From: a virus
DNA length: 26,280 nucleotides
Reading direction: 5' to 3' (one strand)
Virus record (IMG/VR): IMGVR_UViG_3300031601_000028
Coordinates: 1 to 26,280 of that record
A program made the position numbers and the translations under genes. Positions within the stretch are counted from its first letter, which is position 1. The number at the start of each line of letters is the position of its first letter. Of the stretch, positions 1 through 26,280 are shown one piece after another. Below the pieces are notes generated by a model. The model had not been told where the DNA came from, searched no databases, and was given only the letters and a program-made list of their open reading frames with translations.

Positions 1-225
1 TTAATGCAATGTAAGATAAAACGCAAAGTATTTAAAAAACCAGTAGAAATAAGATTGAAATTCAATTCGAGATTAGATATTGATAATCATGGTTTTTTAA
101 CTAAAATGATAATTGACGGAATGAAAGACCACTTAATAGAGGATGACAGCAGAAAATTTGTTAAGAAGGTAACACAAGAGTTTTATGATGGAGAAGGGGT
201 AGCAATTGAGGTAGTGGAGATATAA
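1..225 (+). CDS. RusA-type Holliday junction resolvase, 3' part
   Basis: This is the C-terminal part of a RusA-like crossover junction endodeoxyribonuclease, which cleaves four-way junctions during phage recombination and replication. The reading frame is open to the first base of the window (a TTA codon precedes the ATG at 4), so the gene probably starts upstream. About 73 residues are visible; full RusA-like proteins are roughly 110-130. What shows the family is the acidic motif D-I-D-N near residue 26, the later E-D-D-S, where conserved aspartates bind metal, and the C-terminal alternating strand ending GVAIEVVEI. The missing N-terminal half would hold the first strand and helix. The gene sits at the end of a replication/recombination module, which agrees with the call. 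A promoter follows it. Confidence 0.75.
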   Translation, partial: LMQCKIKRKVFKKPVEIRLKFNSRLDIDNHGFLTKMIIDGMKDHLIEDDSRKFVKKVTQEFYDGEGVAIEVVEI

Positions 226-246
226 TATATTTATTTAATAAACCTA

Positions 247-275
247 TTGACACATTAGACAAAGGGTGTTATAGT
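247..275 (+). promoter_or_regulatory. Sigma-A promoter, TTGACA-17-TATAGT
   Basis: A perfect -35 box TTGACA (247-252) and a near-consensus -10 box TATAGT (270-275) are separated by 17 bp. It lies between the RusA-like gene and the 57-aa gene at 305, so it should drive the small-gene and methyltransferase cluster. The start site would be near 282. No operator-like dyad is seen. Confidence 0.75.
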
Positions 276-304
276 TAGTTATATCAACAAACGGAGGTAA
301 CGAG

Positions 305-478
305 ATGTTTAATATTTATTTGGATGGAAAGTTTATAGCAAAGATTAATAGATGGGAAGTTAAAGAAGGATTGGAAGAATTAGGTTTTGAATATGATGAA
401 ATTAAAACACCATTTGGAACAGTATTTATTCTTGATGGTGAAGAATTTAATAAACTAGAAATGCAACCGACAGTTTAA
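305..478 (+). CDS. Hypothetical protein, 57 aa
   Basis: A small gene not recognised as any family. The start is ATG at 305, chosen because GGAGG (293-297) lies 7 nt upstream and a strong promoter precedes it. The product, MFNIYLDGKF..., is acidic, with alternating hydrophobic residues that suggest a small alpha/beta fold (short strand, helix KEGLEELGF, two strands). There is no membrane segment, cysteine pair or DNA-binding motif. It is the first gene after the promoter and is separated by 16 bp from the next gene's start. It is short enough to be missed by length-filtered gene calling. Confidence 0.6.
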   Translation: MFNIYLDGKFIAKINRWEVKEGLEELGFEYDEIKTPFGTVFILDGEEFNKLEMQPTV

Positions 479-494
479 ACCAGGAGGTTTGAAA

Positions 495-677
495 ATGAAT
501 GATAAAAAAGCAAGGATTGAACGAATCAAAAGGCAGACAGAAAATGCAATCACCGAGCAGAAGAAAAAGTGTGTTGATGAAATGCAGAGGTTGAAGGATT
601 TGTATTTTCAACTGAATAAATTTAATGCAAAGTTAGAAAATGAGTTGAAGTGGGAGGTATCACATGAATTGGCTTGA
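495..677 (+). CDS. Small charged coiled-coil protein, 60 aa
   Basis: Unknown function. ATG at 495 is preferred over an in-frame TTG at 489, because AGGAGG at 482-487 is 7 nt from the ATG and overlaps the spacing needed for the TTG. The product is very rich in K, E, R and Q and predicts as one long helix with heptad-like hydrophobic spacing (MQRLKDLYFQLNKF), so a dimeric coiled coil is likely. The end overlaps the next gene by 14 bp, indicating translational coupling. No enzymatic motif is visible. Confidence 0.6.
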   Translation: MNDKKARIERIKRQTENAITEQKKKCVDEMQRLKDLYFQLNKFNAKLENELKWEVSHELA

Positions 678-810
678 GGAAAACAAATCAAGGATACTAA
701 CAGTCATTGCACTTATAGGAATAGCGACAGTGTGCGGATATTTGCTTGTACAGTTGAATGTTGCGGTGGATTGTTTTAAGGCTGAAGTTCTTGTGAAGTT
801 TATAAATTAG
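664..810 (+). CDS. Small single-pass membrane protein, 48 aa
   Basis: Starts at ATG 664, inside the end of the preceding gene, with its own GGGAGG (652-657). Residues about 9-30 (RILTVIALIGIATVCGYLLV) form one convincing transmembrane helix. A short acidic/polar N-terminus (NWLEENKS) precedes it and a short C-terminal tail ending KFIN follows. There is no signal-peptidase site, so it is probably retained in the membrane. Function is unknown. It is not placed like a holin, because the lysis genes are at 23.1-25.1 kb. Confidence 0.55.
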   Translation: MNWLEENKSRILTVIALIGIATVCGYLLVQLNVAVDCFKAEVLVKFIN

Positions 811-824
811 GGGAGGTAGGGGCT

Positions 825-1475
825 ATGAAGGTTTTAGAGTTGTTTAGTGGGACACAAAGTATATCAAAAGAATTTAGAAAAGCTGGTCATCAAACATTGT
901 GTATAGAGTTAAATCCCTTGTTTGCAGTAGAACCATATAAACTTAATCAATGGACAATTGATATTTTAGATATAAAAGTGAAACAGATATTAAAGAAGTT
1001 TGGTAGACCTGATGTAATATGGGCAAGTCCTACTTGCACAACTCACAGTATAGCTGCAATATCAAAGCATAGGCAACAGTGGAAGGATGGATTATTAATT
1101 GCTAAGAGCGACGAAGCGAAAGAACATGATAAATGCTTATTGAAAACATTACAGTTAATATCAGAGTTGAAGCCTAAGTATTATTTTATCGAAAACCCCC
1201 GGGGTGGAATGCGAAAAAGTCCATTGATGCAGGGTTTAATGTATAGGTATACCATTACTTATTGTCAGTATGGAGATACCAGAATGAAGCCTACCGATAT
1301 TTGGACTAATCATCCGAATCCTGATTTTAGACCAATGTGTCATAATGGGGATCCGTGCCATGAAGCTGCACCAAGAGGATCTAAAACAGGGACACAAGGA
1401 TTAAAAGGAAATCTTGAACGGTCAATAATACCAGCTGAGTTGTGCGAGCATATTGTTGATATTTGTGAAATATAG
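825..1475 (+). CDS. Minimal C5-cytosine DNA methyltransferase-like protein
   Basis: A SAM-dependent DNA methyltransferase of the C5-cytosine type, 216 aa. Motif I reads LELFSGTQSI (residues 4-13), an acidic residue that should bind the SAM ribose is at E28, and motif IV is SPTC (68-71) with the candidate catalytic C71. Motif VI is FIENP (121-125), and QYGDTRMKPTDIW (148-160) fits motif VIII. The R-x-I-P segment near 199-203 followed by a helix resembles motif X. Departures from canonical enzymes are SPTC for PPC, ENP for ENV, and only about 35 residues where the target-recognition domain should sit; usual enzymes exceed 300 aa. No restriction endonuclease gene is adjacent, so it is probably an orphan methylase for anti-restriction or genome marking. 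RBS GGGAGG is at 811-816. Target specificity cannot be read from the sequence. Confidence 0.75.
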   Translation: MKVLELFSGTQSISKEFRKAGHQTLCIELNPLFAVEPYKLNQWTIDILDIKVKQILKKFGRPDVIWASPTCTTHSIAAISKHRQQWKDGLLIAKSDEAKEHDKCLLKTLQLISELKPKYYFIENPRGGMRKSPLMQGLMYRYTITYCQYGDTRMKPTDIWTNHPNPDFRPMCHNGDPCHEAAPRGSKTGTQGLKGNLERSIIPAELCEHIVDICEI

Positions 1476-1483
1476 GAGGAACT

Positions 1484-1711
1484 ATGAAACTAGAAATAAT
1501 AGAACGTCAAATCAAGGAACTGGAAGAAGCGAAGGTGGAAATGCTGCAGGAGTATAATGAAGATGGCAACTGGAAGAAACTGACTGTCCAGGCATACGAG
1601 TTTGACAAAGAAAGCGACAGGCTAACCGAATCAAAGCGACTAGAGGAAAAGAGATTGGAACTCAAGGCAGATGCGTATTTTGTAAGATTACATAATGATA
1701 TGGGATATTAG
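1484..1711 (+). CDS. Hypothetical helical protein, 75 aa
   Basis: Unknown function. ATG 1484 has GGAGG ten bases upstream and follows the methyltransferase stop by 8 bp, so both are one operon. The product is highly charged and mostly helical (IERQIKELEEAKVEMLQEY, then SDRLTESKRLEEKRLELKA), typical of a small coiled-coil protein. Base composition is somewhat richer in GC (many CTG, GAC and AAG codons) than its neighbours. Confidence 0.55.
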   Translation: MKLEIIERQIKELEEAKVEMLQEYNEDGNWKKLTVQAYEFDKESDRLTESKRLEEKRLELKADAYFVRLHNDMGY

Positions 1712-1834
1712 AAACTTGAAACTAGGCAAGGTTAGGAGTACAATATAATTAGGTTGGATTAAGTTCCGGGCAGTCAAAAAATGGCAGCGTTCCAAATTGG
1801 GCGGGATTGGAGCAATTAAAAGGAGTGTAATCTT

Positions 1835-2116
1835 TTGAGAGATAAACTAATTTTAGTAAAATGTAGTAAAGATTATGTAGTAGTTAATGCAAATGGTGAA
1901 AGGGCAAATCATGGACACTTTAAGAAGCGTTGTACAGCCAACAAGCTAATTAAATTGATTCAGAAACAGATAGTACCGGATTCAAGTTATCTGCGTGAGA
2001 GTGTGCTGAGAATCACCTTAAATCGTAAATATAAAGAACGTGTTGAAATGAAGATAAGAAAGGACTCCAATAAGTTGAAGTATTTCAATGTGAATTGTGG
2101 AGTGGTGATGAAATGA
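1835..2116 (+). CDS. Hypothetical basic protein, 93 aa
   Basis: Not recognised. The start is TTG at 1835, supported by AAGGAG (1820-1825) nine bases upstream; no ATG occurs in a usable position. The protein is basic (many K/R, short histidine motif NHGHFKKR near residue 26) and could bind nucleic acid, but no motif proves it. Its stop overlaps the ATG of the next gene (ATGA at 2113-2116). A 123-bp gap precedes it with only weak features. Confidence 0.5.
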   Translation: MRDKLILVKCSKDYVVVNANGERANHGHFKKRCTANKLIKLIQKQIVPDSSYLRESVLRITLNRKYKERVEMKIRKDSNKLKYFNVNCGVVMK

Positions 2117-2340
2117 AGAAGGTAATAAAACTGTATCAAACTAAAATAGATGAAATGATTGAAAGTTTAAGCGAACAAGAAGATGATATAGAAAGTTTTA
2201 TGGTTGTTTGCAAGCTAAAAAGCGGAGAAGTAATGACGGGATATGTAGATGTCGATTTTAATGCAAGAGCGGAACTAATAGGACATCTTCAAGTTGATTT
2301 AATAGATATGATGGTAAGGGCAAATTATGTGGATGAATAA
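2113..2340 (+). CDS. Hypothetical acidic protein, 75 aa
   Basis: Unknown. ATG 2113 is chosen over an upstream in-frame TTG (2095) because it forms an ATGA coupling with the previous stop and lies 6-8 nt after GGAGTGGTG. An N-terminal helix (residues 1-30) is followed by strands (SFMVVCKLKSGEVMTGYVDV) that look like an Sm-like or SH3-like small barrel, and a C-terminal helix. That fold idea is only an inference from the strand pattern. It ends 9 bp before the next ATG. Confidence 0.5.
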   Translation: MKKVIKLYQTKIDEMIESLSEQEDDIESFMVVCKLKSGEVMTGYVDVDFNARAELIGHLQVDLIDMMVRANYVDE

Positions 2341-2349
2341 GGGGGCGAA

Positions 2350-2526
2350 ATGAAAAAGATAGTAATACTCTTAATAATATTCGCAATTGTCTTGGTGGGA
2401 TTCACACATGAAAGAGAAACCGGATCAGTAGAGGTTGAAGATACTACACTGGTATACGTGACCATAGATGACGAAATGGAGGAAGCGGATGGGATATTTC
2501 AAAGAAAAAATAGCAAAATTAGATGA
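2350..2526 (+). CDS. Small secreted or membrane-anchored protein, 58 aa
   Basis: A basic N-terminus (MKK) is followed by a hydrophobic stretch (IVILLIIFAIVLVGF, residues 4-18) and then an acidic exterior tail, so it looks like a signal anchor or signal peptide protein. There is no clear lipobox cysteine or signal-peptidase motif. Start ATG 2350 follows a G-rich RBS (GGGGGCG). The last 38 bp overlap the next gene in another frame, so the C-terminal residues are constrained by the neighbour. Function unknown. Confidence 0.4.
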   Translation: MKKIVILLIIFAIVLVGFTHERETGSVEVEDTTLVYVTIDDEMEEADGIFQRKNSKIR

Positions 2527-2725
2527 TGATAAAAAAAGGATATTATTGTTAGAAGTATCAAGAAGGGCGTTTGATCTTGAAACAACAGTTGAATTTTTAG
2601 ACGAAGTTATAGAACCATTGCTTGAATTGTATAACAAAAATGAAAAGTTTCTTGGATTGGATAAATTAGATTTCAAAAGCGTAGGGGAACCACCGACTAA
2701 AGAAGTAATTGAAAAAAAATATTAA
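2489..2725 (+). CDS. Hypothetical helical protein, 78 aa
   Basis: ATG 2489 is preferred to an in-frame ATG at 2468, because GGAGG (2478-2482) lies six bases upstream of 2489 and nothing fits the earlier codon. The product is charged and helical (MGYFKEKIAKLDDDKKRILLLEV...) with an acidic middle (TTVEFLDEVIEPLLELY). It is the last gene before a rho-independent terminator at 2755, so it closes the transcription unit begun at about 282. No family recognised. Confidence 0.55.
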   Translation: MGYFKEKIAKLDDDKKRILLLEVSRRAFDLETTVEFLDEVIEPLLELYNKNEKFLGLDKLDFKSVGEPPTKEVIEKKY

Positions 2726-2754
2726 CGAGTGCAAACATTATACAAAGAGATAAG

Positions 2755-2779
2755 AGGAATCCGAAAGGGTTCTTTTTTT
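2755..2779 (+). terminator. Rho-independent terminator
   Basis: Stem GAATCC (2757-2762) and GGGTTC (2767-2772) with a GAAA loop and one G-U pair is followed by seven T residues (2773-2779). It ends the early small-gene operon and immediately precedes a new promoter. Confidence 0.75.
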
Positions 2780-2803
2780 ATGTGAAAGTTTATTAAATAG
2801 TTG

Positions 2804-2832
2804 TTGACAGATACGGCAATTAGATGTATAAT
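2804..2832 (+). promoter_or_regulatory. Consensus sigma-A promoter, TTGACA-17-TATAAT
   Basis: Both boxes match consensus exactly (TTGACA 2804-2809, TATAAT 2827-2832) with a 17-bp spacer. It is the strongest promoter seen in the window and drives the 137-aa and 51-aa genes, a unit closed by the terminator at 3459. Confidence 0.85.
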
Positions 2833-2862
2833 AGGTTATAGAAATTTAGGGAGGTACCACAG

Positions 2863-3276
2863 ATGAAAACAGAAATTACGAGAACAGTTAAATCGGCAAC
2901 AGGAACAGAAATGAATATCACAGTCGTGCAAACTAAAAATCACGATACAGCATACATGGATGGACAGAGAACAGAATTGAAAACATACGTACACACATTA
3001 GAAATATCAATAGAAATACCAAAACTAAACATCGCAGTAACCAGATCATCAATGCCATACAAAAAAGACGGCGGATATTACATAGAAAATGCAACGGTTA
3101 ATGGAAAGTCTCACCCAATCTGCATAGATGAAAAAGCATACATGGAATTAGTAACAATGATTAATACGGAAATGGTTGAAATGCCAGTAGCTGAAACAGA
3201 AACTACAATTGACATAATGAAATCAAATGTTTGTCCAATATGCGGAACATACTGCTATGGTGATTGTCAGTTATAA
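2863..3276 (+). CDS. Hypothetical protein with C-terminal Cys4 zinc motif
   Basis: A 137-aa protein with an unusual A- and C-rich codon bias. The N-terminal ~110 residues are strand-rich (EITRTVKSATGTEMNITVVQ..., VHTLEISIEIPKLNIAVTR). The extreme C-terminus reads CPICGTYCYGDC, a C-x2-C...C-x3-C arrangement that could bind one zinc ion. ATG 2863 follows GGGAGGT by a normal distance and lies directly downstream of a consensus promoter. The role is unknown; promoter strength suggests abundant expression. Confidence 0.6.
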   Translation: MKTEITRTVKSATGTEMNITVVQTKNHDTAYMDGQRTELKTYVHTLEISIEIPKLNIAVTRSSMPYKKDGGYYIENATVNGKSHPICIDEKAYMELVTMINTEMVEMPVAETETTIDIMKSNVCPICGTYCYGDCQL

Positions 3277-3304
3277 AAAAATATAAAACCCAGGAGGTAA
3301 CAAG

Positions 3305-3460
3305 ATGAACAAAGTAATGATACAAACGGAGTATAAAGGTGAATGGTTTGAAATATGGGAAACAGAAGAAACAAATATCGAATTGATAGAAAAGGAATTT
3401 TCAGATAGAGAAGATGTAAAAAAAGACTACAACGAGTCATACGCTGCTAAATTAATATAG
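3305..3460 (+). CDS. Hypothetical protein, 51 aa
   Basis: A short gene with AGGAGGT ahead of ATG 3305. The product (MNKVMIQTEYKGEWFEIWET...) is acidic with two short strands and a helix; no family is recognised. Its stop codon TAG is built into the 5' arm of the terminator at 3459, so it is the last gene of the unit that begins at 2863. Confidence 0.55.
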   Translation: MNKVMIQTEYKGEWFEIWETEETNIELIEKEFSDREDVKKDYNESYAAKLI

Positions 3461-3482
3461 AACCTTAACGGGTTCTTTTTTT
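3459..3482 (+). terminator. Rho-independent terminator
   Basis: A perfect 6-bp stem, AGAACC (3459-3464) with GGTTCT (3471-3476), is followed by a T run to 3482. It overlaps the stop codon of the 51-aa gene and is similar in shape to the terminators at 2755 and 26253. Confidence 0.8.
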
Positions 3483-3491
3483 ATGCTTTAA

Positions 3492-3520
3492 TTGAAGCTA
3501 CAGACAAAGTGTGTTATAAT
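3492..3520 (+). promoter_or_regulatory. Sigma-A promoter, TTGAAG-17-TATAAT
   Basis: TTGAAG (3492-3497), a 17-bp spacer and TATAAT (3515-3520). It immediately follows a terminator and precedes a ~70-nt leader to the gene at 3596. It could feed the terminase operon, since no terminator is seen between 3596 and about 10.6 kb. Confidence 0.75.
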
Positions 3521-3595
3521 GTAAGGAGAAAAGGCGAACGGATTATTTTAAAAAGGTGATTTAGTTCGTTGTTTTATGTGGAAAGGGGAAAAAAT

Positions 3596-3898
3596 ATGAA
3601 TAAAAACGAAACCAAGGAATCATTATCAACAAGAATGGACGTAGACGCAATAGTGAACAGAGCAAAACAAATTGTCGCTGATGTATATAATCAGAATAGA
3701 GAAGAAACAGATTGTTACAAAATGACAAAAGATGATGTATATATAGTTTGGTTCAGCAAAACGTTGCAAAACTGGAAGGCTATGTTGTCAACGACGGTAA
3801 GCGATGGTATGTACTACGAAGTTACCTATAATGGAGATAAGAAAGAAGCTTATGTTGATTCGTATAAGAAGTGGAAGAATCAATGTGTTGAAGATTGA
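3596..3898 (+). CDS. DUF6275-like protein next to terminase
   Basis: A 100-aa protein resembling the DUF6275 family, small conserved proteins of Firmicute phages often coded just before the terminase genes. The diagnostic part is the central and C-terminal block V-Y-I-V-W-F-S-K-T-L-Q-N-W-K-A (about residues 48-62), then DGMYYEVTYNGDKKEAYVDSYKKW. Start ATG 3596 follows AAAGGGG (3582-3588); an upstream in-frame TTG at 3569 lacks an RBS. The biochemical role is unknown; position suggests packaging or late expression. Confidence 0.6.
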   Translation: MNKNETKESLSTRMDVDAIVNRAKQIVADVYNQNREETDCYKMTKDDVYIVWFSKTLQNWKAMLSTTVSDGMYYEVTYNGDKKEAYVDSYKKWKNQCVED

Positions 3899-3945
3899 TA
3901 GAAGCTTATATTAAATTAGATATAATATAGAGGGAGTTGAGTACG

Positions 3946-4410
3946 TTGAAATGGACGGTTAAACAAAAGCGTTTTAAAAAAGAATACTTGGTTGATTTCA
4001 ATAGTACAAGGGCTGCCATTAGAAGCGGATACAGTGAAAAGACCGCGTACTCGCAAGGTCAACGATTGTTGAAAGTTGTTGAAATGCAAGAAGCTATGCA
4101 AAAGGAATCACAGAAACACTCTGATAAGGTTGACATTTCGATTGACAACGTTTTAAAAGACTTGATTGATACTAGAGCCATATGCTCTCAATACATGGTT
4201 AAAACAGATGATAAAGGGGTTGAGTCCCTGGACACCGCAGCGGTAAACGGTAGAACTAAAGCTAATGAGTTGCTAGGTAAGTATCAGAAGATGTTCACAG
4301 ATAAGGTGGAACTATCGGGTAAAGTTGATGGAGATATAAGCTACAGAGAATTAACTAACAAACAATTATCCGATGCAATCGCAGAAAAAGAGAAACTACT
4401 CAAAAAATAG
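3946..4410 (+). CDS. terS: Terminase small subunit
   Basis: DNA-recognition subunit of the packaging motor, which binds the pac or cos region and regulates the large subunit. The N-terminal region (KWTVKQKRFKKEYLVDFNSTRAAIRSGYSEKTAYSQGQRLL) is the characteristic helix-turn-helix of the Terminase_2/XtmA family, with the N-x-T-x-A-A-I-x-x-G-Y-S motif. A helical central region and a short C-terminal tail that would contact the large subunit follow. The length of 154 aa is normal. The TTG at 3946 has GAGGGAG (3929-3935) ten bases upstream; a TTG at 3937 is too close. A TATAAT box at 3921 is present but has no well-spaced -35 element. The large subunit follows at 4470. Confidence 0.85.
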   Translation: MKWTVKQKRFKKEYLVDFNSTRAAIRSGYSEKTAYSQGQRLLKVVEMQEAMQKESQKHSDKVDISIDNVLKDLIDTRAICSQYMVKTDDKGVESLDTAAVNGRTKANELLGKYQKMFTDKVELSGKVDGDISYRELTNKQLSDAIAEKEKLLKK

Positions 4411-4469
4411 ATTGTTGGAATTTCAACAGAAAATGGACTTGCTCCACCGTACAGATAGAAGGTGAAACG

Positions 4470-5843
4470 ATGACAAGAAAAGAGAAGGAAGAGTATCTAG
4501 CATTACTGGATGAACAGGAAAGACGAATGGTTATAAATAGCTTTTGGTCTTTTTGCATATATATGAATAGCGAGTTTTTCGAGGAAAGAGAGTTCGCAAA
4601 AGGTATAGCCCAAGCAATGCAACGTATATTTGACGGCACTATAAAGAGATTGGCGGTGTCGCTACCTCCAAGAGCCGGAAAGTCTTACATGACCTCCTTG
4701 TTCGTTGCTTGGTGGATTGGCAAACGCAGGAAAGACGCAATAATGAGAAACACCCATACAGCTAGATTATCATTGAAGTTTTCAAATGATATCAAAGAAA
4801 TCATAAAGTCGTCTAAATATATAAAGGTGTTTGGAGAGATAGAATTTACAAAAGATGCTGCAGAAGATTGGACGGTTAAGGAAGCCAAAACAGGCATAAC
4901 GTACTTTTGTGCAGGAGTAGGCGGTAATATAACCGGATTTGGTTGTAACGGTGTTGCAATCCTGGATGATAGTATCAAGAACTTTGAAGAAGCGAGTTCG
5001 GATCTCCAACTAGAAAAGAAATGGGAATGGTACACTGGTGTTCACAAGCAAAGAATCGAAGGTGATGCACCCGAAATACATATAGGTACTAGGTGGTCTT
5101 GTGATGATATAATGGGCAAGACGGAAGAATTAGGTATGTATGACGAGGTTATAAGAGTCCCTGCACTAATCAATGGCGAAACATTCTGCAAGGCAGTTAA
5201 AACAACAGAGCAGTATCTTGAAGATAAGAAGATGCTCCCGGAACATATCTTTGAAGCTGAATTGATGCAGAACCCTATTGAAGTTAAGGGAAGGTTGTAT
5301 CATCTTAACGAATTAAACCGCTTTACAATGGATGAATTAAAGGGCAAGCCTGATGGTGTTATTAATGCAACAGATACCGCAGATGAAGGAACAGACAGCT
5401 TGTGTTCTCCTGTAGGTTACATATATGGAGATAAAATATTTGTAACAGATGTTATATTCACAACGGATCCTATTGAAACGACTCAACCGCTCGTTGCTGC
5501 AATGTTAGACAGACACAATGTTAAACGTGCGAAGTTTGAATCAAACAATGGCGGTAAAGGGTTTGCGTTAAAGGTAAAAGAACTTAAAAAAGGTAAAACA
5601 CATATAGAATGGAAACAAACAGTTTCAAACAAGCACACTAGAATTATGATGGAGTCACCAAACATCAAAGAAAACTTTTATTTCCGTAGTGATGTTGATT
5701 CAGGTAGTGACTATTGGAAGTATTTAGATGAACTATGCAAGTATAAGAAAACTGGTGGAAAGACAAACAAACATGATGATGCAGCAGACGGAACAACGAT
5801 GTTGAGTGAGTTTAGCAACAAGAAAACAATGAAATTTGGCTAG
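4470..5843 (+). CDS. terL: Terminase large subunit
   Basis: ATPase and nuclease of the packaging motor. The ATPase half carries Walker A PPRAGKS (residues 66-72) and Walker B-like GVAILDD (161-167) with the acidic pair D166/D167. A coupling-type motif GTRWS lies at 206-210. The RNase H-like nuclease half has D302 in ATDTADEGTD, E357 in FESNNGG and HDDAADG at 435-441, the expected metal-binding acids. The length of 457 aa is normal. ATG 4470 follows AAGGTG; the 59-bp gap after the small subunit holds nothing else. Portal and head genes follow, as usual. Confidence 0.92.
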   Translation: MTRKEKEEYLALLDEQERRMVINSFWSFCIYMNSEFFEEREFAKGIAQAMQRIFDGTIKRLAVSLPPRAGKSYMTSLFVAWWIGKRRKDAIMRNTHTARLSLKFSNDIKEIIKSSKYIKVFGEIEFTKDAAEDWTVKEAKTGITYFCAGVGGNITGFGCNGVAILDDSIKNFEEASSDLQLEKKWEWYTGVHKQRIEGDAPEIHIGTRWSCDDIMGKTEELGMYDEVIRVPALINGETFCKAVKTTEQYLEDKKMLPEHIFEAELMQNPIEVKGRLYHLNELNRFTMDELKGKPDGVINATDTADEGTDSLCSPVGYIYGDKIFVTDVIFTTDPIETTQPLVAAMLDRHNVKRAKFESNNGGKGFALKVKELKKGKTHIEWKQTVSNKHTRIMMESPNIKENFYFRSDVDSGSDYWKYLDELCKYKKTGGKTNKHDDAADGTTMLSEFSNKKTMKFG

Positions 5844-5851
5844 GAGGTATT

Positions 5852-7261
5852 ATGAACGCAAGCGATTTGACAAAACTTGTCCAGGAGTTTTTATCAAGCT
5901 ATGGCAGGGAAAGAATGATTAAGGGTGTAAGCTACTACAATAACATTACAGACCTTGATAACAAGAACTTCAATATTTACTATTTGGATGGAGAAGCACA
6001 CGTTAATAAATCGAAGTCCAACGAAAAGACGCATACCAATTATACTAAGAAGGTAGTTGAGCAGGCGGTATCGTACATCTCAGACATCTCATTAAAAAGC
6101 GACGATAAATCATACCTTGAGCAACTTGTATTAACATTAGGTAAGGACTTCAAGAAAGATGTTATGGATCTTCACAGGAAATCAAGGCAGCAAGGTATAG
6201 CAGGGTTATACTCATATGTCAATGAATCCGGAGAGTTCGCATATTTTCCAGTTAATGGCCACGAACTAATATTTGTATACGATTCAAGCAGAGAAAGAAA
6301 GTTATCATACGTTGTGAGAATTTACAGATTCGACTATGTAAACAATAGCGGTGATGTAAAGGAAATATGGAGAGCCGAAGTAATCGACGAGCAATCAACT
6401 ACATTCTATCAGCAAGATGAAGAAGATCAAGAGTTCCGTATGTTGGTTGAAGGTATCGAAATCACAAAGAATCCTGTTTGGCATTGGGAAACCATTAATA
6501 CATTAAACGAAGGTCTTACAGTAATCAATGATTGGCAGATAAACCCAATTACAGAAGTTAAAAACAATCCCTCCAAGCAATCTGACCTTGAAGATATAAA
6601 AGGCTATATAGACGCTATTGAGATTGTTTCTAGTGGATTTGTTAATGATTTGGCAGACGTTAGACAGGTATTGTGGGCTATAAAAGGTTACAATGGAGAT
6701 GATCCGGCAGAAGCACAGAAAAACATACAAGCATTTTCGACAATATTACTAGATGCCGATGAAGGTTCAGGAATTGAAGCTAAAACAATAGAAATCCCTG
6801 TAACGGCAAGAACAACATTGTTGGAGTGGTTAGACAAGAAAGTTTACGAAATGTCATCAAGTGTTAATATGAACGAGTTGAGAGGTGGAAATCTCACAAA
6901 CGTATTGATAAAGGCATATTACACAGAGCTGCAGAATAAAGTTGAACTCGTAGAATTGGAACTAAGAACAGCAATCAATAATCTTGTTATATTGGCAACT
7001 CAGTATATTAACAAGGTCAAGAAAACCAGTTATGATCCTAACAAGATTGAAATAATATTCAAGTATGACCAAATATTTAACCAGGTTGAATTGGTTGAAA
7101 TGATAATGAAATCTTCGGGGCTTGGAGTTGTATCGAAAAGAACAATGATGGAGAAACACCCTCTTGTAGATGATGCAGTAGAGGAACAAAAACGACTTGA
7201 TGCAGAGAAGAAAGAGGAACTTGCTAGTTTAGGTAATGATATGGGGTTCGGTGATGAATAA
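5852..7261 (+). CDS. Portal protein, SPP1 gp6-like
   Basis: Dodecameric portal at the capsid vertex through which DNA is packaged and ejected. The 469-aa sequence fits the SPP1 gp6 family. The N-terminal segment KVVEQAVSYISDISL corresponds to the conserved first helix. The marker N-N-P-S-K-Q-S-D-L-E is at about 238-247, leading into the long helix that also contains SSGFVNDLADV (about 262-272). The C-terminal part is helical crown and tail (KHPLVDDAVEEQKRLDAEKKEEL). ATG 5852 has AGGAGG upstream. The stop TAA overlaps the ATG of the next gene by one base. Confidence 0.88.
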   Translation: MNASDLTKLVQEFLSSYGRERMIKGVSYYNNITDLDNKNFNIYYLDGEAHVNKSKSNEKTHTNYTKKVVEQAVSYISDISLKSDDKSYLEQLVLTLGKDFKKDVMDLHRKSRQQGIAGLYSYVNESGEFAYFPVNGHELIFVYDSSRERKLSYVVRIYRFDYVNNSGDVKEIWRAEVIDEQSTTFYQQDEEDQEFRMLVEGIEITKNPVWHWETINTLNEGLTVINDWQINPITEVKNNPSKQSDLEDIKGYIDAIEIVSSGFVNDLADVRQVLWAIKGYNGDDPAEAQKNIQAFSTILLDADEGSGIEAKTIEIPVTARTTLLEWLDKKVYEMSSSVNMNELRGGNLTNVLIKAYYTELQNKVELVELELRTAINNLVILATQYINKVKKTSYDPNKIEIIFKYDQIFNQVELVEMIMKSSGLGVVSKRTMMEKHPLVDDAVEEQKRLDAEKKEELASLGNDMGFGDE

Positions 7262-8286
7262 TGCCATCAAAAGAGTATTGGACTAAAAGAGAGGAACTAA
7301 GAGCCGCTAGACTATACAATCAAGCCGACAAATCATTAAAGGACTTGAAGTCTATCTTTTATGAAGCTAACCTAAAGATTAACAAGGAAATATCATACTT
7401 CTATACACAATACGGAATCAACATGAAATCACCAGTATTTGAAACACTGAAAGACGGCACACAAGTATTGAAGGGTGAGTCAATTAAAAGAACTGTACCA
7501 ATGTATGAAGCAAGCAAGTATAAGAGGCTAGACAGCCTTAAAAAGCAACTCAATTTAATTCTAGGTGATATGGCTAAAGATCAGAAAGCTTATATGATTA
7601 CAGAATTAAAGCTATTAGCACAAGAATCATACACTACACAGTATTTTAATATATTTGAGGGTTATGGAACAGGATGGAGTTTTGATCAACTAGATCCTAA
7701 AATGATTAATCAGTTAATTTATAATCCTGTTAATGGTCAAGACTTTAGTAAAAGAATTTACACCAACAGAAATTTACTTGCTAATCAAGTTCAACAAGAG
7801 TTAGACAATGGACTTATACAGGGCATTTCTACCCGAGACATGACCAAACGTATAGAGAAGAAGATTAAACCGCTTCTAGTGGACGATAAGAAGGGTGCAG
7901 CGTATCGAGTAGCAGAAACATTGATGAGAACAGAGATAACAAACACATATGCACAAGCTACATTACAAGGCTATAGAGAAAGCGGTATAGTTAAAGAATA
8001 TGAATATCTTGCTACACTGGATAATAGAACAAGTAGTATTTGTCAAGATCTTGACGGTAAAGTATTCAAGTTAGAAAACGCAACAACAGGATTAAACTAT
8101 CCACCTATGCACCCAAATTGTCGTTCAACAACCCTTTCCAAGTTTGACGATGATGTATTTGAGCGTAGGGCAAGGGATGAAGAAGGGAACACCTACACAG
8201 TGCCTTCTAATATGAATTACAAGGAATGGAAAGCGGTTCATGTGGATAAGACAATGACACAGGCAGAGTGGAAAAGGAGTAAATAA
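7261..8286 (+). CDS. Minor head protein, Mu F / SPP1 gp7-like
   Basis: A capsid-internal protein that associates with the portal and takes part in DNA ejection or procapsid assembly in SPP1-type phages. The 341-aa protein has a helical N-terminal half and a C-terminal Mu F domain (about 215-295): M-R-T-E-I-T-N-T-Y-A, then YLATLDNRTSSICQDLDGKVF, and the Cys/His cluster C261, H284 and C287 in YPPMHPNCRST. It starts in the stop codon of the portal gene (TAATG). No toxin or other effector domain is fused after the Mu F domain, unlike some prophage versions. Confidence 0.88.
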   Translation: MPSKEYWTKREELRAARLYNQADKSLKDLKSIFYEANLKINKEISYFYTQYGINMKSPVFETLKDGTQVLKGESIKRTVPMYEASKYKRLDSLKKQLNLILGDMAKDQKAYMITELKLLAQESYTTQYFNIFEGYGTGWSFDQLDPKMINQLIYNPVNGQDFSKRIYTNRNLLANQVQQELDNGLIQGISTRDMTKRIEKKIKPLLVDDKKGAAYRVAETLMRTEITNTYAQATLQGYRESGIVKEYEYLATLDNRTSSICQDLDGKVFKLENATTGLNYPPMHPNCRSTTLSKFDDDVFERRARDEEGNTYTVPSNMNYKEWKAVHVDKTMTQAEWKRSK

Positions 8287-8456
8287 TGAAAATGTTACTT
8301 GAGGATATGGAAATTGAAGGCGTTGTAATGTCAAAAGGCATGGAGTTTTCAGAGGGTGCGGATAATACTATAGTGTGGTCAAAAGGTAAAATAGCCATTA
8401 CAGTTTGTATGGAATGTTTCAAAGATAATCAATTAGCAGACTACTACAAGGAATGA
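8286..8456 (+). CDS. Hypothetical protein, 56 aa
   Basis: ATG 8286 overlaps the stop of the Mu F gene (TAATG). The product (MKMLLEDMEIEGVVMSKGMEF...) is acidic with short strands and a CMEC pair near residue 41-44 that might bind a metal. It ends the first structural transcription unit and is followed by a dyad and promoter. Function unknown. Confidence 0.6.
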   Translation: MKMLLEDMEIEGVVMSKGMEFSEGADNTIVWSKGKIAITVCMECFKDNQLADYYKE

Positions 8457-8472
8457 CGAACGATTAACAACA

Positions 8473-8501
8473 TTGAAATATAAACGTTCGTATGGTATAA
8501 T
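8473..8501 (+). promoter_or_regulatory. Sigma-A promoter ahead of scaffold/capsid, with flanking dyad
   Basis: TTGAAA (8473-8478), a 17-bp spacer and TATAAT (8496-8501). A 7-bp inverted repeat, ACGAACG (8456-8462) and CGTTCGT (8485-8491), encloses the -35 box, so a repressor or activator could bind here. It would add capsid and scaffold transcripts over the terminase read-through. A ~70-nt leader separates it from the scaffold ATG. Confidence 0.7.
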
Positions 8502-8578
8502 AAGTAGATAATAATTTAAATTTAGACTATTACAAATACAGGGAGCCGGAACGCTTCGCCAAAACTAAAGGAGAAAAG

Positions 8579-9208
8579 ATGTTAGAGAAATTAAAAGAGT
8601 TGCTAGGCGAGGAATTGTCAGCACAAGTAGAAACAAAGTTAGGAACTGTAGAACTTGCGATAATGAATGATGGAACAGTGGTCAAAGCTGATAAGCACGA
8701 TACACTTAAAGGGGATTTACGATTATTGCAAGAGAAGTATGATGCGGACCTAAAGAAAGTAAACGCAGATTTGACAACAGCGATAACTAATGCGGGAGAT
8801 TACGACACGCTAAAGGGAACTTTGGCAACGTTGCAAGGCGATAATGCTAAGTTATCAGAGGATTTCGGCAAAGAACTTAACACTATAAAAATCAATTCAG
8901 CCATTAAGGTTGACTTGGTGAAAGAACAGGCCAAAGACATTAAATCAGTATTGGCACATATAGATCTTTCAAGGGTTACACTTGACGGTGAAAACTTGAT
9001 TGATTACACAGAACAACGAGACAGCACAAAAAAAGACTTTCCTTATCTATTCGGTGAAGAAGTACAGAAGGGTAACAAAATAACAGACACGAAAGATCCC
9101 GATAAACAAAAAAACCCTTGGTCAAAAGAACATTTCAACTTGACGGAACAAGGTAGAATTGTTAGGGAGAATCCTTCACTAGCCGAAACAATGAGGAATA
9201 CTAAATAG
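8579..9208 (+). CDS. Capsid scaffolding protein, GP20-like
   Basis: An assembly scaffold around which the capsid shell polymerises, lost at maturation. The 209-aa sequence matches the Phage_GP20 type: an N-terminal helix (MLEKLKELLGEELSAQVETKL), a long coiled coil with LQEKYDADLKKVNADL and LATLQGDNAKLSEDF, then the family block INSAIKVDLVKEQAKDIKSVLAHIDLSRVTLDGENL (about 103-139), and a polar C-terminal tail. Start ATG 8579 follows AAAGGAG. It is placed directly before the major capsid gene, as expected. Confidence 0.85.
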   Translation: MLEKLKELLGEELSAQVETKLGTVELAIMNDGTVVKADKHDTLKGDLRLLQEKYDADLKKVNADLTTAITNAGDYDTLKGTLATLQGDNAKLSEDFGKELNTIKINSAIKVDLVKEQAKDIKSVLAHIDLSRVTLDGENLIDYTEQRDSTKKDFPYLFGEEVQKGNKITDTKDPDKQKNPWSKEHFNLTEQGRIVRENPSLAETMRNTK

Positions 9209-9219
9209 GAGGACACACA

Positions 9220-10206
9220 ATGGCAGCAACTAAAATAGGCGATATAATAGTACCTGAGGTGTTTATACCTTATGTAACAGAGAAAACAGCCGAACTATCA
9301 GCATTTGTAAAATCAGGAATAATAGTACCTGACGCAAGACTTGACGCATTAGCAATGCAAGGTGGAAAACTTATCAATATGCCTTTCTACACAGATTTAG
9401 CAGGTGATGACGAGGTTCTTTCAGATTCAGGTTCACTTACTGCGGGAGCAATTGGAACTGGTAAAGACATTGCAGCATTGCTTCAAAGAGGTAGAGCGTG
9501 GGGAGTTAATGACCTGGCTAAAGCACTTTCAGGTGATGATCCAATGGCAGCAATAGGAAATCTTGTGGCTGAATATTGGGCAAGAAGAGAACAAGCAATA
9601 TTGATTGCAACTCTAGGTGGAGTATTCCTTGATAACATAAACGATTCAAGTGACCACATTAATGATATAGCAATTGAAGAAGGAACAGCAGCAACAGAAG
9701 CAAACCTGATTGGAGCAGAAGCTATAATAGATGCTTCAACACTATTAGGCGATAACGCTAATATGGTGGTAGCAATAGCGATGCACTCTAAGCCTTATTC
9801 AAGACTACAGAAGCTTAATCTTATTGACTTTGAGCCAACTAATACTCAAAACATCGGATTTGGAACATATCTTGGTAAGACTGTTATAGTTGATGATACT
9901 ATGCCAAAAACCGCAGGATCTACAGATGGTTACAAATATACATCATATATCTTTGCAAAAGGAGCGATTGGTAGAGGTGAGGGAATGGCACCAGTACCAT
10001 TTGAAACAGATAGAGATTCACTAGCAGGAACTGACTACATGATTCACAGAAGACACTTTATACTTCATCCTAGAGGAATTGCGTTCCAATCTGATACAAT
10101 TACAGGAACAACACCATCAAATACAAATCTTGCACTTGCTGCAAACTGGGACAGAGTTTATGAATCTAAAAACGTCAGAATTACATCGTTGGTAACTAAC
10201 GGTTAA
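9220..10206 (+). CDS. Major capsid protein
   Basis: Shell protein, probably HK97-fold of the SPP1 gp13-like group, 328 aa. Supporting segments are the N-terminal IGDIIVPEVFIPYVTEKTAE, the middle GDDPMAAIGNLVAEYWARREQ, and the highly typical block MHSKPYSRLQKLNLIDFEP followed by GTYLGKTVIVDDTMP (about 188-232) and the C-terminal IHRRHFILHPRGIAFQ. No protease gene or N-terminal delta-domain is present, consistent with a separate scaffold. AGGAGG precedes ATG 9220. Confidence 0.88.
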   Translation: MAATKIGDIIVPEVFIPYVTEKTAELSAFVKSGIIVPDARLDALAMQGGKLINMPFYTDLAGDDEVLSDSGSLTAGAIGTGKDIAALLQRGRAWGVNDLAKALSGDDPMAAIGNLVAEYWARREQAILIATLGGVFLDNINDSSDHINDIAIEEGTAATEANLIGAEAIIDASTLLGDNANMVVAIAMHSKPYSRLQKLNLIDFEPTNTQNIGFGTYLGKTVIVDDTMPKTAGSTDGYKYTSYIFAKGAIGRGEGMAPVPFETDRDSLAGTDYMIHRRHFILHPRGIAFQSDTITGTTPSNTNLALAANWDRVYESKNVRITSLVTNG

Positions 10207-10219
10207 AGGAGGTTACTAA

Positions 10220-10657
10220 ATGAGTAAACTTGCAAAATTAAAAGAAAAAGCCTTTAAGTACAGTATGAAAGGTTTTTATGAATATATGGAAATGCAGGAA
10301 AAGGCATTGAATGGTGATATGGTGCTTGAAGTAACCCCGGCAACGTTGGGAAGCTCGGCAGCCACTATTGCAACAAGAGATGTAACAGTTAAGCTACTTG
10401 ATGCAGACGGAAACGCTCATTCTTGGTTTAACGGTACTTTTGCCATTGCAGTTGATGACGTTACTGACGGAGATGGAACCTCGGCTATAGAAGATTCAGC
10501 AACTACAGTTACTATGGTTGAAGGTGTTGGAACGTTTACAATCGAGTACAGCGACACCTGGGCAGAAGCAGACACCGAAACATTGACAGTAACAGGCGGT
10601 ACATTGCTTGGTTATACAATTACAGACAAAACAAGCGTTGACACGCTAGTAGCTTAA
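10220..10657 (+). CDS. Probable Ig-like capsid accessory/decoration protein
   Basis: A 145-aa protein made of a short basic helical N-terminus (MSKLAKLKEKAFKYSMKGFYEYMEMQEKAL, about 30 residues) and a strand-rich domain. The latter (VLEVTPATLGSSAATIATRDVTVKLLDADGNAHSWF ... GVGTFTIEYSDTWAEADTETLTVTGGTLLGY) has the Thr/Val/Gly pattern of bacterial Ig-like folds found on capsids and tails. Its position directly behind the capsid gene suggests a capsid-bound decoration protein with the N-terminal helix as anchor. That role is inferred. A hairpin-plus-T structure follows the stop. Confidence 0.55.
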   Translation: MSKLAKLKEKAFKYSMKGFYEYMEMQEKALNGDMVLEVTPATLGSSAATIATRDVTVKLLDADGNAHSWFNGTFAIAVDDVTDGDGTSAIEDSATTVTMVEGVGTFTIEYSDTWAEADTETLTVTGGTLLGYTITDKTSVDTLVA

Positions 10658-10662
10658 TAAAT

Positions 10663-10695
10663 AGCGGATGCCTAAATAGTGTCCGCTTTATTTTT
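10663..10695 (+). terminator. Likely rho-independent terminator after the capsid unit
   Basis: AGCGGA (10663-10668) pairs with TCCGCT (10682-10687), extendable by two G-U pairs, and is followed by a T-rich run broken by one A. It probably reduces, without abolishing, transcription into the accessory genes downstream, since no promoter is obvious after it. Confidence 0.65.
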
Positions 10696-10707
10696 AGGAG
10701 GAATACA

Positions 10708-10884
10708 ATGGGACTTTGCGGTTTCAACAGAATGAGGCGAGAACAAGAAGCTAAATTGAAAGAAATCATAGAACCAACAGCAGATGATATTAGACAACAA
10801 GCTAAAGCATTAGGCATCAAGTCTTGGCATGTTAAGAAAATAGAAAAGTTGATTAAAGAAATCAAGGAGGTAAATAATGGATAG
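10708..10884 (+). CDS. Small HeH/SAP-like helical protein, 58 aa
   Basis: ATG 10708 follows AGGAGG. The N-terminus MGLCGFNRMRREQEAKL resembles the M-x-x-C-x-F-N-R start of small proteins often found near phage head genes. The C-terminal IRQQAKALGIKSWHVKKIEKLIKEI has the helix-extended loop-helix pattern of HeH/SAP-like motifs, which in other proteins bind nucleic acid or protein partners. It overlaps the next gene by 8 bp. Function unknown. Confidence 0.6.
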   Translation: MGLCGFNRMRREQEAKLKEIIEPTADDIRQQAKALGIKSWHVKKIEKLIKEIKEVNNG

Positions 10885-11155
10885 ACAAACAAGATTAATG
10901 GAAACGTCATTAGGCAATCAAGGATCTAAAGCCATAACCGGAGTTGTAGCAGTAACACCAACAGCAGGGAATTTCTTCACTTGTCTGCAAGTTATTGAAG
11001 ATGCACAAGTATCAGCGCAGACAGACGTAGATATAGTTAATGCGGATTTATCGACAATCACAACAATACCTGCAGGACAGTTTATATATGGAAAGTGGAA
11101 ATCAATTACATTAACAAGCGGTTCAATGATAGGTTACTATGAAAAGCCACTTTAA
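10877..11155 (+). CDS. Probable small virion protein, 92 aa
   Basis: AAGGAGG lies ahead of ATG 10877, inside the end of the previous gene. The product is mainly strand-forming (SKAITGVVAVTPTAGNFFTCLQVIEDAQVSA ... FIYGKWKSITLTSGSMIGYYEKPL). The ending with G-K-W-x-x-I-T-L-T-S-G-x-x-I-G-Y is a pattern I associate with small structural proteins of unrelated tailed phages. A head decoration or fibre-base role is plausible because the large 898-aa gene follows 12 bp later. Not proven. Confidence 0.5.
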   Translation: MDRQTRLMETSLGNQGSKAITGVVAVTPTAGNFFTCLQVIEDAQVSAQTDVDIVNADLSTITTIPAGQFIYGKWKSITLTSGSMIGYYEKPL

Positions 11156-11167
11156 GGCGGTGAAATT

Positions 11168-13864
11168 ATGTTAGGATTAGGATTAGGAATAAACAAACAA
11201 AATGCGGGTGCAGTGGCCATGGCACCTACGCAAGACTTGCTATACAAACAAGCACCACTAACAAGTAAAAATAGCACAACTTTCTTCGGTGATTCTTCGG
11301 CAAACTTCGTATCAGAAATAGGTCACGAGTTCCAAAACACCCACCTAGTAGGAGATGGAGCAACAGCAATATCTTTCTATGCTGCATTAGATGGCAAATG
11401 GATAAGATACTACAACGTGAACACTTTAGCATGGGTAGAGGTAGTCTATAACCACGCAACTGGATTAATCCTCTCACTAGGTTTAGAAGTCCTTGAAATG
11501 TATACAGAGTTAGGCGATGTGTATGCTTTGGAAGAAGTTGTTGGAGATGTATTCTATAATCTGAAAGGTTCTGACAATGGAAGTACAACAGCTACAAGTA
11601 CAACGCTCGACACTTTTAGAGCAGGACGAAACGATATAGTTTCTAACTTCGTGCATGAGAATAGAGGGAAGGTTACTCATCAATTTGGATATAGTATTGG
11701 TTCAAGTAACGAGATTGTACCGCCTGTTATGGACAATATTAGAGGGTTAGATATTAGCAATCCGACAGGATACGATGCAATAGGTGGCCTCTTGCAATAT
11801 GTAGGCAAGATAAAACTACCTTTGTACCTAAAGGATAGCGGTGCATTGAAAGGTAACGGTACAGACAACTACATTGATTTAGGACTTGCACCCATTGACT
11901 CCGCTGATTGGTATTGGGAAGTGTTAGGGAAATTCAACAGTTTAGATAGTACATTTGAACTAAATGGTTCACGAGAAGCAACTAACAATGATAATTTTCA
12001 TTGGGGCATTAACCCTAACGATACTTGGCAACTAGGGTATAAAAACGATACAGAAAGGAGTGTAATTTCGGCTGATACAGATTTACACATTTTTAAATGT
12101 TGTGGCAATGGCAAATTTTATATTGACGATGTTTTAACTATAGATAAATCACTTGTTATAGGAAATATAGCAACAATAGTTTTATGGTTAGGTGGCAGAA
12201 ATTTAGATGGTTCACTAATATATCCGTCTAACTTCACCGCTCTATATTCAAAAATAGTTTATCAGGGCGAGACGTTGCAGTACATTCCTTTTAGTGGATA
12301 CGCCCCATCGACAGACTTAGCGGCTTATTCGTACATCGACAAGGCAGGGACGAACGCAGAATATACTTTAGAAGGTACTGTGGGTGCAAGCAATATAGTT
12401 GCACAAGATTCCTACCACGAGAACATGACGAATGGGTTTGACTTATGGCAGAATGATACAGATTCAACTTATTATAGAGTTCCATTCGATGAAGATGGAA
12501 ATTCGATATTGACAAGTGGGGGAACGCTTGCGGGTTACACATGGGTATCACGTCACCCTCAACCTTCAAACCACCTTCTTCCTTGCGAAACTAAATTTGA
12601 GATGGCAAGAGAGCCTATGATAGTTCAACATACTAACTTTTTCAGAGATGATGCTATGCGGACTATGGACTATGATGATATATTCGACTTCAAAAATAAA
12701 ATCTTCGTGAGAGATAAAGACATATATAAAGACAGATTATTAGTATATAAAAGCGAATTAAGTGGAAGTGCTTTAACGAGAGCAATCAATTACACTTCAC
12801 CGTATGAAGAGTATTTCAGAATAGAAATGCTTGCGGGGTTAATGGACTTTTCTATTGCAAATGCAGATAATGTGAAATGGTATTTTCCAGATGGCACAAC
12901 ATCAACTGCGGATAAACCCGCTAAGACATTAGCATCAGATGGAATTGTTTATCTGACGTGTAGTGATTTTAGCAAAAGCAATATAGAGATAAAGGATAAT
13001 GGAACAGATGCAAAATATGTAGGGGATACGAGTGACTTCCCTAATTTTATATACTACGCATCCTTCTACAGCACATCAGTAACAGGAGATGTTGCAGATA
13101 TAAAAGCAACAAACACCGCAATCTTCTACAACACCGCAGTAACAGGAGATGTTGCAGATATAAAAGCAACATACTACGCAAACTTCGGCGGCACATCAGT
13201 AACAGGAGATGTTGCAGATATAAAAGCAACATACTACGCAAGCTTCGCCAGCACCGAAGTAACAGGAGATGTTGCAGATATAAAAGCAACAAACACCGCA
13301 TCCTTCTACAACACCGCAGTAACAGGAGATGTTGCAGATATAAAAGCAACATACTACGCAAACTTCGGCGGCACATCAGTAACAGGAGATGTTGCAGATA
13401 TAAAAGCAACAAACACCGCACGCTTCTACAACACAGCGGTAACAGGAGATGTTGCAGATATAAAAGCAACAAACATCGCACGCTTCTACAACACAGCGGT
13501 AACAGGAGATGTTGCAGATATAAAAGCAACAAACATCGCATACTTCTACAACACAGCGGTAACAGGAGATTTGGGTGGATTGCACCCAATAACAAATTAT
13601 TTAAATCTATCTAGCACAACTGTATATGGTGCTTACACACAAGTTACAGGAACGAGCGTTCCGTCCACCACAGACCTTTCAGATACATCAATGACAGCAA
13701 CGGACATGGATAATACATTAATTGCGTATGCGGCAACAACAAGAAACGGTGGTTCATTTACAGCAACAAATATGACTAGAACATCGGCATCAGATGCGGC
13801 GGTTGCAACTTTAGAGGGTTCCCCTAGAAACTGGACTATTTCTGACATAACTAAAGTAGTATAA
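11168..13864 (+). CDS. Large modular surface protein with LamG-like domain and LRR-like repeats
   Basis: An 898-aa protein of probable adhesion function, coded on the head side of the gene order rather than with the tail tip. An N-terminal segment (residues 1-140) has strands like those of fibre N-termini (GHEFQNTHLVGDGATAISFY). Residues about 225-375 form a LamG/concanavalin-like jelly-roll (LKGNGTDNYIDLGLAP, GNGKFYIDDVL, YSKIVYQGETLQYIPFSG). Residues about 618-801 are 20-aa repeats of type V-T-G-D-V-A-D-I-K-A-T with a variable half, resembling short bacterial leucine-rich-like repeats (later NYLNLSSTTVYG). The C-terminal 80 residues (TATDMDNTLIAYAATTRNGG ... GSPRNWTISDITKVV) resemble the cap found after such repeats. 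Start ATG 11168 has a GGCGGTG-type RBS. A capsid fibre or receptor-binding role is inferred; a tail fibre is the alternative. Confidence 0.6.
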   Translation: MLGLGLGINKQNAGAVAMAPTQDLLYKQAPLTSKNSTTFFGDSSANFVSEIGHEFQNTHLVGDGATAISFYAALDGKWIRYYNVNTLAWVEVVYNHATGLILSLGLEVLEMYTELGDVYALEEVVGDVFYNLKGSDNGSTTATSTTLDTFRAGRNDIVSNFVHENRGKVTHQFGYSIGSSNEIVPPVMDNIRGLDISNPTGYDAIGGLLQYVGKIKLPLYLKDSGALKGNGTDNYIDLGLAPIDSADWYWEVLGKFNSLDSTFELNGSREATNNDNFHWGINPNDTWQLGYKNDTERSVISADTDLHIFKCCGNGKFYIDDVLTIDKSLVIGNIATIVLWLGGRNLDGSLIYPSNFTALYSKIVYQGETLQYIPFSGYAPSTDLAAYSYIDKAGTNAEYTLEGTVGASNIVAQDSYHENMTNGFDLWQNDTDSTYYRVPFDEDGNSILTSGGTLAGYTWVSRHPQPSNHLLPCETKFEMAREPMIVQHTNFFRDDAMRTMDYDDIFDFKNKIFVRDKDIYKDRLLVYKSELSGSALTRAINYTSPYEEYFRIEMLAGLMDFSIANADNVKWYFPDGTTSTADKPAKTLASDGIVYLTCSDFSKSNIEIKDNGTDAKYVGDTSDFPNFIYYASFYSTSVTGDVADIKATNTAIFYNTAVTGDVADIKATYYANFGGTSVTGDVADIKATYYASFASTEVTGDVADIKATNTASFYNTAVTGDVADIKATYYANFGGTSVTGDVADIKATNTARFYNTAVTGDVADIKATNIARFYNTAVTGDVADIKATNIAYFYNTAVTGDLGGLHPITNYLNLSSTTVYGAYTQVTGTSVPSTTDLSDTSMTATDMDNTLIAYAATTRNGGSFTATNMTRTSASDAAVATLEGSPRNWTISDITKVV
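13051..13570 (+). repeat. 60-bp in-frame tandem repeat array, eight full units
   Basis: Eight consecutive 60-bp units (13081-13560) with a half unit before and ten bases of a ninth after. The first 30 bp of each unit are identical in all eight copies, including silent positions; the second 30 bp vary. One codon (13121 and every 60 bp after) reads ATC, AAC, AGC, TCC, AAC, CGC, CGC, TAC. Units 2 and 5 (13141, 13321) are identical, and units 1 and 4 differ in that one codon only, indicating duplication of a 180-bp block. The last three units share the silent variant ACAGCG. Confidence 0.95.
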
Positions 13865-13877
13865 AGGAGGTAAAAAT

Positions 13878-14273
13878 ATGATTAAGGCTTACAATTTAGA
13901 CAAAAAAGCAATCAACACAATGCTTGACGATGGAGTAGAGCTAGAAGGTTTTATTGGTGGGTTTAAAGTTACTGACTTGACTGCCGAAGTGGTAGGATTG
14001 CCGAATTGCGAAGATATAACTTACACACAAAATGATGACGAAGTTGAGACTATCGCGAGACGTAATCTGACGGTTGATGAATATTTTGGCACGAAGAGAG
14101 AAGTTGACGGAGTAACCTATGTATACGCACAGATTAAGCGAGGGAAGAATTATAACTATACCACAGGTGCAGAATTAATTATATTAAGAGATTTATTTGG
14201 TAAGGAAAATTTGCTTACCAAAAGTGAGTGGAATGATTTAATTGTCGAAATTCCAACCGAAACTATGATTTAG
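13878..14273 (+). CDS. Unknown protein, first of a paralogous pair, 131 aa
   Basis: AAGGAGGT precedes ATG 13878. Function not recognised. It aligns along most of its length with the 151-aa product at 14591: M-L-D-D-G-x-x-L-E-G-F-x-G-G-F near residue 15-29, then V-E-T-x-x-x-x-x-L-T-V-D-E-Y-F (about 55-69), Y-V-Y-A-x-I-K (77-83), and Y-N-Y-x-x-G-x-E-L-x-I (about 90-101). Small mixed alpha/beta protein without membrane segment. It sits between the large surface protein and the connector genes, so a virion accessory role is possible but not shown. Confidence 0.6.
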   Translation: MIKAYNLDKKAINTMLDDGVELEGFIGGFKVTDLTAEVVGLPNCEDITYTQNDDEVETIARRNLTVDEYFGTKREVDGVTYVYAQIKRGKNYNYTTGAELIILRDLFGKENLLTKSEWNDLIVEIPTETMI

Positions 14274-14319
14274 CTTTAAGTAATCTTATAAAATTGTCAT
14301 TTTATGAGATGTGAAAATA

Positions 14320-14350
14320 GACCCCTGTAACCGTTGCAATCACAGGGGTT
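14320..14350 (+). repeat. Perfect 8-bp inverted repeat (hairpin)
   Basis: ACCCCTGT (14321-14328) and ACAGGGGT (14342-14349) form a perfect GC-rich 8-bp stem, plus one G-U pair, with a 13-nt loop. There is no T run after it, so it is not a standard terminator. It lies 53 bp upstream of the small disrupted gene at 14403 and could be a processing or attenuation structure, or an insertion scar. Confidence 0.6.
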
Positions 14351-14402
14351 CAGCACCAAAAAAGTGGAATAAAAGCAAAAACTACTACTTTTGGAGGAAA
14401 AC

Positions 14403-14568
14403 ATGGCAGAAGACAAAATGTTACCAGAATGTGCAGAAAAAAATCGGCAAAATAGAAAGTCAAATATGTACTATTTTTAAAAAAATGAATACTATGGATG
14501 ATATTAAAGATATTGCCACAAAACTATCTGTTTTAATGGAAAGAAATGAAATAGATAATATAAAATAA
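14403..14568 (+). pseudogene. Small gene broken at a 7-A run
   Basis: TTTTGGAGG precedes ATG 14403, a convincing translation start. The frame from this ATG gives MAEDKMLPECAEK and then reaches TAA after 25 codons. If one A is removed from the A7 run at 14437-14443, the frame continues as IGKIESQICTIFKKMNTMDDIKDIATKLSVLMERNEIDNIK and stops at 14568, a plausible 54-aa helical protein with XhlA-like charge pattern but no membrane anchor. Explanations are a real inactivating indel, homopolymer phase variation, +1 slippage during expression, or a sequencing error. The 25-aa product alone looks meaningless. Confidence 0.5.
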
Positions 14569-14590
14569 TAAATTATGAAAGGAAAACTAA

Positions 14591-15046
14591 ATGGTAACAA
14601 TTAAAGGTGAAATGACTAAAGAAAAACTCAAAAGATACATGGACGAAGGAAACACCGTAGAAGGTTTCAAAGGTGGCTTCATGTGTGCTAACCTTGACGC
14701 GCCAGTTGACATCAGATTACCCCATTCTGTCAATGTGGAGTGGGTACAAGATGTAAAGGGCGAGGTTGAAACTTCAATCGAAACTGTATTGACAATCAAG
14801 GAGTATTTCAACAACATTGAGGATAACTATGTGTTTGCTAATGTACGAACAAAGACCAAAGGCATCTACAACTATCCAAACGGCGAACAGTTAAAAATTA
14901 TGATGGAAATGTTCGACGGCGATAACATAGTTGAGGAACTTGATTTCAAAGTTAAGGTGGCTGATATTAAGTTTGCGAAGGCTTCGATTGATAAAGAGAT
15001 CATTGAGAAAGAGGTAATAGAGAAGGTGGAAAAAATTGTTAAATGA
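14591..15046 (+). CDS. Unknown protein, second of a paralogous pair, 151 aa
   Basis: ATG 14591 follows GAAAGGAAAA. It is the paralogue of the gene at 13878, sharing Y-M-D-E-G-x-x-V-E-G-F-x-G-G-F near the N-terminus, V-E-T-S-I-E-T-V-L-T-I-K-E-Y-F in the middle and Y-N-Y-P-N-G-E-Q-L-K-I later. It has an extra C-terminal helical tail of about 25 residues (IDKEIIEKEVIEKVEKIVK) that looks like a coiled coil. Its end overlaps the connector gene at 15036 by 11 bp, tying it translationally to the head-completion module. Function unknown. Confidence 0.6.
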   Translation: MVTIKGEMTKEKLKRYMDEGNTVEGFKGGFMCANLDAPVDIRLPHSVNVEWVQDVKGEVETSIETVLTIKEYFNNIEDNYVFANVRTKTKGIYNYPNGEQLKIMMEMFDGDNIVEELDFKVKVADIKFAKASIDKEIIEKEVIEKVEKIVK

Positions 15047-15485
15047 GATACTAAATTATCTAAATAATTATTTCGCTGATACGGATTATTCATTTGAAAC
15101 AGCTTGCACCTTTACAGCTTCGGATACAATAGCCGGGGATTTTGCAGATACTTACATAATGGGGGAATACATTAGAATCAAAGATACACGCTTGAACGAC
15201 GGTGTTTACCTAGTCAAAACTGTATCGGACATAGAAATAACTATTGATGCTACAGTTGATTTGACAGTTAGGACAGAAGCAGAAGTCACGGCAAAGATCA
15301 CAAAAGCCGATATCCCCAGGGATTTGATTTCATTAATAGCAGAAATAAAAACATACAACACTAGCGGAATAGTACCGATTGCAAGCGAATCACAAGGAAA
15401 CAGAAGTGTAACATATGTAAAAGATTCATCATGGAAATCAGTATACACTGGAATGCTTTCGAACTACAGAAAATTGAGGTGGTGA
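15036..15485 (+). CDS. Head-tail connector protein, SPP1 gp15/HK97 gp6-like
   Basis: An adaptor that docks under the portal and starts the head-tail interface. It is 149 aa from a TTG start at 15036, which has AAGGTGGA six bases upstream and overlaps the preceding gene. The N-terminal helix (LNEILNYLNNYF), a strand-rich middle (GEYIRIKDTRLNDGVYLVKTVSDIEITI) and the C-terminal helix after DIPRDLISLIAEIKTY, then SVTYVKDSSWKSVYTGMLSNYRKLRW, follow the gp15-like pattern. The call rests mainly on order: it precedes a gp16-like, a gp10-like and a tail terminator-like gene. Confidence 0.75.
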   Translation: MLNEILNYLNNYFADTDYSFETACTFTASDTIAGDFADTYIMGEYIRIKDTRLNDGVYLVKTVSDIEITIDATVDLTVRTEAEVTAKITKADIPRDLISLIAEIKTYNTSGIVPIASESQGNRSVTYVKDSSWKSVYTGMLSNYRKLRW

Positions 15486-15486
15486 A

Positions 15487-15804
15487 ATGTTTCAAACCGA
15501 TACAGTATATTTACAGACAAAAGTAGAAACCAATACATTGGGTTCAATTGCTATAGTTTGGACAAAAGGAACTGCGGTTATTTGCGACGTTCAAGACATC
15601 AACAAGGAATATGTATTTGTAAACTATGGATTAACAGGAGCTAGTGAGTACAAGCAAATATTCGACCATACACAAGCTTCTTGGGTATTAGGGGAACAGG
15701 TATCTTACTTGGATGAGCAATGGCTTGTAAGGCTTGTTAATAAGAATATGGGTAAGATCGGAAACTCTAATCACATTTATGTTATAATAAGCAAGGTGAT
15801 TTAA
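15487..15804 (+). CDS. Head closure / head-tail joining protein, gp16-like
   Basis: A 105-aa beta-rich protein (TDTVYLQTKVETNTLGSIAIVWTKGTAVICDVQDI ... EQVSYLDEQWLVRLVNKNMGKIGNSNHIYVIISKV) matching the size and strand pattern of SPP1 gp16-type stoppers, which seal the filled head and bind the tail. Start ATG 15487 lies one base after the previous stop, with GAGGTGGTG as RBS. It shares one base with the next start (TAATG). Confidence 0.7.
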   Translation: MFQTDTVYLQTKVETNTLGSIAIVWTKGTAVICDVQDINKEYVFVNYGLTGASEYKQIFDHTQASWVLGEQVSYLDEQWLVRLVNKNMGKIGNSNHIYVIISKVI

Positions 15805-16211
15805 TGAAAACCTCAGATCCAAAAGTTATGCAAAAGATATTTGCTAAGAAATTCAAGGCGGTAGCTGATAATATCGACGAATCATTAATAGAGATTGGCG
15901 AACGCGGGGTAAATTACTTGAAACTTGAATCGCCAGTTGATAGTGGAAGGCTAAGGGGTTCAATGTCATACCTGGTAAATAAAAAGGTTTATACTCCAAT
16001 ATGGGACAGTGAGAACAAAGATGGCGACGAACTTAAAAAGAAGAAAGAAAAAGATTCAGTTATAATTGGCACAAATGTTATATACGCACCTTCAGTAGAA
16101 TATCTTGCAAAGAACGGTTCGGCAGGCTTTATGTACAAGGCTTACAAACAAACTAAAAAGGTAGCAAAAGATATATTTAAAAAAGGCATGCAGAAGGGGA
16201 TGAAGAAATGA
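15804..16211 (+). CDS. HK97 gp10-like tail completion protein
   Basis: A 135-aa protein of the HK97-gp10 family. The mark is G-x-x-x-L-K-L-E-S-P-V-D-S-G-R-L-R-G-S-M (about residues 35-54), followed by strands, the segment VIYAPSVEYLAKNG, and the terminal helix with many lysines. Such proteins help attach or complete the tail. ATG 15804 overlaps the previous stop; its end overlaps the next gene by 4 bp (ATGA). Confidence 0.82.
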   Translation: MKTSDPKVMQKIFAKKFKAVADNIDESLIEIGERGVNYLKLESPVDSGRLRGSMSYLVNKKVYTPIWDSENKDGDELKKKKEKDSVIIGTNVIYAPSVEYLAKNGSAGFMYKAYKQTKKVAKDIFKKGMQKGMKK

Positions 16212-16564
16212 AAACAGAAACTCAACTAAGAGCAGAGGTTTACAATGCAATTACAAGTATAGCAACGGTTTCATGGTTATCAAAACCCACAACATCAGAT
16301 GCATTCCCCCTTATGACCTATCAATTACTTTCTTCTTCGAGCGAATACAGTTTCGGAGTGGTCAGAAGTGCAGAAGATAGAGCATTTCAGATAGATTTGT
16401 ATGTTGCGCCGGATGATATAGTTAATGGTGACAATAAGCTCGATGCAATAAAAACAGCAATGGAAAATATTGACTATAGACAATCAGGAAGTACAGCAGA
16501 ATTTCTTGACACAGACTTGAATAAAGTTATAAAAGTCACACGATGGGAGCGGTACAATGTTTAA
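16208..16564 (+). CDS. Tail terminator protein
   Basis: A 118-aa protein with the layout of SPP1 gp17 / DUF3168-type tail terminators. An N-terminal helix (TQLRAEVYNAITSI) leads to P-T-T-S-D-A-F-P-L-M-T-Y-Q-L, then strands that include AEDRAFQIDLYVAPDD, a second helix and a last strand VIKVTRWERYNV. These proteins cap the tail tube and join it to the head. ATG 16208 is coupled to the preceding stop by ATGA. Confidence 0.75.
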   Translation: MKTETQLRAEVYNAITSIATVSWLSKPTTSDAFPLMTYQLLSSSSEYSFGVVRSAEDRAFQIDLYVAPDDIVNGDNKLDAIKTAMENIDYRQSGSTAEFLDTDLNKVIKVTRWERYNV

Positions 16565-16748
16565 AAAGTTATGGGATAGAATATCAGGTAAAAAATATAA
16601 CGAAATGGACAAGGTGCTTTTTGACCTGGGGAACAAATTAGATAGTTTAATTAGACAGCAGAACAAGAAAAACAAGGAAATTGATTCAAGGCTACAACAA
16701 ATTTACAACGAATCTCATCCACAAGTGATGGGACAAAAGGAGAAATAA
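16557..16748 (+). CDS. Small basic helical protein, 63 aa
   Basis: Overlaps the tail terminator gene by 8 bp and starts at ATG 16557 with GGGAGCGG upstream. The protein is lysine- and glutamine-rich with a long helix (KVLFDLGNKLDSLIRQQNKKNKEIDSRLQQIY). It is not recognised. A gene of this size is often absent between terminator and tube genes, so it may be a lineage-specific addition. Confidence 0.55.
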   Translation: MFKKLWDRISGKKYNEMDKVLFDLGNKLDSLIRQQNKKNKEIDSRLQQIYNESHPQVMGQKEK

Positions 16749-16749
16749 G

Positions 16750-17163
16750 ATGGCAATTAAAGGATGCGGAGCAAGTTTTTATTTAGGAGCTAATGCAGTA
16801 GCAGAACTGAACAGTGTATCAAATGCGATAACTGGTGAAACTCTTGATGTTACAACTTTTGACAGTTCGTGCTTGAAAGAGTTCATAGCTGGTATAAGAA
16901 GCGGAACAATGGACATATCAGGTTTTTATGACCCGACTGACGCAACTGGCCAAGCTGCTATGTTTACCGCCTTGTTGGCAGGAACAACACTTACAACTAC
17001 ACAACAACCAAAGATTTTATACGATGCAACAAACGGATTCAGTGCAGATGGTGTTATTTCTTCATTGTCTACTTCAGCTAGTGTTGACGGCACAGTTGAG
17101 TTTTCAGCATCAATACAGCTTACTGGTACAATTACAGTAGAAATAGCAGTAGAAACAGCGTAG
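16750..17163 (+). CDS. Tail tube protein
   Basis: A 137-aa protein with the features of siphovirus tube subunits. The N-terminal strand begins the ring fold (KGCGASFYLGANAVAELNSVSNA), followed by G-E-T-L-D-V-T-T-F-D-S (a loop and strand typical of these proteins) and I-A-G-I-R-S-G-T-M-D-I-S-G (strand). The C-terminal part reads DGTVEFSASIQLTGTITVEI. AAGGAG lies ahead of ATG 16750. Its place after the terminator and before the chaperone and tape measure agrees. No sheath gene accompanies it, arguing against a contractile tail. Confidence 0.82.
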   Translation: MAIKGCGASFYLGANAVAELNSVSNAITGETLDVTTFDSSCLKEFIAGIRSGTMDISGFYDPTDATGQAAMFTALLAGTTLTTTQQPKILYDATNGFSADGVISSLSTSASVDGTVEFSASIQLTGTITVEIAVETA

Positions 17164-17175
17164 GAGGTGTTATAA

Positions 17176-17769
17176 ATGGCACTACAAGGACATTTAGTTG
17201 AGATTTTATCAGCATCAACAGGAACAGCAATGACGGATGAAGCCACAACAACAGCCGATGATACCATATATCAAATCACAGACTCAGCAAAAAGGATAAT
17301 AGATTTAAACACCGCAATAGTGGTTGAAGATTCCACAGTTACAACAACAGAAAAATATACAATTGACTATCTGAATGGCAAGATCACATTTGATAGTGTT
17401 GATGCAGGAAGGGCTATAACTGTAACAGGTGCGTACCTAACACCCACAACAGTAGCGACAGCCGACGAATACTCTTTTAATGGTGTATCAGACGTGTTAG
17501 AGAAAACACCCTTTCACGTTAATTATAAGGAGTTTGAATCTGGGTTAGTTACTGCAACAATAACACTAGGAAGATTCTTTGTAACAGACGATTTATTCAC
17601 AGATGACATATTAAATGGCAAGTATAAAATAATAGTTATAAATGTGGATGATACACACAGCATCAAAGCGTATGGACTATTAACATCAACCGGAGTAGAT
17701 TCACCAGTTGAAGGATTAGTTAAAGAATCAATGAACTATCAAGTCACAAATCAAATAGAGGTTGCATAA
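17176..17769 (+). CDS. Second tail-tube-like protein
   Basis: A 197-aa strand-rich protein directly after the tube gene, with AGGAGGTG before ATG 17176. The N-terminal half contains an add-on (ALQGHLVEILSASTG ... YTIDYLNGKITFDSVDAGRAITVTGAYL) that resembles an N-terminal domain in other phage tail proteins. The C-terminal half (FESGLVTATITLGRFFVTDDLF ... YKIIVINVDDTHSIKAYGLLTSTG) again looks like tube-fold strands. It may be a second tube subunit or a tail-tip adaptor. Only position and strand pattern support this. Confidence 0.6.
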   Translation: MALQGHLVEILSASTGTAMTDEATTTADDTIYQITDSAKRIIDLNTAIVVEDSTVTTTEKYTIDYLNGKITFDSVDAGRAITVTGAYLTPTTVATADEYSFNGVSDVLEKTPFHVNYKEFESGLVTATITLGRFFVTDDLFTDDILNGKYKIIVINVDDTHSIKAYGLLTSTGVDSPVEGLVKESMNYQVTNQIEVA

Positions 17770-18099
17770 ATGAAAAAAGATTTATTTGAACTAAAATTAA
17801 AAGAAGAATCAATCGAGATAGAAGGTAATAAAATAATAGTAAAAGAACTTACGGCAGGAGAAGCATCAAAGTATCAACATTCTTTGTATACATTTGTTAG
17901 CGGAAAGCCAGTGGTAAAGGTTGAAGCTGCGGAATTGAAGTTGATAATTCTTACATGCCACGATGAAGAAGGTAATAAATATTTTGAAATGTCAGATTTA
18001 GAGAACATTAAAAAAATGCCTTCGAGAATATCAGAGCAATTATACAACATTGCTAAAAAATTAAACGATCCTCCAAAGGAAGAAGTAGTAAAAAACTAA
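17770..18099 (+). CDS. Tail assembly chaperone, unshifted product (gpG analogue)
   Basis: A 109-aa chaperone that coats the tape measure during tail assembly. The sequence (MKKDLFELKLKEESIEIEGNKIIVKELTAGEASKYQHSL...) has a strand-rich N-terminus and helical C-terminus of the usual type. The last codons are GTA AAA AAC TAA, so the stop lies directly after an A AAA AAC heptamer at 18090-18096, the place where a -1 shift yields the longer product. It starts immediately after the previous stop (TAAATG). The tape measure gene follows, as in lambda-like G/GT/H order. Confidence 0.82.
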   Translation: MKKDLFELKLKEESIEIEGNKIIVKELTAGEASKYQHSLYTFVSGKPVVKVEAAELKLIILTCHDEEGNKYFEMSDLENIKKMPSRISEQLYNIAKKLNDPPKEEVVKN

Positions 18100-18210
18100 C
18101 AAGCAATCCATTCAGGCTGTTTTTATATCGTTTAGCTTGCGAACTAGGAAAGACGGTTCGTGAGTTAGAACGAGAATTAACAGCAACAGACGTTGCAGAA
18201 TGGATTGCTT
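18090..18210 (+). promoter_or_regulatory. Programmed -1 frameshift signal with long-range stem
   Basis: The slippery heptamer A AAA AAC (18090-18096) fits the X XXY YYZ rule and is followed at once by the zero-frame TAA. After a 4-nt spacer, AAGCAATCCATTC (18101-18113) is perfectly complementary to GAATGGATTGCTT (18198-18210). This is a 13-bp stem closing an 84-nt loop, all inside the shifted coding region. A downstream stem at this distance is the expected stimulator; long-range pairing of this kind is less usual than a local hairpin or pseudoknot. Confidence 0.8.
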
Positions 18211-18251
18211 ACTTTGAATATCTTGAAGAATTGAGAGGTGATAAAAAGTGA
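18096..18251 (+). CDS. Tail chaperone extension made by -1 frameshift (gpT analogue)
   Basis: This frame has no independent start codon at its head or RBS, but codes a well-formed helical segment, N-P-F-R-L-F-L-Y-R-L-A-C-E-L-G-K-T-V-R-E, then LERELTATDVAEWIAYFEYLEEL, the type of sequence that ends shifted tail chaperones in Firmicute phages. After slippage on A AAA AAC (18090-18096) reading resumes with CTA at 18096, adding 51 residues to the 109 of the upstream frame (160 aa in all) and ending at TGA 18249-18251. The end overlaps the GTG start of the tape measure by four bases. The shifted product should link the chaperone to the tail tube subunit. Confidence 0.82.
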   Translation, partial: LTSNPFRLFLYRLACELGKTVRELERELTATDVAEWIAYFEYLEELRGDKK

Positions 18252-19786
18252 TAGACGTAGGAACGCTAGTGATGAAAGTTGCAGCTGATACAAGCAAGTT
18301 TACGAGTGGAATCGGTAAAGTGACTAAGTTAGTTGGTGGAATTGCTAAAGCAGCAGCAGTTGCAGGATTAGCAGCAGGAGCAGGACTTGCAGCGATAGGT
18401 AAACAAGCTATAGATTTAGCACAAGAGCAAGAACAAGCAGAAGCAAGACTCGAAAGTATAGGTAAAAAAGTTGCTGGTGCAACAGATTTGCAGATTGAAA
18501 GTTTGAAAGAGTTAGCTGCCGAAACACAAAAATACACAACATTCGGTGACGAAGTCATAATTGCTGGTCAATCTCAAATATTGTCTTTTGGAGCAACAGC
18601 AGAACAAACAGAAGCTTTAACAGGTTCGTTGGTTGATATGTTAGCAGCTACAAAAGGAACTACAGCAACTCAAGAAGATGCTATCAATGCAGCTAATATC
18701 TTAGGTAAGGCATTAGATGGACAGGCTGGATCTTTGAGTCGTGTTGGTATATTGCTTAACGAAGAACAAGAAGCACTTATTAAGAACGGAACACAAGCAG
18801 AGAGAGCAGCAGCGCTTGTGGACATACTAGAATCCAATTATGGAGGATTAGCAGAAACACTTGCCAAAACTTCAGCAGGACAAATGCAACAAGTTAAAAA
18901 CGCACTTGGCGATATAGGAGAAAGAATAGGCTTTATGCTTCTTCCAAAACTTAATGATTTTTTAAAGTGGGTTACGTCTAATATGCCAAAGATTGAATCA
19001 TTTCTTACTAAGGCAATGGATAATGGAGTAAAAGCATTTGACTATGCAGCTAACTTTGTAGATACAAAACTAATACCTATTTTTAATAAAATTAGCGATT
19101 GGTGGGCAATAAATGGAGAAGCAGTAGGCACAAAGTCAAAGGAAATCTTTGACAAAGTTGTAGCAAATGCCAAAATAATGTGGGACTTTTTCACAGTTCA
19201 TATAATGCCAATGTTAAGTGATTTTGTGGGATTTGTTATGGAAAGAGTGCCGCCAATATTTGATGTAATGAAAAGGGTATTCGACGGAATAATGAAAGTA
19301 GTCAAACCAGTATGGAATATATTTGAGAAAGTATTGTATCCGGCAATTAAATTAGTTGTAAATTATGCAATGGATCATCTTGAAAGTTTGCTAGATATCA
19401 CAACAACAGTATTTGAAGCTATGCTTTCACCAATACAAAGTGTAGTTGAAGTTATAAGTGGTATTGTGGATTGGTTCGATAAGCTATTCGGAAAGATGGA
19501 CGATTACTCTAACAAAGATATAAAAGCGCCAAAGGTTGAAACACCGCTAGGGTTTGATGATGGACTACCCGAGTTAGGCACAAACACCTATACACCAGGG
19601 ATTTTAACAGCACAACAGTTGTCAGGTAGCAACGAATCAGTTACGCCAATGACAAGCAATTCAAGAAGCAAAGCAGGAGATGTAAACATAACTATTAGCA
19701 ATCCATCATTTAGCAACAAACGTGACGTAGATAGAACCATGAACCTAATGGTAGGCAGATTGAAACTTGAGGGAGTGAATCCATAA
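18248..19786 (+). CDS. Tail tape measure protein
   Basis: A 512-aa protein that sets tail length and is ejected with DNA. It starts at GTG 18248 within the stop of the chaperone extension (GTGA), after GAGAGGTG. The N-terminal VMKVAADTSKFTSGIGKV is the usual opening of these proteins. A hydrophobic Gly/Ala segment follows (LVGGIAKAAAVAGLAAGAG, about 28-47), then helices such as EQEQAEARLESIGKKV and QYTTFGDEV-like blocks. A typical motif LSRVGILLNEEQEALIKNGTQAERAAAL lies near 170. The C-terminal part has membrane-active helices and a polar end. At about 0.15 nm per residue the tail would be near 75 nm; that figure is a rule-of-thumb inference. The stop overlaps the next ATG. Confidence 0.88.
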   Translation: MIDVGTLVMKVAADTSKFTSGIGKVTKLVGGIAKAAAVAGLAAGAGLAAIGKQAIDLAQEQEQAEARLESIGKKVAGATDLQIESLKELAAETQKYTTFGDEVIIAGQSQILSFGATAEQTEALTGSLVDMLAATKGTTATQEDAINAANILGKALDGQAGSLSRVGILLNEEQEALIKNGTQAERAAALVDILESNYGGLAETLAKTSAGQMQQVKNALGDIGERIGFMLLPKLNDFLKWVTSNMPKIESFLTKAMDNGVKAFDYAANFVDTKLIPIFNKISDWWAINGEAVGTKSKEIFDKVVANAKIMWDFFTVHIMPMLSDFVGFVMERVPPIFDVMKRVFDGIMKVVKPVWNIFEKVLYPAIKLVVNYAMDHLESLLDITTTVFEAMLSPIQSVVEVISGIVDWFDKLFGKMDDYSNKDIKAPKVETPLGFDDGLPELGTNTYTPGILTAQQLSGSNESVTPMTSNSRSKAGDVNITISNPSFSNKRDVDRTMNLMVGRLKLEGVNP

Positions 19787-22161
19787 TGGCTTATACACTA
19801 AAAATAAATGCAGTAGATAAAACCTCTTTATGGCTTCGACCTTCAACGGTTATTGAAAAAGGTGCAGATGATAAGAATTATGCAGAATTTCAGTTAATAG
19901 CAAAAGCTACAGACTTGGGCGCTAGTGATGGATTAATAGCAGGACAAGATGTTAAGATATACGAAGATACAACACTTATATTTGGGGGAGTGGTCAAAGA
20001 ATTTAAGATGGACAACTATGAGCCAGGCATAGGGAGCGATAAAAAGCTCCTTGTGTCAGTAAGTTGCAAGGATTACAACGACATTCCATCGAGAAGAGTA
20101 ACTTCATCATATTTCACAACTACGACAGCAGGAGCCATTGTGACAGCTATGGTTGACGATGTATTGGGCTTAACAGGATACGATGAAGGAATCACAGCCG
20201 GAACTATTTCAGCCGGTGCAACAATCGACATTTACTCAGTTAATGCAAAGACAGCTAAAGAAGTTCTTGACGACATGGCAGAAGCTTCAGGGTTCAAATG
20301 GTACATTAACAATGCAAAAGAATTAAACTTTATAGAAGATGATACCGTCACCGCAGCAGCACACGAACTACTAGAAACGGCACCAACATTCACAGATTTT
20401 AATATCACTAGAGTTTCAATATCACTAGAAAACTACCGTAATAAACAGTGGGTAACTGGATCGGTCGATTCAACAGGAACACTTGTCAATGTAGCGGTTG
20501 AAGACGCAGTGGAAATAACAGCAAGAGCAGGAATCGAGGGTGGTTCGGGTGTTTATGGAAATGTTATAAGTTCCGACGAATCACAGGACAGCACAGACGC
20601 AGAAGCGGTAGGGGACAACGCAATCAAGCGTTATGGTACAATACCCTATGTAATAGAATTTGAATCAGGTACTAATGACTGGGTGGCAGGGACAAAATTA
20701 AAGGTTAATGTTCCGTCAATGGGAATAAACACAGATACTTACTTCTTGATTGAAAATGTAACCCTTGAAGATGTTGGAACAGTTTTTAGGTCAGTAATAA
20801 CAGCCACAAGGCGAGATGGTACGGAGTTTTCAACACAGAGGTCAGAAGGCAGCATTGAATATTTCGCAAAGATGGCAAAGAAAGCAAGTGCAGCCAGTTC
20901 GACAGTTGGAGATGTGGAAGTTCAAACACTTGAAGTAGCTAACGAAACAGCCTATACAGCGTTTACAACTGAACAAGTATTGGATAGTATAGATGTTGAC
21001 TTCAAAGAAGATACGATAATGAATTTTCAAGTTAGAACGGATTTGACAGCTTCGGAGACGTCAGCTTATACGGTGAAATTAAGAGTTGATGGAGTAGCAG
21101 AAAAAACAACAGTTTGGTATATGGCAGACACAAACAAAGATGGCAGAATGTTCAACGGTGCAATAACAGGCATAGCAGCAGGAACCAAAACAGTTGACGT
21201 AACAGTGACACCAGTATCAGGAAATGGTACAATAGCAATAGATGAGTATCAATTGACTTTGATTATTGCGGATTCAGTGGTTGAACCAGTAGAATCGGGA
21301 GCCTCCGACGGTTATGTTTTAGGTGGCGAAAATTCCGTCGGCACTAAAGTATTGACAAATGATGGTTTTAACCCCGAATTAAATGCGTGGACAAATAAAA
21401 CAGACCTGCCAAGTCCGGCAAGAGAGGAATTTCCAACGGTTAATATATCGGGTAAAGGTTATACTTTTGGGGGCAATGATTTAGGTGGAGGAATCCAAGA
21501 TAATGATGAATACGATTCGTCAGGTAACAGTTGGGCAAATAAAACAGACCTGCCAAGTCCGGCAAGGTACGCGGCAGGTGGGTTCGCTATTGACGACAAA
21601 GGTTATATATTAGGCGGTTACACGAGTTATTTATCAGATAATGACGAATATAATCCAATAGGTAACAGTTGGGCAAATAAAACAGACATACCCAGTCCCG
21701 CAAGGCGATATTTGCAGGGTGCTTATGCAGACACTAAGGGCTATATAATGGGCGGTAGAGCAGCTAGTACAGATTACAGATACGGTTTATCGGATAACGA
21801 TGAATACGATGCCTCCGGGGACAGTTGGGCAGCTAAAGCTAATATGTTGCTAGGTATGCAGCATCCGGGTATGGCTTCCATGTCGGGCAAGGTGTACGTA
21901 TTTGGGGGCTATGGTGCAGTTGCAGCCCAGACAAGGACTGACGAATACGATCCGAGCGGAAATAGTTGGACAAATAAAACACCAATGCCCAGTCCGGCTA
22001 GATATGCGAGTGCGTGTTTTTCTGTTAAGGATAAAGGGTATAGCTCGGGAGGGTATAAGAATTTATCGGACACTGATGAATATAACCCTACAGGAAACAG
22101 TTGGACAAGTAAAGCAAATACATTAGCTTCGAGAGAATACGCTTCCGGAGTTGCGTTATAG
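19786..22161 (+). CDS. Tail hub protein fused to jelly-roll and Kelch propeller
   Basis: A 791-aa tail-tip protein. Residues about 1-345 look like a gp27/gpD-type hub (ATG in TAATG with the tape measure). Features are the IFGGVVKEFKMDNYEPG strand pair, the DYNDIPSRRVTSSYF segment, the helix AKEVLDDMAEASGFKWYIN followed by KELNFIEDD, and late strands GINTDTYFLIENVTLEDVG. A beta-sandwich follows (about 380-500; AYTAFTTEQVLDSIDVDF..., then YTVKLRVDG). Residues 507-791 contain six Kelch repeats, each with a G-G pair, a D-E-Y and an S/A-W about 45-50 residues apart. No separate Dit gene is seen between tape measure and lysis genes, so this protein may combine hub, adaptor and receptor-binding roles. 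The Kelch disc is the likely cell-surface ligand. Confidence 0.75.
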   Translation: MAYTLKINAVDKTSLWLRPSTVIEKGADDKNYAEFQLIAKATDLGASDGLIAGQDVKIYEDTTLIFGGVVKEFKMDNYEPGIGSDKKLLVSVSCKDYNDIPSRRVTSSYFTTTTAGAIVTAMVDDVLGLTGYDEGITAGTISAGATIDIYSVNAKTAKEVLDDMAEASGFKWYINNAKELNFIEDDTVTAAAHELLETAPTFTDFNITRVSISLENYRNKQWVTGSVDSTGTLVNVAVEDAVEITARAGIEGGSGVYGNVISSDESQDSTDAEAVGDNAIKRYGTIPYVIEFESGTNDWVAGTKLKVNVPSMGINTDTYFLIENVTLEDVGTVFRSVITATRRDGTEFSTQRSEGSIEYFAKMAKKASAASSTVGDVEVQTLEVANETAYTAFTTEQVLDSIDVDFKEDTIMNFQVRTDLTASETSAYTVKLRVDGVAEKTTVWYMADTNKDGRMFNGAITGIAAGTKTVDVTVTPVSGNGTIAIDEYQLTLIIADSVVEPVESGASDGYVLGGENSVGTKVLTNDGFNPELNAWTNKTDLPSPAREEFPTVNISGKGYTFGGNDLGGGIQDNDEYDSSGNSWANKTDLPSPARYAAGGFAIDDKGYILGGYTSYLSDNDEYNPIGNSWANKTDIPSPARRYLQGAYADTKGYIMGGRAASTDYRYGLSDNDEYDASGDSWAAKANMLLGMQHPGMASMSGKVYVFGGYGAVAAQTRTDEYDPSGNSWTNKTPMPSPARYASACFSVKDKGYSSGGYKNLSDTDEYNPTGNSWTSKANTLASREYASGVAL
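21301..22158 (+). repeat. Six Kelch repeats, partly near-identical in DNA
   Basis: Six units of about 138-160 bp. A 31-bp identical block recurs at 21392-21422 and 21536-21566, and a 27-bp identical block at 21523-21549 and 21661-21687, whereas later units are more diverged. Each protein unit runs Y-x-x-G-G ... D-E-Y-x-x-x-G-N-S-W-x-x-K. The first unit lacks the full D-E-Y strand and the last ends with the strand ASGVAL, which suits circular closure of a six-blade disc. Confidence 0.85.
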
Positions 22162-22170
22162 GAGGAAAAA

Positions 22171-22515
22171 ATGAATATAAAAGCAAAGATATTTTACGAT
22201 GTTTTAAACAGAGATATAAAAGCAAATAGAGTGGATATAATAACATTTTTAGAGAGCAAAGACTGCGATGCTAAAGTTGAAACTTTGAAAAGTCAAATTT
22301 CAACAATCCCAACAGATACAAAGCATGGTAAAAAGATAGATTTCGTTAGAACAAGAGACAGCAAGTCAAAGGTGATAATGAGCCAAGTTCTCCAAGATAT
22401 TGACGATGTACCGGAAATTATTCAAACTTGGGCAGAAGGCAGAGCCTATGACAGCTTTTTAAATAGTTGCCTTGACTATTTGTACAGCAAGGAAGTTGAA
22501 AGAGCCACCGCATGA
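22171..22515 (+). CDS. Hypothetical protein, 114 aa
   Basis: AGGAGG lies ahead of ATG 22171. The product is mixed helical and charged (MNIKAKIFYDVLNRDIKANRVDIITFLESKDCD...), with a C-terminal helix YDSFLNSCLDYLYSKEV. It has no recognised motif. It stands between the tail hub and a 210-aa unknown and ends in an ATGA overlap with the latter. A tail-tip assembly or chaperone role for the long Kelch protein is possible by position only. Confidence 0.55.
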   Translation: MNIKAKIFYDVLNRDIKANRVDIITFLESKDCDAKVETLKSQISTIPTDTKHGKKIDFVRTRDSKSKVIMSQVLQDIDDVPEIIQTWAEGRAYDSFLNSCLDYLYSKEVERATA

Positions 22516-23144
22516 CAGATATTAACGAACTATTAAAAGACCATCAATTATATCATTCAGATTTTCAAATGGACAGATTTATCACAATGAGATCAGGCGG
22601 TACGGAATACGGACAATATAAGCAGGCACTAAGGGAACTGGACAAAAGACGCAGAGGGTTAAAAGAATTATACGTTGAAAAAGCACTCTTGAAACTTGAA
22701 ATCAACAAACTAAATTTTCCAATTATCAGACACTTCAAAAAGAACAAAATTAACAATGGTAAAAAAATAATGGCAATGGAAGATTTGGACAAGAATATAT
22801 TTGATACAGAAAGAGAGTTTAAACGGTTCTACTCACAAGCCGAATGTTTAAAAGTTAAGATCGGTGAACTAACACCCGAAAAGAAAGAACAACTTGAAAT
22901 TGAAATGTGGGAGTTCAAGATTAAAGAATTATGCTTATTGGATCAGGTTTCAACTGGTAAAGTTTCAAAGAACACCTACGAATTAATAGGGGTTTGTCCA
23001 CCCAATATAAGAAAAGAACTTCTAGGGTTTACAAATCCTGCAAATTTAAACAAGTTAGGGGAATGGTACGACGCACAATACCAGGAAGAATACGAGATCA
23101 TCCAACTTCCTGATATTCCGATTAGGAAACTACTAGAGGGATAA
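22512..23144 (+). CDS. Conserved-type phage protein of unknown function, 210 aa
   Basis: Starts at ATG 22512 in the stop of the previous gene. The protein is helical and charged with long heptad-like stretches (LRELDKRRRGLKELYVEKALLKLEINKL; MAMEDLDKNIFDTEREFKRFYSQAECLKVKIGELTPEKKEQLEIEMWEFKIKELCLL). The combination E-Y-G-Q-Y-K-Q-A-L-R-E-L (about residues 32-43) and Y-S-Q-A-E-x-L-K with G-E-L-T-P-E recalls an uncharacterised family I associate with phages of other bacteria, including marine ones; this is from memory and moderate. C-terminal part PPNIRKELLGFTNP is less conserved. No enzyme motif. Confidence 0.55.
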   Translation: MTDINELLKDHQLYHSDFQMDRFITMRSGGTEYGQYKQALRELDKRRRGLKELYVEKALLKLEINKLNFPIIRHFKKNKINNGKKIMAMEDLDKNIFDTEREFKRFYSQAECLKVKIGELTPEKKEQLEIEMWEFKIKELCLLDQVSTGKVSKNTYELIGVCPPNIRKELLGFTNPANLNKLGEWYDAQYQEEYEIIQLPDIPIRKLLEG

Positions 23145-23147
23145 TAC

Positions 23148-23462
23148 ATGATAGAATTTGTAGAACAAAACATAATAGTAATTGCTATGGGTGGGATTGT
23201 ATCTGCCGGAGGTGTAGGGTTCAGATACTTGAAATGCAAAGTAGATGAAGTACAACATATAAAAGATTGCGTTCTCGCAATTAATGCAGATAGATTAGAA
23301 CATCTATGCGAAAGAGCAATCGAATCAAAAGTTTGTTCATTCAACGACAGAAGAAAAATCAAAAGATTATTTGTGGCGTATGAGGGATTAGGCGGTAACG
23401 GATATTTAAAAGAAATGGTAGGCATTGTTTATAATTTACCTTACGAATTGGAGGAACAATAA
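23148..23462 (+). CDS. Holin-accessory type membrane protein, 104 aa
   Basis: One N-terminal transmembrane segment (IIVIAMGGIVSAGGVGF, about 9-25) is followed by a soluble helical part, RLEHLCERAIESKVCSFNDRRKIKRLFVAYEGLGGNGYLKEMV. The R-L-x-x-L-C-x-x-x-I-E ... L-x-x-A-Y-x-x-L-G-G-N-G pattern is common in small proteins coded beside holins in Firmicute phages. It starts 3 bp after the previous stop and overlaps the next ATG by one base. Likely part of the lysis cassette; exact role not known. Confidence 0.7.
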   Translation: MIEFVEQNIIVIAMGGIVSAGGVGFRYLKCKVDEVQHIKDCVLAINADRLEHLCERAIESKVCSFNDRRKIKRLFVAYEGLGGNGYLKEMVGIVYNLPYELEEQ

Positions 23463-23794
23463 TGGATATATTGACTTTAATGGTCGTGTTTTTCTTATTA
23501 GCAACAATAATTAAAATTGCAACAGATAACATTGTATCAATCTTGAAGCCTTTTAAAGACTTTCAAGAGTTCAAATTAATAATAGCATTGGTGATAACTG
23601 GGTTTGGCGTAAGTGGATTAAATATAGGAGTTCTTCAGACACTAAACATTATTGGAGAAAATAGCCTTTATTGGTTCCATTACTTTGATATTACATTAAC
23701 AGTGTTGTTTTTAACTTCAGGAGCACAAGCAATACACAAGTTATCCGATGCTTGGACAGAATACAAGAAAGCACCCACTAACACAGCCATTTAA
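23462..23794 (+). CDS. Holin-like protein with three membrane segments
   Basis: A 110-aa protein with hydrophobic segments at about 4-22 (LTLMVVFFLLATIIKIATD), 39-58 (LIIALVITGFGVSGLNIGVL) and 75-92 (FDITLTVLFLTSGAQAI). A charged C-terminal tail is SDAWTEYKKAPTNTAI. Size and topology fit a class I-type holin that opens the membrane for the endolysin encoded next. The ATG overlaps the preceding stop (TAATG, with GGAGG upstream). Confidence 0.7.
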   Translation: MDILTLMVVFFLLATIIKIATDNIVSILKPFKDFQEFKLIIALVITGFGVSGLNIGVLQTLNIIGENSLYWFHYFDITLTVLFLTSGAQAIHKLSDAWTEYKKAPTNTAI

Positions 23795-23804
23795 ATTAAT
23801 TAGA

Positions 23805-23855
23805 CTACGGATTGCTTGCTTAAAGTGTAAAAACTTGTCGTAGGCAATCCTTTTG
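23805..23855 (+). terminator. Possible weak terminator with interleaved inverted repeats
   Basis: GGATTGC (23809-23815) pairs with GCAATCC (23844-23850), followed by TTTTGCTTT. A second inverted pair, CTACG (23805-23809) and CGTAG (23839-23843), interleaves with the first, so the two stems are alternative. The loop is long for an intrinsic terminator. It lies between holin and endolysin. Confidence 0.4.
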
Positions 23856-23871
23856 CTTTACAGGAGGAAAT

Positions 23872-25071
23872 ATGATATATACGGTAACTTATGCACACTT
23901 AAAAGAAATAAAATGTTATAAAAACCAATTAGTCAATTATAATGATGAAATTGGCATCATTGGAAACTCAGGAGCGAGCGACGGAATACATCTGCACATT
24001 GATTGTGTTGAAGGGAAACACCTTGCTAGGGATTATACCTTAATGAACATTTACACAGGTAATCCAAAGTCGTCTAAAAAACAACTTGATTATTTTATAT
24101 CGCATGATTTATTCCAATTCAAGTATAATATTCGTACAGAGTACAACGCACTTGAATATTTCAAATTATATAAAAGACAGCATCCAGGATATGACATAGT
24201 ACCTGATGATAGAAAAACCACAACGGGACACTACACAGTTTATTATAATAGAAAATTTACAGGAAGGGTGGTATTTGCCGGCTTCAATAAGTATTACGGT
24301 AATCACGTTATGATTTGTTATGATACACTGGATTATTTGGAGAAAGAAGAAATCAACATACCCGAAGTAATCGCACCGAAACCAGTTCTATATAATGACG
24401 TAGGGAGCGAATATCTGGGGCATCAAGGCACTTTGTATTCAATGACAAGCAAACATACCACTAACCATACATTCGGGCAGATAGAGGACATTAGATATAT
24501 AAAAGTAAGACCGGAGAATCTAGGAATCGTAGTGGGAAATAGTAGAATTATGGATCTTGACTATCCAGGAGTAAATGGAACATTCTTCTGGTGGGACAAT
24601 GCAGGAAACCCATACCCGACAAGTATATTAAAAATAAAAGATAATATCTTACGAGCAGAATCGAACCATGGACCCTGTCCACAATCTGTATTATGTTACT
24701 ACACAGACGGAAAACTTGGGATTGAAGTTGTCAACAATGTATCAGAGTTATCCAAGCCTACCCATTGGGCAATTGGTGGAGTTGGCTTATACAACAAAGA
24801 TAACGAAGGATTTACTGGTGCTTATGCAGATATATGGAGAAAGGCAAACCATACCAGTATAGGATATGATTCAGAGGGGTTCATCTACCTTGTGCGGTCT
24901 TGGAATGTATTAAGGGTACAAACTATCGACCATATGAAGAAACTTGATTGCGTAGCTTATATGGGACTAGATAGCGGAAGTAGTAATCAAATCAAAACAA
25001 AGGACTGGCAAAGACCTACAAATAAATATGATTGCAGAAAAGTAAATACTTTACTGGTTGCACTTAAATAA
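23872..25071 (+). CDS. Endolysin: permuted M23 peptidase plus phosphodiester glycosidase-like domain
   Basis: A 399-aa lysis or wall-active enzyme after the holin; ATG 23872 has CAGGAGG. Residues 3-48 match the second half of an M23 (LytM-type) zinc peptidase: YAHL with H9, then GIIGNSGASDG and H40-L-H42. Residues about 85-155 match the first half: H104-P-G-Y-D108, then FTGRVVFAGFNKYYGNHVMI. The normal order is H-x-x-x-D, strands, YxH, HxH; here the halves are swapped, yet H9, H40, H42, H104 and D108 are all kept. Residues about 205-398 resemble the NAGPA/phosphodiester glycosidase fold: GVNGTFF (233-239), the AIGGVGLY block (300-307), HTSIGYDSEGFIYL and GLDSGSS (365-371, usually D-G-G-G-S-S), then VNTLLVAL. 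No signal peptide, agreeing with holin-dependent release. Catalytic activity of the permuted domain is inferred. Confidence 0.75.
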   Translation: MIYTVTYAHLKEIKCYKNQLVNYNDEIGIIGNSGASDGIHLHIDCVEGKHLARDYTLMNIYTGNPKSSKKQLDYFISHDLFQFKYNIRTEYNALEYFKLYKRQHPGYDIVPDDRKTTTGHYTVYYNRKFTGRVVFAGFNKYYGNHVMICYDTLDYLEKEEINIPEVIAPKPVLYNDVGSEYLGHQGTLYSMTSKHTTNHTFGQIEDIRYIKVRPENLGIVVGNSRIMDLDYPGVNGTFFWWDNAGNPYPTSILKIKDNILRAESNHGPCPQSVLCYYTDGKLGIEVVNNVSELSKPTHWAIGGVGLYNKDNEGFTGAYADIWRKANHTSIGYDSEGFIYLVRSWNVLRVQTIDHMKKLDCVAYMGLDSGSSNQIKTKDWQRPTNKYDCRKVNTLLVALK

Positions 25072-25086
25072 CAAAAGTAGTATAAT
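25058..25086 (+). promoter_or_regulatory. Promoter at end of endolysin, TTGCAC-17-TATAAT
   Basis: TTGCAC (25058-25063), a 17-bp spacer and TATAAT (25081-25086). It lies in the last codons and stop of the endolysin gene. Transcription would start near 25093 and read into a region without a plus-strand protein gene up to the terminator at 25213. Confidence 0.65.
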
Positions 25087-25092
25087 TAATCT

Positions 25093-25239
25093 ATCAGGTA
25101 CAGCGGATTTATAAATTTTAACAACAATAATTGTGTTTCATCTTTTCGACAAAGACCGCTGCACCAAGCAATCATACTTTTTTTAGAAATACCTCCTTCA
25201 TTTATTTTTAAGAAGCCACTCCTATCAGGGTGGTTTTTT
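25093..25239 (+). ncRNA. Candidate structured noncoding RNA after the lysin
   Basis: A transcript of about 147 nt would run from the promoter at 25058-25086 to the terminator at 25213-25239. No plus-strand ORF with an RBS lies in it. GGTACAGCGG (25097-25106) pairs with CCGCTGCACC (25156-25165), ten base pairs with one mismatch, enclosing 49 nt. Downstream, ACCTCCTTC (25191-25199) is an anti-Shine-Dalgarno-like stretch; on the minus strand it is a perfect GAAGGAGGT. The RNA could be antisense to a short minus-strand reading frame (25086-25175) or target RBSs in trans. Expression is not shown. Confidence 0.4.
25213..25239 (+). terminator. Rho-independent terminator
   Basis: CCACTC (25216-25221) pairs with GGGTGG (25228-25233) with one G-U pair and a 6-nt loop, followed by six T residues. 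It closes the candidate RNA unit started at 25093 and also lies downstream of the endolysin. Confidence 0.75.
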
Positions 25240-25250
25240 AGTGCCAAAAG

Positions 25251-25259
25251 TGATATAAT
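25251..25259 (+). promoter_or_regulatory. Possible extended -10 promoter, TGATATAAT
   Basis: TG-N-TATAAT at 25251-25259 matches the extended -10 form; there is no good -35 box, as the region upstream is the T run of the previous terminator. It would give a ~75-nt RNA ending at the terminator at 25314-25341. Confidence 0.35.
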
Positions 25260-25313
25260 AAGCTATTCATAGTTGCTAGGGTAACTCATGTATATAATAA
25301 ATGTTTTAGGGCA

Positions 25314-25341
25314 AGCCACCTTTTAGTAGGGGTGGTTTTTT
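25314..25341 (+). terminator. Rho-independent terminator
   Basis: CCACC (25316-25320) pairs with GGTGG (25331-25335), extendable inward with a bulge, followed by six T residues (25336-25341). Its 3' part is very like that of the terminator at 25213 (GGGTGGTTTTTTA), suggesting duplication. Confidence 0.7.
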
Positions 25342-25366
25342 AATGCGAAATTATCGAGTAGTTGGA

Positions 25367-25389
25367 ACTTGTAAGGATTACTTACAGGT
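25367..25389 (+). repeat. 9-bp inverted repeat touching the -35 box
   Basis: ACTTGTAAG (25367-25375) and CTTACAGGT (25381-25389) form a nine-pair dyad with one G-U type mismatch and a 5-bp centre. It is flanked by direct repeats GTTGGAA. It abuts the -35 element of the replication gene promoter, so it may be an operator for a phage repressor or activator. Confidence 0.55.
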
Positions 25390-25417
25390 TGGAATAGTTC
25401 TTTATTTATGGTATAAT
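25389..25417 (+). promoter_or_regulatory. Promoter of the replication-type gene, TTGGAA-17-TATAAT
   Basis: TTGGAA (25389-25394), a 17-bp spacer and TATAAT (25412-25417), with the dyad at 25367 immediately upstream. It gives a leader of about 88 nt before the ATG at 25512. Confidence 0.75.
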
Positions 25418-25423
25418 ATAGGC

Positions 25424-25511
25424 AAGTGGGACATGGTCTAATTAGCCTTTCTCCGAAAACCTACGTAAAGTAGGAGATTACCACTAAAATAATTCTACGT
25501 GGGAGAACTAA
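25424..25511 (+). promoter_or_regulatory. Structured 5' leader with alternative RBS pairing
   Basis: Within the leader, CCTAC/GTAGG (stem around 25460-25474, GTAAA loop) competes with TTCTCC (25449-25454) pairing to GGAGA (25473-25477). The same TTCTCC can also pair with GGAGAA (25502-25507), which is the RBS of the gene at 25512. The leader can therefore fold with the RBS free or blocked. It does not match a riboswitch class I know. Confidence 0.4.
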
Positions 25512-26180
25512 ATGCAAACTATTTATCGTGTCAAAAAAGATAAGGATAATCCTTATGTAATGATTAACAAAACTATATTTGAAAATGGTCTATCGCTTAA
25601 AGCTGTAGGCTTATTGTCGTATATGCTAAGTTTACCAGATGATTGGCGATTTTATGAAATTGAATTAATCAAACATTTTAAAGATGGAAGGTCCGCTATT
25701 AGGTCAACCATGAAAGAATTAATTGAAGCAGGGCATATAGTAAAACATAAAGTACCATCCGTTAAAGGAAAGTTTACAGGTTATGATTATACTATTTATG
25801 AGATACCCAAACCGTGTGCGAAAAACCGACACGGTAAAACCGACACGGATAATCAAACACTACTAAGTATTGAAGAACTAAATAATAAAGAGACTAATAC
25901 TTACATCATAGCTGAAGCTAATGACGATAGTGTTTCTTCTTTAAAATCCATGAAGAATATAGAAGATATAAAATTCGGAATATTTAGAGATGCTTATATA
26001 AACCTATTAGGTATGGAACCAAGAAAAACAAGGCTAACAGAATTCACGAATGAAACGCTTCAGTATATAGATGAAGAAGGTTTCTTTGAGGTAGTAGTTG
26101 AATTCTTTGAACAATGCAAGTATGATCCTGATAAATGCACAGCGGATTATATGGACACAGTAGGAGATAGATATTTATAG
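25512..26180 (+). CDS. Winged-helix replication-type protein
   Basis: A 222-aa protein whose N-terminal ~95 residues match the helix-turn-helix domain common in Firmicute phage and plasmid replication proteins. Marks are YVMINKTIFENGLSLKAVGLLSYMLSLPDDWRFYE, then L-I-K-H-F-K-D-G-R-S-A-I-R-S-T-M-K-E-L-I-E-A-G-H-I-V and the wing strands GKFTGYDYTIYE. A polar linker follows, and a helical C-terminal domain (about 150-222; FRDAYINLLGMEPRKTRLTEFTNETLQYI ... DPDKCTADYMDTVGDRYL) loosely like a DnaD-type end, but this is weak. It would bind origin DNA or load the helicase loader. RBS GGGAG is at 25501. Being downstream of lysis genes, it begins a new module. Confidence 0.65.
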   Translation: MQTIYRVKKDKDNPYVMINKTIFENGLSLKAVGLLSYMLSLPDDWRFYEIELIKHFKDGRSAIRSTMKELIEAGHIVKHKVPSVKGKFTGYDYTIYEIPKPCAKNRHGKTDTDNQTLLSIEELNNKETNTYIIAEANDDSVSSLKSMKNIEDIKFGIFRDAYINLLGMEPRKTRLTEFTNETLQYIDEEGFFEVVVEFFEQCKYDPDKCTADYMDTVGDRYL

Positions 26181-26181
26181 G

Positions 26182-26210
26182 TTGATACAATAAAGGCAAT
26201 CTGTTATAAT
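26182..26210 (+). promoter_or_regulatory. Promoter, TTGATA-17-TATAAT
   Basis: TTGATA (26182-26187), a 17-bp spacer and TATAAT (26205-26210), directly after the stop of the replication-type gene. A terminator follows only about 45 bp later, so it makes either a ~60-nt RNA or an attenuated leader for a gene beyond the window. Confidence 0.75.
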
Positions 26211-26252
26211 ATAGGAAGAGATAGAAACGGTCATAATAGTAATTCAACTGGG

Positions 26253-26280
26253 AAAGAGCCTTTCAAGGGGTTCTTTTTTT
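26253..26280 (+). terminator. Rho-independent terminator at window end
   Basis: AGAGCC (26255-26260) pairs with GGTTCT (26269-26274) with one G-U pair, extended by two A-T pairs into the T run (26274-26280). Together with the promoter at 26182 it bounds a transcript of about 64 nt with no start codon in it. Confidence 0.75.

Follow-up and report, generated by a model that had tools for sequence, protein, structure and literature searches.

The window, by which we mean the whole stretch of 26,280 nt of viral DNA that was analysed, very probably contains a -1 programmed frameshift cassette for making the tail assembly chaperone gpG together with a small amount of gpGT, with a Shine-Dalgarno (SD)-like element, a slippery heptamer and a branched RNA stem as its parts. 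The features of the region are as follows.

17770..18099, + strand: gpG-like tail assembly chaperone, frame 0, 109 aa (ORF; phrog_344, E=1.1e-13)
18076..18082, + strand: SD-like AAGGAAG, 10 nt between its GG and the heptamer (anti-SD duplex energy; conserved SD-like position)
18090..18096, + strand: slippery heptamer A_AAA_AAC (A_AAA_AAC or G_GGA_AAC in 24/24 xPFR clusters)
18096..18251, + strand: gpT-like -1 frame extension, 51 aa and stop (phrog_337 tail protein, E=1.3e-8)
18097..18099, + strand: frame-0 stop adjoining the 3' side of the heptamer (stop here in 27/27 aligned homologues)
18101..18113, + strand: 5' arm of the enclosing stem, AAGCAATCCATTC, -1 frame codons SNPF (inverted repeat; conserved pairing, covariation)
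18128..18173, + strand: predicted inner hairpin within the enclosing stem (minimum-energy fold)
18183..18196, + strand: predicted small hairpin GCAAC-AGAC-GUUGC, third branch of the junction (minimum-energy fold; window only)
18198..18210, + strand: 3' arm of the enclosing stem, GAATGGATTGCTT, -1 frame codons EWIA (inverted repeat; conserved pairing, covariation)
18248..19786, + strand: tape measure protein, overlapping the gpT end (phrog_991, E=3.8e-16)

The window sequence confirms the heptamer in frame 0 (GTA AAA AAC TAA), directly before the chaperone stop as an earlier note on this DNA had described it, and the gpT-like tail that the note read in the -1 frame (LTSNPFRLFLYRLACELGKTVRELERELTATDVAEWIAYFEYLEELRGDKK*) agrees with the phrog_337 match. 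The fusion of gpG and gpT predicted from the sequence has 160 aa. No ATG, GTG or TTG was found in the -1 frame of the window upstream of or at the gpT start, and the extension is, as predicted from the reading frames, reachable through frameshifting alone. The genes are in the lambda-like order, with a gpG-family ORF upstream of the tape measure gene, an X_XXY_YYZ motif near the gpG end and an open gpT-family -1 frame, as in the lambda G/GT type. The gpT extension starts at the same codon across the 24 xPFR clusters, and the heptamer is found at that codon in most other gpT relatives as well. Two lineages have G_GGA_AAC, which differs by three base changes and keeps the slippery rule. Several homologues have the heptamer flanked directly by a -1 frame stop (TGA) on its 5' side and by the frame-0 stop on its 3' side, so the switch must occur on the heptamer.

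Three other genes of the window showed features of their own. A 60-bp tandem repeat of 8.6 copies at 13051-13570, also seen as a 180-bp period, encodes VTGDVADIKAT units inside an 898-aa ORF (11168-13864), with no Pfam match. A 791-aa protein of the tail region (19786-22161) has C-terminal Kelch repeats (PF24681, 8e-16; PF01344, 5e-12). The start of the ORF at 23872-25071 matches only the last part of Peptidase_M23 (PF01551 positions 45-88); the true start may lie upstream of the listed one, or the domain may be truncated.

The two arms of the stem are complementary at 13/13 positions and separated by 84 nt, in agreement with the claim that an exact complement of the sequence four bases after the heptamer lies at 18198-18210, and they were the sole inverted repeat found in 17770-18400 with the settings used. 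The RNA fold of 18101-18210 reached -45.6 kcal/mol (z -8.5 vs dinucleotide shuffles), and the predicted fold is a three-way junction, a branched domain closed by the 13-bp helix. A 9-bp part of the inner hairpin (GCUUGCGAACU/GGUUCGUGAGU) is also formed, with changed pairs, in the related contig L167, as read from the folds; the inner hairpin was not conserved in the Roseobacter-phage clade. The window had no Rfam match at the gathering threshold.

Homologues were obtained from viral contig scans with peptide and alignments and from cultured phage records, and the 56 unique sequences selected for the heptamer, PFR and EWxAY formed 24 clusters at 85% nucleotide identity. Contigs L002, L073, L166 and L262 are the same virus (100% identity) and were left out of the evidence. 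A first DNA-pattern scan was discarded as a source of homologues, its matches being mostly non-homologues. The search with the gpG protein returned the same virus only, and two scans of bacterial genome contigs yielded no genome with a close relative. The plasmid search found Piscirickettsia DUF4035 relatives only: 106 records of Piscirickettsia salmonis plasmids (e.g. NZ_CP061196.1) have a gpT relative, often annotated as a DUF4035 protein, and these are likely tail genes of phage origin.

Both the heptamer and the pairing were kept in 24/24 clusters; the pattern that the earlier note had named as its refutation, a slippery site kept without the pairing, was not found among them. The same stem is carried by the cultured Roseobacter phages CRP-823, -831, -811 and -406. 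The window, L167 and L255 form one gpG clade (100/100 support) that is very far from the Roseobacter-phage clade, with long branches and gpG similarity nearly gone. RNAalifold, which was given no structure and outputs nested pairs only, predicted exactly the enclosing helix and no other. The enclosing stem was part of the own minimum-energy fold of 24/24 clusters, with a mean core pair probability of 0.79-1.00, and 90.2% of the cells were paired in the 27-sequence alignment. The shared core is ~11 bp; of the 13 bp in the window, those at columns 12-13 are not general. The 5' edge of the stem lies 4 nt past the heptamer in the window and 6 nt past it in most homologues, and this position, 4-6 nt in nearly all clusters, fits a frameshift stimulator, as had been proposed. 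By the synonymous null and the covariation this RNA structure is selected, and its start falls within the 4-10 nt after the heptamer that are expected for cassettes of the dnaX/IS911 type.

The gpT relatives without the PFR/EW combination have no long stem and often have a local hairpin 4-8 nt past the heptamer. The Moraxella-type phages (L062, L138, L149, L163) have the local hairpin GCCGAC-AAAA-GTCGGC or a variant of it, the same 5' arm position (GAUCCGCUUAG) pairs with nearby LAG codons in the DPLR-type contigs (L155, L121, L158), and a GC-rich hairpin of ~40 nt is found in ARPVR, L088 and L092; L101 is also among the contigs with a local hairpin. Several of these hairpins were more stable than synonymous recodings (p 0.000-0.033). 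No significant structure was found within 45 nt in the HPLR types, in most RPERRF types and in L061, L064, L110 and L130 (Psychrobacter/Acinetobacter phages). As far as can be read from these contigs, the structure keeps its 5' edge close to the heptamer and the 3' partner moves, from a few to ~84 nt away. Single 170-nt folds of L061 and L064 suggest another enclosing stem, with its 3' part beyond the EW codons. In L248 (Pelagibacter phage HTVC112P), A_AAA_AAG just after position 601 is followed, after 5 nt, by a perfect 7-bp hairpin (AGCGACC...GGTCGCT).

The stem could have another job: it could shield the rarely translated gpT mRNA from decay, offer a target for RNase III or other processing between the gpG and tape measure genes, or tune tape measure expression. 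The RNA is selected and encloses an ORF translated by few ribosomes, and a long helix could serve decay or processing. However, a role in decay or processing explains the fixed 5' edge and the moving 3' partner less well than action on a ribosome that has paused on the heptamer does: almost every cluster has the edge at 4-6 nt from the heptamer, and in the sister subfamilies this place is occupied by unrelated hairpins. The tape measure start (18248) is outside the stem. We thus regard such a job as improbable, and return to the stem as a stimulator of frameshifting.

The arms also encode protein. The SNPF and EWIA codons are exact reverse complements in register, and the SNPF/DPF and EWIA/EWVA motifs are the best conserved in the gpT family, so a test of the pairing must hold the protein fixed, and synonymous recoding is the fair chance null. 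Part of the arm complementarity is due to the conserved amino acids. If all of it were a by-product of protein conservation, the frameshift would need no structure, as in lambda; the synonymous null (local codon usage) alone gave 8.30 of 12 (SD of the mean 0.20, maximum 9.0 over 5000 draws), and 2/2000 synonymous recodings of the window gpT contained a perfect stem of at least 13 bp near the heptamer. Against this, the mean pairing score in a fixed 12-bp register was 10.48 of 12 across the 24 clusters, ~11 SD above the null. When the 3' arms were permuted among clusters the mean was 10.02 (SD 0.093) and 0/20000 permutations reached the score of the correct partners, values that are not true probabilities because the clusters are mutually related. 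The codon third positions tracked the pairing partner across clusters. The fold of the domain was more stable than the mean of its own synonymous recodings in 24/24 clusters (mean z -2.9 excluding the window), and in the window 0/2000 recodings folded as stably as the native sequence (z -5.3). The earlier statement that a 13-bp match is unlikely by chance thus holds for the recodings and has to be tempered for the share supplied by the amino acids. The by-product reading is, as judged from these nulls, already largely refuted, and we give it very little probability.

The alignment also showed compensatory changes, and the covariation of the arms that the earlier note had suggested looking for was found beyond the protein-constrained and arm-swap nulls. 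The covariation was 0.189 vs 0.146 in shuffled alignments (0/500 shuffles as high), and slid registers were all at most 0.088. Columns 16/117 had A-U in 4, G-C in 21 and A.G in 2 of the 27 sequences (Fisher 8e-5 on the 25), with an I/V codon ending in T opposite N (AAY) and in C opposite D (GAY). At columns 18/115, C in the N/D third position was never opposite A in the first position of I/V/M (p 0.006). The switch from A-U to G-C is also seen within the clade of the window (window AAGCAAUCCAU/AUGGAUUGCUU vs L255 AAGCGAUCCAU/AUGGAUCGCUU), where it separates the window and L167 from L255. At pair 16/117, parsimony counted 4 changes and yielded 3 independent contrasts, numbers that leave a sign test underpowered. 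The coding strand had 21 G.U cells vs 3 A.C cells, which argues for coding-strand RNA and against a DNA repeat, with the reservation that codon choice constrains these cells as well; a DNA-level repeat was judged unlikely from this strand asymmetry. Overall, the sequence comparisons show the pairing to be under RNA-level selection.

Upstream of the heptamer, the anti-SD duplex at AAGGAAG had an energy of -4.9 kcal/mol, which ranks within the top 4% of positions in gpG. In 22/24 clusters gpG has GAG as codon -4 (pooled GAG usage 45%), and where it does, a GAGG lies 7 nt before the heptamer; the two exceptions, the window and L167, carry AAGGAAG instead. The signal is modest (energy -5.96 vs -4.67 in the synonymous recoding null, SD of the mean 0.54, z ~-2.4). 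The element falls within the 6-17 nt upstream of the heptamer in which SD-like stimulators have been searched for, and known downstream stimulators generally start 5-8 nt away (PMC4066793). The A run and the purine-rich SD-like sequence are both present and might serve transcriptional slippage and internal initiation, respectively, but expression of gpT by either route is highly improbable. The run has only six A, and the two G_GGA_AAC lineages keep the slippery rule and not the run; near the SD-like element, the -1 frame of the window contains no ATG, GTG or TTG; and a stem 4-6 nt downstream is what ribosomal shifting would lead one to expect.

We therefore return to the frameshift cassette. 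We infer that frameshifting occurs at the heptamer, that the stem probably raises its rate and, judging from the homologous lambda G/GT system, that the cassette would set the gpG:gpGT ratio. A ribosome decoding A_AAA_AAC would have its mRNA channel entrance against the strong stem starting 4-6 nt downstream, while its 16S 3' end could pair with the SD-like element lying 7-10 nt upstream. Its next codon in frame 0 would be a stop. Paused and under tension, the ribosome would shift back by one base as its P- and A-site tRNAs re-paired, and would then open the stem and read gpT. Unshifted ribosomes would be released at the stop before reaching the stem, which would allow the gpT region to stay folded, branched and closed by the 13-bp helix. 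The stimulator proposed in the earlier note is thereby retained for its conserved pairing and refined in its form, from a bare long-range duplex to a closed branched domain with an SD-like element and an adjacent stop.

It is also conceivable, though rather unlikely, that the frameshift limits itself and so keeps the gpG:gpGT ratio steady when the translation rate changes. As the arms flank the shifted gene, each shifting ribosome must melt the stem and would hold it open for ~36 codons, up to the far arm. A closely following ribosome would then meet no stimulator, and the stem could not form until the RNA polymerase was ~110 nt past the slippery site. If this were true, the sister subfamilies with local hairpins would lack a refractory period.

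Frameshifting in tail chaperones determines in what ratio two assembly proteins are made. The presence of the stem across deeply diverged phages, with the partner arm changed in the sisters, suggests that many tail chaperones use RNA stimulators. A frameshift would also explain the unannotated gpT gene in the deposited Roseobacter phage records. In the records checked for gpT annotation (L060, L246, L247 and L251; CRP-823, -811, -831 and -406), the gpG ORF and the tape measure are annotated, with no gpT ORF or frameshift between them, and a 2025 roseophage paper leaves frameshifting unmentioned (PMC12629253).

Frameshifted tail chaperones, cassettes of an SD and a stem, and large branched stimulators are each already known. 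In the open-licence literature searched, no RNA structure was described at tail-chaperone -1 sites, aside from one prophage-cluster hairpin, from a survey that considered its predicted hairpin relevant for only one of five prophage clusters (PMC4066793), and a conserved gene-enclosing stem in tail chaperones appears undescribed there. The note's view that pairing across most of the shifted gene is unusual thus stands for tail chaperones; it is not unprecedented, since stimulators of a large, branched kind occur in IS911 and the IS3 family (PMC5009743, PMC4066793).

In gene content the likeness is to lambda G/GT, with gpG and gpT before the tape measure, a -1 shift near the gpG end and a short T extension (PMC5009743). 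The lambda heptamer is G_GGA_AAG (PMC7618472), whereas that of the window is A_AAA_AAC, and the window, unlike lambda, has a conserved stem, an SD-like element and an adjacent stop. A stem is not obligatory, since lambda-type tail chaperones, for which no stimulator is known, shift at a low level, and a review places certain tailed phages among the cases without an evident stimulator (PMC5009743). Escherichia coli dnaX also combines an SD-like element, an A-rich heptamer and a downstream stem-loop (PMC5009743, PMC7618472), but there a simple stem-loop accompanies a truncating shift of about 50% efficiency, and in the window the predicted stem is long and branched and the putative shift is extending. 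In the BYDV 4-kb interaction and the IS3411-type apical-loop/internal-loop pseudoknots (44-104 nt), far 3' sequence contributes as in the window (PMC7618472, PMC5009743); those are pseudoknots, whereas the window is predicted, from nested-pair folding, to have a nested helix with a folded interior. The architecture resembles the IS911 (IS3 family) cassette of an SD, a heptamer and a branched stem at a -1 site, and the structure of the window spans 110 nt, where those of the IS3 family range from 17 to 131 nt. IS911 has A_AAA_AAG in a transposase gene, whereas the window has A_AAA_AAC, followed at once by a frame-0 stop, in a phage tail chaperone gene and, unlike IS911, a helix that pairs codons near both ends of the shifted ORF.

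Follow-up and report, generated by a model that had tools for sequence, protein, structure and literature searches.

M23 is among the most widespread families of cell-wall peptidases, and it includes lysostaphin. In the LytM/lysostaphin type of M23 (Pfam PF01551; PDB 4zyb and 4lxc), HxGxD comes first in the chain, followed by YxH and then HxH. A review of the family names two conserved motifs, H(x)nD and HxH, puts the remaining catalytic histidine about 30 residues ahead of HxH, and nowhere mentions permutation (PMC9662197). Natural circular permutation does have a precedent in cell-wall hydrolases, namely the NlpC/P60 families YaeF/Poxvirus G6R and LRAT-like (PMC6403190), but these have a papain-like cysteine fold that is unrelated to the zinc fold of M23.

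We analyzed 26,280 nucleotides of viral DNA (all of the stretch from position 1 to 26,280 of IMG/VR record IMGVR_UViG_3300031601_000028), which we will call the window. It contains a lysin gene that matches M23 but has YxH and HxH first and HxGxD last. The best explanation, to which we assign a probability of about 0.82, is that this gene encodes a phage endolysin comprising a circularly permuted M23 zinc endopeptidase and a NAGPA-like domain. The relevant features are:

23148..23462, + strand: 104-aa phage protein, phrog_4105/4257, belonging to the lysin's gene block
23462..23794, + strand: 110-aa protein with two predicted membrane segments (hydropathy), holin-like by position
23862..23867, + strand: AGGAGG ribosome-binding site, 4 bases upstream of the lysin's ATG (read directly)
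23872..25071, + strand: lysin gene, 399 aa, permuted M23 plus NAGPA-like domain (open reading frame and profile matches)
23878..24015, + strand: normally C-terminal M23 half, residues 3-48, with YAH (H9) and HLH (H40, H42), placed first
24016..24120, + strand: linker, residues 49-83, between the former C- and N-termini, with a predicted helix at 66-77 and low confidence elsewhere
24121..24321, + strand: normally N-terminal M23 half, residues 84-150, with HPGYD and the GRVVFAGFNKYYGNHVMI strands, placed second
24181-24195, + strand: HPGYD motif (H104 and D108), in the second M23 half
24571..25059 (within 24394-25068), + strand: NAGPA-like C-terminal domain, residues 234-396 (PF09992, below cut-off, E = 0.0058)

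The lysin's N-terminus reads MIYTVTYAHLKEI...GIHLHIDC, then the linker, then ...LYKRQHPGYDIVPDD...TGRVVFAGFNKYYGNHVMICYD. The AGGAGG site supports the start at 23872, and with it an M23 domain that truly begins at YAH. Between the gene for the two-membrane-segment protein and the lysin, at 23809-23857, there is an inverted repeat (GGATTGC...GCAATCC) followed by TTTTGCTTT. This is possibly a terminator, which would cut the lysin off from the preceding gene.

The lysin passes the family cut-off of PF01551 (39.6 bits versus 28.7 bits), with residues 3-46 aligning to profile positions 45-88 (E = 6.1e-10). Positions 21-40 are weakly matched (E = 0.16) by a fragment that includes the second M23 half; this half has diverged, carries several additional residues behind the zinc aspartate, and on its own falls below the Pfam cut-off. 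We also used a custom profile of 136 positions, for which we took 38 M23 domains in the normal order from the loci that we retrieved. Residues 3-48 correspond to custom positions 76-121 (E = 5.9e-14 for one sequence), and residues 84-150 correspond to positions 14-72 (14.2 bits alone; E = 1.9e-6 for one sequence). When the second segment was shuffled 5,000 times, no shuffle reached its score, and the best had 11.1 bits. The two pieces are complementary: just three positions are missing between them, and together they cover a nearly complete M23 domain.

A sequence-only reading of this DNA had noticed that the half with YAH and HLH precedes the half with HPGYD, which is the opposite of the standard order, and that all of the zinc-binding and catalytic residues survive. 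The profile alignments bear this out. H104/D108, H9, and H40/H42 are numbered as in that reading and lie at the profile-aligned positions, so that HxxxD, YxH, and HxH are all kept, but they occur in the order YxH, HxH, HxxxD instead of HxxxD, YxH, HxH, and the custom profile's own domains are normally ordered. Because the profile matches and the residues are present while the normal order is not, we class the lysin as a permuted variant of M23. A search of all frames of the record found no other M23 sequence, so the missing first half is not elsewhere in the record.

One might instead view the gene as a decayed relic. In that case, a truncated C-terminal half of M23 would be followed by an unrelated segment, or by the remnant of a second copy, at 84-150, and the NAGPA-like domain would do the work. 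That only the first half exceeds the Pfam cut-off fits this idea, as does the low confidence of the middle linker in the structural model described below. Yet the second half outscores 5,000 shuffles, complements the first half almost exactly, and retains its histidine and aspartate; the 399-codon frame is unbroken and has a good ribosome-binding site; and the same logic recurs in a second virus. We consider a relic to be unlikely. The swapped order, complementary coverage, full set of ligands, and intact gene fit a circular permutation and not decay, in line with the earlier reading, which had argued this from the surviving residues and the intact linker.

To model the domain, we gave AlphaFold2 residues 1-175 of the lysin along with an alignment of normal M23 fragments and two natural tandem junctions, arranged in permuted order. 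Since the fragments were placed in this order, the model is not independent of the permutation hypothesis. It has one compact domain formed from both halves (pLDDT 68, pTM 0.69). Confidence is highest in the core (residues 1-48 and 131-151, near pLDDT 90), and about 47 residues in all are below 50, at 50-67, 85-93, and the tail. Within the second half, strands were modelled at 107-109, 121-124, 131-139, and 143-151. A pTM of 0.69 despite so many low-confidence residues suggests that the halves are positioned against each other.

Structural searches with this model gave little. Foldseek against PDB and BFVD returned chance-level rows without M23, and the rows from VIA-align were barrel-sandwich-type domains (HlyD, RNA polymerase inserts, and DUF2118) that aligned across both halves with Z below 4. 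Both aligners keep to the order of the chain and cannot match a permuted M23 well with normally ordered ones, so the absence of M23 from these rows is not decisive.

The flexible linker in the model raises another alternative: two molecules might exchange halves and form an intertwined dimer whose active sites are normal. Proteins that have separable halves are known to undergo domain swapping. On the other hand, the linker of about 35 residues permits closure within the chain, as does the short linker of the second permuted protein (below), and single-chain models of both proteins are compact. We view a swapped dimer as quite improbable and favor closure within one chain.

The second permuted protein came from scanning IMG/VR for YxH, then HxH 33 residues on, then HxGxD 50-70 residues later. 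This pattern was found at eight loci: at six, a normal M23 gene matches by chance, one is from the virus of the window, and the remaining one (L129; IMGVR 3300027985_000858, 2692-3108) encodes a permuted M23 of 138 amino acids that is about 34% identical to the window's. The protein reads ...GKREYGNTVYTQDDLGNRFLYAHLKEI...GPHLHYG...IDPSDYL...PVENGVISNPYGRVFSIEELGIKNRKHMGVDFV-stop. Its zinc motif HMGVD, which is first in normal M23, lies at the extreme C-terminus. Against the custom profile, positions 61-132 are matched first and positions 8-38 second, and none of 5,000 shuffles scored as well as the second piece. The gene and its neighbors share a few codons at their ends, as is typical of phage genes, and the gene upstream contains no M23 sequence.

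The AlphaFold2 model of L129 has a pTM of 0.73; the terminal strand with the zinc aspartate is near pLDDT 77, and the residues that precede it are below 50. Residues 1-103 of this model align with LytM 220-316 (Z = 12.0, rmsd 1.5 Å) and with lysostaphin 289-384 (Z = 12.8, rmsd 1.4 Å). The histidine and aspartate of HxGxD are H210/D214 in LytM and H279/D283 in lysostaphin. As the match begins at LytM 220, L129 opens with everything that normally follows HxGxD and closes with the relocated HxGxD half. We also considered whether L129 is short of ~20 residues, given the gap at profile positions 39-60, and rejected this because the structural match starts at LytM 220.

L129 and the lysin of the window share the reversed order and a complete catalytic set, and both are phage genes beside membrane-protein genes. 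L129 differs in that it stands alone (138 aa), without a NAGPA-like domain, and has a short linker. The cut points also differ: L129 was opened just after HxGxD, while the window's protein was opened in the loop before YxH. Given the different cuts and the low identity between the two proteins, two independent permutations are the simplest explanation, and from their sequences we think that they are likely to be two separate events. A single permutation whose ends shifted later is a less simple but conceivable alternative.

More broadly, the M23 fold appears to tolerate natural circular permutation. We lean towards the view that permutation of M23 has occurred two or more times, independently, in phage lysins, with different cut points, that both proteins are active with a normal zinc site, and that these are the first natural permutations of the family. 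The sequence-only reading had thought that the arrangement would be new. Our searches of open-access PMC papers, which found no permuted M23, agree with this, but the window's virus is not the only carrier, since a second virus also has one.

Searches for further cases, for homologs with the normal order, and for a duplicated intermediate, the latter two as proposed in the sequence-only reading, yielded 53 M23 open reading frames in the retrieved loci. Forty of these are whole and in the normal order, two are tandem (both bacterial), and the 11 reversed ones are copies from just two viruses, that of the window and that of L129. When viral and genome contigs were scanned with single proteins, the only close M23 relative to emerge was the same virus. 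With a strict pattern that required a start codon just before YAH, only the virus of the window matched; with a looser start-codon pattern, the matches listed were otherwise only normal M23 or chance matches; and patterns with a TAC codon or with a shorter linker had no match. Six loci from the genome scan were in normal order (four) or tandem (two), and none was permuted. The closest phage and plasmid matches to the first M23 half, among those examined, also have the normal order. Because the scan patterns fix the spacing from YxH to HxH at 33 residues and fix the range of linker lengths, the count of two permuted viruses is a minimum.

From a natural permutation one learns which loops of M23 can open and that its former ends can be connected. 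Permuted M23 proteins allow the assembly of the fold to be tested directly, and they offer new termini for enzyme fusions. They also expose a weakness of profile searches, which report only half of such a domain; permuted lysins may therefore be recorded as truncated.

Another conceivable explanation is that an assembly or genome-rearrangement artefact swapped the two halves of the gene. The window is a metagenomic contig, and a separately assembled viral contig with an identical lysin gene, IMGVR 3300031645_000040, may share its sample. However, both halves, the linker, and the third domain lie in a single open frame; the two contigs, which differ elsewhere, agree base for base at the lysin gene; and L129 is an independent case in an unrelated virus. 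We give an artefact almost no weight and take the swapped order to be that of the virus.

The two contigs are identical across 13785-26280 of the window and differ at 51 sites, all within 13359-13784. They are from the same virus population, and possibly from one sample. Because it is the same virus, the second contig backs the assembly but does not count as evidence on evolution. All of the differences fall in a repeat region (VTGDVADIKAT repeats) of an 898-aa gene at 11168-13864, while the other 12.5 kb that the contigs share is identical; this suggests either rapid repeat-driven change or assembly trouble in the repeats. The second contig (L001:8410-12489) also runs past the end of the window, where, by reading, there are candidate RecT-like (307 aa) and HNH-like proteins.

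The gene's neighborhood hints at its role. The gene order is tail genes, the 104-aa protein, the gene for the two-membrane-segment protein, and the lysin, with a DnaD-like replication protein downstream. Lysis cassettes are usually located after the tail genes. Here, a wall hydrolase lies in that position beside a gene for a membrane (holin-like) protein, so the lysin is most likely an endolysin; judging from gene order and domain content, we would call it probably a phage endolysin. The 110-aa two-membrane-segment protein gave no family match.

The lysin's C-terminal region (residues 175-399) scores 17.3 bits against PF09992 (phosphodiester glycosidase), for which the cut-off is 25. The domain is 40% identical to that of another phage lysin, L006 (1976-3286 of IMGVR 3300025834_000016), which passes the cut-off (E = 1.8e-8). 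We call the domain NAGPA-like because it misses the cut-off itself and its kinship runs only through L006. In both proteins, a C-terminal NAGPA-like domain is fused to a wall hydrolase, but the catalytic domain of L006 is Amidase_3 instead of M23. The LDGGGS motif of NAGPA-like relatives is LDSGSS in the window (domains compared: 24394-25068, L006:1976-3286, and L003:221-943).

We propose the following scheme. The old C-terminus would have been joined to the old N-terminus by the linker of about 35 residues, and the loop that immediately precedes the YAH strand would have opened to give new chain ends. Both halves would pack into the usual M23 fold, with H104, D108, and H42 binding zinc and H9 and H40 activating water. 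Once the holin-like protein opens the membrane, the enzyme would cut the peptide cross-links of the host's peptidoglycan by normal M23 chemistry. The NAGPA-like domain may target, bind, or cut a wall glycopolymer.

Circular permutations usually arise by tandem duplication and then loss at both ends, and this permutation may have arisen in the same way, by tandem duplication and trimming. We looked beyond residue 150 for a remnant of the duplicated YAH strand (TLDYLEKEEINI versus TVTYAHLKEIKC), and the similarity was within chance (154 of 2,000 shuffles were as good). As possible intermediates, we found only two tandem M23-M23 proteins, L140 (from Calditrichaeota) and L141. At their junctions, the second half of one domain is followed by the first half of the next within one chain, as expected for a duplication intermediate. 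Unlike the window's lysin, they contain two whole, normally ordered domains, and they are bacterial proteins, not lysins of this phage. Overall, we consider an origin by duplication to be plausible.

Two other observations concern phage genes. One phage contig (L135) has two different M23 genes, at 1329-1910 and 2158-2730, with a gene for a small membrane protein between them. And in the tail region of the window, a 791-aa protein (19786-22161) has C-terminal kelch repeats (PF24681, PF01344) that are about 84-97% alike in DNA.
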